Virus record (IMG/VR): IMGVR_UViG_3300042015_000154 | Span: 1 to 64,000 of that record | DNA length: 64,000 nt | Direction: 5' to 3' (one strand) | DNA from: a virus | In this document: positions 1 through 64,000 of the stretch, piece by piece | Numbering within the stretch: position 1 is the stretch's first letter | How the letters are laid out: the number at the start of each line of letters is the position of its first letter | The notes under the pieces: model-generated | Databases searched by the model: none | What the model saw: the letters and a program-made list of their open reading frames with translations, nothing else | What the model was told of the DNA's origin: nothing | Program-made: the position numbers and the translations under genes

Positions 1-88
1 AGGGGGCAAGTGCAGCGGGCCCTTTACGCCTCCGAAGAAGGAACCTCTCACAATGCGTAATCAGATCCTCACCGCGCTGGCTTTGCTG
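1..88. repeat. direct repeat, copy at left end of the window
   Basis: These 88 bases are identical to 63913-64000. The repeat is at least 88 bp because the right copy is cut by the window end. It covers the leader and first codons of the secreted-protein gene. It means either a circularly permuted genome of 63,912 bp read past its start or a true terminal repeat; the sequence alone cannot separate these. Confidence 0.95.
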
Positions 89-1051
89 GCGCTCTCCACG
101 GTCGCCAACGCGGGCAACGACAACGGCCCGACGTTCTTTGGCGACACCACGAACAACAACCAGACCTACAACCAGCCCACCGCGCACGGCGGTGCTGGCG
201 GCAACGCCAGCTCGATCGCGACGGGTGGTAACGCCACCGGCGGTAACGCTGCGGCTACCGGCGGCAGCGTCGGTGACATCCGCAACACCAACACCGCGCT
301 GGGCGGTGCCGGCGGTGCGGTGGTCGGCTCGGGCAACTCGGACAACACCAACGTGAACACGGCGTTCGGTGGGCAGGGCGGTCAGGGTGGCCGCGGCGGT
401 GACGGCGGCAACGCCGTGCAGGGCCAGCAGCAGGGCCAAGGCCAGCTGCAGGGCCAGCAGCAGTCGAACGTCGGCATCAACGGCCAGTCGCAGGGCCAGA
501 GCACCGATGTCGACACCCGCACCAGCACGAGCACTGCGCAGGGCCAGTCGCAGGACGCGTCCTCGCAGAACGCCAACGACAACCGCTCCAGCGCTGCAGG
601 CAACAGCACCAGCGTCGGCGGCCAGTCGGTGTCGTACTCCAGCACCTACGTCGCCCGCCGCAATGCGGCGTCGAGTGCGTACGCCCCGGCGGTGTACCCG
701 ACGGCCTCGTGCCAGAAGGGCATCAGCGTCGGTATCTCGGGCCTGATCGCCGGCCTGTCGGCGGGTGGTTCCATCACCGACACCGACTGCCGGATCGTCG
801 TGCTGGGCCAGAATCTCGCTTCGCTGGGTGACCGCCAGTCGGCGTGCGAGACGTTCAAGGCCACGGCGGCCTACACGGACGCCATCGCGGCGAACCCGAA
901 GCTGGCGCAGGTGCTCCGCTGCGAGGCCCTGATCGATCTGGTGGAAGTCGAGATCGAGCAGCCGCAGGCCGTGACCCCGGCGCAGAAGGCGCAGGAAGCC
1001 GGCTCGAAGTTCAAGTACCACACCGTGATCGAGAACGGCCGCAAGCTGTGA
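53..1051 (+). CDS. secreted Gly/Asn/Gln-rich low-complexity protein
   Basis: This 332-residue protein begins with a clear Sec signal peptide: a basic start, a hydrophobic core and an ANA|G cleavage site after about residue 20. Residues 25-130 are rich in Gly and Asn with repeated GGxGG blocks, and 130-200 are Gln/Ser/Thr-rich with repeated GQ(S/Q)QGQ. The last third is more ordered and has four cysteines. AAGGA at 41-45 precedes the ATG. It should be exported to the periplasm or beyond, which is unusual for the first gene of a phage region. A role as an envelope or cell-surface modifier is only inference. A promoter lies at 63856-63883 on the circular map and a terminator at 1085-1114 closes the unit. 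Confidence 0.85.
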   Translation: MRNQILTALALLALSTVANAGNDNGPTFFGDTTNNNQTYNQPTAHGGAGGNASSIATGGNATGGNAAATGGSVGDIRNTNTALGGAGGAVVGSGNSDNTNVNTAFGGQGGQGGRGGDGGNAVQGQQQGQGQLQGQQQSNVGINGQSQGQSTDVDTRTSTSTAQGQSQDASSQNANDNRSSAAGNSTSVGGQSVSYSSTYVARRNAASSAYAPAVYPTASCQKGISVGISGLIAGLSAGGSITDTDCRIVVLGQNLASLGDRQSACETFKATAAYTDAIAANPKLAQVLRCEALIDLVEVEIEQPQAVTPAQKAQEAGSKFKYHTVIENGRKL

Positions 1052-1054
1052 TGC

Positions 1055-1082
1055 TTGACTCCTGATGGCGTCGCTGTAATGT
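1055..1082 (+). promoter_or_regulatory. putative sigma70-type promoter
   Basis: TTGACT, a 16-base spacer and TAATGT. It matches the layout of the element at 63856-63883 (TTGACA-16-TAACGT). It would drive the replication block from 1219, but the hairpin at 1085-1110 would fall in the first transcribed bases. Confidence 0.45.
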
Positions 1083-1084
1083 CG

Positions 1085-1114
1085 CACTGCCGGGGTTAAA
1101 CCCGGCAGTGTTTT
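1085..1114 (+). terminator. rho-independent terminator
   Basis: A perfect 10-bp stem (CACTGCCGGG, 1085-1094, with CCCGGCAGTG, 1101-1110), a 6-base loop and TTTT. It closes the secreted-protein transcript. Confidence 0.8.
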
Positions 1115-1183
1115 GGAGACCACCCTTGCCATGCCAACCCTTTCCCGTACGTGGACTGGTGAGCGGCGAGGGTGGTTTCCAAA
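1112..1183 (+). other. long inverted repeat in leader of gene 1219
   Basis: TTTGGAGACCACCCT (1112-1126) pairs with AGGGTGGTTTCCAAA (1169-1183) over 15 positions with one mismatch and a 42-base loop. It sits between the terminator and the palindrome at 1187, so the whole non-coding stretch 1085-1200 is structured. It could be an RNA leader or a protein-binding site. Confidence 0.55.
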
Positions 1184-1186
1184 GCA

Positions 1187-1200
1187 CTAAAACGTTTTAG
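1187..1200. promoter_or_regulatory. 14-bp palindrome, copy 1
   Basis: CTAAAACGTTTTAG is a perfect palindrome and a variant of the 11-copy element TTAAAACGTTTTAA. It lies 18 bases before the ATG at 1219, next to the ribosome site GGGGGAGA. It is the only copy outside the central and right-hand plus-strand region. Confidence 0.8.
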
Positions 1201-1218
1201 TCTCGGGGGAGACACAAC

Positions 1219-1560
1219 ATGGACTTCGCTGCATCCCTTCGCTATATCGCGCAGGAGAATCCCGAGCTGCTTGCCGACATGCAAGCGCTCGTCGCTGCGT
1301 GCCCCGCCGAGCGGGAACGCCTCAACCGCATCTTCGTTGCGATCGGCCTGATTAAAGGCCAGTGCGTCGAGAAGCGCAACGCGGCGATGAACCTGATCGG
1401 CTTCCGCGGCACTGGCTTCAACGGCGAGTTCACCAAGTCGCAGACGCTGCGACAACCCCCCGATGTAATGATCCGTCGCCTCTGCCAGATCGCAGAAGTG
1501 GCGCACGAATATGCCGGTGACCCGGCTTTCCTAGACGCCTTGGAGGCGCGCAATGGCTGA
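1219..1560 (+). CDS. hypothetical protein, 113 aa
   Basis: No family recognised. It is a soluble, mostly helical-looking protein with two cysteine positions. The ATG follows GGGGGAGA at a normal distance and the end overlaps the next gene by 8 bases, so the two are probably translationally coupled. It is the first gene of the replication-block transcript, directly behind palindrome copy 1. Confidence 0.7.
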   Translation: MDFAASLRYIAQENPELLADMQALVAACPAERERLNRIFVAIGLIKGQCVEKRNAAMNLIGFRGTGFNGEFTKSQTLRQPPDVMIRRLCQIAEVAHEYAGDPAFLDALEARNG

Positions 1561-1927
1561 AGTCACCATCAATGACCTGATCGGCAAGGTGCTGGTCGGT
1601 GTCGACTTCGATCCGCAGGTGCAGGAAGCCAAGCGCGTGGTGTTCCACTGCATGACGGGTGAGCGTTACGAGATGCTGCACCATCAAGACTGCTGCGAGT
1701 GCGTCGAGCTGCACGACATCTGCGGCGACATCGCCGACCTGCATGGCCTCGTGATCGACGCACGGGAAGAGCCGGGCGAGAGCAAGAAGGAAGGCGAAGA
1801 GGGCGACTACGAGTCGTGCACGTGGACGTTCTATGTCATCCAGACCGAGAAGGGCGCGGTGACGCTGCGCTGGCTCGGCGTGTCGAATGGCTACTACAGC
1901 GAAGGCGTTGACTTCCAACGCTGCTGA
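1553..1927 (+). CDS. DUF7448-like phage protein
   Basis: This 124-residue protein has the pattern I associate with the DUF7448 group common in phages: an initial IxGKxL strand, a YEMLHHQDCCECVEL block at about residues 43-57, a DIADLHGLVIDAREE segment, and a closing WTFYVIQT...LRWLGVSNGYYSEGVDF block. The function of that group is not known. The Cys-Cys-x-Cys cluster beside a histidine could bind metal. It overlaps the preceding gene by 8 bases. Confidence 0.75.
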   Translation: MAEVTINDLIGKVLVGVDFDPQVQEAKRVVFHCMTGERYEMLHHQDCCECVELHDICGDIADLHGLVIDAREEPGESKKEGEEGDYESCTWTFYVIQTEKGAVTLRWLGVSNGYYSEGVDFQRC

Positions 1928-1940
1928 TCAGGAGAGTGTC

Positions 1941-2135
1941 ATGGCTGAGAAACAACCCAGTGCATACGTTGTGAGCCGGTACGCCCTGCCCACCCCGCGG
2001 AACAACTTCCACATCGGCGACAACATTCCGGTCAAGGTGTACGACACCCGCCGCAAAGCCCGTGCCTACGAGCAGCTGATGTCCAAGCGCTCGAAGACGT
2101 ACGGCTACGTCGTCCACCGCGTGAAGCAGGGCTGA
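1941..2135 (+). CDS. small basic hypothetical protein, 64 aa
   Basis: No family recognised. The ATG at 1941 is preceded by AGGAGAG, which decides the start over an upstream in-frame ATG at 1887 inside the previous gene. The product is rich in Lys, Arg and Tyr and could bind nucleic acid, but nothing proves that. Confidence 0.65.
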   Translation: MAEKQPSAYVVSRYALPTPRNNFHIGDNIPVKVYDTRRKARAYEQLMSKRSKTYGYVVHRVKQG

Positions 2136-2138
2136 GCC

Positions 2139-2228
2139 GTGAAGCGCGCCATCATTGCCGTAACCGCTTTCGCTACCGGCGTAGCGTTCTCTGTTGTAAT
2201 CGCCGCGATTATGGAGCTAGCAAAATGA
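2139..2228 (+). CDS. 29-aa single-pass membrane peptide
   Basis: A GTG-started frame of 29 codons encodes MKRAII... with one hydrophobic helix (residues 4-25) after two basic residues. It fills the gap between neighbours exactly, starting 3 bases after the previous stop and ending in an ATGA overlap with the gene at 2225. That fit is the main support. Function unknown. Confidence 0.5.
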   Translation: MKRAIIAVTAFATGVAFSVVIAAIMELAK

Positions 2229-2935
2229 GCTACACGAAACTCAAGGACTTCGCCACCTGCATGGTGAACGAGGACGGATCTTACGTGCGGACCACCCCGT
2301 CGCCGAAGCAGACGGTGTACATCGAGAAGGTCGGCGACATGCGCATGTTTATCTTCGTGCCGGAGTTCATGGCGAGCGCGCTATTCGGCAGCTGGAAGCC
2401 GAAGCAGGCCGGTGTCGAGCTGTCGGTCATGGGTCTGACCAAGCGCAACCGCTACACGAAGGACAAAGAAACCGGACGCATCCTCGCCGGCCGTTCACCC
2501 GAGTCGCTGGAGCAGGCATGGCGTGATATGTGCACGGCCTTCAGCCAGCTGGTGACCACGACCACGCTGGAACCGCGCATCGTGATCCGCAATACGCGTG
2601 ACAACTTCCGAGACCACAGCGCCACCAACAACGAGACGCGGATCAGCTTCGACTTCTACCGCTACCTGCACAACACGCGCGAACCGAAGGACCGGTACGA
2701 CACCGTCGACCACTACGAGTGGAACGAAGACAACAAACCCGTGCGACGCCGCAGCATGTTCATTCGCGATGAAGACGTGGAGGTGGTGTACGACCCCGTG
2801 CTGTGGGAGCGGCTGTGCCTGCTGCGGGACCAGATGCGTGCGGCGAGCAAGCAGCTCGACTCGCTCATCAAGAACAAGTCCATCGTGGAGCGCCTGCTGT
2901 CCGGCAAGTCGCCCCTCATGCTGGAGGCCAAGTAA
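2225..2935 (+). CDS. hypothetical protein upstream of DNA polymerase, 236 aa
   Basis: No family recognised. The protein is charged and its last 50 residues (from about 185) look like an amphipathic helix or coiled coil. It starts in an ATGA overlap with the small membrane peptide and ends directly before the polymerase GTG. The position suggests a replication accessory role; this is inference only. Confidence 0.75.
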   Translation: MSYTKLKDFATCMVNEDGSYVRTTPSPKQTVYIEKVGDMRMFIFVPEFMASALFGSWKPKQAGVELSVMGLTKRNRYTKDKETGRILAGRSPESLEQAWRDMCTAFSQLVTTTTLEPRIVIRNTRDNFRDHSATNNETRISFDFYRYLHNTREPKDRYDTVDHYEWNEDNKPVRRRSMFIRDEDVEVVYDPVLWERLCLLRDQMRAASKQLDSLIKNKSIVERLLSGKSPLMLEAK

Positions 2936-4906
2936 GTGTCGCTGGTGATCGTCGACTTCGAGACGTTCTATGGGCCGGGTTACGGGCTGAAGGAACTGAC
3001 GACTGAAGAGTACGTTCGTGACCATCGCTTCCAAGTGATTGGTGTGAGCCTCAAGGTCGACGATCATCCAGCGAAGTGGTACAGCGGGTCGCACGAATAC
3101 ATCAAGTCGGTGCTGGCTCAGATCCCGTGGGATCGCGTGGTGATGGCGGCGCATAACGCACGCTTCGACGCGACGATCCTGAACTGGATCTTCGGCTTCA
3201 AGCCCAAGAAGTACCTGTGCACCATGCAGATGGCGCGCGGCCTCGTCGGTCTCGACACCTCCTGCTCGCTGGAGAATCTGGGCAAGTATTTCCAGCTCCA
3301 GCGGCAGAAGGGGCACGAGGTGGTGAAGGCGTACGGCAAGCGGCTCGAAGACTTCAACGCCTACGAGCTGGCCGAGTACGGCGCCTACTGCGAGAACGAT
3401 TCGGAGATGTGCCGCGAGCTGGTCGACATCCTGCTGCCCTGCACGCTGCAGTCGGAAGTGATGCTGCAGGACTGGACGATCCGCAGCTATGTCGAGCCGA
3501 AGCTGGTGCTCAACGAGAAGGTGCTGACGGACGAGCTGGCGGCGTATCAGGTGCGCAAGGGCCAGCTGCTGGCGGCGTGTGGTGTCAACAACGTGGAGGA
3601 TCTGCGATCGGACGACACGCTGGCCGAGCTGCTGGTCAGCATCGGCTGCGCTCCGCCGATGAAGTTCTCGCCCAAGCGCAAGGATCCAGTGACGGGCGAG
3701 CCGCTGGAGGTGTACGCGTTCGCCAAGAGCGACCCCGAGTTCTTCGACTTGTTGGATGACCCGGACGAGCGCGTAGCGGCACTGGTCGAAGCGCGTCTGG
3801 GCCTGAAGACGTCGATCGTGGAGTCGCGCCTGCTCCGCCTCATTGGTATCGCGCGCCGTGGCCCGATGCCGATGCCGGTTGTGTATGCAGGCGCGACTCC
3901 CACCCGGCGCTGGGCAGGCGACGAGAAGATCAACGTACAGAACTTCCCGCGCAGTAAGCCGGCGCGCAACCCGGACCGGTCTATCATCCTCGACGCGAAG
4001 GGCAAGCCGGTGATCACGCCCTCGCCGCTGCGCAAGGCGATCTGCGCCCCGCCGGGCAAGAAGATGGCGGCCGCGGATCTCTCACAGATCGAGCTGCGCG
4101 TGAACTGCTGGCACTCCGGGCAGCGCGACATCCTCGACGCCTTGGCCGGTGGCGGCGACACGTACAGCGACATGGCCACGGTGGCGTTCGGGTTCCACGT
4201 CAACAAGCACGACCACCCCAACGAACGCTTCGTCGGCAAGACCGCCACGCTGGGCTGCGGTTACCAGTGCGGCAGCAGGAAGTTCCAGACCATGCTGCGC
4301 GTGGACTCGCGCAAGTACGACATCGCGCTGGACGACGAGTCGTTCGAGTTCGCCGATCGCGTGGTGAAAGCGTTCCGCGCGAAGAACACGAAGATCGTGG
4401 ACTTCTGGTATCGCGCTGCCGACGCGTTGCCGCTGATCGCCTACGGACAGGACGGCCACATCGGCCCGTACGAGATCCGCGATCGGAAGATCTGGCTGCC
4501 CAACGGCAGCTACCTGTACTACCCCGACCTGCGCTACACGGAGAAGGAAGGCGAGAACGAGCAGGGGTGCGAGTGGACCTACCTGCGCATGTTCAAGCGC
4601 AACAAGATCCGCAAGAAGATCTATGGCGGGTTGCTCACCGAGAACATCACGCAGGCAGTGGCTCGCCTGTTCGTGTCGGACGCCATGCTGCGATTGGAGT
4701 CGGTGAAGTACAACGACGGCCGGCAGGTGTTCGATATCGTGTTCACCGTGCACGATGAAATCGTCGTGCTGTTCGATGAAGGCCTCGACGAAGACTGGGT
4801 GCGCGCCACGCTCAAGTGGGCGATGACGACGAACCCGATCTGGGCCCCTGACCTGCCGCTCGCCTGCGACATCGGCATCGGCTACAACTACGCGGAGTGC
4901 AAGTAA
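2936..4906 (+). CDS. family A DNA polymerase with 3'-5' exonuclease domain
   Basis: This 656-residue replicative polymerase carries a DnaQ-type proofreading domain: ExoI D7 and E9 (VDFETF), ExoII N74/F77/D78 (HNARFD) and ExoIII Y151-xxx-D155. The polymerase domain has motif A at D381 (ADLSQIELRV), motif B around R431, K435 and Y443, and motif C at H606-D607-E608 (TVHDEI). Length and order match T7-like phage polymerases. GTG start directly after the preceding TAA. It would copy the phage chromosome together with the primase-helicase at 10755 and the helicase at 7053. No separate processivity factor is visible. Confidence 0.97.
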   Translation: MSLVIVDFETFYGPGYGLKELTTEEYVRDHRFQVIGVSLKVDDHPAKWYSGSHEYIKSVLAQIPWDRVVMAAHNARFDATILNWIFGFKPKKYLCTMQMARGLVGLDTSCSLENLGKYFQLQRQKGHEVVKAYGKRLEDFNAYELAEYGAYCENDSEMCRELVDILLPCTLQSEVMLQDWTIRSYVEPKLVLNEKVLTDELAAYQVRKGQLLAACGVNNVEDLRSDDTLAELLVSIGCAPPMKFSPKRKDPVTGEPLEVYAFAKSDPEFFDLLDDPDERVAALVEARLGLKTSIVESRLLRLIGIARRGPMPMPVVYAGATPTRRWAGDEKINVQNFPRSKPARNPDRSIILDAKGKPVITPSPLRKAICAPPGKKMAAADLSQIELRVNCWHSGQRDILDALAGGGDTYSDMATVAFGFHVNKHDHPNERFVGKTATLGCGYQCGSRKFQTMLRVDSRKYDIALDDESFEFADRVVKAFRAKNTKIVDFWYRAADALPLIAYGQDGHIGPYEIRDRKIWLPNGSYLYYPDLRYTEKEGENEQGCEWTYLRMFKRNKIRKKIYGGLLTENITQAVARLFVSDAMLRLESVKYNDGRQVFDIVFTVHDEIVVLFDEGLDEDWVRATLKWAMTTNPIWAPDLPLACDIGIGYNYAECK

Positions 4907-5622
4907 TGCCACGTCCCATCATTGCATGGAGCTACAGCGGTTTGACGAACTTCGAGGGCTGCCCGCGGCGGTTCTGGGCGACGAAGATCGGCAAGGTGGT
5001 GAGCGACGTCAACCAGTACAACCTCAAGGGCGACGAAGAGCACCAGTCGCTGCAGCTGCGCCTGACACACAACATGCCGCTGCACCGGAACCTCGCGCCG
5101 CTCGAACCCCTGATGCAGAAGCTCGCCGCCGCGCCGGGCCAGCAGTACGTGGAGCGCAAGCTCACGCTGCGGCAGGACTACGTGCCGTGCCGCGGTGACG
5201 ACTGGAACAACGCGTGGGTTCGCGGCGCAGCGGACTGGGTGAAGATCTACAACGTCAATGGCATCTACATCGACTGGAAGTCGGGCAAGCCCCGCAACGA
5301 CTTCGAGGACCAGATCAACCTCACCGCGCTCCTGCTGTTCGAGCACTTCCCCGCATTGCAGACCCTCAAGGGCTCGATGCTGTACTACCGCCACAACAAG
5401 CTCACGCCGCCCCACACCGTCACCCGCGCCGACGCACCGCTCCTGTGGAACGGCTACATCTCCCGGGTGAAGGAACTGGAGCAAGCGAAGATCAACGACA
5501 ACTGGCCGACGAACCCGTCGCCGCTGTGTGGCTGGTGCCCGTACAAGGCCTGCCCGTTCAACAAGATGGACGAACGCCTCGCTACCGAGGCGCAAGGCCT
5601 GAAGTGGAAGTTCTCTCAATAA
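4906..5622 (+). CDS. Cas4/RecB-like PD-(D/E)XK exonuclease
   Basis: This 238-residue protein begins with the SGLTNFEGCPRRFW block typical of RecB/AddB-type nucleases. The PD-(D/E)XK core has D110 and D123-W-K125. Four cysteines (C19, C208, C211, C216) are placed as in the iron-sulphur cluster of Cas4-type nucleases. Its ATG overlaps the last base of the polymerase stop, so they are coupled. It is likely a DNA end-processing nuclease in replication or recombination. It is not linked to any CRISPR locus here. Confidence 0.88.
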   Translation: MPRPIIAWSYSGLTNFEGCPRRFWATKIGKVVSDVNQYNLKGDEEHQSLQLRLTHNMPLHRNLAPLEPLMQKLAAAPGQQYVERKLTLRQDYVPCRGDDWNNAWVRGAADWVKIYNVNGIYIDWKSGKPRNDFEDQINLTALLLFEHFPALQTLKGSMLYYRHNKLTPPHTVTRADAPLLWNGYISRVKELEQAKINDNWPTNPSPLCGWCPYKACPFNKMDERLATEAQGLKWKFSQ

Positions 5623-5643
5623 CTCGCCCACAGGGGGCTTAGC

Positions 5644-6084
5644 ATGGAAACCGCAATCCGCCGCTTCACCGCATTCCGCCGCAACCTCTCCGAGCGTGGC
5701 TCGCATACCGAAGCACAACGCAATGCCGACGACCAACCGCAGTACGAGGGCGTCGTGTTTTCCAGTGGCCGTTGTGTCATCCAGTGGCTGACCAGCGCGA
5801 AGTCAATCGCGATCTTCGATACGTTGGAGCAGATGCTGCAGATCCACGGCCACCCGGAGTACGGCACCGAGATCCTGTGGCACGACGAGCACATGCCGCT
5901 GGAGTGGGAGAAGATGCTGGTCGCGCACGCCGAGAAGCGGCAGGCCGAGTTCCACCACGCGGATATGTCCGACGTGACGCTGCGCGAAGAGCGCGATGCG
6001 GACGGCCACCTCATGCAGCTGCAGCTGGTGCTGCCGGCCAGCAACGAGACGCTGGAGTACATCTACCCGGTGGCGCTGCCATGA
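5644..6084 (+). CDS. hypothetical phage protein, 146 aa
   Basis: The middle segment (YEGVVFSSGRCVIQWL ... IFDTLEQMLQIHGHPEYGTEILW, residues about 34-80) resembles a small conserved phage family of unknown function in which a short beta-sheet is followed by an IHGHP-type turn. The start is supported by GGGGGCTTAGC upstream. No enzyme motif is evident. Confidence 0.7.
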   Translation: METAIRRFTAFRRNLSERGSHTEAQRNADDQPQYEGVVFSSGRCVIQWLTSAKSIAIFDTLEQMLQIHGHPEYGTEILWHDEHMPLEWEKMLVAHAEKRQAEFHHADMSDVTLREERDADGHLMQLQLVLPASNETLEYIYPVALP

Positions 6085-6338
6085 GTACCGAACGCGAGGG
6101 CGCCGAGATCACGCTGGAGATGATGGGCGATATCCTCGAACAGCGGATCATTTCAGCACTGATGGACCGGTTGTCACTGCGCCTCACGGTTCGGCAGCAT
6201 ACCCAATCTACTCTGACGCTACGGGCCGAGCTTGTGGACACGCGTACGGACAGGCAGGTGATGTCGAGTGAGGTACCGCTCTCGATCGTACCGGATCAGT
6301 GGCGCGTGCCTCGACTGGCATCGACGTTTAGCCAATGA
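6081..6338 (+). CDS. hypothetical protein, 85 aa
   Basis: No family recognised. The start is chosen because ATG 6081 overlaps the stop of the previous gene (ATGA). The next gene starts at 6335, again with ATGA overlap. It looks like an alpha/beta domain with a C-terminal Trp-Arg-Val-Pro tail. Confidence 0.65.
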   Translation: MSTEREGAEITLEMMGDILEQRIISALMDRLSLRLTVRQHTQSTLTLRAELVDTRTDRQVMSSEVPLSIVPDQWRVPRLASTFSQ

Positions 6339-6673
6339 CCAAGAAGACGCCCGAAGACAAGGCCAAGGATGAGGTGAAGGCCGTCATCAAGGAAGTGTGC
6401 GCGGCGCGCGGGCTGAAGTACCGCATCGACTGGCACGCCGGCAGCGCGTTCGAGTCGACGCTGGATGGCACGGGGGTGATCGCCGGTCACCCCTTCATCT
6501 GCGAGATCAAGCGGTTCGACGAGAACGAGCAACCCACCGCACGCCAGAAGATCCACATGCAGGACTACAACGATGCCGGCGCTAAAGTGTTCGACCTGAT
6601 CGATCGCACCGCGCTGCACGCCCTACGCTATTGGCTGGAAACGCTGGAACCCCGAGAGCCCCACGACCCATGA
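6335..6673 (+). CDS. VRR-NUC-like nuclease
   Basis: This 112-residue protein has the compact layout of phage VRR-NUC domains: a helix, then STLDGTGVIAGHPFICEIKRF (acidic residue after a Gly turn, then E-x-K) and a PTARQKIHMQDYNDAGAKVF block. Such proteins are structure-specific or resolvase-like DNases in recombination. It sits among replication genes and overlaps both neighbours by 4 bases. The family call is by motif only. Confidence 0.7.
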   Translation: MTKKTPEDKAKDEVKAVIKEVCAARGLKYRIDWHAGSAFESTLDGTGVIAGHPFICEIKRFDENEQPTARQKIHMQDYNDAGAKVFDLIDRTALHALRYWLETLEPREPHDP

Positions 6674-7056
6674 ACACGATGACTAAGCCCGAAACCGAGA
6701 AGCTGCCGGAGTTCACTATCGTGGCCGGCGCAGAGTGGGAAGTCGAAGCAGTCGTAAACGCACACCTTCGCGAAGGCTGGGCACTACATGGCGGAATGTC
6801 TGTTGTCTCAGTTGTTGGTAACTACGACGTGCCTGCTGTTCGTTGCATTCAGCCGATGATCCGCGCGCAGACCGGCGGGGCCACGCCAGACGCCGCGCCC
6901 GATGCGGTGGAGTGGCAGGACATTCTGCGCGACATTTGCGAGTCGCCAGTGGCTGATCCAGACCACACCAACACGATCTGCATCGACCGCGACTTCCTGC
7001 AATCCATTCTGGAATCGCATCTCGCCCACGCCCGCAGCGCTGGAGGGGAAGGGTGA
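6670..7056 (+). CDS. hypothetical protein with DUF1737-like N-terminus
   Basis: 128 residues. Residues 12-45 (FTIVAGAEWEVEAVVN ... REGWALHGGMSVV) resemble DUF1737, a short domain of unknown function in many phages and bacteria. The C-terminal 60 residues are acidic and helical with no recognised domain. ATG overlaps the previous stop; the end overlaps the helicase GTG. Confidence 0.65.
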   Translation: MNTMTKPETEKLPEFTIVAGAEWEVEAVVNAHLREGWALHGGMSVVSVVGNYDVPAVRCIQPMIRAQTGGATPDAAPDAVEWQDILRDICESPVADPDHTNTICIDRDFLQSILESHLAHARSAGGEG

Positions 7057-8618
7057 AAGCAATCCCGTACCGTGGCCACCTGATCATCCCGGCGGACAAC
7101 CGCGTCGCCGTGATGATCCCGCACGCCAAGCCGTTCGTGTCCGAAGGGCAGCAGCTCATGCTGGTGCCGCACGGTGTGGACGAGACGGCGCTGCTGCGTA
7201 ACCTCGACTACGACGTGCGCCCGCCGGTCATGCTGCAGTACGACTGGCCGTCGCCGCTGGGCAAGCCGCCGTTCGACGCACAGAAGCAAACCACGGCCCT
7301 GATCACCTCGAACCGCCGCAGTTACGTGCTCAACGGTCTGGGCACTGGCAAGACGCGCGCAGCGCTGTACGCCTACGACTACCTGCGCAAGTCGCAGCTC
7401 AGCCGCGCCGGCAAGCTGCTGGTCACCGCACCGCTGTCGACGCTGCGCCAGACGTGGGCGAAGGAAATGCTCATGGTGTTCCCCGAGATGAAGTACGAGG
7501 TGCTGCACGGGAGCAAGGCCAAGCGCGTGAAGCTGCTCGACAGCGACGCCGACGTGTTCATCATCAACCACGATGGCGTGGAGGTGATCATCAACGAGCT
7601 GATGGAGCGCAAGGACAAGTTCGGCATGGTGGTGCTCGACGAGCTGTCCGTTTACAAGAACGCACGCACCGAGCTGTTCAAGAAGACGTATCGCTTCGTG
7701 TCCGAGATCGACCGGGTGACGGGGCTCACCGCAACGCCGATGCCGCAGGCAGCGACCGACGCGTACGGGCAGCTGAAGATGCTCACGCCGGCGGCGCTGA
7801 AGGGCATGCCGTTCGGACGGTTCCGCGAGATGATGATGAAGAAGGTCTCGCAGTTCCGCTGGATCAACCAACGCGATGCGGTCGAGCGCGTGCACCAGCT
7901 CATGCAGCCGAGCGTGCGCTTCACCCGCGACGACTGCTACGACATCCCGCCGTGCCAGACCATGACGGTCGAGGCGCAGCTGACGCCGCAGCAAACGAAG
8001 TGGTTCCAGCAGATGGCAGCCGAGAGCGCGATCCCGGACCACAACGTGGTGGCGGTGAACGCGGCGGACGAGATCAACAAGCTGCTGCAGATCGCGCTGG
8101 GTGTGGTCTACGACCGCGACCACAACGTGATCACGCTGGGCTGCCCGAGCCGCCTTGCCGAGATGGACAACATCATCGAGCAGTCCGACAGCAAGGTGAT
8201 CATCCTCACGCCGTACAAGCACACGCTGGCCATGCTGGTCGAGCACGTGCGCAAGCGCTGGACGGCCGAGTTCATCTCCGGCGACGTAACCCCCACGGCC
8301 CGCGAGAAGATCTTTACCGCGTTTATGCACGCTCCGGACCCCCACGTCCTGATCGCCCACCCGGACACGATGTCGCACGGCTTGACTCTTACCGAAGCCA
8401 GCACGATCATCTGGTTCGGCCCCCCTCAATCGCTCGAAACCTACGAGCAGGCGAACGGCCGGATCACCCGAGCAGGGCAGCGCTACAGTCAGCTGATCGT
8501 GCATCTCATCGCAACGAAGCTGGAAGCCGAGATCTTCAAACTGCTCGAACGCCGCGCGATCACCCAGCAGTCGCTGCTGGATATGTTCGAGTCGCAGGAC
8601 AAAGGTGATCTGCTGTGA
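7053..8618 (+). CDS. SNF2-like superfamily 2 DNA helicase
   Basis: This 521-residue ATPase has Walker A NGLGTGKT (about 94-101), a Walker B-like VLDELS (195-199), motif III GLTATPMP, motif IV-like IILTPYKHTL and motif VI ANGRITRAGQR near residue 470. The order matches phage SNF2/RapA-type helicases, which remodel or unwind DNA with ATP. The GTG start overlaps the preceding stop as GTGA. It ends in an ATGA-type overlap with the HTH gene. Confidence 0.92.
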   Translation: MKAIPYRGHLIIPADNRVAVMIPHAKPFVSEGQQLMLVPHGVDETALLRNLDYDVRPPVMLQYDWPSPLGKPPFDAQKQTTALITSNRRSYVLNGLGTGKTRAALYAYDYLRKSQLSRAGKLLVTAPLSTLRQTWAKEMLMVFPEMKYEVLHGSKAKRVKLLDSDADVFIINHDGVEVIINELMERKDKFGMVVLDELSVYKNARTELFKKTYRFVSEIDRVTGLTATPMPQAATDAYGQLKMLTPAALKGMPFGRFREMMMKKVSQFRWINQRDAVERVHQLMQPSVRFTRDDCYDIPPCQTMTVEAQLTPQQTKWFQQMAAESAIPDHNVVAVNAADEINKLLQIALGVVYDRDHNVITLGCPSRLAEMDNIIEQSDSKVIILTPYKHTLAMLVEHVRKRWTAEFISGDVTPTAREKIFTAFMHAPDPHVLIAHPDTMSHGLTLTEASTIIWFGPPQSLETYEQANGRITRAGQRYSQLIVHLIATKLEAEIFKLLERRAITQQSLLDMFESQDKGDLL

Positions 8619-8941
8619 AGCGGCGCTACACCGATGCAGACATTCTCCGCATCCGTAAGGCCCGCGGCACGCACAAGGAAATCGCTGCACGGGAAGGGTG
8701 TAGTCCGTCCTATGTAACGATGGTCAAAACCCGGCAACGCCGGGGCAAAGTCAAACAGAAGCGCCAGCGCACCGGTGCTCCTAACCGCTTCGCTCCGCGG
8801 CCTAACCGCCGCAAGTTTCCGGACGAGGTGATCACAGCTGTTCGCAGTGCCGTAGGAAAGGTGAAAGCAATCGCTCTGCAGTGGGGCATGAGCGAGTCGT
8901 ACGCTTCCGAGATCCGCAACAAACAACGCCGCCAAAGGTAA
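8615..8941 (+). CDS. basic DNA-binding protein with two helix-turn-helix units
   Basis: 108 residues, very rich in Arg and Lys. Two similar helix-turn-helix segments are visible: HKEIAAREGCSPSYVTMVK (about 20-38) and VKAIALQWGMSESYASEIR (about 83-101). They share a spaced A-x-x-x-G-x-S-x-S/A-Y pattern, which suggests internal duplication joined by a basic linker. A two-headed protein of this kind suits a palindromic DNA site, so it is one candidate binder of the 11-copy palindrome; that link is inference. Confidence 0.78.
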   Translation: MKRRYTDADILRIRKARGTHKEIAAREGCSPSYVTMVKTRQRRGKVKQKRQRTGAPNRFAPRPNRRKFPDEVITAVRSAVGKVKAIALQWGMSESYASEIRNKQRRQR

Positions 8942-8947
8942 CCTCTC

Positions 8948-9391
8948 ATGACTATTCGAGCATTCGAGTACGAACCGCTGCCCTCCGCAGCACCGCCTGC
9001 ACCTCTGCCCAACGCGAACGAACTCACCGACAAGTATCGCGAGCTGCGCGATCGCAAGTCCGCGATCGAGCTGCAGATGAAGTCTGCAATGAAGCCGCTG
9101 ACCGAAGAGATGGTCCGCATCGAAGGTGAGTTGATGAACCTGCTCAACGCCACCGGCGCGCAGAACATCAACACGCCCAGCGGCACGGCCTACAAGTCCG
9201 AGACCCGCCGCTACTCCGTCGACGACCCGCACATCCTGAAGGAATGGGCGGAAGCCAACGGCCGCTCCGACATCTTCGAGAACCGTGTCTCGAAGGAAGC
9301 AATGGACGCCTTCATCGAAGCCCACGGCACGCTGCCGCCGGGTGTCAAGCTGTCCACGTTCGTCACCGTCAACATCCGCGCAAGCAAGTAA
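8948..9391 (+). CDS. conserved phage protein, possible nuclease-inhibitor or recombination accessory
   Basis: 147 residues with a long N-terminal coiled coil (about 25-70, TDKYRELRDRKSAIEL...) followed by a GTAYKSETRRYSVDDP ... FENRVSKEAMDAFI ... PPGVKLSTFVTVNIR block. I have seen this arrangement in many phage replication clusters next to ssDNA-binding or nuclease genes. Its function is not settled and I do not assign a family number. Good start: CCTCTCATG after the HTH gene. Confidence 0.7.
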   Translation: MTIRAFEYEPLPSAAPPAPLPNANELTDKYRELRDRKSAIELQMKSAMKPLTEEMVRIEGELMNLLNATGAQNINTPSGTAYKSETRRYSVDDPHILKEWAEANGRSDIFENRVSKEAMDAFIEAHGTLPPGVKLSTFVTVNIRASK

Positions 9392-9403
9392 CCGAGGCTC
9401 ATC

Positions 9404-10690
9404 ATGTCCGACAACGCCATTGCCCTGCTCCAGCAGGGTGCCAGCCAACTCCCCGCCGCAATCCGCGCTCAGATGGAGTCGATGACTTCCAGCGAGCTGC
9501 AGGCCAATGTCGGCGCCAGCTTCGCCGTGATGTCGATCAAGGGCAAGTCCTTCTCGATCAAGTTCGGCGGCCAGACCACCCTGCTCGTGATGGAAGCCGG
9601 CGGCCAGCAGTACCCCGCCCAGTTCTTCGACTGCGTGATCCCGATTGCGAAGGCCGAGCTGTCGAAGACGTGGTACAAGGGCACCTACTCCGAAGGCGAC
9701 GACGGCCAGCCCGACTGCTATTCCGAGGACGGCATCCACCCGCTCGCACCGATGCAGCAGCGCCCGCTCGTGAACGGCTCGCCGTGCATCGACTGCCGCG
9801 TCTGCCCGAACAACATCTTCGGCTCGAAGGTCTCCGACAACGGCTCGCGCGGCAAGGCGTGCAGCGACACCCGCAAGGTGCTCGTGCTACCGATCGACAG
9901 CCGCACCGGCCTGCTCGACGCGCACAACGTCAAGTTCGGCGGCCCCATGCTGCTGCGCATCCCGCCGGCCAGCCTGCGCGTGCTGGGCGACTACGACGCG
10001 AAGCTCAACCATATGGGCGCCAGCTACATCGGTGTCGTGACGCGCATCGAGTTCGACCCGACCGTGGCGTTCCCGAAGCTGGTGTTCAAGGCGCTGCGCT
10101 ACCTGAGCGACGCCGAAGCCGCCGACGTGCTCGAAGTGCGCAACGGCCTGCAGGCTCGCCAGATCCTCGAATCTGGCCAGACCGGCGCAGCCCCGCAGGC
10201 CCCGGACCCGTCCGTCGCTCAGCTCACCGGGCCGATGCCGGTCGCCCAGCCCGCCCCGACGAACGTGGTGCCGATCCACGCCGCTCCGCAGCCGGCGCCG
10301 GTGGCCGTGGCCAACCCCACGCCCGTCGCGCCTGCGCCCGCTCCCACGCCCGTTGCTCCCGCTCCGGTGGCCGCTGCTCCCGCGCCTGTTGCTCCCGTTC
10401 CGGCGCCTGTTGCTCCGCCGGTCCCGGTCGCTGCACCCGTCGCCCCGGCGTTCCCGCCGGCGGGCTGGCAGGCGCACCCGACCGCGCCGGGCTACTTCCA
10501 CGACGGGGTACAGGCCATCAGCGAGGCCGAGCTGCGGCTGCGCATGCAGGCCGCGGCAGCCCCGGCCGCACCGCCGGTGCCCGCGATCCCTGCCGCTGCC
10601 GTAGCGGCCGCTCCGGCGCCCTCTGACGCCGTGGCGGTCACCCCGCAGATGATGGCCTCCGTGGACAACATGCTCGCCGGCCTGCAGTGA
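9404..10690 (+). CDS. putative ssDNA-binding/replication accessory protein with Pro-Ala tail
   Basis: 428 residues. Residues 1-260 form a globular region with a cysteine cluster (CIDCRVCPNN ... GKACSD, about 127-152) that looks like a zinc site. Residues about 265-355 are a Pro/Ala/Val linker. A short conserved-looking block follows (GWQAHPTAPGYFHDG ... ISEAELRLR). The position between a coiled-coil accessory gene and the primase-helicase, and the zinc-containing core with a disordered tail, suggest single-stranded DNA binding; sequence does not prove it. Confidence 0.65.
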   Translation: MSDNAIALLQQGASQLPAAIRAQMESMTSSELQANVGASFAVMSIKGKSFSIKFGGQTTLLVMEAGGQQYPAQFFDCVIPIAKAELSKTWYKGTYSEGDDGQPDCYSEDGIHPLAPMQQRPLVNGSPCIDCRVCPNNIFGSKVSDNGSRGKACSDTRKVLVLPIDSRTGLLDAHNVKFGGPMLLRIPPASLRVLGDYDAKLNHMGASYIGVVTRIEFDPTVAFPKLVFKALRYLSDAEAADVLEVRNGLQARQILESGQTGAAPQAPDPSVAQLTGPMPVAQPAPTNVVPIHAAPQPAPVAVANPTPVAPAPAPTPVAPAPVAAAPAPVAPVPAPVAPPVPVAAPVAPAFPPAGWQAHPTAPGYFHDGVQAISEAELRLRMQAAAAPAAPPVPAIPAAAVAAAPAPSDAVAVTPQMMASVDNMLAGLQ

Positions 10691-10696
10691 CTGGTG

Positions 10697-10728
10697 GGGG
10701 CGGCGGCGCGGGTGCCCGCCGCCCCTTT
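10697..10728 (+). terminator. hairpin terminator, short T tract
   Basis: A 10-bp GC stem (GGGGCGGCGG, 10697-10706, with CCGCCGCCCC, 10716-10725), 9-base loop, then TTT. It may reduce readthrough into the primase-helicase gene. Confidence 0.6.
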
Positions 10729-10754
10729 AGTTCGCTACGTCACGCGGGGGAGCA

Positions 10755-13700
10755 ATGTCTACCGAGAACTTTCTAAATGCGGTGCTGCCCACACAGGGGC
10801 ATCGTTTCAGCCTAGTCAACTTCGGCAAGCAGGGCGATCCTGACTTCCGTCCGGTGCAGCGCCAGTTCCTGCCCGGTGACACGGTGAACCTCATCGAGCA
10901 CGCGCAGTGGGGCTCGCGCCAAGGCGGCAACTCCTTCTTCGCCGTGGGCGGCTTCAACATCGGCTTCAACGAGAAGGGCAACCCTGCGCGCTTCGCTGAG
11001 CTGGCCGTATGGCATCGTTGCCTGCGGCTGGATCTCGACTGCGGCGCGGCGAAGGCGGTGAAGGGCGAGGGCTACCTCGACAAGCGCACGGCGCTGCTCG
11101 CGATCCTGTCGTTCTGCCAGCGCTTCGCCCTGCCGACCCCGTGGCTCGTCGACTCCGGCGGCGGCGTGCACGTGTACTGGGCGTTCGACCGCGACGTGTC
11201 GCTGCAGGACTGGCTGCCGATGGCGCAGCGCCTGCAGGCGGCCTGCGACGCGGCCGGCGTGATCGCTGACAGCACGACGACGTGCGACGCGGCGCGCGTG
11301 CTGCGCGTCCCGGAGACGATCAACCACAAGCCCGAGCTGGCCAAGCCCGTCGTGCGCGTGATGCAGGAGGGCCACAGCGTCGCGCCCGAGACGATCGTGG
11401 CCAACTTCCCGGCGGTGGCCCCGGCGATCGCGGGGCGCATGCCGAACGTGCTGCGCAGCCGCGGCAGCGAACTGCAGGCGAACCTGCACCAGCCATACTT
11501 CATGCGTGAGCTGCTGCGGCAGTGCCCCGGCATGCGTGCAATGCTGGCCAACGGTGGCGCCAGCGCGAGCGAGCCGCTGTGGAAGCTGGCGCTGGATCTG
11601 GTCAACAAGTCCGACAACGACGAGGACCAGAAGTGGGAGGTGGCCAAGGCTATCTCCAAGGGCCACTCGTCCTACGACGAAGGCGCGCTGTCCGCGAAGT
11701 GGAGCCAGACGCAAGCGCAGGACTACCACCCCCCGACCTGCAATCGCCTCGCCGGTGCCGGCATGCGCGAGTGCAAGTCGTGCCCCCTACAGGGCAAGAT
11801 CTCGTCACCGCTGGTGCTGGGCCGTCCGGTCCTCGAAGCGCCGCGTGACGAGATCGCGCCCGCCCCCATGTCGCCGGCGGCGACGGTTGCGGACCACCCG
11901 CCCGCAGTTGCTGCCGTTCCCCTCCCCCCGGAAGCGCCCCAGCCGCCGGCGACACCCTCTGTCCTGCCCCCGCCGGTGCCGGCGTTCGTCCAGCAGATCC
12001 AGATCTTCGAGATCTCGAACATCTCGAAGGTGAAGATCATCGACGGCCGCCTCACCAGTCGACTGCTCGTGGCCAACGGCGTGCCGATGCAGGTGAAGGA
12101 CAGCCAGCCCGACGCCAACGGCGTGCGCACCCAGTACAACCAGCGGTTTTTCGACTACAAATTGCTCAGCGTCGAGCGCATGCTCGACCACAGCGCGCAA
12201 CGTGGCGCTACGGTCCTGACGTTCGAGCGCCCGAAGGACGGCCCGGTTGAAGTGGAGTTCGACTCCAAGGACTTCGCCGAGCCGCGCAACTTCTACCTGA
12301 AGATGCACGACGCCGGCCTGTACGCGCCCCGCAAAGACGTCACCGAGTTCGTGGAAAAGTTTATGACCGAATTCCTCGCCGCCCTACAGAAGTCACGCGC
12401 CGCCTCGCAGATCTCCGGCCGCTGCGGCTGGACGGAGGACATGAAGTCGTTCGTGCTGGGCAACGTGATCTATAACGACGATGGCACCAGCCAGCACATC
12501 CGCACCGCTGTCGCGCCGGGCGAGATGGACGGCTATCACGCTGCCGGCGATGCCGCCGCGTGGCGTGCCGCCTTCGACATCGCGTTGTCCGGCGGCGTCG
12601 ACCGGCAGTGCGTGCTCGCCCTGTCGATCGCCGGTCCGCTGATGGTGTTCACCGGCCTCGACGGCGTGTTGCTCAACGCCTACTCGCCCGAGTCGGGCGT
12701 GGGCAAGTCGACGCTGTGCGACGCCGCCCTGTCGATCTGGGGGGCGCCGAACGTGCTGCGCAAGGACTTCCGCGACACGGCGAACGCGACGTTCAAACTG
12801 GCCAGCGTCATGGGCAACATGCCGATGGTGATCGACGAGTTCACCAACGTCGAAGGCAAGGCCCTGTCGGATTACGTCTACACCATCACGCAGGGCCGCG
12901 AGAAGCACCGCCTCGGCAGCGACGCGCGCCTGAACCAGAACGCGCAGCGCTGGTGCCTTGCCGCGATCGCGACGTCGAACAACTCGGTGCACGAGAAGCT
13001 GCAGGACTACCGCCGCGACGCGACGGCCGAAGCGGCACGCGTGTTCGAGCTGCGCTTGCACCCGCTCGTGCTCACCGACGAGCAGCTGGCCATCAACAAG
13101 GACCGGCTGGGCGCGCTGCGCAGCAGCTACGGGTTCATGGGGCCGGCGCTGGTGAAGCTGTTCATGGGTCACCCGCCCGCGGTGTGGCGTGCGCTGGTGA
13201 TGAAGAAGATCCAAGAGTGGGACCGCCGCGCCAGCCAGTCCGCCGGCGATCGCTTCCGCTCCGCGACGTGCGCGCTGATGGAGATCGGTGCATCGCTGGG
13301 TGCATCGCTGGGCTACGCGTTCGACCCCGCCGCCGTCACCGAGCTGCTGGCGTCGCACTGGAACAAGCAGGTCGACGAGTTCGAGGCCGAGCGCCTGCGC
13401 CCGGTCGACTTCGTGAACGGGTTCGTGCTGGAGCACCTGTCGGATCTCGCGCAGATCTCCACCGACTCGAAGAGCGGCGCGACCAACTGGCTCAACAGTC
13501 AGCAGATGCGCAAGGTGGTGGGCGAGACGCGCGGTGCGATCGTCAACGGCCAGTTCCGCCCCACCACCGTGATGATCCCGCTGAACCACCTGCGCGAGTA
13601 CGTGAAGGACAAGCACGGCAACTACAAGGCCGTGATCGAGTGGCTGTCGAAGGCGAGCATCGTCTCGCGCATCGGCATGCTGGGTTACCTGTCCGGCACG

Positions 13701-13805
13701 AACTCCCAGATCCAAACCCAAGCCGTTGAGCTGCAGTGGAACGGCGTCATGGGGCTCCCGTCACTGCAGGCCGTCGACCCACCCTCTCAGGAGAACGTAG
13801 CATGA
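10755..13805 (+). CDS. primase-helicase (AEP-type primase fused to DUF927-type ATPase)
   Basis: 1016 residues. The N-terminal third has archaeo-eukaryotic primase features: D93-x-D95 (LDLDCG) and a DSGGGVHVYW block with H139. A zinc-like cysteine group occurs near residue 335 (AGMRECKSCPL). A Pro-rich linker (about 365-410) leads to a DUF927-type region (SGRCGW ... IYNDDG) and an ATPase with Walker A SGVGKST (647-653, K651) and D694-E695 (VIDEF). It should prime and unwind DNA at the phage fork. GGGGGAG precedes the ATG. Confidence 0.9.
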   Translation: MSTENFLNAVLPTQGHRFSLVNFGKQGDPDFRPVQRQFLPGDTVNLIEHAQWGSRQGGNSFFAVGGFNIGFNEKGNPARFAELAVWHRCLRLDLDCGAAKAVKGEGYLDKRTALLAILSFCQRFALPTPWLVDSGGGVHVYWAFDRDVSLQDWLPMAQRLQAACDAAGVIADSTTTCDAARVLRVPETINHKPELAKPVVRVMQEGHSVAPETIVANFPAVAPAIAGRMPNVLRSRGSELQANLHQPYFMRELLRQCPGMRAMLANGGASASEPLWKLALDLVNKSDNDEDQKWEVAKAISKGHSSYDEGALSAKWSQTQAQDYHPPTCNRLAGAGMRECKSCPLQGKISSPLVLGRPVLEAPRDEIAPAPMSPAATVADHPPAVAAVPLPPEAPQPPATPSVLPPPVPAFVQQIQIFEISNISKVKIIDGRLTSRLLVANGVPMQVKDSQPDANGVRTQYNQRFFDYKLLSVERMLDHSAQRGATVLTFERPKDGPVEVEFDSKDFAEPRNFYLKMHDAGLYAPRKDVTEFVEKFMTEFLAALQKSRAASQISGRCGWTEDMKSFVLGNVIYNDDGTSQHIRTAVAPGEMDGYHAAGDAAAWRAAFDIALSGGVDRQCVLALSIAGPLMVFTGLDGVLLNAYSPESGVGKSTLCDAALSIWGAPNVLRKDFRDTANATFKLASVMGNMPMVIDEFTNVEGKALSDYVYTITQGREKHRLGSDARLNQNAQRWCLAAIATSNNSVHEKLQDYRRDATAEAARVFELRLHPLVLTDEQLAINKDRLGALRSSYGFMGPALVKLFMGHPPAVWRALVMKKIQEWDRRASQSAGDRFRSATCALMEIGASLGASLGYAFDPAAVTELLASHWNKQVDEFEAERLRPVDFVNGFVLEHLSDLAQISTDSKSGATNWLNSQQMRKVVGETRGAIVNGQFRPTTVMIPLNHLREYVKDKHGNYKAVIEWLSKASIVSRIGMLGYLSGTNSQIQTQAVELQWNGVMGLPSLQAVDPPSQENVA

Positions 13806-14317
13806 GTACCGAAACCCCCCGCCTTACTCCCTTCGATGCCGTCAAGTCGCTCGACTCCATTGAAGGCGTGAAGTCCTTCATCAACGACATCGCCGAATCC
13901 GACAGCAAGGCTGTGCTGCTGCAGGGTCTCCAGACCGCTGCGCTCGCGCTGCGCCCGCACTGCGACCCCGACGACTTCCGACTGATCGTGCCGGCCGAAG
14001 CGCTGGCCGCGATCCAGTCCATCCCCCCGCTCGACATCGCCGAGTACCCGCCGGAGCTGCACGCCGTTGCGGCGTCGACCCCCGATGCGATGTTCAGCGT
14101 GCTCGTGCAGCTGCGCAACACCACGCAGCAGGAGATCCTGAAGGCGCTGGGGTTCTACCTCCCATGCAACTGTGGCGTTGAAACGCGTCACGAGCCCTTC
14201 GCCGAAGGCGTGTGCGCGCTGAACGACCAGCTCGAACTCACGATCGCCGCGGCCGGCAACGCGCCGGACATGGTGGTCGAACTCTGCCCGGAGGACGACG
14301 ATGAAGTGGCTCGCTAA
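13802..14317 (+). CDS. hypothetical protein, 171 aa
   Basis: No family recognised. The ATG overlaps the primase-helicase stop (ATGA), which decides the start. The protein is acidic, especially at the C-terminus (ELCPEDDDEVAR), with a cysteine pair near residue 121 (PCNCGVE). Likely co-translated with the primase-helicase and perhaps a partner of it. Confidence 0.7.
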   Translation: MSTETPRLTPFDAVKSLDSIEGVKSFINDIAESDSKAVLLQGLQTAALALRPHCDPDDFRLIVPAEALAAIQSIPPLDIAEYPPELHAVAASTPDAMFSVLVQLRNTTQQEILKALGFYLPCNCGVETRHEPFAEGVCALNDQLELTIAAAGNAPDMVVELCPEDDDEVAR

Positions 14318-14948
14318 TCTGTTCGCCCCCGCGCCCGAGGCCGCGCCCGAGGCCGCGCAGCTGTCGCCGTACGGGCGGCAGATCCTCGCCTCGATGTCGA
14401 TGACGCCGGACGAGTGGTCGCTCGGCGAGGACGTGGCCAGCCATCCGACGTTCGGTGGGTTCAGGCACACCACCAGCGGGTGGCAGCCGAAGGTACCGAC
14501 CACGTTTGCCACCGGCGACGTAAAGGCAGACAAGAAGTACCGCCGGTTCAATCGCTACGATCGTGCAGCGATCGCGCAGCGCATCGACGCCATGCTGGAA
14601 AGCGAGCTGATCATCGAGACGTCGAAAACGGAGCAGTCTCACGCCGCGCTGGGGCCTATCGCCCAGCGCGTGGGAGCAGCTTTGGGCATGGGGCCACCGA
14701 CTGCCCCGCCTCTCAAGGCTACGGAGCTACGCGCAAAGATGCAGGAAACCGCGGAGCGGATCGCGCAGGCCCAGCAGCGAATGGACAAGCCTCAGGAGGC
14801 TATGCTGATGGATCGCATGAAGCTGCTGGCGGACGAAATTGTGATCGTCGAGGCCCAAGATGCGCACCTGCAGCAGCGCGCCATGTACGACCAGATGCTC
14901 TCGATGAATGCGATCGCCCAAACCTTCGGGTTGAAGCAGAACTACTAG
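14301..14948 (+). CDS. hypothetical coiled-coil protein, 215 aa
   Basis: No family recognised. After a short Ala/Pro segment, residues 130-200 form long helices with heptad character (LRAKMQETAERIAQAQQRM...). It overlaps the previous gene by 17 bases and is the last plus-strand gene before the convergent terminator. Confidence 0.7.
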   Translation: MKWLANLFAPAPEAAPEAAQLSPYGRQILASMSMTPDEWSLGEDVASHPTFGGFRHTTSGWQPKVPTTFATGDVKADKKYRRFNRYDRAAIAQRIDAMLESELIIETSKTEQSHAALGPIAQRVGAALGMGPPTAPPLKATELRAKMQETAERIAQAQQRMDKPQEAMLMDRMKLLADEIVIVEAQDAHLQQRAMYDQMLSMNAIAQTFGLKQNY

Positions 14949-15012
14949 CAGTGCTACGCTGGCCCCGTCACGTTTGAGAGGACGTGGCGGCGATCTCTCC
15001 CCTGAGAGCCCC

Positions 15013-15050
15013 GAAGGCCCGGTGCCCCCCTGCACCGGGCCTTCACTTTT
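15013..15050. terminator. strong terminator between convergent transcripts
   Basis: A 13-bp perfect stem (GAAGGCCCGGTGC, 15013-15025, with GCACCGGGCCTTC, 15032-15044), a 6-base loop and a T-rich tail (ACTTTTT). It ends the plus-strand replication transcript. The minus-strand giant gene stops right beside it. Confidence 0.88.
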
Positions 15051-18000
15051 TACTGGCCCAGCAGTTTCTTGACCGCGGCCTCGTCCTTGCGCAGCCCGCC
15101 GCCCTCGCGATCGCGCTTGGCTTCCTTCGCCTTCGCGATCTGGTCCTGCGAGATCCGGAACGGCCGCGGCGCGTTGGCGTTGAACTCGCGGATCTCGTCG
15201 GCCACGTCCTCGCCAGTACGCGCCGCCTGCATCAGCCGGCGGCGTTCGTTGATGATCCGCGCGCTGGTCTGCTTCAGCTCGGTGCGATCGCTGTAGGCGC
15301 GGCTGGTGGCCAGCGGGGTCAGGCCCAGCGTGTTGATCGCGAGGTTCCCCCATCCCAGCTCGCTCGGCGGCACGAACGTGTCGCCATCCTTGTCGACGAT
15401 GCCCTCGCGTGCCCACTTCATCGAGCGCGCCACCGAGCGTGCCGCGGCCGGCAGCCCGTTCACCGCGCTGCTGAAGTCGCCGTTTGCTGCAGCAGCGGTA
15501 CCGGCCACCACGCGCTTGGCGTTGGAGTACGGTGCGCCCAGTCCGTAGATCACCCACTTGTCCATCGTCTGGCCAGCGTTGTCGCCTTCCTTGATGTTGG
15601 CGAAGCGGCTGTCGGCCAGCACGGGGATGCCGATGCGATCGCTCATGTCCACGCCCAGCACCGCCGGCAGGCCCTTCTCGGCGACGGTGCCGCCGTATTC
15701 GCCGAAGGTGTCCTGCAGCAGATCCTTGAGCAGCTGTTCGCCCGACTTCCAGTCGTCCTCATCGTCCGGTGACATCGCCGCGAACGCGAGCAGCGCCATC
15801 TTCGCCAGCCACGCTGCAGGCCCGAGCCCCGCTGCACCCGCCGCGGCTGCGTGCGTGGCCATCAGGTAGGCGAACGTGCGACGTCCCTGCTTGCGTTCCT
15901 CCGGGGTCTTGCCGCGCATCGCCAGCGCTGCGTTGCGGGCGAACAGCGCGTACATGCCCTGCATGTAGAGCTTGAACTGCAGGATGACGTTGAGCCCCAG
16001 CTTGTTGAACGCGAGGGGGCGATTCATCCGCGAGTAGTCGAGCTGGGTGTCCGCCACCATGTCGTCGGCGAACTGCTGCAGCAGCGTCTCGTCGGTCGGA
16101 TCCACGATGCGCTCGTCCTTGGCCAGACGGTAGGCGGCGAGCGCGGTGGTGACGCGGTTCATCGCCTCCACCTGCTGCGGGAAGGCCATGCCCATGCGCT
16201 GCAGGTTCGACCACTTCTGCGACGCCGTGCCCGACGCCATCGCATCCTCCAGCGACGACAGCCAGCTGAAGTCGAGCGTGCCGCGCTCCAGCAGCGACTT
16301 CAGCATCTTCTTCTCGCTGTCGGTCTTGCCGAAGCGCTCGACGATATCCTCCGCCGTCTCCTGCAGGGTCTGCTCGTTGCCCTTCTTGCCCATCAGGCCC
16401 TTGGTCTCGTTGATGAAGTCCGAGAACCCGCGCTTGGTGAAGAACGGCAGTGCGCCGGCGTATGCGTCCTTCATGTACTTCGCCGCCTTGGCCATGCCGA
16501 TCGACTGCCCGCCGGGCGTGGTGAGCCCCGCGATCGTCGGCAGCGCCACCGTCCACGGCTGCAGCGAGTTGGTGAGCACGTACGCCGGGTTGAAGCCCAG
16601 CGAGTACAGCGAGCTGGCTTCGGTGATCGTGTTCATCACCCGGTTGCCCACGTTGTCCGCCATGCGCGCGGCGATCGCCTTCTGGTTGGACGCCAGCGAG
16701 TTGAGCACGCGTGCGGTGGGCTCGTACGTCTTCGCCTTCTCCCACGCCGCCTGCCAGTTCTTGTTGATCTGGGCGCCGTGCTCCACCGCGCTGTAGTGGT
16801 GCGCAGCGCCTTGGTACCGGTGGGCGTACGCACGCAGCATCTGCTTGCTGGCGCCGAACACGTTCTGGCGCGGCAGCAGCGACTGGCGGTAGTTGTTCTC
16901 CGGCAGCGACTCGATCGCCAGACGCTCCAGCACCGCGGCGATCTCGGGGTCGAGCTTGTTATCCGACACCAGCGTGCGCACCTCCTGCATGAACTCCGGC
17001 GATGCACGGCGCGTGTCGGCGTAGTCGTCACGGTTGCCGGTCGGGTTGGAGATGATCGGCGACTTCTCTCCGTCCTCGCCTTCCGGCATCGCCTCGCCCG
17101 CCTCGTCGAAGTCGACGTTGTTGGCCATGTAGTGCTCGCGCACCTCCGACTCGATGTCGGCGCGGGCAGCGTGCGCCGCGGCCGCCGACTCGAAGAAGTA
17201 CACGCCCTTCTGGAACACACGCACGAGGTACTTGCCTTCGGGCGTGCGCTCGACGCGGATGGACGCGCCGGGGTTGAGCGCGCGCTGGTTGCGCATCTCG
17301 TCCCGCGCTTCGGTCTTGGTGTCGAAGAACTCGCCGCCTTCCTTGCCGCCCTGCCCGACATAGAACGCCGGCAGCTGCACGGTCACGCGCCAGTCGCCGA
17401 AGCGCATCAGCGGGAAGTACGGGCCCTCGCGCATCTCCGCCTGCTGGTGCTTGATGCGCTTGATGATCTGGTCCTTGGCCTTGTCGCTGAAGTTGGCCGT
17501 GGACACGTTCTCGATCATCTTCTCCAGCGTCTTCTCGTGCAGGCTGGTGAACGCGTTGCGCAGGCCGGCGTAGATCTCCGCCGTCTTCGGGTCGGCCTTC
17601 ACCATCGCGGTGTACAGGTCAGCCACGCCGGTGTAGCGCTTCTGCTGCACCGTCACCACGTCCTGCGAGCCCCGCAGCAGGTGCGCGTTCGCCTTGTCGG
17701 TGATCGGCAGCTCCGGGTGCACCTTGAAGTGCGTGGACTGGTACATCACCTTCTCCAGCGTGGTGCGCACGCGCGCATCGAGCTGGTTGGCCTGCTCCAT
17801 CCACTTCGAGCCGTCCTCCATCGTCGCCTTGGCGGTCTTCGCCTTCAGCTGCTGGTTGCGCACCCAGCCCGACAGTGCCGGGCCGAGGGGCGTGTCGCGG
17901 TACTGACGCTCGATCTGGCGAAGCGTCATCAGCGACAGGCCGAAGCGCTTGAGCTGTTCGGCCGAACGACTCTTCACCACCGGCTGCATCGCCTCCTGCA

Positions 18001-21000
18001 CATCGGCCATCGTCGCTTCGCCCGACATCATCGAGCGCAGCGGGGCGAGCGCGTTGGTCGCGGTGCGGGCCAGCAGGTTGGTGCCGGCGCGCGCGGCGGG
18101 CTCGCTATCATCGGCGAACTCGGCGTGGTCGTAGTTCGTGCCGGGAACGCGCGGCATCTCGCTCAGCACGAGCGTGCCGTTGACCCAGCGGTCGAGCGCT
18201 TCGGCCCACGCCGCGTCGGGCTTCGGGGTGCCGGTGACCGCCGCGTAGATCGCGCGCATGACGTCGGCGATCTTCTTGAAGAACTTCTCCACGGCGCCCA
18301 GATGCGGGCGGTTCGGGTCCAGCAGGTACAGCGCTGCGTTGCGCGCCGCCCACTCGTGGAAGCTCTCGGCGTACGCGCGGTTCGTCGCCCCACCCTGATA
18401 CACCGCGCGCTCGATGCCGGGCATGTGGTCCTTCAGGATGTCGTCGACCGAGCGCCCCTGCTGCAGCTTCAGCCACGCGCTGTACGCGCGGTCGATCGCA
18501 CGCTGGGTGCGCGGGTCGGCGCGGCCGAACAGCTCGGTGCTGACCATGTGGCCGTACTCGTGCGCCAGCACCTCGATCGCAGCGCCCTCGAACTTGAAGC
18601 GCGGCCAGTCGACGGCGAGCACGTAGTTCGTGGTCTTGTTCGCCGCGTCCGTCTGGCGGATGAACTTGCCGTTCGGGATGCGGCCGTTCTTGAACGCACC
18701 GGGGAAGTAGCGCATCGCGTCCTTCACCGACATCACCGTCACCGGCGCGGAGAACTTGTTGCCGCCCTTCTCGAACTGGCGCACCCAGTCGTTGACGAGC
18801 CCCTTCACCGCTGCAGGGATCTCGCCCAGCTCGGTGGCGTGCGGCTGCTTGTCCTGCGACTCGTGGTCGGCCATGTCCGGGATGCGCGAGCCGATGGTGT
18901 CGTTCTCGGCGCGGCGGATGGCGTGCGCCACCTCCGTGGCACCGCGCATGACCTGCTTGGCCACCGTCGAGTCTTGGATGCGCTGGTACGTCGACTGCAG
19001 CGTGGCTTCGAGCTGCGCGTCGGTCTGGCCGGCGATCACCTTCAGGATCTGCTTGCCCTGCAGCTCGTTCTCCAGCACGTTGTCGAGCGCCGGCGAGATG
19101 GCCGTGATCATCTGGCGTGCGGTGGACTGCGAGGGGAAGTAGCCGCTGGCCAGCTCGGCCTTTGCTTCGGCGCGCATCACCCGCAGGAAACCGCGCGCTT
19201 CGCTCACCACCAGCGGCAGGTACGCGATCGGCGACGTCTTCGGGCGCTCGCGCGGTCGACCACGCTCACCCTGCTTGGCGGTGTGCTCCAGTTCGAGCTG
19301 GCGCTTGGTGGCCTCGCGCTCGAACGCGGCGCCGTCGGGGGAGTCGGCGACGACGGTGCGCAGCTTGTCCTCCGCGGCCGACACGGCGGCATCGAGCATC
19401 GTGTCCATCTGGTCGAACGCGGTAGCGGCCGCTTCCACCTTGGCGCGGTCGACGGCGCTGAGCGTCTGCCCGTCCATCGCCTGACCCACGAGGTAGCGCG
19501 CGTCCTCGTCGATCGCCTGCACGCGCAGATCCACCTCTGCGCCCTTCCGCCCCGTGAGGGTGGTCAGGCGCGTCGGCAGCTTGATGCGCTTGTTGTCCTT
19601 GCCCCGGACTTCTTCCGGCTTGCGCGTGGTAGCGCGCTCTACCGTATCCGCCGCGGGAAGGGCTGGCGCTTGCGCCGGCTTCTCGGCTCGCGCCATCGCG
19701 CGTTCCGCGCGGGTGGAAGTGTCGTTGTCTTTGCGGCCCGGGCGTTCGTCTTCATCCTTCGCCTTTCGCTTGAGCGTCTTCTTCGCGGGGGTGGAGGGTT
19801 CCTTCGGCTTGGCCATCGACCGGCGGGCTTGTGCCTTCTCCGGCGTGGTCACCTCCACCTTAGCGCCCTTCGGGGCGAGGCGCTTGACGGCCTTCGTTGC
19901 CGCCGGGACGTCGCTGGCCAGCTGCTCGGCTGCCACCGCGCCGGTGGGCGTCTTGGCCTGCACCACCTTCGCACCCTTGCGCAGTGCCTTCGCCTTGGGC
20001 TCGCTGTAGCCCACCAGCTTCGCGATCGAGTCGTCGGTCATCCGCTTCATGCGGAACGCCTTCGCCTTGGCCGGGTCGGTGGTGATCAGGGTGCCGACGC
20101 CGGCACGGGTGACGCGCTGCGCGCCGGGCGGCAGCTGGCTGGGGATCTGGGCCTCGTTCCCGCTGGCCACGAACACGGCGTCGCGGGCGCTCTCCGGATC
20201 CGCCAGCGCGTCGAGCTGGGCGGCGATGTCCTCCGCCGGCTCAGGGGTGCTGGGGCTCACCTGCTGCTCGCTGGTGGCCACCACGGCCTCCGCGGCGGGC
20301 GTGGTGACGCCCGGGGCGGCGCCCGCCTTGCCACGGCGCAGGCGCTGCGTCTGCTGCCGGCTGGCCGCTTCCTCCGGGGACATCGGCACCGGGTTCTCGA
20401 TCGGCGGCGGGGCGACGCCCATCGGGCGATCGCCGGTCGGAGCCACCTCGCCCGGGGGAGCGATCGGCTCGGACACCTCCACGGCGGCCGGAGCGGCAGC
20501 GGGCTCCACAGGAGCGGCTACAGGCTCCACGGCGGCGCCCGGCGCTACGCCGGTCGGCTCGCCCTCCTTCGCGGCCTGCCAGCGCTGTTCTGCGTCGGCC
20601 AGCGCAGCTTCGAGCCGCTGGATCTCGGCGGCCATCGCCCGGTTCTGCATCGAGCGGCCGCGGTTGCCGCCGCGCTGGTCGAATACGGCGCGGGCGTCGT
20701 CGAGCTGGTCTTCGAGATCGAAGATCTCCTGCTCGATCGAACGGGACTCCGGCTGCGGCAACGCCTGCGGGTTTTGTTCGCTCTGTGCGAGGCGGTCCTG
20801 CTGGCGCATGGACTGGGCGGCGCGGCGCTCGTTGAGGTTCGGGGCCGGGGGCTCGCCCTGCGGCACGCTGGCCGGCGCTGGGGCCGTGCCGTCGCCGAAT
20901 GCGGGGCCCTGCAGGCTCGGCTGGCCGGCGAACACCGGGGCCTGTTCCTGCGGCTGTCCGAGGGGCTGGGGGGCGCCCTGACCGTAGCCGCGCTCGTACG

Positions 21001-22675
21001 CCGGGTTCATGCCCTGCTCGCGCGCCTGCTGTTCGAGCGCGATCAGCTGGCCCAGCAGCTGGCGGGTCTCCGGGCGGGCGGCCGCTTCGTCCGGCGACCA
21101 GTCCGGCTTACCGAGGCGCTGGGCGATCACGTCCTCGATCTGGGTGGCGACTTGGTTGTATTCCTCGCCCGCCTGCAGGAGCGTCGACTCGCGCTGCATG
21201 GCCTGTCCACGCACGCGCTCGCCGGTCTCGCCCAAACCCCGCAAAGACGGGGGGAGCAGGTCGCGGTCGGGCGTACGCTCGACTTGGAGCACTTCTGCCC
21301 GGTTTACCTCCGGGGATCCGTCGATCGACAGGGCGGCGGCGATGTCCGAGTTCTCGATCGGCGCGGCGTTCGAGCGGCTGGCGCCAAACGCGCCGAACAG
21401 GCCACCGCCCAGCGCGGCCTGAATGCCCTCGTCGATGTTCGCGTGGGCCATCGGGTCGGCGTTGCCGATGCCTGTGGTCCGCGCGCCGGCGGCCTGACCG
21501 AGCATGGTCTCCAGCATTTCCTCCGCGCCTGCGCCTACGCCACCGATCGCCGTGCGCCCCGAGGTGCGTGCGATCGAGCGCCCGATGCCGGTCTTGCGCG
21601 CGGCCGCGTCGACGGCGGAGCCCATGATCGCCTTGCGCACGCCCATCCGGGCCAGCAGGTTGCCGGCCAGCTTGCCACCGACCATTGCCTCCGCGGCACC
21701 CAGCAGCGATGCCGTGCTGCCCGCTGCGCGTGCGCCTTCGATAGCCACCTGACGGACCGCTTCGTCGTGGTCCATGTTCGGGTTTTCGCTGACGATCTTC
21801 CGGTACAGCGGGCTGACCTGTTCGAGCTGGCCGGGCGACATCTTCTGCATCGCGTCGGTCGCGGCGTCGTAGAAGTCCGTCGCCTGCTCGCCGAACGCGG
21901 CCAAGCCACCGGTGGCGGCGAGGCCTGCGCCGGTGATCGCACCGGGCAACGCGCCTGCACCGCCGGTGGGCGCACCGCCTGCCACTGCGCCGACGACCAC
22001 GCCCGGCACCGCACCGACCGCCGTGCCGCCCACGTTGCCCGCCGTCTCGCCGAGCGCGTTGATGAAGCTGTCGATGCCGGAGTACCAGCGGCCGCGCGAC
22101 GCCTTCAGCTGGCCGATGGACTGTGCGTTCTCATGCTCGCCCTGTGCACGCGACCACGCGTTCGACGGGTCGTCGTTGCCCACCATCGCGTCCATCGCGC
22201 TGGCGATCAGGCCGAGCGTCGTCTTGCCGCTGGAGATCGCCTCGCCCCAGAAGTCGCTTTCAGTCGGCACCGCTTCGGTGTCGCTGACCAGCTTCTGGTG
22301 GCTGTAGGGGCGGAAGCCCTTCTGCTGCAGCGAGGCCATCGTCTCCGACGACATGCGCGGCAAGGGCTGGCCATCGTCGCTCTTCAGCGTGGCCAGCTGC
22401 AGGATCACAGGTGCGGTGATCTTGACCACCTGCCCGTTCGGCAGGGCGATCTCGCCTGTTCGCGCGTTCATGGCGAATTCGGCGGGGCCGAACTCGTCGC
22501 TGCCTGTGGTGGCCGGCTGGCGGATCGTCGTGTCGATGCTCGCGGTGCTGCGATCGACACCTTCGCCGTATCGCTGCACGCCTTCGTCGAGGATCCGGTT
22601 CGCGTCGTCGAGGCCCACTGACCGACGGATCGGTCCACGCTTCAGGTCGAGGGTCGGATCGTTCCAGACGGCCAT
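15050..22675 (-). CDS. giant internal virion protein, 2541 aa, with zincin-like HExxH
   Basis: The largest gene of the genome. Residues about 210-270 are a Gly/Ala/Val-rich hydrophobic stretch that could cross or disturb a membrane. About 600-1100 is a Pro/Ala/Lys-rich low-complexity region. A zinc-metallopeptidase motif HEYGH lies at 1372-1376 (EVLAHEYGHMV). The C-terminal quarter has another hydrophobic segment near 2270-2300 and a terminal region (NTLGLTPLATSRAY ... RPFRISQDQ) resembling PLxRFG-type ends of giant phage virion proteins. Such proteins are ejected with the DNA in podoviruses. The motor, peptidase and membrane roles are inference. ATG 22675 follows GAGG. Confidence 0.88.
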   Translation of the reverse strand: MAVWNDPTLDLKRGPIRRSVGLDDANRILDEGVQRYGEGVDRSTASIDTTIRQPATTGSDEFGPAEFAMNARTGEIALPNGQVVKITAPVILQLATLKSDDGQPLPRMSSETMASLQQKGFRPYSHQKLVSDTEAVPTESDFWGEAISSGKTTLGLIASAMDAMVGNDDPSNAWSRAQGEHENAQSIGQLKASRGRWYSGIDSFINALGETAGNVGGTAVGAVPGVVVGAVAGGAPTGGAGALPGAITGAGLAATGGLAAFGEQATDFYDAATDAMQKMSPGQLEQVSPLYRKIVSENPNMDHDEAVRQVAIEGARAAGSTASLLGAAEAMVGGKLAGNLLARMGVRKAIMGSAVDAAARKTGIGRSIARTSGRTAIGGVGAGAEEMLETMLGQAAGARTTGIGNADPMAHANIDEGIQAALGGGLFGAFGASRSNAAPIENSDIAAALSIDGSPEVNRAEVLQVERTPDRDLLPPSLRGLGETGERVRGQAMQRESTLLQAGEEYNQVATQIEDVIAQRLGKPDWSPDEAAARPETRQLLGQLIALEQQAREQGMNPAYERGYGQGAPQPLGQPQEQAPVFAGQPSLQGPAFGDGTAPAPASVPQGEPPAPNLNERRAAQSMRQQDRLAQSEQNPQALPQPESRSIEQEIFDLEDQLDDARAVFDQRGGNRGRSMQNRAMAAEIQRLEAALADAEQRWQAAKEGEPTGVAPGAAVEPVAAPVEPAAAPAAVEVSEPIAPPGEVAPTGDRPMGVAPPPIENPVPMSPEEAASRQQTQRLRRGKAGAAPGVTTPAAEAVVATSEQQVSPSTPEPAEDIAAQLDALADPESARDAVFVASGNEAQIPSQLPPGAQRVTRAGVGTLITTDPAKAKAFRMKRMTDDSIAKLVGYSEPKAKALRKGAKVVQAKTPTGAVAAEQLASDVPAATKAVKRLAPKGAKVEVTTPEKAQARRSMAKPKEPSTPAKKTLKRKAKDEDERPGRKDNDTSTRAERAMARAEKPAQAPALPAADTVERATTRKPEEVRGKDNKRIKLPTRLTTLTGRKGAEVDLRVQAIDEDARYLVGQAMDGQTLSAVDRAKVEAAATAFDQMDTMLDAAVSAAEDKLRTVVADSPDGAAFEREATKRQLELEHTAKQGERGRPRERPKTSPIAYLPLVVSEARGFLRVMRAEAKAELASGYFPSQSTARQMITAISPALDNVLENELQGKQILKVIAGQTDAQLEATLQSTYQRIQDSTVAKQVMRGATEVAHAIRRAENDTIGSRIPDMADHESQDKQPHATELGEIPAAVKGLVNDWVRQFEKGGNKFSAPVTVMSVKDAMRYFPGAFKNGRIPNGKFIRQTDAANKTTNYVLAVDWPRFKFEGAAIEVLAHEYGHMVSTELFGRADPRTQRAIDRAYSAWLKLQQGRSVDDILKDHMPGIERAVYQGGATNRAYAESFHEWAARNAALYLLDPNRPHLGAVEKFFKKIADVMRAIYAAVTGTPKPDAAWAEALDRWVNGTLVLSEMPRVPGTNYDHAEFADDSEPAARAGTNLLARTATNALAPLRSMMSGEATMADVQEAMQPVVKSRSAEQLKRFGLSLMTLRQIERQYRDTPLGPALSGWVRNQQLKAKTAKATMEDGSKWMEQANQLDARVRTTLEKVMYQSTHFKVHPELPITDKANAHLLRGSQDVVTVQQKRYTGVADLYTAMVKADPKTAEIYAGLRNAFTSLHEKTLEKMIENVSTANFSDKAKDQIIKRIKHQQAEMREGPYFPLMRFGDWRVTVQLPAFYVGQGGKEGGEFFDTKTEARDEMRNQRALNPGASIRVERTPEGKYLVRVFQKGVYFFESAAAAHAARADIESEVREHYMANNVDFDEAGEAMPEGEDGEKSPIISNPTGNRDDYADTRRASPEFMQEVRTLVSDNKLDPEIAAVLERLAIESLPENNYRQSLLPRQNVFGASKQMLRAYAHRYQGAAHHYSAVEHGAQINKNWQAAWEKAKTYEPTARVLNSLASNQKAIAARMADNVGNRVMNTITEASSLYSLGFNPAYVLTNSLQPWTVALPTIAGLTTPGGQSIGMAKAAKYMKDAYAGALPFFTKRGFSDFINETKGLMGKKGNEQTLQETAEDIVERFGKTDSEKKMLKSLLERGTLDFSWLSSLEDAMASGTASQKWSNLQRMGMAFPQQVEAMNRVTTALAAYRLAKDERIVDPTDETLLQQFADDMVADTQLDYSRMNRPLAFNKLGLNVILQFKLYMQGMYALFARNAALAMRGKTPEERKQGRRTFAYLMATHAAAAGAAGLGPAAWLAKMALLAFAAMSPDDEDDWKSGEQLLKDLLQDTFGEYGGTVAEKGLPAVLGVDMSDRIGIPVLADSRFANIKEGDNAGQTMDKWVIYGLGAPYSNAKRVVAGTAAAANGDFSSAVNGLPAAARSVARSMKWAREGIVDKDGDTFVPPSELGWGNLAINTLGLTPLATSRAYSDRTELKQTSARIINERRRLMQAARTGEDVADEIREFNANAPRPFRISQDQIAKAKEAKRDREGGGLRKDEAAVKKLLGQ

Positions 22676-22695
22676 GTTTTTAACCTCAGGGGTGG

Positions 22696-22711
22696 AGCCC
22701 CCGAGGGGGCT
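22696..22711 (-). other. hairpin between internal virion genes
   Basis: AGCCCC and GGGGCT form a 6-bp stem with a 4-base loop immediately after the stop of the 738-residue gene. There is no T tract on the minus strand, so it is more likely an RNA processing or attenuation hairpin than a full terminator. Confidence 0.35.
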
Positions 22712-24928
22712 TTACTGTTGCGAGCGCATGAAGTCTGCCGCAGCGCCATAGCGCTTGTACAGGTCCGCCGCTTCGCGGTCGGTCTGGGCGGTGACTACCT
22801 TCCGGCGCAGGGCCTGCGCAGAACCACGGGTATCTTCCGTGGCGCCTTCCATCCGCTCCCGGGCCGTGTCCAGCTCGGCCGCCAGTCGATCGCGCACCGC
22901 CTGCTGGGTAGCCGTCAGGTTCGGGCTGCCCACGGCCGGCACGCGCGGATCCACGACACGGCGGGGGCCGCCGCCCTTGAAGTCGGCGTCGAACCGCTCC
23001 AGCGCCTGCTTGGCGGCGTCGTAGGTGGCGCGAGCGTCGTCCAGCTGGCCCTTCGCCGCCAGCACGCCCTCGCGCGAGATCCCGCGACGCGGCGCGGTGG
23101 CAACGGGCTTGCGGAGCGTGGCGGGGGCCGGACCCTCGTCGCTACCGCCGGCGACCACGTTGCCTCGCGAGGCGTCCATGATCGAGCCGCGCTGGGTGTT
23201 GCCCGTCTCGAACTCGGCCATCGCTTGCTGTAGGCGCGGGATGTCGGCCTTCGACAGCGAGTCGCCCGGACGCACGCCCAGACGCGAAGCCACGTAGTTC
23301 ACGTAGTTGCCCGTGCTGCCCGCCTGATTCGTCGGGTCTGCCTGTGGCGACCACGTGCCCACGATGTCCTGCACGGTGGTGAGCGGCTGGCCGGTCGTCT
23401 TGCCGTCCATGTACCGCTCCAGCTGCTGCGCCTGCGCGGCGTTGCCCGCCTCCGGGGTGCGGAAGCGAGCGAAGCGGCCATCGCTTCCGAGGTAGTCCGG
23501 GTTGTCCCGGAACTGGCCGCGGTCTTCGATGTTTCCCGGGTTGTTGTTGCGCTCGCCGCGGGAGCCACCGCCGCGCGAGATCCCCGGCGCTGGGCGGCCG
23601 CGCTCCTGCGACTCGAACGAGTTCAGCAGTTCGAGCTGCGTGCGGATCGCGTTGGCCTTCGCCTCGTAGTTGCCCTTCGCCATTTCGCGACCGAGCGCGA
23701 TTACCGTGCGCTGGATGTCGTTGCGGACGGCGCGGTCCATCGCGCTGGCCGGCACGGGCTTGTTGTCTCCCGTAGTGACCACAATGGTACCGCCCGCCTC
23801 GCCCTTGCCCGGATCCGCCGCCACGTTGGTCTTGACCACGAAGGTCTCGCCGCCGACGCGCACCATGTACGTGTTCGGCTCGGCGCCGATCTCCTGCAGC
23901 TGCCAGCCGCCCGAGCCGCCGGAGTCCCCGCTGCCGATCACCTTCGTGAGCAGTTCCTTCGGCAGATCCGTCGACTCCGACAGCTTCTGGATCGCGGCGA
24001 TGCGCGCCTCGCTGTACCGCGTGGCGGTCGCGCTGTCGGACTTCTTCGAGTCGGCGATGTTCTGCAGGCGCGTGTTGTACATCGACTGCACCGCTTCACC
24101 CGGCTTCTGCGTGAACGAAGCCAGCATCGAGTTCAGCTCTTCGACGTCGCCCGGATCCTGTGGGTTGAGCGAGCCGGTCGCTTTGCCGTTCGTGTAGATG
24201 GTCCACACGCCGTCCTCGCCCACCTGCACGTCGGTGTCGCCCAGCTCCGGCACGTTGTTCTTCAGGTTCGCGAACATACCGCGCACGCGATCGGGGCCCG
24301 CGACTTGCGGGTTGGTGAAGGCGCGCTGCAGCTGGTCGGCCACCGCAGCGGCCGCCTGCAGGCGGAACGTCGGCGCGGCAGCCTGCTGCGCGTTCGCACC
24401 CTGCACGTCGCCGTAGCGCGCGGCCACGCCGGCGAGACCCTGCGCGCCACGCCCCATGTCGTAGGTGCCGTCCGGGTTCATCGCGCCGCTGGTGGCGGCC
24501 ACCGTGTCGCGCGCGAGCGCTGCGTTCTGGGCGCCCTCGAAGTCGCCGCGCGCGGCCGCGTTGCGCGCAAGGATCCCCTGTCCGCCGCCCACGTCGCCCC
24601 TCACCAGCGCCGTCGCGGCTTCGCGCTGGCCCAGCCGGCCGATCTCGTCGCGCAGGTTCGCGCCGTACTGCTGATCGAGCGTCTGGCCTCCCCGGGTCAT
24701 GATGCCGCGGCGCGTGGCGCCCGAGCGCTCAGCGGCTTCGCGCAGCGCGGTCTCCATCTCCGGCAGGAACGAGTCGATCGGCACCTGCTCGGTGGCAGCG
24801 CGCTGCTCGAACTGCTCGCGGATCTTCGCCGCCCGGCGCTGGAAGCGCATCGTGGCGAAGTCCTCGCCGATGGCGCGACCACTCGCGTAGCTGCTGCCCA
24901 GCGTCTCGCCCCATGTCTGTGCCATCAC
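22712..24928 (-). CDS. internal virion protein with lytic transglycosylase-like domain
   Basis: 738 residues. The first 440 residues are helical and Ala/Gln-rich, typical of ejected internal virion proteins. Around residue 455 there is a RNNNPGNIEDRGQF block followed by GRFARFRTPEAG, the signature of phage virion muralytic domains that open peptidoglycan during DNA entry. The C-terminal 150 residues are coiled coil. Its end precedes the giant protein gene and its start overlaps the 490-residue gene by 4 bases, so the three internal proteins form one unit. Confidence 0.85.
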   Translation of the reverse strand: MMAQTWGETLGSSYASGRAIGEDFATMRFQRRAAKIREQFEQRAATEQVPIDSFLPEMETALREAAERSGATRRGIMTRGGQTLDQQYGANLRDEIGRLGQREAATALVRGDVGGGQGILARNAAARGDFEGAQNAALARDTVAATSGAMNPDGTYDMGRGAQGLAGVAARYGDVQGANAQQAAAPTFRLQAAAAVADQLQRAFTNPQVAGPDRVRGMFANLKNNVPELGDTDVQVGEDGVWTIYTNGKATGSLNPQDPGDVEELNSMLASFTQKPGEAVQSMYNTRLQNIADSKKSDSATATRYSEARIAAIQKLSESTDLPKELLTKVIGSGDSGGSGGWQLQEIGAEPNTYMVRVGGETFVVKTNVAADPGKGEAGGTIVVTTGDNKPVPASAMDRAVRNDIQRTVIALGREMAKGNYEAKANAIRTQLELLNSFESQERGRPAPGISRGGGSRGERNNNPGNIEDRGQFRDNPDYLGSDGRFARFRTPEAGNAAQAQQLERYMDGKTTGQPLTTVQDIVGTWSPQADPTNQAGSTGNYVNYVASRLGVRPGDSLSKADIPRLQQAMAEFETGNTQRGSIMDASRGNVVAGGSDEGPAPATLRKPVATAPRRGISREGVLAAKGQLDDARATYDAAKQALERFDADFKGGGPRRVVDPRVPAVGSPNLTATQQAVRDRLAAELDTARERMEGATEDTRGSAQALRRKVVTAQTDREAADLYKRYGAAADFMRSQQ

Positions 24929-26397
24929 GCATTCTCCCGGTGGTACTTGCTCACCATCTTGTCGAAGAACTCGATGCCCTTCGATGCCACGACATCCGCG
25001 GGGATGACGTACTCGCCTTCAGCGAGGTACGCGGGCAGCATGTCGCGCGACTGGCGGCGCGGCAGTGCACCGCGTGCACGCTGGGGCCCGCCCTCCGCTG
25101 CATACACCGGCGGGGTCTGGCGCTGCATCGGGGCCTGCGGCATGTAGTCCTGCTCGGCCCAGACGTTGCCCGGGTCGTGCGCAGCCGCGTTGTCCACGCC
25201 CGCCTGCAGGCGCGCACCCATCGTGATGTTCGGCCCACCTGTTGGTGCGCGCGAGATCGGTGCACGTGCCATCGCGGCCGACGCCTCGCGGCCTGTGCCG
25301 CCGACGTCGCCCAGCAGTGCGCTGGCCAGCGGGAAGTCGGCGCGCGAGACCGCCGGGCCACCCTCCGCGCGGCGCACGGGGCCGCCTTCCGCCATCATCA
25401 TGCCCGCAGCCATGCCGGCGACGGACATGATGTTGCTGAAGTTCTGTTGGCTTTGCTCCTGCCCGGCCTTCCAGCTCGACATCTGGTTCGAGAAGTTGCT
25501 GGACATCGTGTTGCCGGCGTTGCCGTAGGCGTTGCCCGCCGCGCCGAGGTTGTTGCTGCCCAGCCCCGCCCACGCCATCGGCGAGCCTGTGAGGTTGGAC
25601 AGGTTGCCCAGCGCCTGCGAGCGGAAGCCCAGCGCAGTGGAGCCAACGCCGGCGCCGCCCGAGATAGCACCGAGCTGTGCGGCCTGCCCCGCCTGCCCGG
25701 CACCGAGTGCTCCCTGACCAGCGGCGCCGGCGCCGGCAAAGCCCTGCGTGGCCTGCGACGGCAGGCCCATACCCATGTTCACCGCATCGGCGCGCAGGGC
25801 GCGGCCGCGGTCTTCCACGCTGGTCCGGGCCTGATTCGCGGCCGCAGCCTGCTGCGCAGCGGTGGCCACGTTCTGGGTGTCCAGCAGCGTTGCGCTGCGC
25901 AGCTGCGAGGGGTCGAGACCCATCGAGCGCAGGCGACTATCACTGTTCGCGCGCGCAGCTTCGGCGGCGCGCTGGATGTCGACTGTTGCGCGCGACGCTT
26001 CGGCCTCGCGGCGCTCGGGCGTGTCGTAGGCGTTGGCCTCCGCGATCATGCGGTCCTGCATCGGCAGGAACGTCTTCTCGTAGCGCTCGCGATCGCGCTT
26101 CGCGTAGTCCATCTGCAGGTTCATCGCATCGATCTGCGACTGGCCTACCTGCTGGGCGAACTTCCGCGCTTCCTCGTCCGAGGCGAAGGCCTTGTTCTGG
26201 AACTCGAACAGGCGGTCGGCCTGCTGGCGCGCAAGGGCCAGCTCTTCCTTCGCGTTCTCCGACAGGAAGTCGAACTGCTGCTGGGACAGGCCCAGCTGCT
26301 GGCGCGCGATCTCGTTGGTCTCCTTCGCGATCGCCATCTGCGCGTTGGAGATCGGGGTGAGATCAGGAGCCTTCGGGGGCGGGCTCTTCTTTCCCAT
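24925..26397 (-). CDS. internal virion protein, coiled-coil and Gly/Ala-rich
   Basis: 490 residues. Residues 15-190 are long Gln/Ala-rich helices. About 195-350 is Gly/Ala/Asn-rich low complexity. The last 40 residues contain AEGEYVIPADVVASKGIEFF, a motif shared with tape-measure-like and internal virion proteins of many phages. It is placed as the first of three ejected proteins. No enzyme motif is seen. Confidence 0.82.
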   Translation of the reverse strand: MGKKSPPPKAPDLTPISNAQMAIAKETNEIARQQLGLSQQQFDFLSENAKEELALARQQADRLFEFQNKAFASDEEARKFAQQVGQSQIDAMNLQMDYAKRDRERYEKTFLPMQDRMIAEANAYDTPERREAEASRATVDIQRAAEAARANSDSRLRSMGLDPSQLRSATLLDTQNVATAAQQAAAANQARTSVEDRGRALRADAVNMGMGLPSQATQGFAGAGAAGQGALGAGQAGQAAQLGAISGGAGVGSTALGFRSQALGNLSNLTGSPMAWAGLGSNNLGAAGNAYGNAGNTMSSNFSNQMSSWKAGQEQSQQNFSNIMSVAGMAAGMMMAEGGPVRRAEGGPAVSRADFPLASALLGDVGGTGREASAAMARAPISRAPTGGPNITMGARLQAGVDNAAAHDPGNVWAEQDYMPQAPMQRQTPPVYAAEGGPQRARGALPRRQSRDMLPAYLAEGEYVIPADVVASKGIEFFDKMVSKYHRENA

Positions 26398-26782
26398 GAT
26401 GGCGTTCCTCGAAGGCTTCTAAGGTGAGGTTGTAGTGGACGAAACCGTCACGATCCACACCGATGGGGACAGCCCCCAGCTTGCGCGTGACTATAACCGA
26501 AGGGAAGTTCAGGGGGTGGACCATGTGCTTGGTCACCCCCCGCTCCCGGAGCCACAGGTGGAGGATCTGGAAGGCCTCCACGGACGCCCGGATCCGCTCC
26601 CGGCGGGGCCACGCCGCGATGACGTAGCCGTTGATCAGGGCCATCACGCCCGACTGCCCGACCGGGTACACCTCCAGATCCACGGCGTTCTCATCGAGCC
26701 GGTCGATGGTGTCGCCGCGGCGCGCTGCCTCTTCCGACAGCAGCGCATGGAGCCGGTCGAGCAGCTGGCGCTCGTCGTTCAC
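26363..26782 (-). CDS. putative GNAT-fold structural-region protein
   Basis: 139 residues. The C-terminal half (AFQILHLWLRERGVTKHMV ... NFPSVIVTRKLGAVPIG ... FVHYNL) has the end pattern of acetyltransferase-fold proteins: N-x-x-S-x-x-x-x-x-KLG. Comparable genes occur among podovirus virion genes. No acetyl-CoA loop is clear, so enzyme activity is doubtful. It overlaps both neighbours. Confidence 0.55.
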   Translation of the reverse strand: MNDERQLLDRLHALLSEEAARRGDTIDRLDENAVDLEVYPVGQSGVMALINGYVIAAWPRRERIRASVEAFQILHLWLRERGVTKHMVHPLNFPSVIVTRKLGAVPIGVDRDGFVHYNLTLEAFEERHHGKEEPAPEGS

Positions 26783-26937
26783 TTCGGCTGACGCGGGCCG
26801 CTGTCGCCGTTGCCACCGCCACCGTAGGTCGGCGGCTTGGCGGCCTTCTTGGCGGCGCGGTGCTTGTAGTAGGTATAGGCGCCACCCACGACGAGGGCGA
26901 GGACGACGGCGGCAATCACGTAATCAAGGGGGGTCAT
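26779..26937 (-). CDS. 52-aa single-pass membrane protein
   Basis: MTPLDYVIAAVVLALVVGG starts a protein with one helix (residues 6-23) followed by a basic segment and a Gly-rich tail. The ATG at 26937 is chosen over far-upstream starts that would overlap the fibre gene completely and give Arg/Ser-rich nonsense. It overlaps the next gene by 4 bases. A minor membrane or holin-like role is possible. Confidence 0.65.
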   Translation of the reverse strand: MTPLDYVIAAVVLALVVGGAYTYYKHRAAKKAAKPPTYGGGGNGDSGPRQPK

Positions 26938-26947
26938 GGCAGGTTCC

Positions 26948-27457
26948 TCACAGGTTGTAGAAGAAGGTGACGCTGACGTTGACGTCAACGAACGCACTGG
27001 TGGTGCCATCGCTGATGGTGCAGCGATACACGCCAGATCTGGTCTGGTTCCGACCAACGCTGCCGTGGTGGAACAGGTTGCTGGCCGCGCTGGTCGACCA
27101 GCCGGTGAATGTGTCACCCGAGATGTGCTGCCAGAAGTAGGTGTAACCGCCGTTGCCGCCACCAGCGATCGCGTCCACCACGTTGGTGGAAATGCCCACC
27201 GTCGTCGGGCCAACCGGCGGCGGCGTGTAGTTGAAGGAACCGCTGGCGTTACCCGACTTGCCGGCCGTGACGTTGGTATACCGCGCCGAGCCTGCCAGCT
27301 GCGACAGGTGAATGGGCAGGCCTGTTGGTACGTTCGCGTTGATCGGCGTGTTCGGCACGATGCCGGCGCCGCGTCGGAACGCAGACAGCGGCGTGTTGCT
27401 CGCCACGAGGTATTCGGCGCACACCTGTGTCAGCGTCGGGTTGGCGGGGACGGTCAT
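26948..27457 (-). CDS. tail-associated beta-sandwich protein, 169 aa
   Basis: Residues 5-60 (PTLTQVCAEYLVASNTPLSAF ... IHLSQLAG) match a start seen in many phage tail or fibre-tip proteins. Residues 70-169 look like an Ig-like beta domain ending in GVYRCTISDGTTSAFVDVNVSV. Position after the fibre genes supports a distal tail role. Confidence 0.68.
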   Translation of the reverse strand: MTVPANPTLTQVCAEYLVASNTPLSAFRRGAGIVPNTPINANVPTGLPIHLSQLAGSARYTNVTAGKSGNASGSFNYTPPPVGPTTVGISTNVVDAIAGGGNGGYTYFWQHISGDTFTGWSTSAASNLFHHGSVGRNQTRSGVYRCTISDGTTSAFVDVNVSVTFFYNL

Positions 27458-27930
27458 CAGGCTTCCTCCGGCGGCGGGGGCGTCTCAGTATACGGCTCGC
27501 CATTCCAGCCGAAGGCCCCCGGCTGTGGGAGCTGGGCGATCACTTCCTCGATCGTCGGCACGGTCGGTGGCAACTGGCCGTTGAGGCCGTCGCGCCATGC
27601 GTACGCCGCCACCCACACCGCGTCGCGCCAGCGGATGATCGCCTCAGCGTCCGCCTTGAACTCCGGCACGGTGCTGGTCGCGTACGTCGCGCACGACACC
27701 ACGCTGTCGTAGCCCTTCTGGCGCGCGGTCATGTCCATCCACGCCTGCACGCCCGGAATCACCGCGGCGAGGATCGCCTCGAACGTCAGCCCGGGCGGCG
27801 GCAGGGGCGTGTTGCCCGCGGCCAGCCAGTCCTCGTACTCCGCCCACAGGCGGTGTCCGCGCGGGATGGTGGTGTTGGTGTCGACCAGCGTGATCAGGTC
27901 GGCATTGGTGGTCAACTGGTAGGTGGTCAT
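27457..27930 (-). CDS. putative tail fibre assembly protein
   Basis: 157 residues with an N-terminal NTTIPRGHRLWAEYEDWLAAG ... PLPPP segment and a helical KGYDSVVSCATYATSTVPEF ... IIRWRDAVW block. This combination is typical of small chaperone-like proteins encoded beside phage tail fibres. It overlaps the fibre gene by 4 bases and the next gene by 1 base. Confidence 0.68.
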   Translation of the reverse strand: MTTYQLTTNADLITLVDTNTTIPRGHRLWAEYEDWLAAGNTPLPPPGLTFEAILAAVIPGVQAWMDMTARQKGYDSVVSCATYATSTVPEFKADAEAIIRWRDAVWVAAYAWRDGLNGQLPPTVPTIEEVIAQLPQPGAFGWNGEPYTETPPPPEEA

Positions 27931-29159
27931 AGCTCGCTATCCAGATCGACGGTGGCGTTGGCGGATTGACCATCGGCTGCTTGCAATGAGCCCGCCTCAC
28001 CCACCGTGCCCGAAGCCACGTTCGACAGGATCACTGCCGTTTGTGATGTGGCATCACTTACACCCGACGAGGTGACCGCAACCGCGCCGGTCGGCGTCAG
28101 GATGCGCCACGTCGACGCAGCCGAGACGGTGACGGCCGGTGGTGCGCGCATCTGCTGGAACATGAAGGGGGTGAAATACTGCAACCCGGTGCGACAGAAC
28201 CCGAGGCCCATGTTGATGCGAAAGCCGGATTCACCGCCGAAGCGGCGGAAGAAGCGCTGGCACTGGATCAGGCTGATGGCGTCGGGCAGGAACTCGAAAT
28301 CCGTGACCGTATCGCCGTCCTCGACCTGCAGGCATGCGATGTCGACGAACCCGGTCGACGCGTTGGTCATGCCGCCGCTGCGCAGCTGGAAGTTAGCGTC
28401 AGAGCCCGCCGCGAACCAGAAGTGGATGAGCAGGCAGCTGTCGCCCATGTTGTGGACCTTGCCCAACATCGACGGCATTGTCACCGTGCGCGAGAAGCGC
28501 TGCCAACTGGTGGTCAGTTGATACTTCCGGTCGGCGTAGATGTTCTCTGTTGCCGAGCCGCCGCTACCGTAGTTCAGAATGAGTTCCAGCGACATCTCGC
28601 GCGCGCCGGTCACCGTTTTGGCGTACCACGAGATCGTGATCTGCTTGTTGGCGAAACGGCGCAGGTTCTCGATGCGCTGGAAATAAACGGTGTACGCCGT
28701 CGCGCCCGCATCCACCGTGTCGATCGAGCAGCGCTGGAAAAAAACCGGGTTCCCGGGCACGTCCGTCTGCCCCATGTCGAACGCTTGCCGGTTCGTGGAG
28801 ATGTTGTTGAGGGCACTCGCAAAGGCCCAGCGATCTGCGCAATACCTCTGGCCGTTGGTGAACGAAGATACCGACGTGCCGCGCTGCCACCAGCGGTGGT
28901 GGCCATTGATGAGGTAGTTCTTGAACGACATGCCGCCCAGCGGGTCATCGCCGAACGCACGACCAGCGACCAGAACGCCATTCGCGTTGTACTGCAGCAC
29001 GCCGGCATCGATCAGCTCGCCAAGGCGCACAGCGCTCTGCATGGGGTCGCCGATGCGGCCCAGCAGATTCATCGCCATGTTCAACTTCTCGACGGGCGCC
29101 TGCAGGTTGAGACCGCCACGCGCGGGCAGAAGCGAAGGCTTTTCGATCTTGAACGTCAC
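27927..29159 (-). CDS. tail fibre / receptor-binding protein
   Basis: 410 residues. The segment YLINGHHRWWQRGTSV ... YCADRWAF (about 83-115) is the start of a carbohydrate-binding-like beta-sandwich found in many phage and prophage fibres. The region ISWYAKTVTGAREMSLEL ... WQRFSRTVTMP continues this fold. The C-terminus is Ala/Val/Ser-rich beta structure. It likely contacts the host receptor. Confidence 0.8.
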   Translation of the reverse strand: MTFKIEKPSLLPARGGLNLQAPVEKLNMAMNLLGRIGDPMQSAVRLGELIDAGVLQYNANGVLVAGRAFGDDPLGGMSFKNYLINGHHRWWQRGTSVSSFTNGQRYCADRWAFASALNNISTNRQAFDMGQTDVPGNPVFFQRCSIDTVDAGATAYTVYFQRIENLRRFANKQITISWYAKTVTGAREMSLELILNYGSGGSATENIYADRKYQLTTSWQRFSRTVTMPSMLGKVHNMGDSCLLIHFWFAAGSDANFQLRSGGMTNASTGFVDIACLQVEDGDTVTDFEFLPDAISLIQCQRFFRRFGGESGFRINMGLGFCRTGLQYFTPFMFQQMRAPPAVTVSAASTWRILTPTGAVAVTSSGVSDATSQTAVILSNVASGTVGEAGSLQAADGQSANATVDLDSEL

Positions 29160-31000
29160 GGGATCTGCTCCAGCGCCTTCACCGTGTCAGCGACGACGAG
29201 CGAGAACAGCGGCGACACGCCCTGCACTTCGAGTTCCCACATCGTCGCCTTGTAGCCGCTGGGCAGGCGCACCGGGTTCTCGTCCATGACTTCGCTGAAG
29301 AATCGCAGGATGCCGTCGCCGTAGAGCTTCACAGCGATGCCCACACCGGTGACCTCGCCCTCCGTCGGCGAGATTCCAAGGATCTGCCAGTCCGGCGGAC
29401 CATTGAGCGAACCGCCGTAGTACGGCACGCCGTCGACGGGCGCGAGCGTGGTGCGTCGGCCGCCACCGATCGCCAGCGAGTTGATCGAGTAACCGGTCAG
29501 CTGCTGGGCGGGAGGCAGTGGGATGCCGCCGCTGTTACCGATGAAAGATCCGCGCACCTGCATCGCACCGAAGTTCACGGGCTTGTTCTGCAGGAACTGC
29601 TTGGAGCGCCACGTGTACACCTCCTGCTGCGTGGTGTCGCCGTCCCACTCACAGATCCGATCGGGGCCGCCTTCCGGGTCAATGACGGTCACCAGCGTCT
29701 GGCCGGTGAGCGCGTCGGTGTCCACCGACAGCACGCCCTCCTGCTGCAGCTGCGTCCAGCCAGTCACCGGGTCGTCGAAACCGACCGTGTAGCCCAGCTC
29801 GTCGGTGTAGAACGACAGGTAGCGATCTTGGTAGATCGACGCGAGCGTGCTGCGCGGCGTGAACTGCGCAAGCCACTCGTCCTTCGTCACCCAGTTGCGC
29901 GACACGATCTGGCCGCTGTTCGCGTTGCCGTCGATCAGCACCAGTCCGTCCGTGCTGGGGTACAGCACACCGGCCACTGTGTTGGCGATGCCGCGCTTGG
30001 CCAAACAGGGCTGAATCGACTCCATCTTCTGGAGCATCAGCGACTCGGGCGTCTGGCCAACGAGCAGGTACGGGCGCCCTTCTGTGAGCACCGCGATCGT
30101 GTTGCCGAAGGTGGCGAGCCCAACGATGTTGTCCTCCACCGCCCACGCGTAATCGTCCGGCCACGCATGCGGGTAGTACGGCACGCACGCACGCACCGTG
30201 CGGCCGGTGAAGCCCACCATGAAGCCGCCGGCAACGCCGGTGAGGCCCAGCAGGTTGGCCGGCGGCAAGCCCCAGCCCAACGAATCGAGCGGCGGGTTGT
30301 CCGCGAGATCCACCGCCGTCACGTTGTCGACGTACGACGCCGGGCGCGACCCGATCGCCCACTCGTTGACCATGCGGTAGTCGACGCCCGTGGCAGATGT
30401 GATCGTGCGGTACAGGCGCAGCGTGGTGACGTTGCCGTAGCCGGCCGGGATCGTCAGCGCGTTGAGGCCGTTGATCGTCCACGTGCCGTCCGCATTACCA
30501 GCGGCGCTCACCACCGCGCCGGGTGCGCTCTCTTCGCCGAAGCTGGTGACCAGCGACACGGTGTACACGCGCGTTTCGGCGTTCGCGACGGAGCCGCCGG
30601 TGGGCACGACGGTGAAAGTGCCGACTGGCGACGGAACGCCCAGCTTGAACGGTGGGTTGCCGTCTTCGATGCGCTGCGTCGTGGTGACGTACGCGCCGGT
30701 GGGGTCGGTGTAGTACAGACGACCCAGCGTCTCGTTCAGCAGGGGCGCCTTCACCACGTCCGCGTCGGTGGCGAACGTCAGGTAGCGATCGAACGTGTTG
30801 TGGCGGTAGTGGAAGACCTTGCGGGTAGCGCCGGGGGCCTGCGCGGACTCGTCGAGTGCACGCAGGTGATTCCACGAACGCAGCTCGCCGCTGTATAGCT
30901 TTGCGTTGAGCGCGAACTGCGCAGCATTGTCCGGCAATCCACGGTCGGCTAGACGCGGGATGATGCCGCCGAATAGCGTGACGCGGATTGCTGCGGCCAT
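29156..31000 (-). CDS. tail nozzle / stabilisation protein
   Basis: 614 residues, predicted mostly beta structure. The N-terminus (LFGGIIPRLADRGLPDNAAQFALNAKLYSGEL) is a common beginning of podoviral tail hub or DNA-stabilisation proteins. Repeated propeller-like blades with Trp/Tyr-Gly turns follow. Size and position after the adaptor genes fit a nozzle that plugs the portal-tail channel. It overlaps the fibre gene by 4 bases. Confidence 0.78.
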   Translation of the reverse strand: MAAAIRVTLFGGIIPRLADRGLPDNAAQFALNAKLYSGELRSWNHLRALDESAQAPGATRKVFHYRHNTFDRYLTFATDADVVKAPLLNETLGRLYYTDPTGAYVTTTQRIEDGNPPFKLGVPSPVGTFTVVPTGGSVANAETRVYTVSLVTSFGEESAPGAVVSAAGNADGTWTINGLNALTIPAGYGNVTTLRLYRTITSATGVDYRMVNEWAIGSRPASYVDNVTAVDLADNPPLDSLGWGLPPANLLGLTGVAGGFMVGFTGRTVRACVPYYPHAWPDDYAWAVEDNIVGLATFGNTIAVLTEGRPYLLVGQTPESLMLQKMESIQPCLAKRGIANTVAGVLYPSTDGLVLIDGNANSGQIVSRNWVTKDEWLAQFTPRSTLASIYQDRYLSFYTDELGYTVGFDDPVTGWTQLQQEGVLSVDTDALTGQTLVTVIDPEGGPDRICEWDGDTTQQEVYTWRSKQFLQNKPVNFGAMQVRGSFIGNSGGIPLPPAQQLTGYSINSLAIGGGRRTTLAPVDGVPYYGGSLNGPPDWQILGISPTEGEVTGVGIAVKLYGDGILRFFSEVMDENPVRLPSGYKATMWELEVQGVSPLFSLVVADTVKALEQIP

Positions 31001-31001
31001 A

Positions 31002-31199
31002 TCAGTCTCCGGGGGTGTTCGGGGTGTTCGGGGTGTTCGGGGTGTTGGCCTTGGCGGCCTCTTCCGCGGCCTTCGCCGCCAGTTCGAGTTGCTTGTTCAG
31101 CCAGTTGTTCACCTGCACAAAGGCAGGAACTTCGACGCCTTTGAGTTCCGTCCGCTTCAGGAATTCAGCGCAGGTGTGGATGCACTCTTGGTCGTTCAT
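31002..31199 (-). CDS. 65-aa protein with NTP tripeptide repeats
   Basis: An N-terminal helical domain (residues 1-48) ends in three Asn-Thr-Pro repeats and PGD. The repeats are encoded by a 9-bp tandem array at 31012-31047. No family is recognised. Its stop lies 1 base before the nozzle ATG, so coupling is likely. Confidence 0.65.
   Translation of the reverse strand: MNDQECIHTCAEFLKRTELKGVEVPAFVQVNNWLNKQLELAAKAAEEAAKANTPNTPNTPNTPGD
31012..31047. repeat. 9-bp tandem repeat, four copies
   Basis: GGGGTGTTC is repeated at 31012, 31021 and 31030, with an imperfect copy (GGGGTGTTG) at 31039. On the coding strand it gives Asn-Thr-Pro. Copy number could vary by slippage without shifting the frame. 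Confidence 0.92.
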
Positions 31200-31202
31200 A
31201 GA

Positions 31203-32438
31203 TCACCGCAGGTTGAGGGCCTTTTTGATCTTCTGGATCTCGATGTGGTTGGCCAGACCCACTTCGAGACCGATCTTCGCGTAGTCCACCGAGCGGTTGC
31301 CGGGAACACCGCCGACGAAGCGATCGAGCTTGCGGCGCAGAAGATCCTGCGCGACCAGACCGAAGCCTTCGCGGTCATCGGACTTGTTGAGCCAGTCCTT
31401 GAACAGCAGCTTCCCGGGCAGCTCGACGTCCACGTCGCGGCGCTTGATGTTGTACTTGAAACGCTTGTCCGAGTACGACTGCACGTCGACGAACTGGGCG
31501 AGGCCGCTGGCGTTGATCACGCCATGATTCGTGCCGTTGCCGACACCGTGCGGGCGCAGGTAGATGCCGCCGCCCGAACCGCCCAGCACGAGATCCGTGC
31601 CACCCGACTGCACCCGGCCGTCACCAACGGTAATGGCAGCGGAAGTAGTGAGGCTGCCAGATACGCTCGGGTTGCTGACGTTGAGCTTCGAGTTCGGGTC
31701 GAAGTTACCCGTCGTCCACAGGTTCTGCCCGTCCGCCGTAAAAGCGCCACCGTTCCAGCCGATGTTGTGGTTGCCGGTGCCGAACGCGAGGAAGCCCACC
31801 GCCGCATTCGCGACACCTTGCAGACGCATCATGTTGGCGACGTTGCAGTCGATCAGCACCGCATCGTTGCCGACCTTCAGCGAGGCCGAGCCCGTACCCG
31901 CCACCTCGACCACGAGGTTGCCGGTGATCGACAAGTCGCCGGTGATCGTACCGCCGGTCTTGTCGAGCTTCAGCGCCAGCTCGACGTCGGTGGCGACCGC
32001 GGGAGGGATCACCGCCATATCGAGCACGCCACCGGTGAGGGTTGGCACATTCGTCGGCAGCTGGGCCGCTGTCAGCTTCGCCGTGCCGTCGAGCGTGGCC
32101 ACACCGTTGGCCAAACCGGCCATCGTGTGCCAGTCGATGTCGCGCAGCAGCTGCGCGGTAGCACGCAGCTCGACCACCGAACCTGTGGTCATCGCGACTG
32201 CACTGGTGCCGTCCTGCCCGCGCGTAACGGTCAGGGTGTCCGCCGACTTCGCGGTCACCTTCACGATCTCGACGGTGCCGAGCGTGTTGTGCACGATGGT
32301 GGCGTAGTACCAGTTGCCCGCCGTGACGGCGGGGAAGCTCGAACCCTGCCCAGCACCGAGCAGGATCGCAGTGTCGGCCGGGCCGATGTTCGCCGCGAGC
32401 AGGCCGGCAACGTTGTTGGCGAAGATGGGCTGCGGCAT
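31203..32438 (-). CDS. tail fibre with C-terminal S74 self-cleaving chaperone
   Basis: 411 residues from ATG 32438. The upstream part of the same frame lies inside the adaptor gene and was excluded. The N-terminal domain (about 1-105) looks like a virion-attachment beta domain. The centre has repetitive beta structure. The C-terminus carries Y-S323-D324-K-R-F-K, the cleavage signature of the peptidase S74 intramolecular chaperone, followed by the usual helical tail (GLVAQDL ... HIEIQKIKKAL). Such fibres trimerise and then remove the chaperone. Confidence 0.88.
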   Translation of the reverse strand: MPQPIFANNVAGLLAANIGPADTAILLGAGQGSSFPAVTAGNWYYATIVHNTLGTVEIVKVTAKSADTLTVTRGQDGTSAVAMTTGSVVELRATAQLLRDIDWHTMAGLANGVATLDGTAKLTAAQLPTNVPTLTGGVLDMAVIPPAVATDVELALKLDKTGGTITGDLSITGNLVVEVAGTGSASLKVGNDAVLIDCNVANMMRLQGVANAAVGFLAFGTGNHNIGWNGGAFTADGQNLWTTGNFDPNSKLNVSNPSVSGSLTTSAAITVGDGRVQSGGTDLVLGGSGGGIYLRPHGVGNGTNHGVINASGLAQFVDVQSYSDKRFKYNIKRRDVDVELPGKLLFKDWLNKSDDREGFGLVAQDLLRRKLDRFVGGVPGNRSVDYAKIGLEVGLANHIEIQKIKKALNLR

Positions 32439-32439
32439 G

Positions 32440-33075
32440 TCAGGCTCCGAATCCCGCGACACCGCGGAACGTGCTTTGGTTTGGCTGGCCACCGTCGCGG
32501 AGGTTGCCGCGGATGGTACGGATGGCGCCGTTGAATGTGCGGCCGGCTTCCTTCGCCGCTTGGCCCGCCGTCCACGGCTTGCCCGGCATCGCGTACATGA
32601 TCGCCATGACGCCGGCAGCGATCGCTTCGGCGTGGTGCGCTAGCAGTTCTTCGGGGAACGTGGTCGCGTCCTGCTTGAGCGTGGTCGCTGCGCGCACGCT
32701 GATCGTGTAGATCGCGTCGGGCGTCGGCGACAGGGTGATGATGTCCGGCAACGACGTCCACCAGCTGTCGGGCTTCGCCGGCGAACGCAGGTAGCGTGCG
32801 GACTCGGGACGGGCGCGAAGCTCGCGCTCGATGCCGCTGCCGGGCTCGTCGTAGAACACCTCCAGCACGCTCGACACCTGACCGAAGCCCGGGATCAGCT
32901 GGTAGGTGGACATGCCCGCAGTGGTGTCGAAGGCGAACGTCTCGCGCACGAGTGTGGTGCGCTTCATGAACTCGCGCAGCACCTTGCGGATCTGCTCGTT
33001 GATGAAAGCCGGCTCCGCGCCGGGGAGGTATGGGCGGACTTGATCGTAGAGGGTGCTGAAGGGCACGTTGGCCAT
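32440..33075 (-). CDS. head-tail adaptor / tail tubular protein A-like
   Basis: 211 residues. The N-terminus (FSTLYDQVRPYLPGAEPAFINEQIRKVLREF) and the central beta region, followed by C-terminal helices (AEAIAAGVMAIMYAMPGKPW), follow the layout of podoviral adaptor proteins that join the portal to the nozzle. Gene order portal-capsid-adaptor-nozzle supports it. Confidence 0.75.
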   Translation of the reverse strand: MANVPFSTLYDQVRPYLPGAEPAFINEQIRKVLREFMKRTTLVRETFAFDTTAGMSTYQLIPGFGQVSSVLEVFYDEPGSGIERELRARPESARYLRSPAKPDSWWTSLPDIITLSPTPDAIYTISVRAATTLKQDATTFPEELLAHHAEAIAAGVMAIMYAMPGKPWTAGQAAKEAGRTFNGAIRTIRGNLRDGGQPNQSTFRGVAGFGA

Positions 33076-33078
33076 GAC

Positions 33079-33417
33079 TCAAACCCCCTTGATCAGCTTG
33101 CTGTTGAGTGCCTGCTGCAGAACCATCGCGCGACCGTCGACGGCGAACTCATCATCGCGCATCTCGGCGCTGCCCGTCACGAAGTCGACGACGGCGCGGA
33201 AGAACTGGTCGGGGAGGGGGAACGGATCGGTGAGCTGCAGCTCATCCGGCACCGTTGCGGTGAAGTCGGTCACGAACAGATCAGGACGCACCGAGCGCGC
33301 CTGATGCAGCGCATCAAGCACGTAGGCCTGCATGTCGCCGTCGGGGTAGCGCGTGCCCGCGTTGTCGTTCAGCGGGATGCGTGCGCGCACGATTACGTCC
33401 TGAACTGTCCGTGCCAT
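33079..33417 (-). CDS. DUF6682-like head-tail connector protein
   Basis: 112 residues. It opens with VQDVIVRARIPLNDNAGTRYPDGDMQAYVLDALHQARSV, close in pattern to DUF6682-type phage proteins, which sit beside adaptor genes. It probably helps complete the connector. It ends 3 bases before the adaptor gene. Confidence 0.68.
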   Translation of the reverse strand: MARTVQDVIVRARIPLNDNAGTRYPDGDMQAYVLDALHQARSVRPDLFVTDFTATVPDELQLTDPFPLPDQFFRAVVDFVTGSAEMRDDEFAVDGRAMVLQQALNSKLIKGV

Positions 33418-33427
33418 GTCAGCTTAC

Positions 33428-33793
33428 TCAGGCGATGGGCGGGAGAACCGGGGCCGGCATGACGGGCGCCGGGGATACCGGCTGCGGCGCGACCGGGGCG
33501 GCAACGACGGGAGCTTCTGCGACCACAGTGGGCTGCGGCACGACGGTGACCGGCTCGTCCTCTTCGGCGAGCTGGATGGTGCTGGGCTGCACGGCGGCCT
33601 GTACCGGGGCCGACAGCGAGATGGCCTGCACCGGGACGTCGACGTCGCCGCGCAGGTACTTCTCGATCTCGTTCTGGTTGGCCGGGCGCCACTCGGTCAG
33701 GTGTTCGTCTTCGTAGCCTTCGGCCGCGCCGGACTGCGCCGGGTAAATGCCGTTGTTGAACAGGCTGACGTAGTGGGTGAACTTGGCAGGCAT
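33428..33793 (-). CDS. capsid-adjacent protein with Pro/Val tail
   Basis: 121 residues. The first 60 residues form a small domain (HYVSLFNNGIYPAQSG ... LTEWRPANQNEIEKYL). The remainder is an extended Pro/Val/Ala stretch. It is directly downstream of the capsid gene across a terminator. It could be a capsid decoration protein; not shown by sequence. Confidence 0.68.
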   Translation of the reverse strand: MPAKFTHYVSLFNNGIYPAQSGAAEGYEDEHLTEWRPANQNEIEKYLRGDVDVPVQAISLSAPVQAAVQPSTIQLAEEDEPVTVVPQPTVVAEAPVVAAPVAPQPVSPAPVMPAPVLPPIA

Positions 33794-33810
33794 GGGTGGT
33801 CTCCTAAGAA

Positions 33811-33840
33811 AAACCCCGCCGGGGGAGTCCGGCGGGGCTT
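33811..33840 (-). terminator. terminator after the major capsid gene
   Basis: On the minus strand a 9-bp stem (CCGGCGGGG pairs across 33814-33822 and 33829-33837) with a 6-base loop is followed by TTTTT. Placed just below the capsid gene, it should make capsid mRNA more abundant than the genes beyond it. Confidence 0.85.
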
Positions 33841-33862
33841 AACTTATCACGGCTGCAGGCGA

Positions 33863-34789
33863 TCAGCCCTTGACCACGACGCCCTCGACCAGCAGCGTCG
33901 GCTGGATCACCGCACGGCCGTAGACGAGCAGGCCGCGCATCAGGGTGCCGAAGGTCGACTCGGCGCGCAGGCTTTCGGTCTTGGTCAGCTGCGTGGCGAA
34001 GGTCAGGGCCTTCGGGTGCAGCGCGAACACGTAGTGGTTCGCACCCGTCTTGGGCAGCAGGTTGGACAGGTAGACCTCGAAGCGGTCGATCATGCCGAGG
34101 CGGCCGTTGCGGGCGATCGACACCGAGTCGCCAGTCAGGGACGCATCCTTCAGATCGGACTTCTTGATCATGCCCGCGAACCATGCCGGGATGACCAGCT
34201 TGCGGCCGGTTTCCGGAACGTTCGCCTCGTCCATCACCGTGCCCAGATCGACGATGTAGTCGATGACGTTGGTCTTGGTGATTGCGACCGGAGTGGCCGC
34301 GATGCCCAGGTTGATGTTCGCCGAGATGCGACCCGCGGTGGCGCCGCGGTTGGCCGCGTCCGCCTTGCCGACGAGGTACGCCAGTACGTCGGTGTCGACC
34401 ACGATCTTCAGCTGTTCGGAGGCGTTCTCGGCCCACTTCGGAACCATGTTGATCATGGCCTGTGCATCGGCCACGTCATCCATGATGAAGTTCCAATACT
34501 TGCCCTGATCGATCAGCAGGCTCACCGTGTCGGCGGCCGGACGCTGGACGTTCAGGTTGTCGCCCATGCGGTAGTTGCTGATCGTGATATCCGGGATCTT
34601 GTTGATGATCACGGTATCGCCGAAGTTCTTGATCTCGCCTTCGTAGTCGGTGGTCGAGATCTGCGTGAGCACTGTTGCGTCATAGAAACGCTCCAGCGTC
34701 TTGCGCGACCACAGCTGCGGAATCAGCTTGCCCGAGTAATCCGGGTGCGCCGGCGGGGTGGGACCGGGAGTTAGCGGGAAAACTGCCAT
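33863..34789 (-). CDS. major capsid protein
   Basis: 308 residues with a start (HPDYSGKLIPQLWSRKTLERFYDATVL), an internal GDTVIINKIPDITI block, a helix (VADAQAMINMVPKWAENASEQL) and a C-terminus rich in beta strands, consistent with an HK97-fold capsid protein of podoviruses. It follows the scaffold gene and has its own terminator at 33811-33840, both expected for the most abundant virion protein. Confidence 0.9.
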   Translation of the reverse strand: MAVFPLTPGPTPPAHPDYSGKLIPQLWSRKTLERFYDATVLTQISTTDYEGEIKNFGDTVIINKIPDITISNYRMGDNLNVQRPAADTVSLLIDQGKYWNFIMDDVADAQAMINMVPKWAENASEQLKIVVDTDVLAYLVGKADAANRGATAGRISANINLGIAATPVAITKTNVIDYIVDLGTVMDEANVPETGRKLVIPAWFAGMIKKSDLKDASLTGDSVSIARNGRLGMIDRFEVYLSNLLPKTGANHYVFALHPKALTFATQLTKTESLRAESTFGTLMRGLLVYGRAVIQPTLLVEGVVVKG

Positions 34790-34820
34790 TTTGGCGTTCC
34801 TCTACGTCGGGGTTGGTGGG

Positions 34821-35837
34821 TCACTGGTCAACGATCACGCGACCACCAGCCAGCGCTGAGAGGTAGCGTTGTTCGAGGTTGTTGAAGTCCGCGTCCGAGA
34901 TGGTCCCCTTCCGCTTGCGCTCGTACAGTTCGTTGACCTGACTCATCGTCCACTGTTCACCAGTGGGCTGCTGGGTCGGGGCCGCGGCGGCGGGGGAGGT
35001 TGCGGGGGCGGCCAGACTGGTCGGATCGACCATCGGCTGCGGAGCTGTGGGCTGTGCGGACGGTGCCGGCGAGGCCGGGGAATCCTTTACAGCGGTCGGG
35101 TCAAAAACCCGGAACAGCGCAACTACGCGACCAGCATCGAGGCTCTTGTGGGCGTCGGACAACAGGTCGCCGTACTTTCGGCCGGACAATACATCCCTCG
35201 TGTCAAGCCAGTCAAGGAACTTCGCGTTGTTCTGCAGCACCTCCCACGTCGGCACCTTTTCGTCGAGCACCGCCTCGTACCGCAGGGTGCGCTGCTGGAG
35301 CGTTTCCTGCTGCACGGAGGTGGCCAGCGTAGTGGCGCGGCCAACGCTGCCTTCGAGGCCGGCAAGGCGGTTGCTGATCTCGGTGAGCTGGCGGCCAAAA
35401 TCACCCGTGTGCTGCCGGATCATGCGCTCTACGAAGTCGACGGTCTCGGCGCCGAACTCGCTACGGTCCTGTTCCGTGATCAGGTTCACAGGTGCGGGCG
35501 CCGGCGCGGGCGGAGCGGCGACCTGCTCGCGCAAGCGGCGGATCTCTTCCTCCAGCACGCGGTTGCGCTCGCGCTCGGCCTCTGTGCGGCCGCGCATCGA
35601 TGCCAGTTCGTGCGACAGCTGCGACAGCTGCTGGGTCACATCGACGGGGACTGCGCCCGGGGCCTGCGGCGGCGGGGTCGGATCCTGCGGCGGAGCAGCG
35701 GCGGCTGGCGGGGCGGTCGGATCCGGGATGGTGATGGTCGCGGGTTCCGGGGCGGTCTGGAGCTGCTTAGCCAGTTCTGCCAGCTGTGCATCTGCCTGAG
35801 CACCATCAGCCACGACACGGTGGGGGATGTTGTTCAT
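34821..35837 (-). CDS. capsid scaffolding protein
   Basis: 338 residues. Pro/Ala-rich regions flank a long coiled coil (about 68-110, LSQLSHELASMRGRTEAERERN...) and a second helical segment (about 118-190). The C-terminal 50 residues (TMSQVNELYERKRKGTISDADFNNL) are charged and helical, as in capsid-binding ends of scaffolds. The gene lies between portal and capsid, the usual position. Confidence 0.85.
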   Translation of the reverse strand: MNNIPHRVVADGAQADAQLAELAKQLQTAPEPATITIPDPTAPPAAAAPPQDPTPPPQAPGAVPVDVTQQLSQLSHELASMRGRTEAERERNRVLEEEIRRLREQVAAPPAPAPAPVNLITEQDRSEFGAETVDFVERMIRQHTGDFGRQLTEISNRLAGLEGSVGRATTLATSVQQETLQQRTLRYEAVLDEKVPTWEVLQNNAKFLDWLDTRDVLSGRKYGDLLSDAHKSLDAGRVVALFRVFDPTAVKDSPASPAPSAQPTAPQPMVDPTSLAAPATSPAAAAPTQQPTGEQWTMSQVNELYERKRKGTISDADFNNLEQRYLSALAGGRVIVDQ

Positions 35838-36049
35838 TTGAGATCCTTGAGTTCTTGGAGGTTTTCCTGCAGCTGCTTGGCCCGACCTTGGATCTCGGGG
35901 AGGGCGGCCACAGGTGTGGTTACCAGCAGAGTCTTCATGTACTCCAGCAAGGCGTGCTGATGCGCCATGTAGGTCTGGAAGTCGGGGTTGCTCATCAGGC
36001 GTTTCATCGCCTGTTCGGTGCGCGGTTCAGGACGCGGCTTGGTCATCAT
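35834..36049 (-). CDS. small helical protein between portal and scaffold
   Basis: 71 residues, nearly all helical and charged, beginning with two consecutive Met codons. No family recognised. It overlaps both the portal (4 bases) and the scaffold (4 bases). A minor head-assembly role is plausible by position. Confidence 0.65.
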   Translation of the reverse strand: MMTKPRPEPRTEQAMKRLMSNPDFQTYMAHQHALLEYMKTLLVTTPVAALPEIQGRAKQLQENLQELKDLK

Positions 36050-38151
36050 CCACCTGCAGGTGCGGGTGCCGACTGCGGGTTACGCGCAGTGCCGGCGGTC
36101 TGGTTGGGTGGCTGCCCGCCACCCGGGGGAGGTGCGTTGGCGCCGGGGCCGCCGCCATTGGCGCCCAGTGCCTGCTGGAGCATCATCTGCGAGATCTGCT
36201 CGGCCTGCTGCGAGGTGAGGGCGAGCGAGTCGGCGGTGGGCATGCCCAGATCGCGCGCGACTTCCTTGAGGATGTTGAAGCGGCCTTCCACGCCGACCAA
36301 CTGCTGGTCGATCGGGTTGTTGGTGATCTGCAGGAATTCGAGGCGGCGCATGCGCAGCGTCTCGCGCTGCATCAGTTCGACCGCGCCACGCGCGACCACC
36401 GAGATGTCGCCTTCCATCACCACGTCCGGACGGGTGAGCGCGAGGAACACGTTCAAGTCCTCCACCACCGCCTCGATCACGTTGTTGTCGATCGAGCTGA
36501 CGGTCTGCTTGATGGTGCGGTTGCTCGCCTCCATCAGCATCGACAGGCCCGCGGCTGTGCGCCCGGCACCGCCCACGCCCTGTCCTTGACCCTGCATGTA
36601 GCGCGGGATCGTCGACAGCTCGTCGGCCATGCTGAGCATCTGTTGGTAGACCATCATCAGCTGCTGGACGTTGTTGTCCGGCTGGAAGAAGTCCATCGGC
36701 TTCTCACTGGTCGACGCCGACGACATCGGGTCGGTGAAGCGCCAGATCTTCCACGGCCACAGCTTGTCGGAGGTGTTGTCGTTCTCCGCGATGCGATCCT
36801 CGTTGATCCAGCCCATCGGGCCGGACGCGATGGACAGGTTGTTCACCAGCGCACGCAGGGCGGCGTTGCCCACGCCCTGCACGTCTTCGATCAGGTCCGG
36901 GATCGCGTTGCCGTAGCAGCTGCCCGGCACGCGCTCGAAGCTGTCGACGTAGAACGGCAGGCGGCCGGTCGGGTGCGGGTTGAGCGTGACGCCGATCACT
37001 TCGCCGCCGAGCAGGTACACGAAGACGTTGATGTCCTTCGTCGGATCCGGCACGCGGGCCTTGTCGACACCCCAGTCGATCAGCATCTGGCCGTTGACGC
37101 TTCCGTAGAACGACAGCATCGGCATCGGGCGCTCGTTGGCGTCGGCCGAGTAGATGGTGCCCAACTGCGAGTCGCGCTGCTCCAGCGTGGCGCGCTCGCT
37201 TTCGTTGTAGTCGTACCACTCGCAGGACTTGCTGCCCCAGTTGTTGAGTACGCGATCGATCGCTTCGTTGTTGTAGTTGGGCAGTCCTTTCATGGACTGG
37301 ATGTTCGCGCGCGACACGCGCTCGCGATGGATGATGTAGCCGTCCTGCGGGTTCTGGGCCCACGGGGCGAAGTACACGTCGAACGGCGAGCAGCGGAACC
37401 ACAGCGGCACGGGGCGGTAGGTTGTCGTCGGCTTGCCATTGTCATCCCACGTGAGCACGTTCTTCATGCGCACGACGGGGCCCTTGATCACCGCGAACGG
37501 GAACGTCGCGATGTCCCCGAGGAAGTCGCTCAGCGCCTCGTAGAAGCCGCCTTCCCACAGCACGTCGTCGATCACGGCGGTGCGGGTCTGCAGGGCCTCG
37601 TCGGCCACCTTCCGGCGCTGCTGCAGGATCTCGTCCTTCAGGGTGGCGGCGCGCGCCTTCAGGATCTGCAGCTGGGGCGGCTGGCCTGTGGCCACCATCA
37701 GCTCCGACACCTCTGCGGTGAGGACGGCCTTGACCGCCTCTTCGAGCGAGGGGCCGGCGAGCTGGGGGTCAGGCGTGGGGGACAAAGCCCACGGGCGTTC
37801 GACGGAGTTGTACACCTCGCGCAGCAGGGCGGCGCAGCCGCGCACCTTGCTGGCGGTGATGCGGGCGTAGATCTCGCTGCCGCCGAAGGCCTTGATCGCC
37901 GTCAGGGTCTCGGTGTCGTATTCGCCGCGCAGCGATCGCAGCGCTGACATCATGCGCTCGTCGACGTTCTGGTTCTGGCGGTTGTCTGCTGCGCTGCGGT
38001 AGCAGGTCTGGATGTACCCGGACAGGCCGGTCAGCAGCTGTTCGCTACCCACACCTGTGCCGGGAATTGACGGCTGGGGAAGGGAGCTGTCCGGCGGCAA
38101 CACGGGTGCCGGGGCGCTGAAGTCGGCACGGATGAGGGGAGATGCGGCCAC
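36046..38151 (-). CDS. portal protein
   Basis: 701 residues from GTG 38151, which has GGAGA nine bases upstream. The frame stays open further, but that part runs into the divergent terminase gene. Features include a long wing domain, PLWFRCSPFDVYFAPWA (about 390), the stem region FERVPGSCYGNAIPDLIEDVQG and C-terminal helices ending in a Pro/Gly/Asn-rich tail. Length is close to P22-type portals (725). Twelve copies should form the DNA channel and packaging-motor dock. Confidence 0.9.
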   Translation of the reverse strand: MAASPLIRADFSAPAPVLPPDSSLPQPSIPGTGVGSEQLLTGLSGYIQTCYRSAADNRQNQNVDERMMSALRSLRGEYDTETLTAIKAFGGSEIYARITASKVRGCAALLREVYNSVERPWALSPTPDPQLAGPSLEEAVKAVLTAEVSELMVATGQPPQLQILKARAATLKDEILQQRRKVADEALQTRTAVIDDVLWEGGFYEALSDFLGDIATFPFAVIKGPVVRMKNVLTWDDNGKPTTTYRPVPLWFRCSPFDVYFAPWAQNPQDGYIIHRERVSRANIQSMKGLPNYNNEAIDRVLNNWGSKSCEWYDYNESERATLEQRDSQLGTIYSADANERPMPMLSFYGSVNGQMLIDWGVDKARVPDPTKDINVFVYLLGGEVIGVTLNPHPTGRLPFYVDSFERVPGSCYGNAIPDLIEDVQGVGNAALRALVNNLSIASGPMGWINEDRIAENDNTSDKLWPWKIWRFTDPMSSASTSEKPMDFFQPDNNVQQLMMVYQQMLSMADELSTIPRYMQGQGQGVGGAGRTAAGLSMLMEASNRTIKQTVSSIDNNVIEAVVEDLNVFLALTRPDVVMEGDISVVARGAVELMQRETLRMRRLEFLQITNNPIDQQLVGVEGRFNILKEVARDLGMPTADSLALTSQQAEQISQMMLQQALGANGGGPGANAPPPGGGQPPNQTAGTARNPQSAPAPAGG

Positions 38152-38177
38152 GGGTGTCTCCGGGTGTTCGTTGCGGT

Positions 38178-38205
38178 AGGCTACCACCAACCCTGACTTG
38201 GGCAA
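38178..38205 (-). promoter_or_regulatory. weak promoter candidate for the virion operon
   Basis: On the minus strand TTGCCC, 16 bases, TAGCCT, located in the 58-bp divergent gap between portal and small terminase. The match is weak but it is the only candidate in this gap. Confidence 0.3.
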
Positions 38206-38209
38206 CTGC

Positions 38210-38752
38210 ATGACCACCAAAGTGCTCGCGCCATCGGATGTCGGGATCTCCCTCGACTTCATGCGGCGTGGTATCGCGGAGCTGGCGCGCGACATCGTAT
38301 GCGCTGTGGACTCCCCCGACAACTTGGCCGCCTCCTTCGGCCTCACCCGGATCCAGTGGCAGACCCTGCAGGAGTGGCCGGGCTGGGTCCAGCTTCTAGC
38401 CGAGATCCGCGAAGAGCTGGGGGGCACAGCCGGTACGGCTGAACGCGCCCGCCGCCGGGCCTCGATCGCGATGTCCGAGTTCATCATCCAAGACATGGCC
38501 ACGATCGCCGGCAGCCCAAACGCCTCGAACCGGGATCGCATCGCGGCCGCCGAGATCGTGAAGGACGTGTCCGGACTGAGCGCCAAGCAGCAGGCGATCG
38601 CCGCCGCCCAGACGGGCTCGCCAGTCGGTTATGGCGGCCCGCTGATCCAGATCATCGTGGAGGGCAAGCCGACCATCAACGTCGGGGAAGCTCCCGCGCT
38701 ACCGCCGCCGGCGCCGATCCTTGAAGGCACCGTCGTGCGCAAGGGGGACTGA
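38210..38752 (+). CDS. terminase small subunit
   Basis: 180 residues. An N-terminal region with helix-turn-helix character (LAASFGLTRIQWQTLQEW) is followed by helices (RARRRASIAMSEFIIQDMATIAG ... DRIAAAEIVKDVSGL) as in DNA-recognition subunits of phage packaging motors, then a flexible Pro-rich C-terminus. ATG 38210 is preferred over the TTG at 38198. Its TGA overlaps the large-subunit ATG by one base. Confidence 0.85.
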   Translation: MTTKVLAPSDVGISLDFMRRGIAELARDIVCAVDSPDNLAASFGLTRIQWQTLQEWPGWVQLLAEIREELGGTAGTAERARRRASIAMSEFIIQDMATIAGSPNASNRDRIAAAEIVKDVSGLSAKQQAIAAAQTGSPVGYGGPLIQIIVEGKPTINVGEAPALPPPAPILEGTVVRKGD

Positions 38753-40152
38753 TGGGCCGCCAGTATCGCGCGCCGCCGACGATCGGCGCCTTCATCGAAA
38801 ACTCGAACCGCCTGCAGTTCCTCTTCGGACCGCTGGGCGGCGGCAAGACCACCGGCGCGCTGATGAAGCTGCTGAAGCTGGCACACCAGCAGCGGCCGAA
38901 CGAGAACGGCGTGCGCAAGACGCGCTGGGCGATCGTGCGCAACACGCGACCGCAGCTGCGCGACTCCGTGCTGAAGACCGTGTTCGAGTGGCTGCCGCCG
39001 AACGGCAAGTCGATCCGCTGGAACGAGACCAACATGGACATGGTGCTCGATCTCGCGCTGCCCGACGGCACGCGTGTGAACTGCGAGCTGATGTTCCGCC
39101 CGCTCGATGACGAGCGCGACGAGCGCCGCCTGCTGTCGGTGGAGTACACCGGCGGCTGGATTTCCGAGTTCCGCGAGATCCCGTTCACCCTGCTCACGTC
39201 GCTGCTGTCGCGCACAGGTCGCTACCCGTCCGCGATCGAAGGCGGCGCCGATTGGTACGGCGTGTTCGGCGAGTCGAATATGTGCACCAAGGGCAGCGAC
39301 TGGTACGACTACCTGATGGTGCGTCGTCCGTCCTACTGCAGCGTCTACATCCAGCCCAGTGGCATCGGCCCGGACGCGGAGAACCGCGCGAACCTCAAGC
39401 CCGACTACTACGAGATGCTGCTCGACGGCAAGGGCGAGAACTGGATCCAAGCCCACATCACCAGCATCTTTCCCGACTCGCTGGACGGTAAGGCGGTGTG
39501 GGGCGCGAGCTATGACTACGCGCGGCACGTGGCGCAGGAGATCCTGCTACCGAAGGGATCCTCGCCGATCATCATCGGTGTCGATCAGGGTCGCTCGCCG
39601 GCCGCGGTGGCGACGCAGATGCTGGGCTCGCAGCTGCGCGTGTTGCGCGAGACCTACGCCAGCGGCATGGGCATGAACCGCTTCGCCGTGGAGTACCTGC
39701 GGCCGATGTGTGCGGAGTTCTTCCCCGGCCTGCCGATCCTGCTGGTGATCGACCCGGCCGGCTGCCGCAAGTCCGAGGTGAACGACGAGTCGCCGAAGGA
39801 CGTGCTGGAGAAGGAAGGGTTCAAGGTGATCCCAGCGCCGTCGAACGACATCGATCGGCGACTGGGCGCGGTGGAGCGGCAGATGGTGCTCCACAACGGC
39901 ATCCTGATCTCGCCCGCGTGCAAGGTGCTGCTCAACGCGGTGGCGTCGGAGTACCGCTTCAAGACCAAGAAGAACGGCGAGCTGGAAGACACGCCGGAGA
40001 AGAAGCACCCGATCTCCGACGTCGCCGATGGCCTGCAGTACGCAACGATGGTGGCCAGCGGCGACGTCTACGGTCGCGTGATGCGGGTGCTCAACCGCGG
40101 AAAGCGCCGGGAGAACTCGGCGGCTGCACCGGTAGCGCGGGGTTGGACCTAA
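38752..40152 (+). CDS. terminase large subunit
   Basis: 466 residues. ATPase: Walker A FGPLGGGKTTG (K32) and a Walker B-like WISEFRE (E139 region). Nuclease: acidic residues at D278 (GVDQGRS), D334 (VIDPAGC) and D426 (DVADGLQY). It cuts concatemers and drives DNA into the prohead with the small subunit and portal. It and the small subunit are the only plus-strand genes within the minus-strand virion half. Confidence 0.95.
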   Translation: MGRQYRAPPTIGAFIENSNRLQFLFGPLGGGKTTGALMKLLKLAHQQRPNENGVRKTRWAIVRNTRPQLRDSVLKTVFEWLPPNGKSIRWNETNMDMVLDLALPDGTRVNCELMFRPLDDERDERRLLSVEYTGGWISEFREIPFTLLTSLLSRTGRYPSAIEGGADWYGVFGESNMCTKGSDWYDYLMVRRPSYCSVYIQPSGIGPDAENRANLKPDYYEMLLDGKGENWIQAHITSIFPDSLDGKAVWGASYDYARHVAQEILLPKGSSPIIIGVDQGRSPAAVATQMLGSQLRVLRETYASGMGMNRFAVEYLRPMCAEFFPGLPILLVIDPAGCRKSEVNDESPKDVLEKEGFKVIPAPSNDIDRRLGAVERQMVLHNGILISPACKVLLNAVASEYRFKTKKNGELEDTPEKKHPISDVADGLQYATMVASGDVYGRVMRVLNRGKRRENSAAAPVARGWT

Positions 40153-40457
40153 CGCGGAAAGGACTGCAGCGTGCCGCAACCGGGGCACAAGATCCCGTCG
40201 GTCTGCACGAAGAACAGGTCATTGCCGCAGTTACACGCCCAACTGTAAGTATCTTCCTCCGGGTAGAACGGGTGCTTGAAAAACCCTTTGCCCGACGCGC
40301 ACGAAGGGCACTCGAAGAACCGAGTGCCCGCCGGTGCGACCGCAATCCACTCGTGCTTACAGTCCATGCATCGAGCCGGGCCAGTTGCCCACTGCGACGT
40401 GTCGTCGTTGGCACTGCCCAACGCCTTCTTTTTGCCCAGCTCTACGACGTCACCCAT
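40149..40457 (-). CDS. double zinc-ribbon protein
   Basis: 102 residues with four CxxC-type pairs: CMDC, CPSC, CNCG and CPGC. These should form two zinc ribbons. Function unknown; the fold is common in nucleic-acid or protein-binding adaptors. It overlaps the terminase end by 4 bases on the opposite strand. Confidence 0.75.
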   Translation of the reverse strand: MGDVVELGKKKALGSANDDTSQWATGPARCMDCKHEWIAVAPAGTRFFECPSCASGKGFFKHPFYPEEDTYSWACNCGNDLFFVQTDGILCPGCGTLQSFPR

Positions 40458-40722
40458 CTTGAAGTGCCTTCATTTCCAATGCGTGCGCAAGATCAAGCAA
40501 CAGAATGGCTTGGTGGTACGTCGAATCGCCAACTGCGAAGGTTTGTGCAGAGCGGTTCGACTTCATCACCGACAAGATGCCGTACTGTATCTGTAGCTCA
40601 CCGGAGCGCAACTGCGAAGCTACTGCTTCGAGGTTCTGCGCCATTACTTCCGCCGTGCTGTTCTCGTCCGCGGCGGTAATCGCGCCGGGGAAGAGGGGGC
40701 GGATTTTCTGGTCGTCAGCCAT
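40450..40722 (-). CDS. hypothetical protein, paralogue of the next gene
   Basis: 90 residues. The block LRSGELQIQYGILSVMKSN ... FAVGDSTYHQAILLLDLAHAL parallels ITSGTYQPQFGMVVILDHD ... FTLGGVTKLDAVGILEYAKG in the gene at 40715, so the two are tandem duplicates that have diverged. No known family. Overlaps both neighbours by 8 bases. Confidence 0.7.
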   Translation of the reverse strand: MADDQKIRPLFPGAITAADENSTAEVMAQNLEAVASQLRSGELQIQYGILSVMKSNRSAQTFAVGDSTYHQAILLLDLAHALEMKALQDG

Positions 40723-40963
40723 CTTTAATCACCGTGCCCTTGGCGTACTCCAGAATACCCACCGCGTCGAGCTTGGTAACGCCACCGAGAGTGAAATGCA
40801 CTACATGGCTGTCGTGATCGAGAATAACCACCATACCGAACTGCGGCTGGTACGTGCCGCTGGTGATGTGCTCGCGAACCAGATCGAGATCCGCGAGGAT
40901 GTCCTCGACCGACTTGGGCGTCACGAAGACGCCCTCGCGGATGGACTTGACCTTACCGTCCAT
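40715..40963 (-). CDS. hypothetical protein, paralogue of the gene at 40450
   Basis: 82 residues of alpha-beta character with a shared SG-x-x-Q-x-Q-[YF]-G core. It overlaps the spanin gene by 11 bases and its paralogue by 8. Role unknown; the lysis neighbourhood is the only context. Confidence 0.7.
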   Translation of the reverse strand: MDGKVKSIREGVFVTPKSVEDILADLDLVREHITSGTYQPQFGMVVILDHDSHVVHFTLGGVTKLDAVGILEYAKGTVIKDG

Positions 40964-41456
40964 GCTTGCGGTTCCACTCTAGAATAGCGGCGCGGGAGCC
41001 GTTGTACATTTCGACGCAGGCGTTGCGCTCGTCGACAACCCCGTCGGCAGCGAAGGCGGTTCGTAGAGCGTACTCTTCCAGCTCCGGGTGAAGTCCACTT
41101 CCAGTACCGGGCACGTCGCCATCCTGCCCGGGAGTTCCGGCGGGACAGGTGCCGGTGCGCCACCGGTCGCGCACGACGAGCTGAGTGCGCACAACAGGGT
41201 TAGCACGCAGATAAGCGAGATCGTCTTCCAGCACTTTGCGTCGCGCACGTTCGTTCTCCTGTACCTTCTGGGCAGTGAGGTTGGCGGTCCGCTGCAGCTC
41301 GGCCGTCATGTCGCGGGAGTCCTCGCGCGCAGCGGTGTTGCCTTCCTTGAACTTGTTCTCGTAGTGGTTCTTCCAGTACCAGTTCCACCCGCCGAACACG
41401 AGTGCGGCCGCCAGCGCAGCCGCAAGGATGGTTTCAATCAGGCTGAGTCGCATCAC
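40953..41456 (-). CDS. inner-membrane spanin (Rz-like)
   Basis: 167 residues: an N-terminal transmembrane helix (about 6-26, TILAAALAAALVFGGWNWYW), then a periplasmic charged coiled coil and a C-terminal domain. It would link to Rz1 across the periplasm and fuse inner and outer membranes in the last lysis step. A second frame inside it (40979-41248) encodes the lipoprotein partner, the classic nested arrangement. Confidence 0.85.
   Translation of the reverse strand: MMRLSLIETILAAALAAALVFGGWNWYWKNHYENKFKEGNTAAREDSRDMTAELQRTANLTAQKVQENERARRKVLEDDLAYLRANPVVRTQLVVRDRWRTGTCPAGTPGQDGDVPGTGSGLHPELEEYALRTAFAADGVVDERNACVEMYNGSRAAILEWNRKHGR
40979..41248 (-). CDS. outer-membrane spanin lipoprotein (Rz1-like), nested in Rz
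   Basis: 89 residues in another frame within the Rz-like gene. A basic start and hydrophobic core (SLICVLTLLCALSSSC) lead to a lipidation-type cysteine at residue 26, although the -3 residue is Ser rather than the usual Leu. The mature part begins with a Pro-rich stretch (GGAPAPVPPELPG), typical of Rz1. It is longer than lambda Rz1 (60 residues). Confidence 0.78.
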   Translation of the reverse strand: MRDAKCWKTISLICVLTLLCALSSSCATGGAPAPVPPELPGRMATCPVLEVDFTRSWKSTLYEPPSLPTGLSTSATPASKCTTAPAPLF

Positions 41457-41682
41457 GGATCTCCTGCAGCTTGGCGCGCATGCTCAGGATCTGGTGGAGG
41501 CTGCCCAAGAGGGTGGCCTGCATGGCGAGCAGATCGCGCTCGTGCATGGGCAGCGCTGCATGCTCGGCGGTCAGGCGGTAGTTGCCCAGCTCGTTGCACT
41601 TGCCGAGCGTCACCGCGGCTTCGGTGTACAGGCGGTCGGCAAAGGACGGTTCGGGGGTCGGCTGCTGCAGTTCTTCGCTCAT
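41434..41682 (-). CDS. small helical protein in lysis cluster, 82 aa
   Basis: No family recognised. An acidic N-terminus precedes two or three helices with heptad pattern (MHERDLLAMQATLLGSLHQILSM). ATG 41682 follows GGAGATCCC and is preferred to an upstream start. It overlaps the spanin start by 23 bases. Confidence 0.65.
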   Translation of the reverse strand: MSEELQQPTPEPSFADRLYTEAAVTLGKCNELGNYRLTAEHAALPMHERDLLAMQATLLGSLHQILSMRAKLQEIRDATQPD

Positions 41683-41894
41683 TTCGGGATCTCCAGTTGG
41701 GCTCGGTTGCGCCGCCACGCCGTGAGCTTCTTCACCGCTTCCTTCAGGAGCACCAGCTGCGCATCGAGATCTTCAGCACTGTGGCTGGGCATCGAAGTCG
41801 CATAGAAGTCGGTGGAGATGACGATCACGTCGGGGCTAACGTGGGGGATGGCATCGCGCAGTGCGCGCACAGCCTTGACGCGGGGATTGGCCAT
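41679..41894 (-). CDS. hypothetical protein, 71 aa
   Basis: No family recognised. The start at 41894 is chosen because upstream codons encode a Ser-rich run overlapping the next small frame. Alpha-beta-alpha pattern (VIVISTDFYATSM, then AEDLDAQLVLLKEAVKKL). It overlaps the downstream gene by 4 bases. Confidence 0.6.
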   Translation of the reverse strand: MANPRVKAVRALRDAIPHVSPDVIVISTDFYATSMPSHSAEDLDAQLVLLKEAVKKLTAWRRNRAQLEIPK

Positions 41895-41895
41895 A

Positions 41896-42003
41896 TCAGA
41901 ACTCGTAGATGATGTCGACGATCGCAACGGCGAGCCACGACAGCTTCATCGGTGGCTGCGGGTAGTGGAGGATGAACGGCATCAGGTGTAGAGGGGCACG
42001 CAT
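41896..42003 (-). CDS. possible 35-aa peptide
   Basis: A short frame MRAPLHLMPFILHYPQPP... ends in a hydrophobic stretch LSWLAVAIVDIIYEF. It fills the gap between a promoter-like element (42030-42057) and the gene at 41894. The ribosome site is poor, so this is tentative. Confidence 0.4.
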   Translation of the reverse strand: MRAPLHLMPFILHYPQPPMKLSWLAVAIVDIIYEF

Positions 42004-42029
42004 GGGCACAACCCGGGGGAGGTGGCCTC

Positions 42030-42057
42030 AGCCTAGTCCCCCGTCCTCCAAAGTCAA
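42030..42057 (-). promoter_or_regulatory. putative promoter upstream of the spanin cluster
   Basis: Minus strand: TTGACT, 16-base spacer, TAGGCT. It lies at the 3' end of the lectin-like gene and in front of the 41896-40149 group, which would let spanins be expressed separately. Confidence 0.45.
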
Positions 42058-42929
42058 GCTGCGAGCGGCGGGGCCGACACGTACGGGTGGCTGGAGTGCA
42101 GGATTGACGGGGCAAGGCCCAGACCGGGCTCGCCTGCAAGCCATCCCTCGAACCGCTCGCAGTCCGCGTCGGTGAGCACGTAGTCCATGATCGCGCCGTA
42201 GAACATCTGCACCCACGCCTGCGCGGTGGTGCCGGCGTTGAAGAACCCGATGTAGGCGCTGTTCGTGTCCGAGGTGTTGCCGCTGCCCAGACCGGTCGCT
42301 TCCGTCACCACCTGCATGGCGAGCGCCTGCCGGCTCAACCGGAAGTGCTTGGTCGGCGTACCGCCACCGATCACCGCACCGGTGTGGTCCACGCGCATGA
42401 TCGCGATCCACGGCACGAGGCCGAGATTCGCGCTGCCGATGTCGTCGCCGTTGGCGCTGTCGGCATCGAGCCGGCGGATGGTGTAGCGCGGGCAATTCGA
42501 CACGCTGGAGCTGGTCGCGATCGACGCGCGCGTACCGCTGGACGTGTTGCCGCTGACGTTGACGATCGCGCTGTTGAACGCGCCGGGGTTGGCCTGCGCG
42601 AACTTGCCGCAGAAGATCAGCGTGCAGCCCGCCTTGTTGCGCACCAGATTGGCGAGGTTAGTGCTGAAGTTGCACGACTGCGCGGAGGTGCCGGGCGTGT
42701 CGATCGACGGGCGGTTGTTCAGCGCCGCGTTCGCCGTGGTGAGCGTGATCAGATTCAGCGCGTTCGACGCGACTTCGCCGTGCACGGTCTTGATCGAGCT
42801 GATCGTGCTGCCGGCCAGCGTCATCAGGTCCGTGCGGCGCGCATCCAGCGACAGCTGCGGCGGCACGGCGAGTTTCCCCGGGTGCCACAGCGGCCGGTAG
42901 CGCGGCGACGCGATCACGCCGGGAATCAT
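42054..42929 (-). CDS. LamG-like lectin/fibre protein
   Basis: 291 residues of predicted beta-sandwich with a terminal block DADCERFEGWLAGE ... LHSSHPYVSAPP. That ending is characteristic of concanavalin/LamG-type domains in phage fibres (ERFEGYLA-type plus HPY). Probably carbohydrate binding at the tail tip. The start overlaps the stop of the preceding repeat-fibre gene. Confidence 0.72.
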   Translation of the reverse strand: MIPGVIASPRYRPLWHPGKLAVPPQLSLDARRTDLMTLAGSTISSIKTVHGEVASNALNLITLTTANAALNNRPSIDTPGTSAQSCNFSTNLANLVRNKAGCTLIFCGKFAQANPGAFNSAIVNVSGNTSSGTRASIATSSSVSNCPRYTIRRLDADSANGDDIGSANLGLVPWIAIMRVDHTGAVIGGGTPTKHFRLSRQALAMQVVTEATGLGSGNTSDTNSAYIGFFNAGTTAQAWVQMFYGAIMDYVLTDADCERFEGWLAGEPGLGLAPSILHSSHPYVSAPPLAA

Positions 42930-43651
42930 GCTGCCACCGTCACGCCGAGCACGTCGGCTTCGCCGGCGGCCACGATCTTGACCGTGAAACCACCCCCGGC
43001 CGGGACCACCAGCGTGCCGCCTGCAGGCGCGTTGAGCACCATGCCGCCGGCCGCGGTGAGGGTCAGGTTGCCCGCGCCCACGTTGCGGCCGTGGAACTCG
43101 CTGCCGACCACGTAGGTGTACGTCGTGCTGTTGAACGTGTAGGTCTTCACCGCGGCGTTGGTGAACCGCGTGTAGAAGCCGGCGTCTGCCAGCGACGCGG
43201 CACGGGCTGTGGTTGACTCGACCTGCACAGGCGCTTCCACCCCCAGCACGCCGGCGATGATCGACAGGCCCGGGCCCACCTTGACGCCGCCCAGCACCGA
43301 GCTGGTGGCCGTGGGCAGGGTGTAGCTGTAGGTCGTGCTCAGGGTGCCGTCGCCGGCCACCGCGAGGCCGCTGCCGACCTTGACGCCGCCGAGCGTGCCA
43401 GCACCGGCGACGGGCAGCGTGTACGGCGCTGCAGCGCTCAGGATGCCGCTGCCGTCGATCGACAGGTTCGCGCCGACCCGGATACCGCCAAGGACGCCCG
43501 CGCTTGCGATCGGAAGGGTGTAGGGGCTGCCGAGCCCGGCGATGAAGTTCAGCCGCGAGATCTTCTTCGCCTGTCCGGCCTGCCAGATCGGAACGAAGTC
43601 GCCCGAGTTGATGGTGCCGGTCTCGTCGAGCTGGTCGAAGTTCTTGGCCAC
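42926..43651 (-). CDS. fibre protein with repeated YTLPxA...LGGVKVG units
   Basis: 241 residues. Three repeats of about 32 residues (YTLP-x-A-x5-LGG-[IV]-[RK]-VG-x-x-L) occupy residues 43-140, followed by a C-terminal beta domain (TFNSTTYTYVVGSEFHG ... GGTLVVPAGGGFTVK). Such repeats build trimeric fibre shafts. Overlap of 4 bases with the lectin-like gene suggests joint assembly. Confidence 0.75.
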   Translation of the reverse strand: MAKNFDQLDETGTINSGDFVPIWQAGQAKKISRLNFIAGLGSPYTLPIASAGVLGGIRVGANLSIDGSGILSAAAPYTLPVAGAGTLGGVKVGSGLAVAGDGTLSTTYSYTLPTATSSVLGGVKVGPGLSIIAGVLGVEAPVQVESTTARAASLADAGFYTRFTNAAVKTYTFNSTTYTYVVGSEFHGRNVGAGNLTLTAAGGMVLNAPAGGTLVVPAGGGFTVKIVAAGEADVLGVTVAA

Positions 43652-43660
43652 GGTGCGCTC

Positions 43661-43939
43661 CTACAGGATGAGTTCTTCGCCAGTGTGGGTGACCAGCGCC
43701 TCACCCGTATGGGTGACGATGGCTTCGCCGCTGACCGGGCCGGGCACAGTGCCGATCGCGTCGAGCATTGTGCTCCACGGCACGCGGTATGGGTTGCCCG
43801 CCGGGTCCAGCACCGCGAACAGGTCGGTGGGCAGGACGCCGCGCACGGGTGCGCCGGCGAAGGGATTGTTCGAGATCCCCACGCCGACGCCTTCGTTGAC
43901 GATGATGACAACGGTACCGGGGCCGGGCTGCAGTGCCAT
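43661..43939 (-). CDS. small fibre-associated protein, 92 aa
   Basis: Beta-rich. The middle (GVLPTDLFAVLDPAGNPYRVPW) resembles the start of fibre collar domains. It ends with three short repeats: GEAIVTHT, GEALVTHT, GEELIL. No family assigned. It lies just before the repeat-fibre gene. Confidence 0.6.
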   Translation of the reverse strand: MALQPGPGTVVIIVNEGVGVGISNNPFAGAPVRGVLPTDLFAVLDPAGNPYRVPWSTMLDAIGTVPGPVSGEAIVTHTGEALVTHTGEELIL

Positions 43940-43966
43940 AGGGGCGCCTCCTGCCGGGCCCGGGGA

Positions 43967-44188
43967 TTACTTCTTGCGAGCGGCGCCGCGGTTGCGCGCC
44001 ATCGTCGACGGGCTGTCGTCCAGCTTGCGGTGCTGCTGCGGCATGCCCTGCGCGCGGCGGTTGATCTCGCCGGCCGGGGGCGTGCTGCGGGCGCGCTCGC
44101 GCGGGACGTACTTCTGCGACTCGCCGAAGGTGCGGGCGCCGGTGATGTCGCCGCCTTCAGCTTTTCGGAGGGGCTTCTTGGCCTTCAT
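43967..44188 (-). CDS. small very basic protein, 73 aa
   Basis: Rich in Arg, Lys, Gln and Pro with no hydrophobic core, so probably disordered and nucleic-acid or envelope binding. No family recognised. It overlaps the holin-like gene by 32 bases. Confidence 0.55.
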   Translation of the reverse strand: MKAKKPLRKAEGGDITGARTFGESQKYVPRERARSTPPAGEINRRAQGMPQQHRKLDDSPSTMARNRGAARKK

Positions 44189-44528
44189 GGGTGGTCACCT
44201 CTGTGCTGGTCTGGGTGTTGATGGTGGCGGTCTCGCCGGTGCCCATCGTAACCCCAACTTGTGGCGGAGCCACGGCGGGTACGTTCTTGGCCAGATCCGA
44301 GATCGTCGCGTCCTTCTTCAAGTTGCCGCTGGACTGGCCGAAGAAAAACGACACCACCGCCAGCATGATGTTCTGGATGGTGGTGATCTGCTGCACGATC
44401 AGCTGCTGCGACTCCAGTGGGATCACCATGAAGTACGGCGCGACCGTCACCCAGCCGAACAGGCTGACGAAAGCGACCACAAGAAACGTCGCCATCGCTT
44501 CGAGCGTTTGCTGGGTCCGAGTGTTCAT
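44157..44528 (-). CDS. putative holin, 123 aa
   Basis: Two hydrophobic segments (about 13-36 TFLVVAFVSLFGWVTVAPYF and 52-67 IMLAVVSFFFGQSSG) are separated by a polar helix. A hydrophilic C-terminus follows. This pattern and the position near endolysin and spanins fit a holin that permeabilises the inner membrane. ATG 44528 is chosen because upstream codons are Arg-rich and overlap the next gene. Confidence 0.65.
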   Translation of the reverse strand: MNTRTQQTLEAMATFLVVAFVSLFGWVTVAPYFMVIPLESQQLIVQQITTIQNIMLAVVSFFFGQSSGNLKKDATISDLAKNVPAVAPPQVGVTMGTGETATINTQTSTEVTTHEGQEAPPKS

Positions 44529-44539
44529 GGCGCACCGTG

Positions 44540-45022
44540 TCAGGGGGTGGTCTTCATGCGTTCGAGCTGGAGCTTGATCTCTTGGATCTCGCGCGGGGTC
44601 TGCAAAACCGGGTTGAGCGCCCACACCAGCACGCCGAGAATCAGCGCGGCCACGCCGGTGAGCACCCACAGGCCGCCCTTGGCGAACTGCGTGCTGCCTT
44701 CCTGCTTGGTGATCGCCGCGGCGTTGGTGTCGCACTTCTGCTCGACACGCGCAATCTCGCTCTTGACGAGCGTTTCGACGGCCTTGATCTCACCGAACGC
44801 GCGCGCAAGGCCCTCGCTGTGCGAGCGCTGCTCAGCCGCCATCGAGGCGATGATCGCGCCTTGCTTCTGGATTTCGTCGAGCTTTTCGACGATGGCCGAC
44901 ATGCCATCGCTGTTCGACTTGACCAGTTCCGTTACGCGCTCTTCGAGGTGGCGGGTGGTCGTCTGGAGGACGGCAACGGCCGCCTCCTGACCAAGCGGCT
45001 GCTGCTGGGTCTGGGGAGTCAT
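44540..45022 (-). CDS. coiled-coil protein with one C-terminal membrane helix
   Basis: 160 residues: a long coiled coil (about 15-110, HLEERVTELVKSNSDGMS...) and then a single helix (GGLWVLTGVAALILGVLVWAL, about 117-138). The form resembles antiholin or holin-partner proteins anchored in the inner membrane. It is directly upstream of the putative holin. Confidence 0.65.
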   Translation of the reverse strand: MTPQTQQQPLGQEAAVAVLQTTTRHLEERVTELVKSNSDGMSAIVEKLDEIQKQGAIIASMAAEQRSHSEGLARAFGEIKAVETLVKSEIARVEQKCDTNAAAITKQEGSTQFAKGGLWVLTGVAALILGVLVWALNPVLQTPREIQEIKLQLERMKTTP

Positions 45023-45129
45023 GGCGTGCTGTCGTCGTGGCCGCGGGTAGCGGGACATGCGGAGTTTCCTTGGGAGGGGACGCGGGGTCAACCCTACCTG
45101 CGGGACAGCGAGCACCGCGTCACGAAGGT

Positions 45130-45151
45130 GAGGGGGGTGTGAGCCCCCCTC
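45130..45151 (-). terminator. hairpin below the 70-aa gene
   Basis: An 8-bp stem (GAGGGGGG, 45130-45137, with CCCCCCTC, 45144-45151) and a 6-base loop. The T tract on the minus side is poor, so termination may be partial. Confidence 0.45.
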
Positions 45152-45158
45152 TTGACTT

Positions 45159-45371
45159 TCAGTCGATGATGCCCTTCGCGCGCAAGGCGGTCAGCAGGGC
45201 ATTCAGCTTGGTCTTCAGCGCGTTGGCCAACGCCTGTGTGGTCGCGAGATCCGAGCCGTTGGCGGTGGACTCGTTGGCGATCGTGGTGTCGGCAACGGCG
45301 GTCAGCTCGCGCAGCTTGCCCTCGTTGATCTTCAAGTCCGACAGCGCCTGCTGGGTGCGGTGCATGCTCAT
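45159..45371 (-). CDS. small phage structural-type protein, 70 aa
   Basis: The C-terminal half (LATTQALANALKTKLNALLTALRAKGII) has the repeat of Leu/Ala helices ending in GII(D/A) that I know from short phage head-fibre or collar proteins. No direct proof of virion location. ATG follows GGAGAAG. Confidence 0.6.
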   Translation of the reverse strand: MSMHRTQQALSDLKINEGKLRELTAVADTTIANESTANGSDLATTQALANALKTKLNALLTALRAKGIID

Positions 45372-45412
45372 GGTCTTCTCCGGAGAAGGTGGGCGGGATG
45401 CCCGGCGGCAGT

Positions 45413-46090
45413 CTAGCTCAAGGCTGCGACGTACTTCTCAAAAAGCGCCTGCCTGTCTTCGAGCCCGTTGTAGCCGCCGTTGACCTTCTTGGTCACGGCC
45501 CGGACGTCGCCGCTGTCGGCCAGCTTGTTGAGGTTCCGCGACATCCAGAACCACACGAAGCTGCCCACAGACAGGTCGACGTCGGTGCGCACCTTGTCCG
45601 GGTTGCGCACCAGCTCGTCGGTGCCCAGCTCCCACTGGCTGTAGGCGGTGTAGTTGTCGCGGCCGGTGAGCTGGCCAAGACCGCCGCCGCGGAACCGCCA
45701 GCCATCGCCGGCGACGGTGTTGCCCAGATGCGTCTTGCCCCACGCACCGCCGTAGAGGATGTTCGCCAGCGCGTTCTGGTGCGCCGGCTGGTCCTGCAGT
45801 TTCGTCCCCGTGCGCGCACGCACCTTCTCGTCGATGCGGCCGAACTTCCACGCGTCGGCGTTGCTGATGCGGCCGGGGAACACGTCGTCCACCTTGTCGG
45901 CGGCGTAGTCCAGCGACTCGGACGTCTTGGTGAACCCGCCACTCTCGTGGTGCATCTGCGCGAGGAACATCGCTGCACGGGTGGGGTTAAGGTCGATGCC
46001 GTGGTCCTTCATCTTGCGACCGATGGCAGGCAGGAACTTCCCGATCGACGGAGCGATGCGGGAAAGTTTGTTGAGCGGCAGGGGGACCAT
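45413..46090 (-). CDS. GH19-type endolysin
   Basis: 225 residues. The catalytic segment AAMFLAQMHHESGGFTKTSE has the acid E49 and the second acid E58. GDGWRFRGGGLGQLTGRDNY and VTKKVNGGYNGLEDR complete the chitinase-19/lysozyme pattern. It cleaves the glycan of peptidoglycan. No signal peptide is seen, so a holin is needed. ATG 46090 overlaps the stop of the 46-residue membrane protein by one base. Confidence 0.9.
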   Translation of the reverse strand: MVPLPLNKLSRIAPSIGKFLPAIGRKMKDHGIDLNPTRAAMFLAQMHHESGGFTKTSESLDYAADKVDDVFPGRISNADAWKFGRIDEKVRARTGTKLQDQPAHQNALANILYGGAWGKTHLGNTVAGDGWRFRGGGLGQLTGRDNYTAYSQWELGTDELVRNPDKVRTDVDLSVGSFVWFWMSRNLNKLADSGDVRAVTKKVNGGYNGLEDRQALFEKYVAALS

Positions 46091-46230
46091 CAGATGCCTC
46101 CGGACGAGAGGAAGAACGACAGCGCCCAGCATGCGGCGCCGAGCCAGCCCAACTGTACACGCGCGGCGACGCCGAAGGCAGCGGCGAGGAACAGCAGGAT
46201 GGCAACGATCAGCAGCACGGCGGAAATCAT
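46090..46230 (-). CDS. 46-aa membrane protein, holin candidate
   Basis: Two hydrophobic stretches (ISAVLLIVAILLFLAAAFG and WLGAACWALSFFLS) separated by a short Arg-containing turn. Immediately upstream of, and overlapping, the endolysin gene, so it may be the cognate holin or a pinholin-like helper. The ATG at 46230 is favoured because the part upstream has no membrane or codon logic. Confidence 0.6.
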   Translation of the reverse strand: MISAVLLIVAILLFLAAAFGVAARVQLGWLGAACWALSFFLSSGGI

Positions 46231-46269
46231 GGCACGTCTCCAGTCTGTGACGCACCTCACAATACAACG

Positions 46270-46300
46270 AAACCCCGGCAGGGGTGCGTGCCTGCCGGGG
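46270..46300 (-). terminator. terminator between the 241-aa gene and the lysis unit
   Basis: A 10-bp stem (CCCCGGCAGG, 46273-46282, with CCTGCCGGGG, 46291-46300) and an 8-base loop, followed on the minus strand by TTTCGTTG. It ends transcription of the gene at 47066. Confidence 0.7.
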
Positions 46301-46340
46301 CTCCGGGCCACCGCAATCCACGGCGACCAACCGCTGACGC

Positions 46341-47066
46341 TTACAGCTTCGAGAACACGCTGCCCGGCTTGTTCGGCTGCGGCAGGATGTTGCTGCTCGA
46401 CACCGGCGGGCTCGGGCTCAAGTCCTGCCCGGGCGCCAGATCGCGGATGTCGGCCACGCCCGTACCCGGGATGTTCCGCGCCACCTGCCCCACCGGGCCC
46501 GTGGTGGGCGAGGTGACGTCGGGGCTGATGCCGGTGGGGTGGGCGATGTCGTTGCGCTTCTGCATCGCGTTGTCCATCGGCGCGCGCAGGCCCTGCTCGC
46601 CCGGGGTCGGCGTGCCGGCCGGCGGGCTGACGCTCTGCAGGCGCTCCACTTCCGCCTGCGCCAGCTGCGCCTGCTCGGTGGCGGCCAGCGCCTTCGCCTG
46701 TGCGGCACGCAGCGCGACGGCCTGATCGATGTCGCTCACGTACGCCTGCACCTGCTGGTTCACCGGGTCGGTGTTGCCGCTGGTGGCCATGCGCCCGGCC
46801 ATGACGCTCGCGGCGTTCAGCACCTCGATCGGGGCGTCGGCGAGCGTGCGGTTCTGCACGACGGGGCTGTCCGGCACCGACGTCACGGCCGCGGCGGTAG
46901 TGGCGGCAGTGCGCTGCGCGGCAGCGAGCGCGTCCTCCTGCGACACCTGCGGGATCGAGTCGCGCTCTTCAGCGTCCTGATTCGGCGTCGCCTTCTGGAC
47001 GTTGGTGGTGGCGGGCTTGCCGGCCTGCTTGGCGGCGGTCTTGCGGGGTGCTTTCTTGGCGGCCAT
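46341..47066 (-). CDS. hypothetical Ala/Gln-rich protein with basic N-terminus
   Basis: 241 residues. The first 20 residues are Lys/Arg/Ala-rich like a histone tail. A helical middle (ALRAAQAKALAATEQAQLAQAEVERL, about 130-155) is followed by a Pro/Ser/Asn-rich tail. No family recognised. Possibly a minor virion or DNA-binding protein. Start 47066 follows GGAGAACG. Confidence 0.6.
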   Translation of the reverse strand: MAAKKAPRKTAAKQAGKPATTNVQKATPNQDAEERDSIPQVSQEDALAAAQRTAATTAAAVTSVPDSPVVQNRTLADAPIEVLNAASVMAGRMATSGNTDPVNQQVQAYVSDIDQAVALRAAQAKALAATEQAQLAQAEVERLQSVSPPAGTPTPGEQGLRAPMDNAMQKRNDIAHPTGISPDVTSPTTGPVGQVARNIPGTGVADIRDLAPGQDLSPSPPVSSSNILPQPNKPGSVFSKL

Positions 47067-47146
47067 GACACGTTCTCCGGGGGCGGATCGCCCTTCGATG
47101 GGATGCGCGGAAGTGCGCGCGTTCCTCATACGCCCCGGGGCGTGAA

Positions 47147-47164
47147 GGGGGCCTCCATGCCCCC
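47147..47164 (-). terminator. GC hairpin below the 118-aa gene
   Basis: GGGGGC (47147-47152) and GCCCCC (47159-47164) with a 6-base loop just after the stop at 47174. There is no clear T run. A palindrome CGCCCCGGGGCG at 47131-47142 adjoins it. Confidence 0.35.
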
Positions 47165-47173
47165 CGTTTACGT

Positions 47174-47530
47174 TCAGGTCTCGTGGCGGCTGTCGTAACG
47201 CTGCGGCGACTCGCCCGGCGGCGGGTAGTAGATCGAGGCGGTGGAGGGCGTCTCCGGCACCGAGCCCGCCGGGTTGCGGATCTTGTCGATCGTCTTGCCG
47301 TTCGCGTTCTCGACGATCAGGTACTCGTTGCCACGCAGCGGCCAGTCGGTCGTGCTGCCGTCCAACAGGTGCATCACCACGGAGGCGTACTGGTTGTAGT
47401 CGCTGGTGGGTCCGATCGGCGGCGAGATCTCGTACGACAGTACGGCCATCGCGCGGTAGGTGGGGATCGGCGGGTGGACATCGCCGTTGCGTGCGAACGT
47501 CGGGCCGCTGAAGAACTTGAGGGTGAACAT
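47174..47530 (-). CDS. hypothetical protein, first gene of the leftward late unit
   Basis: 118 residues, beta-rich (AVLSYEISPPIGPTSDYNQYASVVMHLLDGS), no family recognised. ATG 47530 is chosen because upstream residues are Arg-rich and lack a ribosome site. It is the first minus-strand gene after the divergent regulatory region. Confidence 0.6.
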   Translation of the reverse strand: MFTLKFFSGPTFARNGDVHPPIPTYRAMAVLSYEISPPIGPTSDYNQYASVVMHLLDGSTTDWPLRGNEYLIVENANGKTIDKIRNPAGSVPETPSTASIYYPPPGESPQRYDSRHET

Positions 47531-47878
47531 GGTCTGGTCTCTCTGTCTGTCTGATGCGCGGATGCGCACAGGTAGGGTGACCGGGTGGGCGGAGAAGTCA
47601 AGACCCTACGGGGCTAGGAACCGAGGGGTGGAGGGGCGCCTAAACGGGGCGTATATACGGCGTTTAGAGGTACCCCTGTTTGAAATTTTTGGTTTGGAAT
47701 TCTCCACCACGTGAAGGAGGGGGGTGGGGGGTCGAAGTCCTTGGTCCACTGTGGGGGGTACCCCCTCCCCCTAAAGCCCATTAAATCGTTTTAATCCAAC
47801 CTTGTGAGGAAACGTTCCCCTGTGAGATGCTTTTCTCACGGCGAGGGCATCCCGTCCCGCCATTCCGGAGTGAACCTC
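47531..47878. other. divergent non-coding regulatory region
   Basis: This 348-bp stretch separates leftward late-type genes from rightward early genes. It holds an inverted repeat around a CGTATATACG palindrome (47650-47659), a GGGGGTACCCCC palindrome (47754-47765), the palindrome variant at 47781 and an inverted repeat GTGAGA...TCTCAC (47822-47839). No confident promoter could be placed. Confidence 0.6.
47781..47794. promoter_or_regulatory. 14-bp palindrome variant, copy 2
   Basis: TTAAATCGTTTTAA differs from the consensus by A-to-T at position 6, the same variant as copy 3. It is 84 bases before the ATG at 47879, farther than most copies. Confidence 0.75.
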
Positions 47879-48577
47879 ATGAACGCCAAGTCCACCAACG
47901 TTGTCTCCATCAATGCCAAGGGCGATAAGGCCCTCGCCGACAACGCCCACAAGGCCGACCGTATCGCGATCCTCGAAGCGATCGACACCGCGTCCGATCT
48001 GCTGGGCGCCTCGCTGCTCGAAGGGCTGCGCATGACGGCGCGCTTTGGCCTCACATCCAAGGCCGAGGTGGCCGAGGGCTGGACGCGCTGCAATAACCCG
48101 GACGTCTACGCGGCCAACTTCAACCGCGGCTACAAGGCCATGCAGATCGTCGGCGAAAAGCTGGCGCTCGAAGTCATCGACAAGGCCGAGCGCGCAGGCA
48201 CCACGGCCCGCAACGGTGGCGGCTACGTGCGCGCGCTGGCTGCCCTGAAGGCCATTTGCGACGAGGCCAAGTCGGCCGGCGTGAAGGAACTGACGGGGCG
48301 CAAGGCGACCGAGGCCGTGAAGGCGGCCGTCGCGTTCGCGGCCAAGCCCACGGCGAAGAAGTCCGCCACGCGTGCGCCGCAGGGCCCGACGACGGCCACG
48401 CTCGCAAAGGCCGCGCTCGCGATGGGCAATGGCCATGCCGAAATGGCCGCGTTCCTGAAGACGGCGAGCCATGCCGCCCAGCAGCTCCCAGTGCCTGAGG
48501 GTCGCGAGACGGCGCACCGCGATGCGCTCGAAGCGCTGGCCGATGCCGCCGAGGCGTTCTCGGTCTTCGCCCGCTGA
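47879..48577 (+). CDS. hypothetical Ala/Lys-rich early protein, 232 aa
   Basis: No family recognised. Long helices dominate. Residues 120-175 are Ala/Lys-rich with an AAKPTAKKSATRAPQG stretch similar to histone-like tails, so DNA binding is possible. GGAG at 47868-47871 precedes the ATG. It is the first rightward gene after the divergent region and is followed by a hairpin. Confidence 0.7.
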   Translation: MNAKSTNVVSINAKGDKALADNAHKADRIAILEAIDTASDLLGASLLEGLRMTARFGLTSKAEVAEGWTRCNNPDVYAANFNRGYKAMQIVGEKLALEVIDKAERAGTTARNGGGYVRALAALKAICDEAKSAGVKELTGRKATEAVKAAVAFAAKPTAKKSATRAPQGPTTATLAKAALAMGNGHAEMAAFLKTASHAAQQLPVPEGRETAHRDALEALADAAEAFSVFAR

Positions 48578-48585
48578 TCCCTCCT

Positions 48586-48610
48586 GCCGCCGGGCCCTAA
48601 ACCCGGCGGC
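48586..48610 (+). other. GC hairpin after the 232-aa gene
   Basis: A 9-bp stem (GCCGCCGGG, 48586-48594, with CCCGGCGGC, 48602-48610) and 7-base loop without a T tract. It could slow RNA decay or attenuate transcription into the next short gene. Confidence 0.5.
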
Positions 48611-48635
48611 TCACCCCGACTTAGAGGCTGCCGCT

Positions 48636-48764
48636 ATGATCCGTATATCCGCCACCTTTGCGCCCGGCTGTGATGTGCACCTGTTCGCCCAGAACTGGAG
48701 CATGGCGGGGCGCCTCGCCCGGTTCCTCATGACCGAGGGGGCGCAAGTCGTCTGCTTCGCGTAG
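48636..48764 (+). CDS. possible 42-aa protein
   Basis: A short frame (MIRISATFAPGCDVHLFAQN...) lies between a hairpin and a strong terminator, with AGAGG upstream of the ATG. Alpha-beta pattern and two cysteines. Its placement inside a closed unit supports it, but the length makes it uncertain. Confidence 0.45.
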   Translation: MIRISATFAPGCDVHLFAQNWSMAGRLARFLMTEGAQVVCFA

Positions 48765-48790
48765 ACCGGCCCGCAGCATCGAGACACAGA

Positions 48791-48815
48791 ACCCCGCCGC
48801 TTGGCGGGGTTTTTT
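48791..48815 (+). terminator. strong rho-independent terminator
   Basis: ACCCCGCC (48791-48798), loop GCTT, GGCGGGGT (48803-48810), then TTTTT. It ends the 47879-48764 transcript just before the AT-rich region. Confidence 0.9.
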
Positions 48816-48824
48816 GTGCCCGGA

Positions 48825-48838
48825 TTAAATCGTTTTAA
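48825..48838. promoter_or_regulatory. 14-bp palindrome variant, copy 3
   Basis: TTAAATCGTTTTAA, identical to copy 2. It sits between the strong terminator and the AT-rich non-coding region. Confidence 0.75.
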
Positions 48839-49325
48839 TCGCCCTGCCAATATGCGGCGTTTATGATAGGACGCGAATGCCACGGCCTCTTAGAACGTAT
48901 TACCGATGACCCCCACTTCGCAAAGGCAACGCGCCTAGCGGCAAGGGGGTGGCGCGGCGCCGCAATACAACAAAGGGGTGGGGCAAAAGCGGGGTCTGGG
49001 GGCTATATCGATAATATGGCCATAATTAGGGGTATATATATTAATTAAATAAGAATAAGAATATATATATATAGAGAATTACATTAAGACTATTTTCGCT
49101 CTAAAAAGACACACCCCCGTCTGCGATCCCCCGGCTCCCTCAAATCGGTTTGGCCCCTCAGAAGGTCCGGCCTCTGTTTTTGGAACTCATCTTTACCGGA
49201 CTAACTTTGCCCCTCCATCCCTCAGATGTTCCATGTTTACGCCCCTCAATCCCCCGTTTTACGACCCTGCTCCGCGCCGTCCTCTCCACCCCCAATTTGC
49301 CTAAAGCCTTTTTTCCATAACGCTA

Positions 49326-49353
49326 TTGCCTTTTCGCCTTGCCGTGGTATTGT
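49326..49353 (+). promoter_or_regulatory. putative promoter for gene 49406
   Basis: TTGCCT, 16-base spacer, TATTGT. The palindrome starts 27 bases after the -10 box, close to the 29-base distance seen at 50694 and 55343. Confidence 0.5.
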
Positions 49354-49380
49354 TTCGGTATATCGCGCTATATCGGCCAA

Positions 49381-49394
49381 TTAAAACGTTTTAG
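49381..49394. promoter_or_regulatory. 14-bp palindrome, copy 4
   Basis: TTAAAACGTTTTAG, running straight into the ribosome site AGGAGGA before the ATG at 49406. A protein bound here would cover the start of the mRNA region and the ribosome-site DNA. Confidence 0.85.
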
Positions 49395-49405
49395 GAGGAC
49401 ACCCC

Positions 49406-50359
49406 ATGAAGTCGCTACACGGCAAGCTCACCCCCGAAGAGATCCAGCAGCGCATCGACATGGCGACGCGGGGCATGCACCCAGACGCCACGACGATGGC
49501 CGCGATCAACCCAGTCGTTGCCGAAGGCCGCACCGGTGTCGAGACGTTCGCCGACAAGGCACGCCGCGAACGCGACGCACTGCGCGCAAGGGTGCTGGAC
49601 GACAGGCAGTGGCGGGGGCTGTCGTACCCGGAGCGGGTGGAGCTGTGCCGGCAGGCGCAGGTGCTGCCGCACGAGCCCGACATCATGCGGTTCGACCTGT
49701 ACCGGTCGATGGTGCCGCGTGAGTTCTCCCGGGACCGGTCGTCGCCGGCCGGCAAGCGCTACAACTCGCTGAGCGTGGCGGCGACGAAGGCGCGCAAGGC
49801 GCTGAGCCCGGAGCGGGCGGCGTATTGGGAGCAGTGCCGCGAGGCGCGCATGGCCGGTGGCTGGACGCAGCAGGGCGACCGCGCCGTGTGGGCGGTGCCC
49901 GAGCCCGTGCAGGACGCGCGCGAGGCGGCGCTACAGGCGCACGTCGAGGCCGGCACGCTGCCCGAGGATCCGATGCCGGGGGAGCGCAGCACTGAGGCGG
50001 TGGCGCTGCGACGTCGCGCCCACGCCGATCGGCAGGAGGTGAAGCGCCGGCTGGCGGCGAAGGTGAAGACCGACGAGCAGGCGGCACGCGACGACCGCGA
50101 GGCGTTGGCCATCGTGATGCGCGAGCTGGCCAGCGCGGCGCCCCTCGACCCCACGGCTGCGGCGAGGCTCGACGCCCTGCGTCGCCACGAGGCCGGCGCG
50201 GCCCAGTATGCGAAGAGCTACGCGCTGCGTGCGGCGGAGGACTTGGCCCTGATCCTGCGCATGGGGCGGCCGTGCCCCATCGCGTCGCGACACCGCTGTG
50301 GTGACGAGGTGATGCACCGTCGACCGCGGTTCTATCATTCCGACCGGGGGAGCATCTGA
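49406..50359 (+). CDS. hypothetical charged protein, 317 aa
   Basis: No family recognised. Very rich in Arg, Ala and Glu with long helices (ARDDREALAIVMRELAS...). The C-terminus has Cys/His residues (RPCPIASRHRCGDEVMHRR) that might bind metal. As the first gene after the AT-rich region, with an excellent ribosome site, it is likely among the first made in infection. Confidence 0.7.
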   Translation: MKSLHGKLTPEEIQQRIDMATRGMHPDATTMAAINPVVAEGRTGVETFADKARRERDALRARVLDDRQWRGLSYPERVELCRQAQVLPHEPDIMRFDLYRSMVPREFSRDRSSPAGKRYNSLSVAATKARKALSPERAAYWEQCREARMAGGWTQQGDRAVWAVPEPVQDAREAALQAHVEAGTLPEDPMPGERSTEAVALRRRAHADRQEVKRRLAAKVKTDEQAARDDREALAIVMRELASAAPLDPTAAARLDALRRHEAGAAQYAKSYALRAAEDLALILRMGRPCPIASRHRCGDEVMHRRPRFYHSDRGSI

Positions 50360-50360
50360 C

Positions 50361-50669
50361 GTGGGCGCGTCACAGGGTGGGCCTTGTCCCTTCAACCCTC
50401 CACGTATTCGCCGCACTGCACGCGAGGAACGCGAGTACATGACCCCGCACCCGATGGAGATCCTGTCGGGGGCGATGGAGAGGCACTGGATGGAATACAG
50501 GCAGCGCAGGCGTTTGGACGAACGCTTCGACTCTACCGTGTTCGGCGATGCCCGGATGCACGCCATCGGACAGATGATCGCGCAACGCCCACAGGGATGG
50601 CTGAGCGTTGACTTGGCGTGGCTCCGACTCATGGCCATCACGCGTCTCGACCGGTCGAAGTGTGATTGA
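50361..50669 (+). CDS. hypothetical basic protein, 102 aa
   Basis: GTG start one base after the previous stop; an internal ATG at 50439 is an alternative. Helical and Arg-rich, no family. Its TGA lies inside the -35 box of the following promoter. Confidence 0.6.
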   Translation: MGASQGGPCPFNPPRIRRTAREEREYMTPHPMEILSGAMERHWMEYRQRRRLDERFDSTVFGDARMHAIGQMIAQRPQGWLSVDLAWLRLMAITRLDRSKCD

Positions 50670-50694
50670 CACTTAACCCCACCTATGCGACAAT
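50666..50694 (+). promoter_or_regulatory. early promoter P1, one of three near-identical copies
   Basis: TTGACA, 17-base spacer, GACAAT with an upstream TG (extended -10). The stretch CTTAACCCCACCT in the spacer recurs in P2 (55315) and P3 (58495). The palindrome begins 29 bases after the -10 box. GTGGGG at 50705-50710 pairs with CCCCAC in the spacer. Confidence 0.8.
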
Positions 50695-50723
50695 GACGTT
50701 GTGAGTGGGGCGACCGTGCCCGA

Positions 50724-50737
50724 TTAAAACGTTTTAA
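50724..50737. promoter_or_regulatory. 14-bp palindrome, copy 5
   Basis: Perfect TTAAAACGTTTTAA, followed at once by the ribosome site AAGGGAGAG of gene 50751. Predicted position about +23 in the P1 transcript. Confidence 0.88.
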
Positions 50738-50750
50738 GGGAGAGACCATC

Positions 50751-51050
50751 ATGCGTAAGGAAGTCACGATCCAGCTCATCCCGTTGTTCGACGTCGTGCG
50801 CAGCCCTGACGACCCCGTGTCGATCGAGTGGGAAGTGGACGGGGCGTCGGGCTCGACGCAGTGCGAGGCATGGCGCGGGCAGCACGAGATCGAAGGACTC
50901 GAACGTGCGGGCCACACCATTGTGCGCATCACGGTGAACGGCATCGAGGTGTACAGCACGCTCAAGCTGAAGCCGGTTGACCTGAGCGAATGCGAGGGGC
51001 GCATCCACCCCGACACGCTCGACCACTACGCTGGCCGCGAGGGAGGCTGA
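50751..51050 (+). CDS. hypothetical early protein, 99 aa
   Basis: First gene of the P1 transcript. Beta-rich (VTIQLIPLFDVVRSPDDPVSIEWEVDG) and acidic. No family recognised. The shared leader GAGACCATC-ATG recurs before the genes at 56883 and 61069, so these start regions were copied together with the palindrome. Confidence 0.7.
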   Translation: MRKEVTIQLIPLFDVVRSPDDPVSIEWEVDGASGSTQCEAWRGQHEIEGLERAGHTIVRITVNGIEVYSTLKLKPVDLSECEGRIHPDTLDHYAGREGG

Positions 51051-51051
51051 C

Positions 51052-51285
51052 ATGGCCAAGTCCATCACCATCACGATCGACATCAGCGTGTACAACGTGC
51101 GCGCGTTTGTTCGTGCCGCACGGGAGCGGGCGCGCAAAGAGGGACTGGACGAAGAACAGGTGAGGGAGTACAGCGCGACCAACCTCACCGGCTGCGCCGT
51201 CATGCTGTTCGACCCGGGCTCGGGCCCCGCAGGCTGTGAGATCCAAGACAGCTCGGCCGAACGCAACGAAATGTTCGACGACTGA
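51052..51285 (+). CDS. hypothetical early protein, 77 aa
   Basis: Starts one base after the previous stop. An N-terminal strand (SITITIDISVYN) and a basic helix (VRAFVRAARERARKEGL) are followed by an acidic tail. No family recognised. Confidence 0.65.
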   Translation: MAKSITITIDISVYNVRAFVRAARERARKEGLDEEQVREYSATNLTGCAVMLFDPGSGPAGCEIQDSSAERNEMFDD

Positions 51286-51286
51286 C

Positions 51287-51541
51287 ATGATTATCCGCGA
51301 CGCCATCACCCTGTTCGCGATGATCGGCGAGCACCCCGACGCTCTGTTGGGTTTCCAAGAGGGGAGGCAGTGGACGTCGATTTATCATGCGCGCTGCCTG
51401 CAACGCGAGGACGCGGCGGGCAGTCAGATATACACGTTCGAGAACTTTGCCATGCTCGCGCTTCGGCAGCAGCTGACCCTCGTACTCGAACTCGACATGC
51501 CGCCAGAGTGCTCGCTCAACTGCCCGCTTTGCACCCACTAA
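51287..51541 (+). CDS. DxITxxA/CxxC family member 1, 84 aa
   Basis: Starts MIIRDAITLFAMIGE and ends in CPLC near the C-terminus, with a middle YHARC. These three sites define an eleven-member family in 51287-56605 that I do not recognise. The ATG is one base after the previous stop; upstream in-frame codons lie inside the previous gene. Its TAA is part of palindrome copy 6. Confidence 0.75.
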   Translation: MIIRDAITLFAMIGEHPDALLGFQEGRQWTSIYHARCLQREDAAGSQIYTFENFAMLALRQQLTLVLELDMPPECSLNCPLCTH

Positions 51542-51551
51542 AACGTTTTAA
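51538..51551. promoter_or_regulatory. 14-bp palindrome, copy 6
   Basis: CTAAAACGTTTTAA. The TAA stop of the previous gene (51539-51541) lies within it. It is 15 bases before the ATG at 51567. Confidence 0.85.
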
Positions 51552-51566
51552 TCACAGGAGTGCGCC

Positions 51567-52085
51567 ATGAACCAGCCCACCACCGACCAGCCCGTGCCGC
51601 CCCGCTACCGCATCGACCACAACCCCAGCCACTCCACCGTTGGCATCGATGCAGTGATGACTTATGCCGGCGGCTCGTACACCGAGGCATACCAGAAGTT
51701 CCGCGCCACCGATGCACTGGAGGGGGAGTACGTCACGATGTCGCAGTGGAACCGTCGCACCTGCGACTACGACGTCATGCACTCCAAGGCAGCCACGATG
51801 CACAAGAAGAACCCCGCCACCCCCGTGATCGAGAAGATGACGGCTCGCCCGGTCACCATCAAGTTCGGAATCCACGTGTCGCTCGAAGGTGACCTCGATG
51901 CGTGCGTCAACCACCCGCCGATCAACGTGCCGGTGACGCTGGAGGCGGTGCTCGAATCCATGAAGAACCTGTGCTTCATCGTCGAGACGGTCGCGCACCT
52001 GCAAGGCAAGGAACGCGAGCTGCTGCCGCAAGCGGAGACGGCGCGCTCTATCATCGCCGCGCTGCAGCCACGGGTGCGGCGGTGA
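51567..52085 (+). CDS. hypothetical early protein, 172 aa
   Basis: No family recognised. The N-terminal half has Tyr/Thr-rich segments. A central strand region (VTIKFGIHVSLEGDLDACVNHPP) and C-terminal helices follow. ACAGGAG precedes the ATG. It heads the module delimited by palindrome copies 6 and 7 but lacks the family motif of its neighbours. Confidence 0.7.
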   Translation: MNQPTTDQPVPPRYRIDHNPSHSTVGIDAVMTYAGGSYTEAYQKFRATDALEGEYVTMSQWNRRTCDYDVMHSKAATMHKKNPATPVIEKMTARPVTIKFGIHVSLEGDLDACVNHPPINVPVTLEAVLESMKNLCFIVETVAHLQGKERELLPQAETARSIIAALQPRVRR

Positions 52086-52088
52086 GTG

Positions 52089-52379
52089 ATGGACAAGGGT
52101 GCATACTTCATCGCGAAGGACGAGATCACGCTGATTGCGATACTCGGACAGGTGCCGGGCGACTGGCTGGTGCGGGAAGTGTCAACGCGTAATGGCGCCG
52201 ACGGATGCCGGTATGCGCGCGCCGATTGCGTGCTCGCACGCGGGTTTCTGTATGGGCGCTTCTATGCAATGCCGGAGCAAGTTGACCAGTGGGAAGTGTT
52301 TTGCAACGACAACCAGTTTGCGGAGGAACCCTGCTACTGCGAGGGCTCGGATCACAGATGTAATCAGGAACACCCATAG
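52089..52379 (+). CDS. DxITxxA/CxxC family member 2, 96 aa
   Basis: Motif KDEITLIAILGQ at residues 10-21, middle ARADC and a C-terminal CYCEGSDHRC. A GTG codon directly before the ATG gives an alternative start. It begins 3 bases after the previous stop. Extra cysteines (total six) suggest a metal site or disulphides. Confidence 0.72.
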   Translation: MDKGAYFIAKDEITLIAILGQVPGDWLVREVSTRNGADGCRYARADCVLARGFLYGRFYAMPEQVDQWEVFCNDNQFAEEPCYCEGSDHRCNQEHP

Positions 52380-52381
52380 TC

Positions 52382-52642
52382 ATGGACCTGCTCACTGCCA
52401 TCGCGCTCGCCCCCTCACAGCCCGACTGCTACGTGCTGGTGTACTGCGCTGCCTTCACCGACGGACCGAAGAATCGCGGCACGTACTACTGTCGGTTGGA
52501 CTGTTTCGAGCGTTTCGGCATCTCGACCTTCGTGACTGATATCGAAGAGTGCGAGTTTGTGCTCGTCAGCGGCGCTGAGAATTTCTACTGTACGTGCGGT
52601 GGGCCAAAGCTGCACCGTTTGGACCAACCCCACCCGAGGTGA
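52382..52642 (+). CDS. DxITxxA/CxxC family member 3, 86 aa
   Basis: Starts directly with MDLLTAIALAP, the shortest N-terminus of the family. Middle YCRLDC and C-terminal YCTCGGPKLH. Begins 2 bases after the previous stop. Function unknown. Confidence 0.72.
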   Translation: MDLLTAIALAPSQPDCYVLVYCAAFTDGPKNRGTYYCRLDCFERFGISTFVTDIEECEFVLVSGAENFYCTCGGPKLHRLDQPHPR

Positions 52643-52645
52643 CTT

Positions 52646-52936
52646 ATGCGCGTTGTAAATGACACCCTGACCGCGATCGCTTTGTCGAACCAGTACCCGG
52701 TGATGGTTGTTGGCGATTTCTCTTACTACGCCACGGTGCACGGTCACTGCGCGCAGAGCATCACGCTTTACGATGGCGACACGATCGCCCTATATACCGA
52801 CTGGCAGGAGTTTCAGCAGGCATACAACGACTTCCTCGCCGACAAGCGATACCGCGGCCTGTCGGACCACTTCATCTGTGTGTACTGCAAGCGGCGGATG
52901 CACGAGCCGACCGAACAGCTCGACCTGATCCGTTAA
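52646..52936 (+). CDS. DxITxxA/CxxC family member 4, 96 aa
   Basis: NDTLTAIALSNQYP near the start, middle VHGHC and a C-terminal ICVYCKRRMHE with a following histidine. Its N-terminal motif is most like member 3 (both LTAIAL), suggesting a recent duplication. Its stop TAA is part of palindrome copy 7. Confidence 0.73.
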   Translation: MRVVNDTLTAIALSNQYPVMVVGDFSYYATVHGHCAQSITLYDGDTIALYTDWQEFQQAYNDFLADKRYRGLSDHFICVYCKRRMHEPTEQLDLIR

Positions 52937-52946
52937 AACGTTTTAA
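52933..52946. promoter_or_regulatory. 14-bp palindrome, copy 7
   Basis: Perfect TTAAAACGTTTTAA including the stop codon of the previous gene (52934-52936). It is 13 bases before the ATG at 52960. Confidence 0.87.
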
Positions 52947-52959
52947 TCCAAGGTGTGCG

Positions 52960-53319
52960 ATGGATATCTCGACGTTCTATCATCGACCACTGGACGAGAT
53001 CACTCTGCTCGCCATCTCTCCCTATATGGACGCAGGCGACTGCATTGAGGTGATCTTCCCCGTCAGCAATAAACCCGTTAGCAAAAAGCGCAAGGGCATG
53101 GTGGTGGCTGGGTACGCTCGCGTGCATGCATGCTGTTACACAGATTTGCGAGAGGGGGTCGCGCCGCGCTCCCCGAGCTACGTGGACCGATTCAACAAGG
53201 CAACGGATAGATCCGGCGCAGAGCTGTTCCTACGAGACGGCAATTACTTTAGAGACGAACGCGACTTCTGCTGCCTGTGCTGGGGCATGATCAATACCAT
53301 TCCGGAGGCAAAATCATGA
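52960..53319 (+). CDS. DxITxxA/CxxC family member 5, 119 aa
   Basis: LDEITLLAISPYMD at residues 11-24, middle ARVHACC and C-terminal FCCLCWG. A Lys/Arg insertion (NKPVSKKRKG) is absent from other members. It heads the longest module, between copy 7 and promoter P2. Confidence 0.72.
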   Translation: MDISTFYHRPLDEITLLAISPYMDAGDCIEVIFPVSNKPVSKKRKGMVVAGYARVHACCYTDLREGVAPRSPSYVDRFNKATDRSGAELFLRDGNYFRDERDFCCLCWGMINTIPEAKS

Positions 53320-53492
53320 GCATCGGTGCCAACAACGAACAGGACTACGAGTCCTCCCTGCGCGAAGAGAACAAGGCCGCGCGTTTCTTCACCGTTCTCC
53401 TGCTGGCGATGTTCGCCGGCGGCGTGATCGGCTACACGTGGGGCGTGGGTGTCGGCGAGCGCAACGCCGTCATCGCATGCTGGAAGCGGTGA
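53316..53492 (+). CDS. 58-aa single-pass membrane protein
   Basis: An acidic N-terminus (MSIGANNEQDYESSLREENK) precedes one membrane helix (about 23-43, FFTVLLLAMFAGGVIGYTWG). ATGA overlap with the previous gene fixes the start. It ends in a GTGA overlap with the next family member. Role unknown. Confidence 0.68.
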   Translation: MSIGANNEQDYESSLREENKAARFFTVLLLAMFAGGVIGYTWGVGVGERNAVIACWKR

Positions 53493-53761
53493 TCATCCGC
53501 GACGAGCTGACGCTGATTGCGCTAGCGCCCACGCTTCCGTCGAACAGCGTGATCCGATTCGTGCTCGACGACGGAGCCGACGACTTCTTTGTTCGCGGGG
53601 ATTGCTATGCGGAAAGGGGGCGGGGGAATGGTGGCATGGCCGACGGACAGGAGATCACGGCCATCGAAATCGGAAACGTGTTTGAGGGGCAGACCTACAG
53701 CCGATTGTGCTTCTGCGGTAGGACGAGCGGAGCGCGGGAACTGAGGGAGTGCGGCCTATGA
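53489..53761 (+). CDS. DxITxxA/CxxC family member 6, 90 aa
   Basis: GTG 53489 overlaps the previous stop (GTGA) and gives M-IIRDELTLIALAP, matching the start of member 7 almost exactly; an ATG at 53477 is an alternative. Middle FVRGDC, C-terminal LCFCGRTSG. Members 6 and 7 share a nearly identical 5' sequence (ATCATCCGCGACGA), so they arose by recent tandem duplication. Confidence 0.75.
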   Translation: MIIRDELTLIALAPTLPSNSVIRFVLDDGADDFFVRGDCYAERGRGNGGMADGQEITAIEIGNVFEGQTYSRLCFCGRTSGARELRECGL

Positions 53762-54027
53762 TCATCCGCGACGAACTGACGCTGATCGCGGTGTGCGGTG
53801 CGCCTGACCTGCGCATCCGCATCACATGGAAAGGGTCGGGCGACTGGAGCCTCGCGCACGGTGAGTGCTGCACCCGCGACCCGCGCAACTGGGCGTCCAT
53901 TATCAGCTACCTCAATAGCAAGGGCACGGTGCTTCGCTCGGTCAAGCGCACCTCACGCGGTAAGATGCGATGCGTGTGGTGCCGCCAGCCCACGGACAAG
54001 CCGTACGATCCCGCTTTGGGGAAGTAA
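53758..54027 (+). CDS. DxITxxA/CxxC family member 7, 89 aa
   Basis: MIIRDELTLIAVCGAPD, middle LAHGECC and C-terminal MRCVWCRQP. The ATG overlaps the previous stop (ATGA). It is the closest relative of member 6 at the N-terminus while the rest has diverged. Confidence 0.76.
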   Translation: MIIRDELTLIAVCGAPDLRIRITWKGSGDWSLAHGECCTRDPRNWASIISYLNSKGTVLRSVKRTSRGKMRCVWCRQPTDKPYDPALGK

Positions 54028-54029
54028 TC

Positions 54030-54329
54030 ATGAAGACACCAAAGCGACAGGTCATGCGCATCCACGACGCGATCACGCTCTATGCGCTGGCCGCCGACCC
54101 GGACGTGCGCATCCGCGTGCAGTGGCTGGGCGGCAAGGTGGGGAGGTGGTCCTACTACCACGGCCCATGCGCAGTTGCAGCCGATGTTGTGCGACTCATC
54201 GACATCAACCCACAACGCGCTAGGCTGCACGCCGTGTGCAAGCAGCAGGATCGTTGGGCGCACTGGCGCGCAACGTGCTCCTATTGCCGCGCTGCGATCA
54301 ACCAGCCCTTCCCCGGAGCCGTGCCATGA
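54030..54329 (+). CDS. DxITxxA/CxxC family member 8, 99 aa
   Basis: RIHDAITLYALAADPDVRIRVQW aligns over a longer stretch with member 7 (AVCGAPDLRIRITW), middle YYHGPC and C-terminal TCSYCRAAI. Start ATG 54030 is 2 bases after the previous stop and ends in an ATGA overlap. Confidence 0.76.
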   Translation: MKTPKRQVMRIHDAITLYALAADPDVRIRVQWLGGKVGRWSYYHGPCAVAADVVRLIDINPQRARLHAVCKQQDRWAHWRATCSYCRAAINQPFPGAVP

Positions 54330-54760
54330 ACACCGAACCGCAACGCTTCCTCGTCCCCGACCTGCTCACGCTGATGGCGGTGTCGTCTGTGTATCCGCGT
54401 GCGTTCGTCGCCCCGGGCGCGACGAGCAAGCAGTTTTACTGCCTGCGAATCCTGATGGCCAGTGACTCGGCGATGGACAACTTCGAGACGTCGCGCCGCA
54501 TTCAGACATGGAGCACCAAGCGCAAGCAGTATGAAGACGTGATCCTGCCTATCATTCTGTACCCGACGTGGCGCGATGCGGACCTGATGGTGAACGAGTC
54601 GGGCAACGTCAAGTGCTACGCTTGCGGCCGCCTGCTGACCCAACACGGAGAAGACGATGGGCGACCAGACGATCGACCGGATGGCTTGGTGCCTCCGCAG
54701 CTACAAGAACGCAACGGCCAAGGGCCTTCCCGTCAGCGAGGACGTAAAGCGTACCGCTGA
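54326..54760 (+). CDS. DxITxxA/CxxC family member 9, 144 aa
   Basis: VPDLLTLMAVSSVYP at residues 10-24 and a CYACGRLLTQHGE zinc-knuckle-like block near 95. Beyond this it continues about 35 residues in a Pro/Arg/Gln-rich tail that overlaps the next gene by 104 bases. The tail is unlike its relatives and may be a frame extension after loss of a stop. Confidence 0.7.
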   Translation: MNTEPQRFLVPDLLTLMAVSSVYPRAFVAPGATSKQFYCLRILMASDSAMDNFETSRRIQTWSTKRKQYEDVILPIILYPTWRDADLMVNESGNVKCYACGRLLTQHGEDDGRPDDRPDGLVPPQLQERNGQGPSRQRGRKAYR

Positions 54761-54842
54761 GCGTGCGCTCGCCGAGTACGACCAGATGCGCGCCGACCAG
54801 CTCGCGCAGACGCAACAGACATCGTTCAAACCGAGGATCTAG
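54657..54842 (+). CDS. small helical protein, 61 aa
   Basis: MGDQTIDRMAWCLRSYKN... is helical and charged, with ribosome site GGAGAAG just upstream. It overlaps the tail of member 9 in another frame. No family recognised. The next frame starts 2 bases after its stop. Confidence 0.6.
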   Translation: MGDQTIDRMAWCLRSYKNATAKGLPVSEDVKRTAERALAEYDQMRADQLAQTQQTSFKPRI

Positions 54843-54844
54843 CC

Positions 54845-54994
54845 ATGCGAGTTGATCCGGTAACACTAGGCTTGCTGGCCGCGGCCGGCATCGCCTTCAT
54901 CTTTCAAGCCGTCGGTCCCGGGCTGTTCTTTGCCTTCTTCGGCGGGCTTGGCCTTTGGTCCGACTGGGAGATGCGTCATGACAAACGTTCTTAG
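54845..54994 (+). CDS. 49-aa membrane protein
   Basis: MRVDPVTLGLLAAAGIAFIF... has one long or two short hydrophobic helices (about 7-38) and a charged end (WEMRHDKRS). It starts 2 bases after the previous stop and overlaps the next gene by 17 bases. Function unknown. Confidence 0.55.
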   Translation: MRVDPVTLGLLAAAGIAFIFQAVGPGLFFAFFGGLGLWSDWEMRHDKRS

Positions 54995-55199
54995 CCTACG
55001 CACGCTGCGCCGCCTCATCCCCGAGCCCGTGCGCCCCTCCAAGCCGTGGCCGCTGCTACCCGGCGCGACGCGCCCCGAAGAGACGCAGGTACGCATGCGC
55101 GCGCAGTCACTGCTGACGGGCGAGCTGATCGGCGGCGCGTGCCCACCCCTGACCTACGAGCAGGCGTGCGACGTGTTGCGCTGGGCGGGTGAGAAATGA
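54978..55199 (+). CDS. hypothetical protein, 73 aa
   Basis: Basic and Pro-rich at the start (RTLRRLIPEPVRPSKPWPLLPG), then a helical end (YEQACDVLRWAGEK). GGGAG precedes ATG 54978. No family recognised. It ends in an ATGA overlap with the 40-residue membrane peptide. Confidence 0.6.
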   Translation: MTNVLSLRTLRRLIPEPVRPSKPWPLLPGATRPEETQVRMRAQSLLTGELIGGACPPLTYEQACDVLRWAGEK

Positions 55200-55318
55200 A
55201 GACCCTCGACGTCCTGATCACCCTGCCGTTCCTCGTGCTCGGATTCGTCTTCGAGTCCTGCTACCGGTCTTTCAAGGCAGGCCGCCTGCTGTGGCGCCGG
55301 TGGGCAAGCGTGGATTGA
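55196..55318 (+). CDS. 40-aa membrane peptide
   Basis: MKTLDVLITLPFLVLGFVFE begins a single hydrophobic helix followed by a basic tail (RSFKAGRLLWRRW). ATGA overlap with the previous gene supports it. Its TGA lies in the -35 box of promoter P2. Confidence 0.55.
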   Translation: MKTLDVLITLPFLVLGFVFESCYRSFKAGRLLWRRWASVD

Positions 55319-55343
55319 CTCTTAACCCCACCTGTGAGACAAT
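55315..55343 (+). promoter_or_regulatory. early promoter P2
   Basis: TTGACT, 17-base spacer (again CTTAACCCCACCT), GACAAT with TG upstream. CCCCACCTGTGAG (55327-55339) and CTCTCAGGTGGGG form an inverted repeat with one mismatch across the -10 box, which looks like an operator. Palindrome copy 8 begins 29 bases after the -10 box, as at P1. Confidence 0.82.
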
Positions 55344-55372
55344 ATGCTCTCAGGTGGGGAGTTCCACCCGGA

Positions 55373-55386
55373 TTAAAACGTTTTAA
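55373..55386. promoter_or_regulatory. 14-bp palindrome, copy 8
   Basis: Perfect TTAAAACGTTTTAA running into the ribosome site AAGGAG. Confidence 0.88.
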
Positions 55387-55398
55387 GGAGTGACCATC

Positions 55399-55788
55399 AT
55401 GCGCGTCATAGAAGAGCAAATGCTGGCGGCAATCGAGGACTACAAGAACTGGAAGTGCCGCAACACAGAAGTCCGCATCGACCCCGTGGTCGGGGGCAGC
55501 GAAGTCGAGGTGTACCTGCATGGACATCTCATCGCCAAGCGCTACTTCTTCGGTAGCGACAAGGCGTACATCGGCGAGTGGGAGATCTGCCTCTGTCGCT
55601 GGAATACACCGACGACCCGCTCGCGCCTGAACGCTATTATCGGCTCGCTGGCGAAGCTCGGACGTCCCGGCCAGTGGCCTAGCGGAGCAGGCGTGTCGAC
55701 GAACCGAGGCGTGATCACTCTGCGCGATGCGCGCGGCGAGACGACGATCGACTCATTCGACTGGCACAAGGTTGTGGTGCGGCTATGA
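55399..55788 (+). CDS. hypothetical early protein, 129 aa
   Basis: First gene of the P2 transcript. Alpha-beta protein with a cysteine/Trp strand (WEICLCRWNTPTTRSRL) and a C-terminal beta segment. No family recognised. ATG 55399 is preferred to the GTG at 55390 because of spacing from AAGGAG. It ends in an ATGA overlap. Confidence 0.68.
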   Translation: MRVIEEQMLAAIEDYKNWKCRNTEVRIDPVVGGSEVEVYLHGHLIAKRYFFGSDKAYIGEWEICLCRWNTPTTRSRLNAIIGSLAKLGRPGQWPSGAGVSTNRGVITLRDARGETTIDSFDWHKVVVRL

Positions 55789-56162
55789 GCTTCGACGGTA
55801 GCATCCAGCTGCCCGCGCTCGACGCGATCACCGTGATCGCCTGTCTCGGGAACTACCCGCTGGAGTCGACGACGGTGAAGTTCACACGCACCGGTATGCA
55901 GTTGTCCAAGGGATGGGTGCGGTACGCCGACGGCCAGACGAACGTGGAGAGCACCCAGTGCCTGAAGTGCGCATGCCTAGCGCGGGTGAGAGATCCGAAT
56001 AGCGACGGCCGCGAGGAATTCCTCCACGCGGTGTTGAATGGCTGGATCATCGTGCACGGGTTCGCACCGAAGTCGGACCTGTTCAAGTGCGCATGCCGCA
56101 TCCTGCCGGACCAGCGACCGCGAGCGAGGGGAACATGGGCCAAACCAACCCACCAGTTCTAG
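55785..56162 (+). CDS. DxITxxA/CxxC family member 10, 125 aa
   Basis: ALDAITVIACLGNYP at residues 11-25, a cysteine pair CLKCACL in the middle and FKCACRIL near the end. Compared with others, the middle motif has become a cysteine cluster. It overlaps member 11 by 28 bases. Confidence 0.74.
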   Translation: MSFDGSIQLPALDAITVIACLGNYPLESTTVKFTRTGMQLSKGWVRYADGQTNVESTQCLKCACLARVRDPNSDGREEFLHAVLNGWIIVHGFAPKSDLFKCACRILPDQRPRARGTWAKPTHQF

Positions 56163-56605
56163 ACCTGATCACGTTCCATGCGCTCAAGGGTGAGGACGCG
56201 GCGGGCTACCGTGTGTTCGCAAAACAGAAAAACCTAGCGCCGGACGTCTGGACGGCGTGGCGCAGCGAGCGCACGTGGTGCCGCGCCTGTGCGATCGTGG
56301 AAGCGGTGTACCGCGCAATTGCAGCGCATTCGCCTACGTTTAGCTGGACCCAGCTAGCTGGGGGAGTATTAGGCAGCGCAATTCACAACAGTGTCAGCTC
56401 GAAGGACATACTGGCCGAACTGGTGGGGGAAGATGACGGCACGAGCCCCTACGTCATCGCGCTGGCCAACCACGGCCGCTGCGACCTGTGCGGCAAGATC
56501 TTCGGCCACTTCCCCACCATCCCGCCGTCGTCGATGCAGATCACCGCGCCCGACCCGCACCGCCACGACACGTGGCGCAAGAAAAACCGCTGGAGGATTC
56601 GATGA
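56135..56605 (+). CDS. DxITxxA/CxxC family member 11, 156 aa
   Basis: VLDLITFHALKGED at residues 8-21, middle WCRACAI and C-terminal RCDLCGKIFGHFP. It is the longest member because of an insertion of about 45 residues (AIAAHSPTFSWTQLAGG...). The ATG at 56135 follows GCGAGGGG. Confidence 0.72.
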   Translation: MGQTNPPVLDLITFHALKGEDAAGYRVFAKQKNLAPDVWTAWRSERTWCRACAIVEAVYRAIAAHSPTFSWTQLAGGVLGSAIHNSVSSKDILAELVGEDDGTSPYVIALANHGRCDLCGKIFGHFPTIPPSSMQITAPDPHRHDTWRKKNRWRIR

Positions 56606-56850
56606 GGTTCAACTACTACCTGATCGCCCACAACCTGCCGCTCGACCCCACACCTCTGCCGGAGCCGAAGGTAGTGGCGTCGATCACGGTGGACCCCGCC
56701 TTCATCGGCAAGCTCAACCCGCACGAGCACCTGAAGGCGCTCGCCGGGAAGATGGGCCTGCTTGACTTCACCATCGAGTCGGCCGAAGCTCAGGACCGCC
56801 CGGGCTACCAGCTCGGCTTGCCGTTCCCGCGCCCGAGGAAGAAGCATTAA
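56602..56850 (+). CDS. hypothetical protein, 82 aa
   Basis: No family recognised. Pro-rich N-terminal half (LPLDPTPLPEPK), then a helix-strand unit. ATGA overlap with member 11. Its TAA falls inside palindrome copy 9. Confidence 0.65.
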   Translation: MRFNYYLIAHNLPLDPTPLPEPKVVASITVDPAFIGKLNPHEHLKALAGKMGLLDFTIESAEAQDRPGYQLGLPFPRPRKKH

Positions 56851-56860
56851 AACGTTTTAA
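56847..56860. promoter_or_regulatory. 14-bp palindrome, copy 9
   Basis: Perfect TTAAAACGTTTTAA including the stop codon of the previous gene (56848-56850), 22 bases before the ATG at 56883. The following CTTGTTCTGGAGAGACCATC closely matches the leader after copy 11. Confidence 0.88.
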
Positions 56861-56882
56861 CCCTTGTTCTGGAGAGACCATC

Positions 56883-57110
56883 ATGACCACGCGCAAGCTG
56901 ACCAAGCCGCAGAAGACTCTCGCCGCTATCATCGAGACCGAGGGTGCAACAATCCTCGCCTTCCGCAAGGCAACCAAACACCTGAAGGTGGACTTCACCT
57001 TCGACCAAGGGCAGAGCGTGCACACGCAGACCCTGCCCTATGGTGACCCCATCGGCTCGCGCTGGGAGGCCAACTTCCGCGCCGCCGTACGCCGCTGTAA
57101 ACCCAACTGA
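56883..57110 (+). CDS. small HicA-fold-like protein, 75 aa
   Basis: The pattern TKHLKVDFTFDQGQSVH ... LPYGDP ... RWEANFRAAVRR resembles small phage proteins with a HicA/dsRBD-like fold (KHYK-type strand followed by a helix with N-x-x-A-x-x-R). HicA family members can be RNases, but the catalytic histidine context is not certain here. Confidence 0.55.
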   Translation: MTTRKLTKPQKTLAAIIETEGATILAFRKATKHLKVDFTFDQGQSVHTQTLPYGDPIGSRWEANFRAAVRRCKPN

Positions 57111-57118
57111 GAGAAGCC

Positions 57119-58225
57119 ATGAACCCGAACCTTCCCGCCGTCGCAGCCTTGCTGACCGACTTCAAACTCACCGATGCGCAAAGTGCACTCTCGGCCGGCA
57201 GCGTGCTGGCTCGTGCCCTCTCCATCTCCATGCAGAACACCGCGCCCTACAACCTGCCGATCGACCAGACCCTGCCGGACAGCGACACGCGTGCCGAAGC
57301 GATCGCGGCCACGGTGCACCCGCACAACATCGCCAGCGCCCTGCTGTCCCTGCGCCATGCCGGTGTCGGCGTGCAGGGTGGCCTGCAGGTGTACGGCCCG
57401 ACCGGCTGGCAGCTGCTCGACCAGCTGGCCATCCCGATGGTGCAGGTGACCCTGCAGGCGGCGCCTCCGGCTCCCGCTCCCGCGCCTGCACCGGCTCCCG
57501 CTCCCGCGCCTGCACCGGCCCCGGCGCCCGCTCCGGCGCCTGCCGCGGCCTCGACCCCGATCGTGGACCCGTCGGCGCTGGTGGCGGCTGCGGTGGCCGG
57601 TGGCGAGCGGCCTATCATCGAAGGCTCGTCGCAGCGCATCACCACGCCGCAGGAGTTCGACGCGGCCCGGCAGGCGCAGGGCCACCCGCCGCTGGCCGGC
57701 GTCGTGAGCGGCTACGAGGCCGCCGTGGCCCCGGTGACCACGCAGGCAGCGCAGCCGGTGACGGTCCCCGCGCCGACCCCGCACGTGACGCACGCGCAGG
57801 CCGTGGCGGCCGCAGCGACGGCCCCGACCGAGGAAGTGGCCGGGCTGCCGGACCCGTCGGTGCTCAACGAGCGCACGGGCAAGAGCGGACGTCCGCAGAA
57901 GTCGCCGTTCGAGAAGAAGGTCGAGAAGCGCTCGAAGGTGGCCGCGCCGCCGTTCTGGTGGGAGTCGCTGCGCTACAGCCTGCCGCGCGTGTTCGTCGAC
58001 CACCCGGCGCAGGCGCTCGACCCCAGCTCCGACGGTGCGGGCCCGGTGCAGGCGTACATGGTCGGCATCGCGATCCTGCAGGAAGCGCTGCGCGCTGCCG
58101 ACGGCACGCTGACGGTCGCCCAGCTGCGTGCGTGGCTGCGCGAGGTGGAGACCGGCGTCACGGCGCTGGACGACTCCGCCGCGATCAACCAGCTCGTCGG
58201 CCACCTGTTCGGCAAGGCCGAGTAA
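57119..58225 (+). CDS. hypothetical protein with Ala-Pro repeat linker, 368 aa
   Basis: An N-terminal domain (1-110), then an almost perfect (Ala-Pro)n linker (about 115-141), a Pro/Ala/Val-rich middle and a helical C-terminal domain (about 275-368). No family recognised. The linker is coded by GC-rich CTCCCGCGCCTGCACCGG-type repeats that could expand or shrink. Such rigid linkers separate two domains. Confidence 0.7.
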   Translation: MNPNLPAVAALLTDFKLTDAQSALSAGSVLARALSISMQNTAPYNLPIDQTLPDSDTRAEAIAATVHPHNIASALLSLRHAGVGVQGGLQVYGPTGWQLLDQLAIPMVQVTLQAAPPAPAPAPAPAPAPAPAPAPAPAPAPAAASTPIVDPSALVAAAVAGGERPIIEGSSQRITTPQEFDAARQAQGHPPLAGVVSGYEAAVAPVTTQAAQPVTVPAPTPHVTHAQAVAAAATAPTEEVAGLPDPSVLNERTGKSGRPQKSPFEKKVEKRSKVAAPPFWWESLRYSLPRVFVDHPAQALDPSSDGAGPVQAYMVGIAILQEALRAADGTLTVAQLRAWLREVETGVTALDDSAAINQLVGHLFGKAE

Positions 58226-58267
58226 GACACACGGGCCACGGACGGCCCCCTTTCCGGAGTCACCCTC

Positions 58268-58498
58268 ATGGACCACATCGCCACCCGCGAGCACTACCTG
58301 CAGCAGCCGCTGACCCAGCAGCTGAAGATCGCCGAGCTGCTGTCGTACCTCGACCAGAACAAACACTCCTGCCGCTGCGTCATGGCAGGCGGTCGCGACT
58401 TCACCGTCATCGTCGGCGCCGGCTACTCCAGCGCCCGTTACTGGGCCGACAAGTTCGATCTCGAACTTCACACGGCGGCAGACGCCCACAGGAGTTGA
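58268..58498 (+). CDS. hypothetical protein, 76 aa
   Basis: No family recognised. Alpha-beta with a Cys pair (HSCRCVMAGGRDFTVIVGAG). CCGGAG precedes the ATG. Its TGA lies within the -35 box of P3. Confidence 0.65.
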   Translation: MDHIATREHYLQQPLTQQLKIAELLSYLDQNKHSCRCVMAGGRDFTVIVGAGYSSARYWADKFDLELHTAADAHRS

Positions 58499-58523
58499 CA
58501 CTTAACCCCACCTGTGCGACAAT
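58495..58523 (+). promoter_or_regulatory. early promoter P3
   Basis: TTGACA, 17-base spacer (CTTAACCCCACCT shared with P1 and P2), GACAAT with TG upstream. Palindrome copy 10 begins 34 bases after the -10 box. No matching right arm GGTGGGG is found here, unlike P2. Confidence 0.82.
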
Positions 58524-58557
58524 ATTCACACTGGATGCAACGTCCAGCCACCAACAA

Positions 58558-58571
58558 TTAAAACGTTTTAA
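58558..58571. promoter_or_regulatory. 14-bp palindrome, copy 10
   Basis: Perfect TTAAAACGTTTTAA running into AAGGA before the ATG of the MoxR-like gene at 58584. Confidence 0.88.
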
Positions 58572-58583
58572 GGAACCAACCTC

Positions 58584-59690
58584 ATGAGCACGAACGGTTA
58601 CCGCATCAAGGCCGACAAGATCGCCGACTACGCCTCCGTCTTCTACAACTCCGGTCGCACTCCCCTCTTCATCGGCCCGCCGGGCATCGCCAAGACCGCG
58701 TTCGTCCGAGTGGCTGCGAAGGAACTGGCCGCGCAGCGTGGCATCGAGTTCCTGCCGGTGCGCGAGCTGCACCTCGCTTCCATGTCGGAAGTCGACGTGC
58801 GTGGTTACCTGATCCCGGACGGCGACAAGGCCGTGTTCACCAAGCCCGAGTTCTGGGCGACGGTCGAGGCGCACCCCGAGGGTGGCATCCTGTTCCTCGA
58901 CGAGTTCGTGCAGGCCACGCACGAAGTGCAGAAGGCGATCGCCCCGCTGATCCTCGAAGGTCGCATCGGCGAGTACGTCCTGCCGCCGACGTGGCGCGTG
59001 TTCCTCGCCGGCAACGGTCTGGCCGATGGCGCCGGCGCCAACACGCTGCTGTCGCACATCATCAACCGCGTCGTGATCGTCGAGGTGGAAGCGCCTGACG
59101 CGGACGTGTGGATGGTGTGGGCGGCGGGCGAAGGCAACATGCCGTCGGAGCTGATCGCGTTCGCGATGTCGCAGCCGGCGGTCGTGTTCGAGCCCGACGT
59201 GTCGCAGCTGGGTCCGGATGAGCCGTTCTGCACGCCGCGCTCGCTGCATGCGGTCGGCGATCTGGCCAACGCGTTCCCCGGCGGTGTCGAGGGCATGGTC
59301 TCCGACCCGGTGGGCATGGCGTTCATGTCCGGTGCGATCGGCACGGCTGCAGCGTCCGCACTGGCGGTCTTCATCCGCATGGCGATCAGCCTGCCGAGCT
59401 ACGACGACATCGTGAACAAGCCGCTGCAGACCATCGTGCCGGATCGCGTCGACCAGCAGTACGCGATGGTGATCATGATCGCCTGCCGCGCCAAGCACGA
59501 GGATCTGCAGCCGCTGATGCAGTACCTCACCCGCTTCGACAACAACATGATCCTCACCGGCCTCGCCGCGCTGACGCGTCGCGACAAGACGATGACCCAC
59601 AACCAGTACGTGCTGGCGTGGATCATGGCCAACCAGACGCTGCTGGGCAAGTTCGCCAAGTACATCTCGAAGGCGGTGCGAGCATCATGA
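58584..59690 (+). CDS. MoxR-type AAA+ ATPase
   Basis: 368 residues. Walker A GPPGIAKT (31-38), Walker B GILFLDEF (D106, E107), a sensor-like FLAGNGLADGAG and an arginine-containing SHIINRVV segment fit the MoxR/CobS-like AAA+ group. These ATPases act as chaperones with VWA partners, and the next gene encodes exactly such a partner in an ATGA overlap. It is driven by P3. In phages the target of such modules is not known. Confidence 0.9.
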   Translation: MSTNGYRIKADKIADYASVFYNSGRTPLFIGPPGIAKTAFVRVAAKELAAQRGIEFLPVRELHLASMSEVDVRGYLIPDGDKAVFTKPEFWATVEAHPEGGILFLDEFVQATHEVQKAIAPLILEGRIGEYVLPPTWRVFLAGNGLADGAGANTLLSHIINRVVIVEVEAPDADVWMVWAAGEGNMPSELIAFAMSQPAVVFEPDVSQLGPDEPFCTPRSLHAVGDLANAFPGGVEGMVSDPVGMAFMSGAIGTAAASALAVFIRMAISLPSYDDIVNKPLQTIVPDRVDQQYAMVIMIACRAKHEDLQPLMQYLTRFDNNMILTGLAALTRRDKTMTHNQYVLAWIMANQTLLGKFAKYISKAVRAS

Positions 59691-60832
59691 GCACGAAGGC
59701 CAAATTCAACGAAGCGGTCACTGCACTGCTGATGACACAGCCGTTCTTTGGCCACCTGCTCCTGAAGATGAAGCACGTCGAGTGCGACACGTTGCGGCCG
59801 GCGACGATGGCGGTGTCGCGCACGACGATCTACTACCACCCGCAGCTGATCGCGGAGCTGGAGGTGGATTGCATCATGTTCATCCTCGCCCACGAGGTTG
59901 CGCACAAGGCGTTCGACCAGATCGAGCGCGCACGCCACTACCAGAAGTGCGGTACGGGGCCGGACGGCAAGCCGCTCGACTTCCACCTGTTCAACTGCGC
60001 GATGGACTACGTGGTCAATAGCGGACTGGAGGCGCAGGGCGTAGGGAAGTTCCCGGGCTTCGGCTGTCTCGACCAGCGATTCACGCACGAGATGACGCCC
60101 GAAGAGGTGTATTGCATCCTGAAGAAAGAGCAGGAGGACGGCAAGCGCAGCCCCGTCGGCGAGCCGATGGACGGCCACGACACCAGCGAGGGCGACGAAG
60201 AGCTGGACCCGATCACGCAGGCGGACGTCATCCAGTCTGCGGACAACCACCGCCGCCTGATGGGCAAGTACCCCGCCGGCATCGAGCGCCTGATCGGCGA
60301 GCTGAAGAAGCCGTCGATGTCGCCGTGGCGTCGCCTGCGTCAGTTCGTCACGACGAACCTGCCCGGGCACGATGCGTCGACGTGGCGTCGCCTGCAGCGC
60401 CGCCCGCTGGTGCGTGGCATCGGCATGCCGGGTCGCGTGCAGCAGGGTGCTGGTCGTGTGGGCGTCGTCGTCGACACGTCGGGCTCGATCGGGCAGGAGA
60501 TGCTGAACCTGTTCTCCGGCCACATGGCGGCGATCATGGACGACGCGATGCCGCGCGAGGTGTACGTGTACTGGGTGGATGCCGTCGTGCAGCGCCGGGA
60601 CATCGTGAAGAACGGCTCGCAGCTGCGCGCCCTGTTCTCGAAGCCCGTGCCCGGCGGTGGCGGCACCGACATGCCCCGCGGCGTTCGCGCTGCGGTGGAG
60701 GACAAGTGCGACGCTGTTGTCGTGCTAACCGACGGTTACACCGGGTTCGGCCAGAAGGAAACCAAGCCGGTGCTGTGGGCGATCACGTCGCACCAGATCA
60801 GCGCACCGCACGGCATCACCATCCACATCTGA
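59687..60832 (+). CDS. VWA-like protein with putative metallopeptidase domain (DUF2201 type)
   Basis: 381 residues. The N-terminal half carries a zincin motif H69-E70-V-A-H73 (LAHEVAHKAF), the C-terminal half a VWA MIDAS D263-T-S265-G-S267 (VVDTSGSIG) with later GGGGTDM and LTDGYTG. This is the DUF2201_N plus DUF2201 architecture. It should dock on the MoxR-like ATPase through the VWA domain. Whether it cleaves protein is unknown. Confidence 0.9.
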   Translation: MSTKAKFNEAVTALLMTQPFFGHLLLKMKHVECDTLRPATMAVSRTTIYYHPQLIAELEVDCIMFILAHEVAHKAFDQIERARHYQKCGTGPDGKPLDFHLFNCAMDYVVNSGLEAQGVGKFPGFGCLDQRFTHEMTPEEVYCILKKEQEDGKRSPVGEPMDGHDTSEGDEELDPITQADVIQSADNHRRLMGKYPAGIERLIGELKKPSMSPWRRLRQFVTTNLPGHDASTWRRLQRRPLVRGIGMPGRVQQGAGRVGVVVDTSGSIGQEMLNLFSGHMAAIMDDAMPREVYVYWVDAVVQRRDIVKNGSQLRALFSKPVPGGGGTDMPRGVRAAVEDKCDAVVVLTDGYTGFGQKETKPVLWAITSHQISAPHGITIHI

Positions 60833-60841
60833 GGTGCAATC

Positions 60842-61036
60842 ATGCCCAAGTTCAGTATCTACAAAGATCTGCGCCTGAAGGTGGAGGTGGAAGCCGACAC
60901 CGCACAAGAGGCGTACCAACAGCAGCTCATCATGGATGACAACGAGTTCGAGGTGCTGGAGTGTGATTATGAGGTCTACCTGCAGGACAGCGCGGGTGGC
61001 GACACCGAGTGTATCGACGACTACGACGCTGATTAA
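60842..61036 (+). CDS. small acidic protein, 64 aa
   Basis: Starts MPKFSIYKDLRLKVEVEADT and is strongly acidic at the end (ECIDDYDAD). It resembles small beta-alpha proteins of phages without known function. Its TAA lies in palindrome copy 11. Possibly a regulator or substrate of the MoxR-VWA pair by position. Confidence 0.65.
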   Translation: MPKFSIYKDLRLKVEVEADTAQEAYQQQLIMDDNEFEVLECDYEVYLQDSAGGDTECIDDYDAD

Positions 61037-61046
61037 AACGTTTTAA
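61033..61046. promoter_or_regulatory. 14-bp palindrome, copy 11
   Basis: Perfect TTAAAACGTTTTAA including the stop codon of the previous gene (61034-61036). The CCTCTTCTGGAGATACCATC after it parallels the leader after copy 9. Confidence 0.88.
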
Positions 61047-61068
61047 CCCCTCTTCTGGAGATACCATC

Positions 61069-61956
61069 ATGTCCATCATCCCGACCCTGCGCGACAGCGC
61101 CATGCTCGTGAACGTGTCTATCAGCGTGTGGTCCGCACGCAAGCTGGACCGCAAGCAGACCACCAAGGCGATCAAGGGCGCCAAGGCGACCAGCGATGCC
61201 GCACGCGTCAACAAGAACCTGCTGGCCAGCGCCGACGCGCAGCTGCGCGAGGTGCACCGCAAGGCGAAGGCGATCCGCAACTTCGTCGACGACAACTCCG
61301 TGCCGTGGGACAACGCAGGCAACCGCCTCGTCACCAACGACCGGGCGCTCACGCTGGTGGGCGAGCTGAAGCAGCTGCAGGACGAGTTCGCCGCGGCGGT
61401 CGACGCGTTCGTCGACGAGTACCCGATCCTGCGTGCGCAGGCAGTGTCGAACCTTGGCGACATGGGCGACGACAGCGACTACCCGCAGGCGGAGGTGGTG
61501 CGCCGCAAGTTCGGCGTGGAGATCGAGTTCCAGCCGATCGCCCAGAACTTCAGCGACGTGCGCATCGGCCTGAGCGAGACGCAGGCCAAGGCGTTCCAGC
61601 AGCACTTCGAGGGCAACGTGCAGAAGCAGATGGCCAACGCCGTGCGCGCTGCATGGGGGCGCCTGCAGGAAAACCTCCAGCGCTACAGCCAGAACCTCGA
61701 CCTGCGCGATGACGACAGCGGTAAGATGAAGATCTTCCGCGACTCGATGGTCACGCAGTTGCGCGATACCATCAGCCTGCTGCGTGGGCTGGGCAACTTT
61801 GGCGACGACAACATGGCGGCCATCGTCGCCCGGTTGGAGAAGGACGTCGCGGCATTCGAGGCTGGCCAACTGCGCTCCAGCCCCGCCACCTCTGTGGGCG
61901 TGAAGGCGCAGGTCGACGACATCCTGAAGAAGATGAGGGGGTTCCTTGACCAGTAA
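61069..61956 (+). CDS. DUF3150-like helical protein
   Basis: 295 residues, predominantly long helices with a Lys/Arg-rich N-terminal part (WSARKLDRKQTTKAIKGAKA) and a central EFAAAVDAFVDEYPILRAQA segment. The pattern resembles DUF3150 proteins, which are found beside MoxR-like and VWA genes. This supports a three-part module. The name is by pattern and context, not by a search. Confidence 0.68.
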   Translation: MSIIPTLRDSAMLVNVSISVWSARKLDRKQTTKAIKGAKATSDAARVNKNLLASADAQLREVHRKAKAIRNFVDDNSVPWDNAGNRLVTNDRALTLVGELKQLQDEFAAAVDAFVDEYPILRAQAVSNLGDMGDDSDYPQAEVVRRKFGVEIEFQPIAQNFSDVRIGLSETQAKAFQQHFEGNVQKQMANAVRAAWGRLQENLQRYSQNLDLRDDDSGKMKIFRDSMVTQLRDTISLLRGLGNFGDDNMAAIVARLEKDVAAFEAGQLRSSPATSVGVKAQVDDILKKMRGFLDQ

Positions 61957-62764
61957 AGACCAGCGAGACCTGCGCGAAGAAGGCTGGCGTCGGAGCGTGG
62001 ACAACGCGCTCATGAATCTGCAAACGTCCGGCCGCTACCTGCGCATCGACCCGAATAACATGACCATGATCGCCAACGCGCTCGGCTCGGTTCGAGCGGG
62101 AGTCATGGCGCGCTACGCGGTCGAGCCCATTGCCCTGAAGAAGATCTGGGACGTACAAACGGTCACCTTCGAGCAGCGGGTCATCATGCAGGTCGGCCTG
62201 CTGGTGCAGCGGGGTCTCGGCGTGCCGGAGGCCCTGCGGTTCTGGAAGAACCTGCGCTTCGCCATCGGGGCCAACATCAACCCGCACGCCATGCAGTTGT
62301 GGAACCGGGAACAGATCGTGGAAGAACTGGGCTCGGCGTTCGGCCACCCGGTGGCATCGGCGATCGCCGACCCGCCGTCGAACCCCGTGCTGCACGCGCT
62401 GATGTTCAAGACCCACGGCGTGCAACTGTATCGCTCCGCTTCGCTGGCGTGGTGTGTTGCTACGGTCACGGGCGAGCGTGGCAAATCGAGGGTTGCGTTC
62501 ACGCCGCCGTCGGGCATCCGTGAGGGCGAAGTCCCTACACCGGACCAGCCGTTGACCGATCTCACGGTCGGTGCAGCGGAAGGGTATTATCGGTCGGCAA
62601 CCGATGGGATGCACCTCGACTTCACCTTTTGCCTTGACCCCGTGGAAATGGATTATGCAGACGAAGCTGAAAAAGCGGTACGGGAAACTGACGGTGACGG
62701 GGATGACCCGCGAGACCGGAGAGCGCCCCCGCGCCGACGTTACCTGTCAATGTGGTCGCCGTAA
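61946..62764 (+). CDS. hypothetical protein, 272 aa
   Basis: No family recognised. TTG 61946 with GAGGGGG upstream gives the longest form and overlaps the previous gene by 11 bases; ATG 62012 is an alternative start. The region FEQRVIMQVGLLVQRGLGVPEALRFWKN is helical. The C-terminus is Arg/Asp-rich and overlaps the next gene by 110 bases. Confidence 0.65.
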   Translation: MTSKDQRDLREEGWRRSVDNALMNLQTSGRYLRIDPNNMTMIANALGSVRAGVMARYAVEPIALKKIWDVQTVTFEQRVIMQVGLLVQRGLGVPEALRFWKNLRFAIGANINPHAMQLWNREQIVEELGSAFGHPVASAIADPPSNPVLHALMFKTHGVQLYRSASLAWCVATVTGERGKSRVAFTPPSGIREGEVPTPDQPLTDLTVGAAEGYYRSATDGMHLDFTFCLDPVEMDYADEAEKAVRETDGDGDDPRDRRAPPRRRYLSMWSP

Positions 62765-63065
62765 GTCGGTGCTCGTGCAGTCCCTGCTCAATGGCAGCAC
62801 GCGGACGTGCGGCGCAGGCGCCTGTCGCGTGGCGAAGGTGAAGGCGGACAAGGCCTATCATCCGCGCGGCACGAGCGCGCTCACGCTGCGCCAGCTGCAG
62901 GGTGCATGGGCGGCGTACCACCGCACGCGCCAGCCGCTGTCGCTCACGGCGCTGGCGGAGAAGTACCAGATCAACCGCGAGACGTTGCGCTCGCTGTTCC
63001 GAGCCGTCCGGAAATGCGGCGGCATTGAGAGTTACACCCAGCATGTCAACCCGCCGGAGGAATGA
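62655..63065 (+). CDS. zinc-finger plus HTH DNA-binding protein
   Basis: 136 residues. The N-terminal part (RYGKLTVTGMTRETG ... CQCGRRKSVLVQSLLNGSTRTCG) matches the zinc ribbon found at the front of many phage HNH or AP2-type proteins. The C-terminal part has an HTH (LTALAEKYQINRETLRSLFRA). It is thus a sequence-specific DNA-binding candidate. ATG 62655 is internal to the previous gene. Confidence 0.7.
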   Translation: MQTKLKKRYGKLTVTGMTRETGERPRADVTCQCGRRKSVLVQSLLNGSTRTCGAGACRVAKVKADKAYHPRGTSALTLRQLQGAWAAYHRTRQPLSLTALAEKYQINRETLRSLFRAVRKCGGIESYTQHVNPPEE

Positions 63066-63069
63066 AGTC

Positions 63070-63303
63070 ATGGCTGAGCGCGAGCGCAACTACCGCAAGG
63101 AATACGACACCTACCACGGCACACCTGCACAGAAGAAAGCGCGGGCCAGCCGCAACGCTGCACGGGCCGCCGAAGAGAAGGCGGGCAACGTGCGCAAAGG
63201 TGACGGGAAGGAAGTCGACCACAAGGATGGCAACCCGTTGAACAACAAGCCGAGCAATCGACAGGTGATGTCGCGTTCGGCCAACCGGAGGAAAGGCGGA
63301 TGA
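63070..63303 (+). CDS. HNH-like small protein, 77 aa
   Basis: A basic N-terminus and the block KEVDHKDGNPLNNKPSNRQVMSRSANRRKG carry the DH-x-x-GN-x-x-NN pattern of phage HNH nucleases. It is shorter than typical HNH enzymes and the second catalytic His is not obvious, so it may be a reduced or regulatory form. It lies next to the zinc-HTH gene. Confidence 0.65.
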   Translation: MAERERNYRKEYDTYHGTPAQKKARASRNAARAAEEKAGNVRKGDGKEVDHKDGNPLNNKPSNRQVMSRSANRRKGG

Positions 63304-63683
63304 ATCTCGGGCTTCTCAGGGCGGGGGATACGTTTATCGGTGTGACGCGCGGCGACCCCGGGCGACGCAACGACCCGGACAAAGCAGCCGACTACGTGGT
63401 GCTCCGCATTGGGCGGAAGTACCTGTACGCCAAGCGCGTCGATGGACACTTCGGCGAGGTGGCGTTCGGCATCGAACATGGGCTGGAGAAGGCAGGCTAC
63501 AAGCCGATGCGTGCTTATCCGAGCCGAGCGCAGTGGGAAGCGGAGCAGCGACGCGAGGCGCAGCTTGAACGCATTCGTCGCCTTGCGCGCGACATGGGCT
63601 ACGGCGTGAACCGACTGGCGCAGAACGAACTCGACCAGCTGGAAACCATTCTGCTGCGCGCCACGCAGGTACCGCCGCCGTGA
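63300..63683 (+). CDS. hypothetical protein, small beta-barrel type
   Basis: 127 residues. Residues 1-60 (LLRAGDTFIGVTRGD ... YVVLRIGRKYLYAKRVDG) look like a small beta barrel seen in several phage proteins of unknown function. The C-terminus is a helical Arg/Glu segment. ATGA overlap with the HNH-like gene. Confidence 0.65.
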   Translation: MNLGLLRAGDTFIGVTRGDPGRRNDPDKAADYVVLRIGRKYLYAKRVDGHFGEVAFGIEHGLEKAGYKPMRAYPSRAQWEAEQRREAQLERIRRLARDMGYGVNRLAQNELDQLETILLRATQVPPP

Positions 63684-63826
63684 TCACGCCCCGCCAAGCC
63701 GCGTTCGCCGTGGCCGGCTGGGGTGCGTTCACCGGCTACGGCTTTTTCGGCTGGATGGGTGCGTTCTTCATGTCGGCCGCGGTGTACGCACTTGTGCGCA
63801 TGATGCTGCGCGACGTCGATTTTTAG
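63680..63826 (+). CDS. 48-aa two-helix membrane protein
   Basis: A GTG start overlaps the previous stop (GTGA). The protein has hydrophobic stretches (FAVAGWGAFTGYGFFGWMG and AFFMSAAVYALVRMM) and ends RDVDF. Last gene of the rightward region. Function unknown. Confidence 0.6.
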   Translation: MITPRQAAFAVAGWGAFTGYGFFGWMGAFFMSAAVYALVRMMLRDVDF

Positions 63827-63855
63827 TTGCGACGAATCTTTTGGTTGTGTGACGC

Positions 63856-63883
63856 TTGACACGGTTTAGCGCAAGCGTAACGT
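63856..63883 (+). promoter_or_regulatory. putative promoter of the secreted-protein gene
   Basis: TTGACA, 16-base spacer, TAACGT, like the element at 1055-1082. A 7-bp stem (CTGCACT, 63904-63910, with AGTGCAG, 63921-63927) follows in the leader, before the gene that starts at window position 53 (63965 here). Confidence 0.5.
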
Positions 63884-63912
63884 AGGCACCACGAAATCAC
63901 CCACTGCACTGG

Positions 63913-64000
63913 AGGGGGCAAGTGCAGCGGGCCCTTTACGCCTCCGAAGAAGGAACCTCTCACAATGCGTAATCAGATCCTCACCGCGCTGGCTTTGCTG
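63913..64000. repeat. direct repeat, copy at right end of the window
   Basis: Identical to 1-88, so the sequence returns to its start here. It contains the leader and first codons of the secreted-protein gene (from 63965), which is a truncated second copy and not an extra gene. Confidence 0.95.

Follow-up and report, generated by a model that had tools for sequence, protein, structure and literature searches.

Clusters of small early genes are one of the chief origins of phage proteins for host shutdown and counter-defence, and they usually consist of unrelated genes. The host takeover module of Bacillus phage SPO1 (genes 37-60) contains 26 mostly small early genes (PMC6873191), and the T4 counter-defence gene tifA undergoes recombination-driven amplification (PMC9391042). 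At the locus described here, a single frame dominates the cluster in both phages that carry it, and relatives have a different frame in the matching slot. In published work, we found no directly comparable tandem arrays of such small proteins in phages.

The window, i.e., the whole stretch of DNA that was analyzed, is 64,000 nt of IMG/VR record IMGVR_UViG_3300042015_000154 (full record 64,039 bases). It contains genes for DNA polymerase, helicase, primase/helicase, internal virion protein, head-tail adaptor, terminase and tail fibre, and belongs to a tailed phage, probably a podovirus. With its AAA ATPase (58584..59690, plus strand; PHROG 1297, N4 gp24-like) as the syntenic anchor for finding relatives, a search of viral contigs returned one close relative, IMGVR_UViG_3300046523_000205 (hereafter L002), whose AAA ATPase is 56% identical. 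The first gene of the operon is 28% identical between the two phages, and on the right side of the array the genes are colinear at 46-62% identity; they include the conserved gene directly downstream of the array, which marks its right boundary (56602..56850, plus strand, 54% identical in L002), and a conserved KLTKPQKTL gene (56883..57110, plus strand, 61% identical in L002). In both phages the array slot follows the operon head and precedes the AAA ATPase. The window genes at 61033 and 2936 are consecutive in L002 (at 12575 and 17501), so the right end of the window continues into its left end. From the colinearity with L002 and the strand of the genes, we infer that a rightward operon spans from ~49 kb through the window end to ~15 kb, and the array appears to stand at the head of this rightward replication operon, where the early-looking genes start.

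A first-pass annotation had described eleven small proteins here, with a shared motif at the start and a cysteine pair near the end. All eleven frames are present on the plus strand (84-156 aa) and carry both motifs. Given with their N-terminal motif, first site and C-terminal pair, they are m1 (51287..51541, 84 aa; D-A-I-T-L-F-A, HARC, CPLC), m2 (52089..52379, 96 aa; D-E-I-T-L-I-A, RADC, CYC), m3 (52382..52642, 86 aa; D-L-L-T-A-I-A, RLDC, CTC), m4 (52646..52936, 96 aa; D-T-L-T-A-I-A, HGHC, CVYC), m5 (52960..53319, 119 aa; D-E-I-T-L-L-A, HACC, CCLC), m6 (53489..53761, 90 aa; D-E-L-T-L-I-A, RGDC, CFC), m7 (53758..54027, 89 aa; D-E-L-T-L-I-A, HGEC, CVWC), m8 (54030..54329, 99 aa; D-A-I-T-L-Y-A, HGPC, CSYC), m9 (54326..54760, 144 aa; D-L-L-T-L-M-A, CLRI, CYAC), m10 (55785..56162, 125 aa; D-A-I-T-V-I-A, CLKC, CAC) and m11 (56135..56605, 156 aa; D-L-I-T-F-H-A, CRAC, CDLC). 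The array is not contiguous (unrelated small genes interrupt the members), and several members overlap their neighbors: the GTG start of m6 overlaps the preceding stop, m7 and m9 start within the ends of m6 and m8, respectively, via ATGA, and the start codon of m11 lies inside m10.

We applied the motif as a regular expression (D.[ILVM]T..A and then C.{1,2}C) to all stop-to-stop frames on both strands of the 64 kb, and it selected exactly the 11 array frames and no others (11 of the 490 window frames of at least 70 aa), as compared to a mean of 0.07 and a maximum of 1 match in residue-shuffled window frames (200 runs). Other phage loci, represented by 2,319 frames, gave no match. Leave-one-out profiles of the window and L002 members were then scored against 2,733 control frames, with each target shuffled 200 times, and 25 of the 27 members of both phages rank first against the control frames. 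In the window, eight members do so clearly, with E values from 3e-8 to 5e-3 (m1, 1.9e-6; m2, 2.2e-4; m3, 8.1e-5; m4, 5.8e-5; m6, 5e-3; m7, 4.2e-5; m8, 3.3e-8; m9, 1.2e-4). The first ranks of m10 (E 0.06) and m11 (E 0.11) are marginal, and m5 is not recovered against the 2,733 control frames (E 5.3), agreeing at the motif level only. We treat m5 as a putative member on its motifs and position. A run with window members only had a similar outcome, with m5 and m11 weak. On these sequence comparisons, the eleven genes almost certainly form one homologous, tandemly amplified and strongly diverged family.

In L002, ~16 small tandem genes (prefixed n here) lie upstream of the ATPase (L002:1743-7914; a few start codons are uncertain), and they typically have an N-terminal D-x-L-T-L-x-x-L-A-Q-x-x-P-R-A and two CxxC pairs. 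When the window-only profile was searched against L002, the nine best matches were nine array genes (best E 2.5e-4), and in the opposite direction the three best matches of the L002 profile were m9, m3 and m4; hhalign aligned the two sets with E 1.4e-5 and a probability of 80%. The one L002 member that its leave-one-out profile does not recover (against 2,733 control frames) is n15. No array gene yields a tblastn match between the two phages, and pairs with z>5 make up 31 of 120 within L002, 7 of 55 within the window and 2 of 176 between them. Members of one phage are thus much more alike than members of different phages, as lineage-specific amplification would produce. Tandem amplification with strong divergence, as first proposed, is supported. 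The two cross-phage pairs, m9-n14 (z 10.6) and m10-n16 (z 6.5), suggest that an array older than the split of the two phages later expanded on its own, or was homogenised, in each lineage. Short exact pattern searches of viral and genome contigs (using m6, other window members, L002 members, the ATPase, the gene at 56883 and the promoter-like site as a DNA pattern) gave no further carrier beyond the L002 contig, an absence that is not proof, and tblastn and blastn against phages gave no further carrier of the family either.

In the 27-member alignment three places are conserved, namely the N-terminal D motif, a first pair and a C-terminal pair, and the refined motif comprises D-x-[LI]-T-[LI]-x-x-[LA] (predicted helix), [C/H/R]-x-x-C and, last, CxxC or CxC. 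The middle site had initially been given as [HRD]-x-C, and the sequences correct it to [H/C/R]-x-x-C. In the window, five members have HxxC as the first pair, three have RxxC and two have CxxC, and that of m9 is degenerate (second Cys lost); the C-terminal pair is CxC in m2, m3, m6 and m10. The first pair of L002 members is mostly CxxC (with H in n14 and n16). Both ligand pairs are kept in most of the 27 members, with C/H exchange at the first pair; the exceptions are n6, n12, n13, n15 and m9, plus the R-type m2, m3 and m6. Zinc binding, earlier proposed from the cysteines, is plausible and likely for family members because the first ligand position swaps C and H across members and phages. It may not be universal, since n12 and n13 each lack one Cys of the second site, n6 lacks one of the first, and m2, m3 and m6 have R. 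These three RxxC members all have CxC as the second pair, and they could represent a subgroup that binds metal differently or not at all.

AlphaFold gave usable models of m7 (pLDDT 75, pTM 0.60) and L002 n4 (pLDDT 83, pTM 0.72). Both have the same order of helix (from the D motif), strand, strand and helix (from the first pair); the geometry of the zinc site is putative. The two models have no convincing match in fold searches (Foldseek against PDB and BFVD, VIA-align; best Z 3.4), and this missing match does not establish a new fold. At the sequence level, no described family matches the members above cut-off or with clear significance in PHROGs (a scan of all members except m11 and six from L002), Pfam, PADLOC or PDB sequences, in agreement with the first-pass annotation. 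PADLOC returned one weak match only, no member resembles a known inhibitor, and the window has no Rfam match.

One L002 member, n4, matches Pfam Endonuclease_7 (PF02945; E 0.0018, 18.6 bits) over a stretch with both CxxC pairs, whose spacing is similar to that in endonuclease VII, and annotated HNH nucleases come up at E ~1 in tblastn with n3. The family could be read as what is left of a nuclease of the HNH/endonuclease VII type, its active site gone and its remnant multiplied to serve as a binding scaffold. However, the match stays below the curated cut-off of 23.6 bits and concerns one of the 27 members scanned, the catalytic D-H-x-H is absent from all 27 aligned members, and the fold searches did not list endonuclease VII or HNH, so that we consider this origin very improbable.

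Promoter-like sites of sigma70 type are found at two places on the plus strand, one (TTGACA-17-GACAAT, 50666..50694) upstream of the first array genes and a second, near-identical one (55315..55343) upstream of m10/m11. The gaps of the array hold repeated palindromes: TTAAAACGTTTTAA is found between the promoter-like site at 50666 and the first gene (50724..50737, operator-like), overlapping the stop of m1 (51538..51551, with 1 mismatch), overlapping the stop of m4 (52933..52946), and downstream of the promoter-like site at 55315 (55373..55386). Judged by the sequence likeness of these sites, the array is probably transcribed early from host-type promoters.

A rival reading, in which small zinc proteins act on phage or host transcription, would also fit the promoter-like sites and the repeated palindrome within and next to the array: each copy would bind RNA polymerase or DNA and time phage expression, perhaps via the palindrome and the promoters. 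CxxC...CxxC proteins are frequently nucleic-acid or polymerase binders, and the best sub-threshold matches of the PDB sequence profile search are zinc-finger chains, but these matches are weak and driven by the cysteines. The isoelectric points of the array members spread from 4.5 to 10.0, which argues against a common basic surface, and 11-16 diverged copies are many for a single regulatory task. We regard a role in transcription as unlikely on balance, although less so than a nuclease origin.

Sequence comparison within the arrays bears on how the copies arose. In L002, the 5' ends of n2 and n3 are 91% identical over 54 nt (including a 38-nt identical run), whereas their bodies have ~22% amino-acid identity, and m6 and m7 show a similar contrast between 5' end and body, weaker than that of n2/n3. 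Shared 5' ends of this kind are suggestive of recombination at a conserved 5' module, with strong constraint there as the alternative; the recombination reading is only suggestive because the compared pairs were chosen as the most similar ones. Among the repeats listed for the window, there is no near-identical template/variable repeat pair of a diversity-generating retroelement. The n2/n3 contrast is also what repeated unequal exchange would produce if the genes were low-function duplicates, i.e., tandem copies from recombination between conserved 5' ends that slowly decay. Yet the reading frame is intact in all 27 members, with many stop-start overlaps, the D, T and metal-type residues are kept across two phages whose other genes differ by ~40%, and n12/n13 have a dN/dS below 1; we find slow decay of such duplicates improbable. 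Positive selection is inseparable from relaxed constraint here because just two phages are known carriers of the family, and the best alignable pair has a purifying dN/dS of ~0.34 (0.41/1.21).

What we judge most likely, at about an even chance, is that the array encodes small zinc-stabilised binding proteins for host takeover or counter-defence. We favour this because of the early-type promoter-like sites, the place at the operon head, the small size, the lineage-specific amplification, the conserved frame with a variable body, and the wide range of isoelectric points; small genes (84-156 aa) beside early-type promoter-like sites are what a host takeover module would have. In the predicted fold, an N-terminal helix would start from the conserved D and lead into two strands and another helix that begins at [C/H]-x-x-C, and the first pair and the C-terminal CxxC/CxC would form a single zinc site that stabilises the small frame. 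The remaining chain would be free to vary, giving a different surface per copy, and the copies may bind different host proteins as host-takeover or counter-defence factors; duplication, perhaps together with recombination in the conserved 5' part, would have maintained and diversified them. A defined family lets its members be tested side by side and makes it possible to study how a single scaffold gives rise to many binders in a phage.

We also compared the slot in more distant phages (28-36% ATPase identity). Three of them, Rhizobium phage RHph_TM3_14A (L003) and the IMG/VR contigs L007 and L012, have a different tandem array of small proteins in the matching slot, which we refer to as 'AMLLG' after its motif EHxARAMLLGxxY...DADTLEPL. 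In each, 6-8 members are linked pairwise, and the AMLLG profile matches 18, 9 and 8 proteins, respectively (some outside the slot); the N-terminal part is conserved and the C-terminal part is variable. AMLLG proteins have no Pfam or PHROG match. Homology to the window family was considered and rejected (hhalign probability 0.4%). The AMLLG arrays resemble the window array as tandem diverged small proteins upstream of an AAA ATPase, but differ in their unrelated sequence and in having no cysteine frame. By pairwise comparison, L005, L006, L009-L011 and L013 have no array or pairs only; the pairwise test links only three of the window genes, so strongly diverged arrays can escape it. Tentatively, the slot upstream of the AAA ATPase might be a dedicated diversification slot, in which each lineage multiplies its own unrelated frame (the zinc frame here, AMLLG in Rhizobium-type relatives) 7-18 times with a conserved N-terminal module and swapped bodies, giving a repertoire of binders like a variable-gene cluster; we hold this to be possible rather than probable.

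Among the known systems, the SPO1 host takeover module has a similar arrangement: it, too, is a dense block in which most genes are small and promoters are of early type, set apart from the structural genes. To our knowledge, no CxxC frame is known in that module. The SPO1 genes are individually numbered, have different targets and are not presented as one amplified family (PMC6873191). The likeness to T4 tifA is that extra copies of a small counter-defence gene of a phage arise by recombination; the difference is that the tifA copies are recent copies of a single gene in laboratory evolution, as compared to 11-16 strongly diverged copies here. By analogy, the locus would look like an SPO1-type host takeover module, but one dominated by a single amplified family.

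The palindrome TTAAAACGTTTTAA is found at eleven sites between 1187 and 61046 of the window (two or fewer mismatches allowed; 0 expected), 10 of the 11 being clustered within 47781-61046, and most copies have a ribosome-binding site directly 3' of them. The counterpart in the related contig IMGVR_UViG_3300046523_000205 (L002) is TTAAAACCATTTTAA (n = 7), similarly placed; no copies of the palindrome were found in the more distant relatives. Near-identical sigma70-type promoter-like sites (TTGACA-17-GACAAT) are located at 50666, 55315 and 58495 of the window, and at 6474 and 9914 L002 carries a version of its own, likewise repeated and arranged in the same way. A palindrome lies about 60 nt downstream of each of these promoter-like sites. 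The palindromes resemble operators or control elements that act at the RNA level. An AT-rich island (tatatatattaattaaataagaataag...; 49020-49080, against a 65% GC genome) is found immediately upstream of the rightward operon.

In three more distant relatives, the slot upstream of the AAA ATPase is occupied by tandem arrays of another small family (EHxARAMLLGxxY...DADTLEPL): Rhizobium phage RHph_TM3_14A (9995-13371; 18 profile matches in this phage) and the IMG/VR contigs L007 (4510-8199) and L012 (4562-8172). This family has no match in Pfam or PHROG, and is undescribed.

Elsewhere in the window, a very large frame on the minus strand (15050-22675; 2,541 aa) likely encodes a virion protein. 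A conserved gene at 57119-58225, which contains a long Pro-Ala repeat linker (PAPAPAP...), shares 58% identity across 161 residues with its L002 counterpart. Immediately 3' of the AAA ATPase gene is a gene encoding a DUF2201 putative metallopeptidase with a VWA-like domain (59618-60832), and this AAA/VWA pair is reminiscent of that of N4-like phages.
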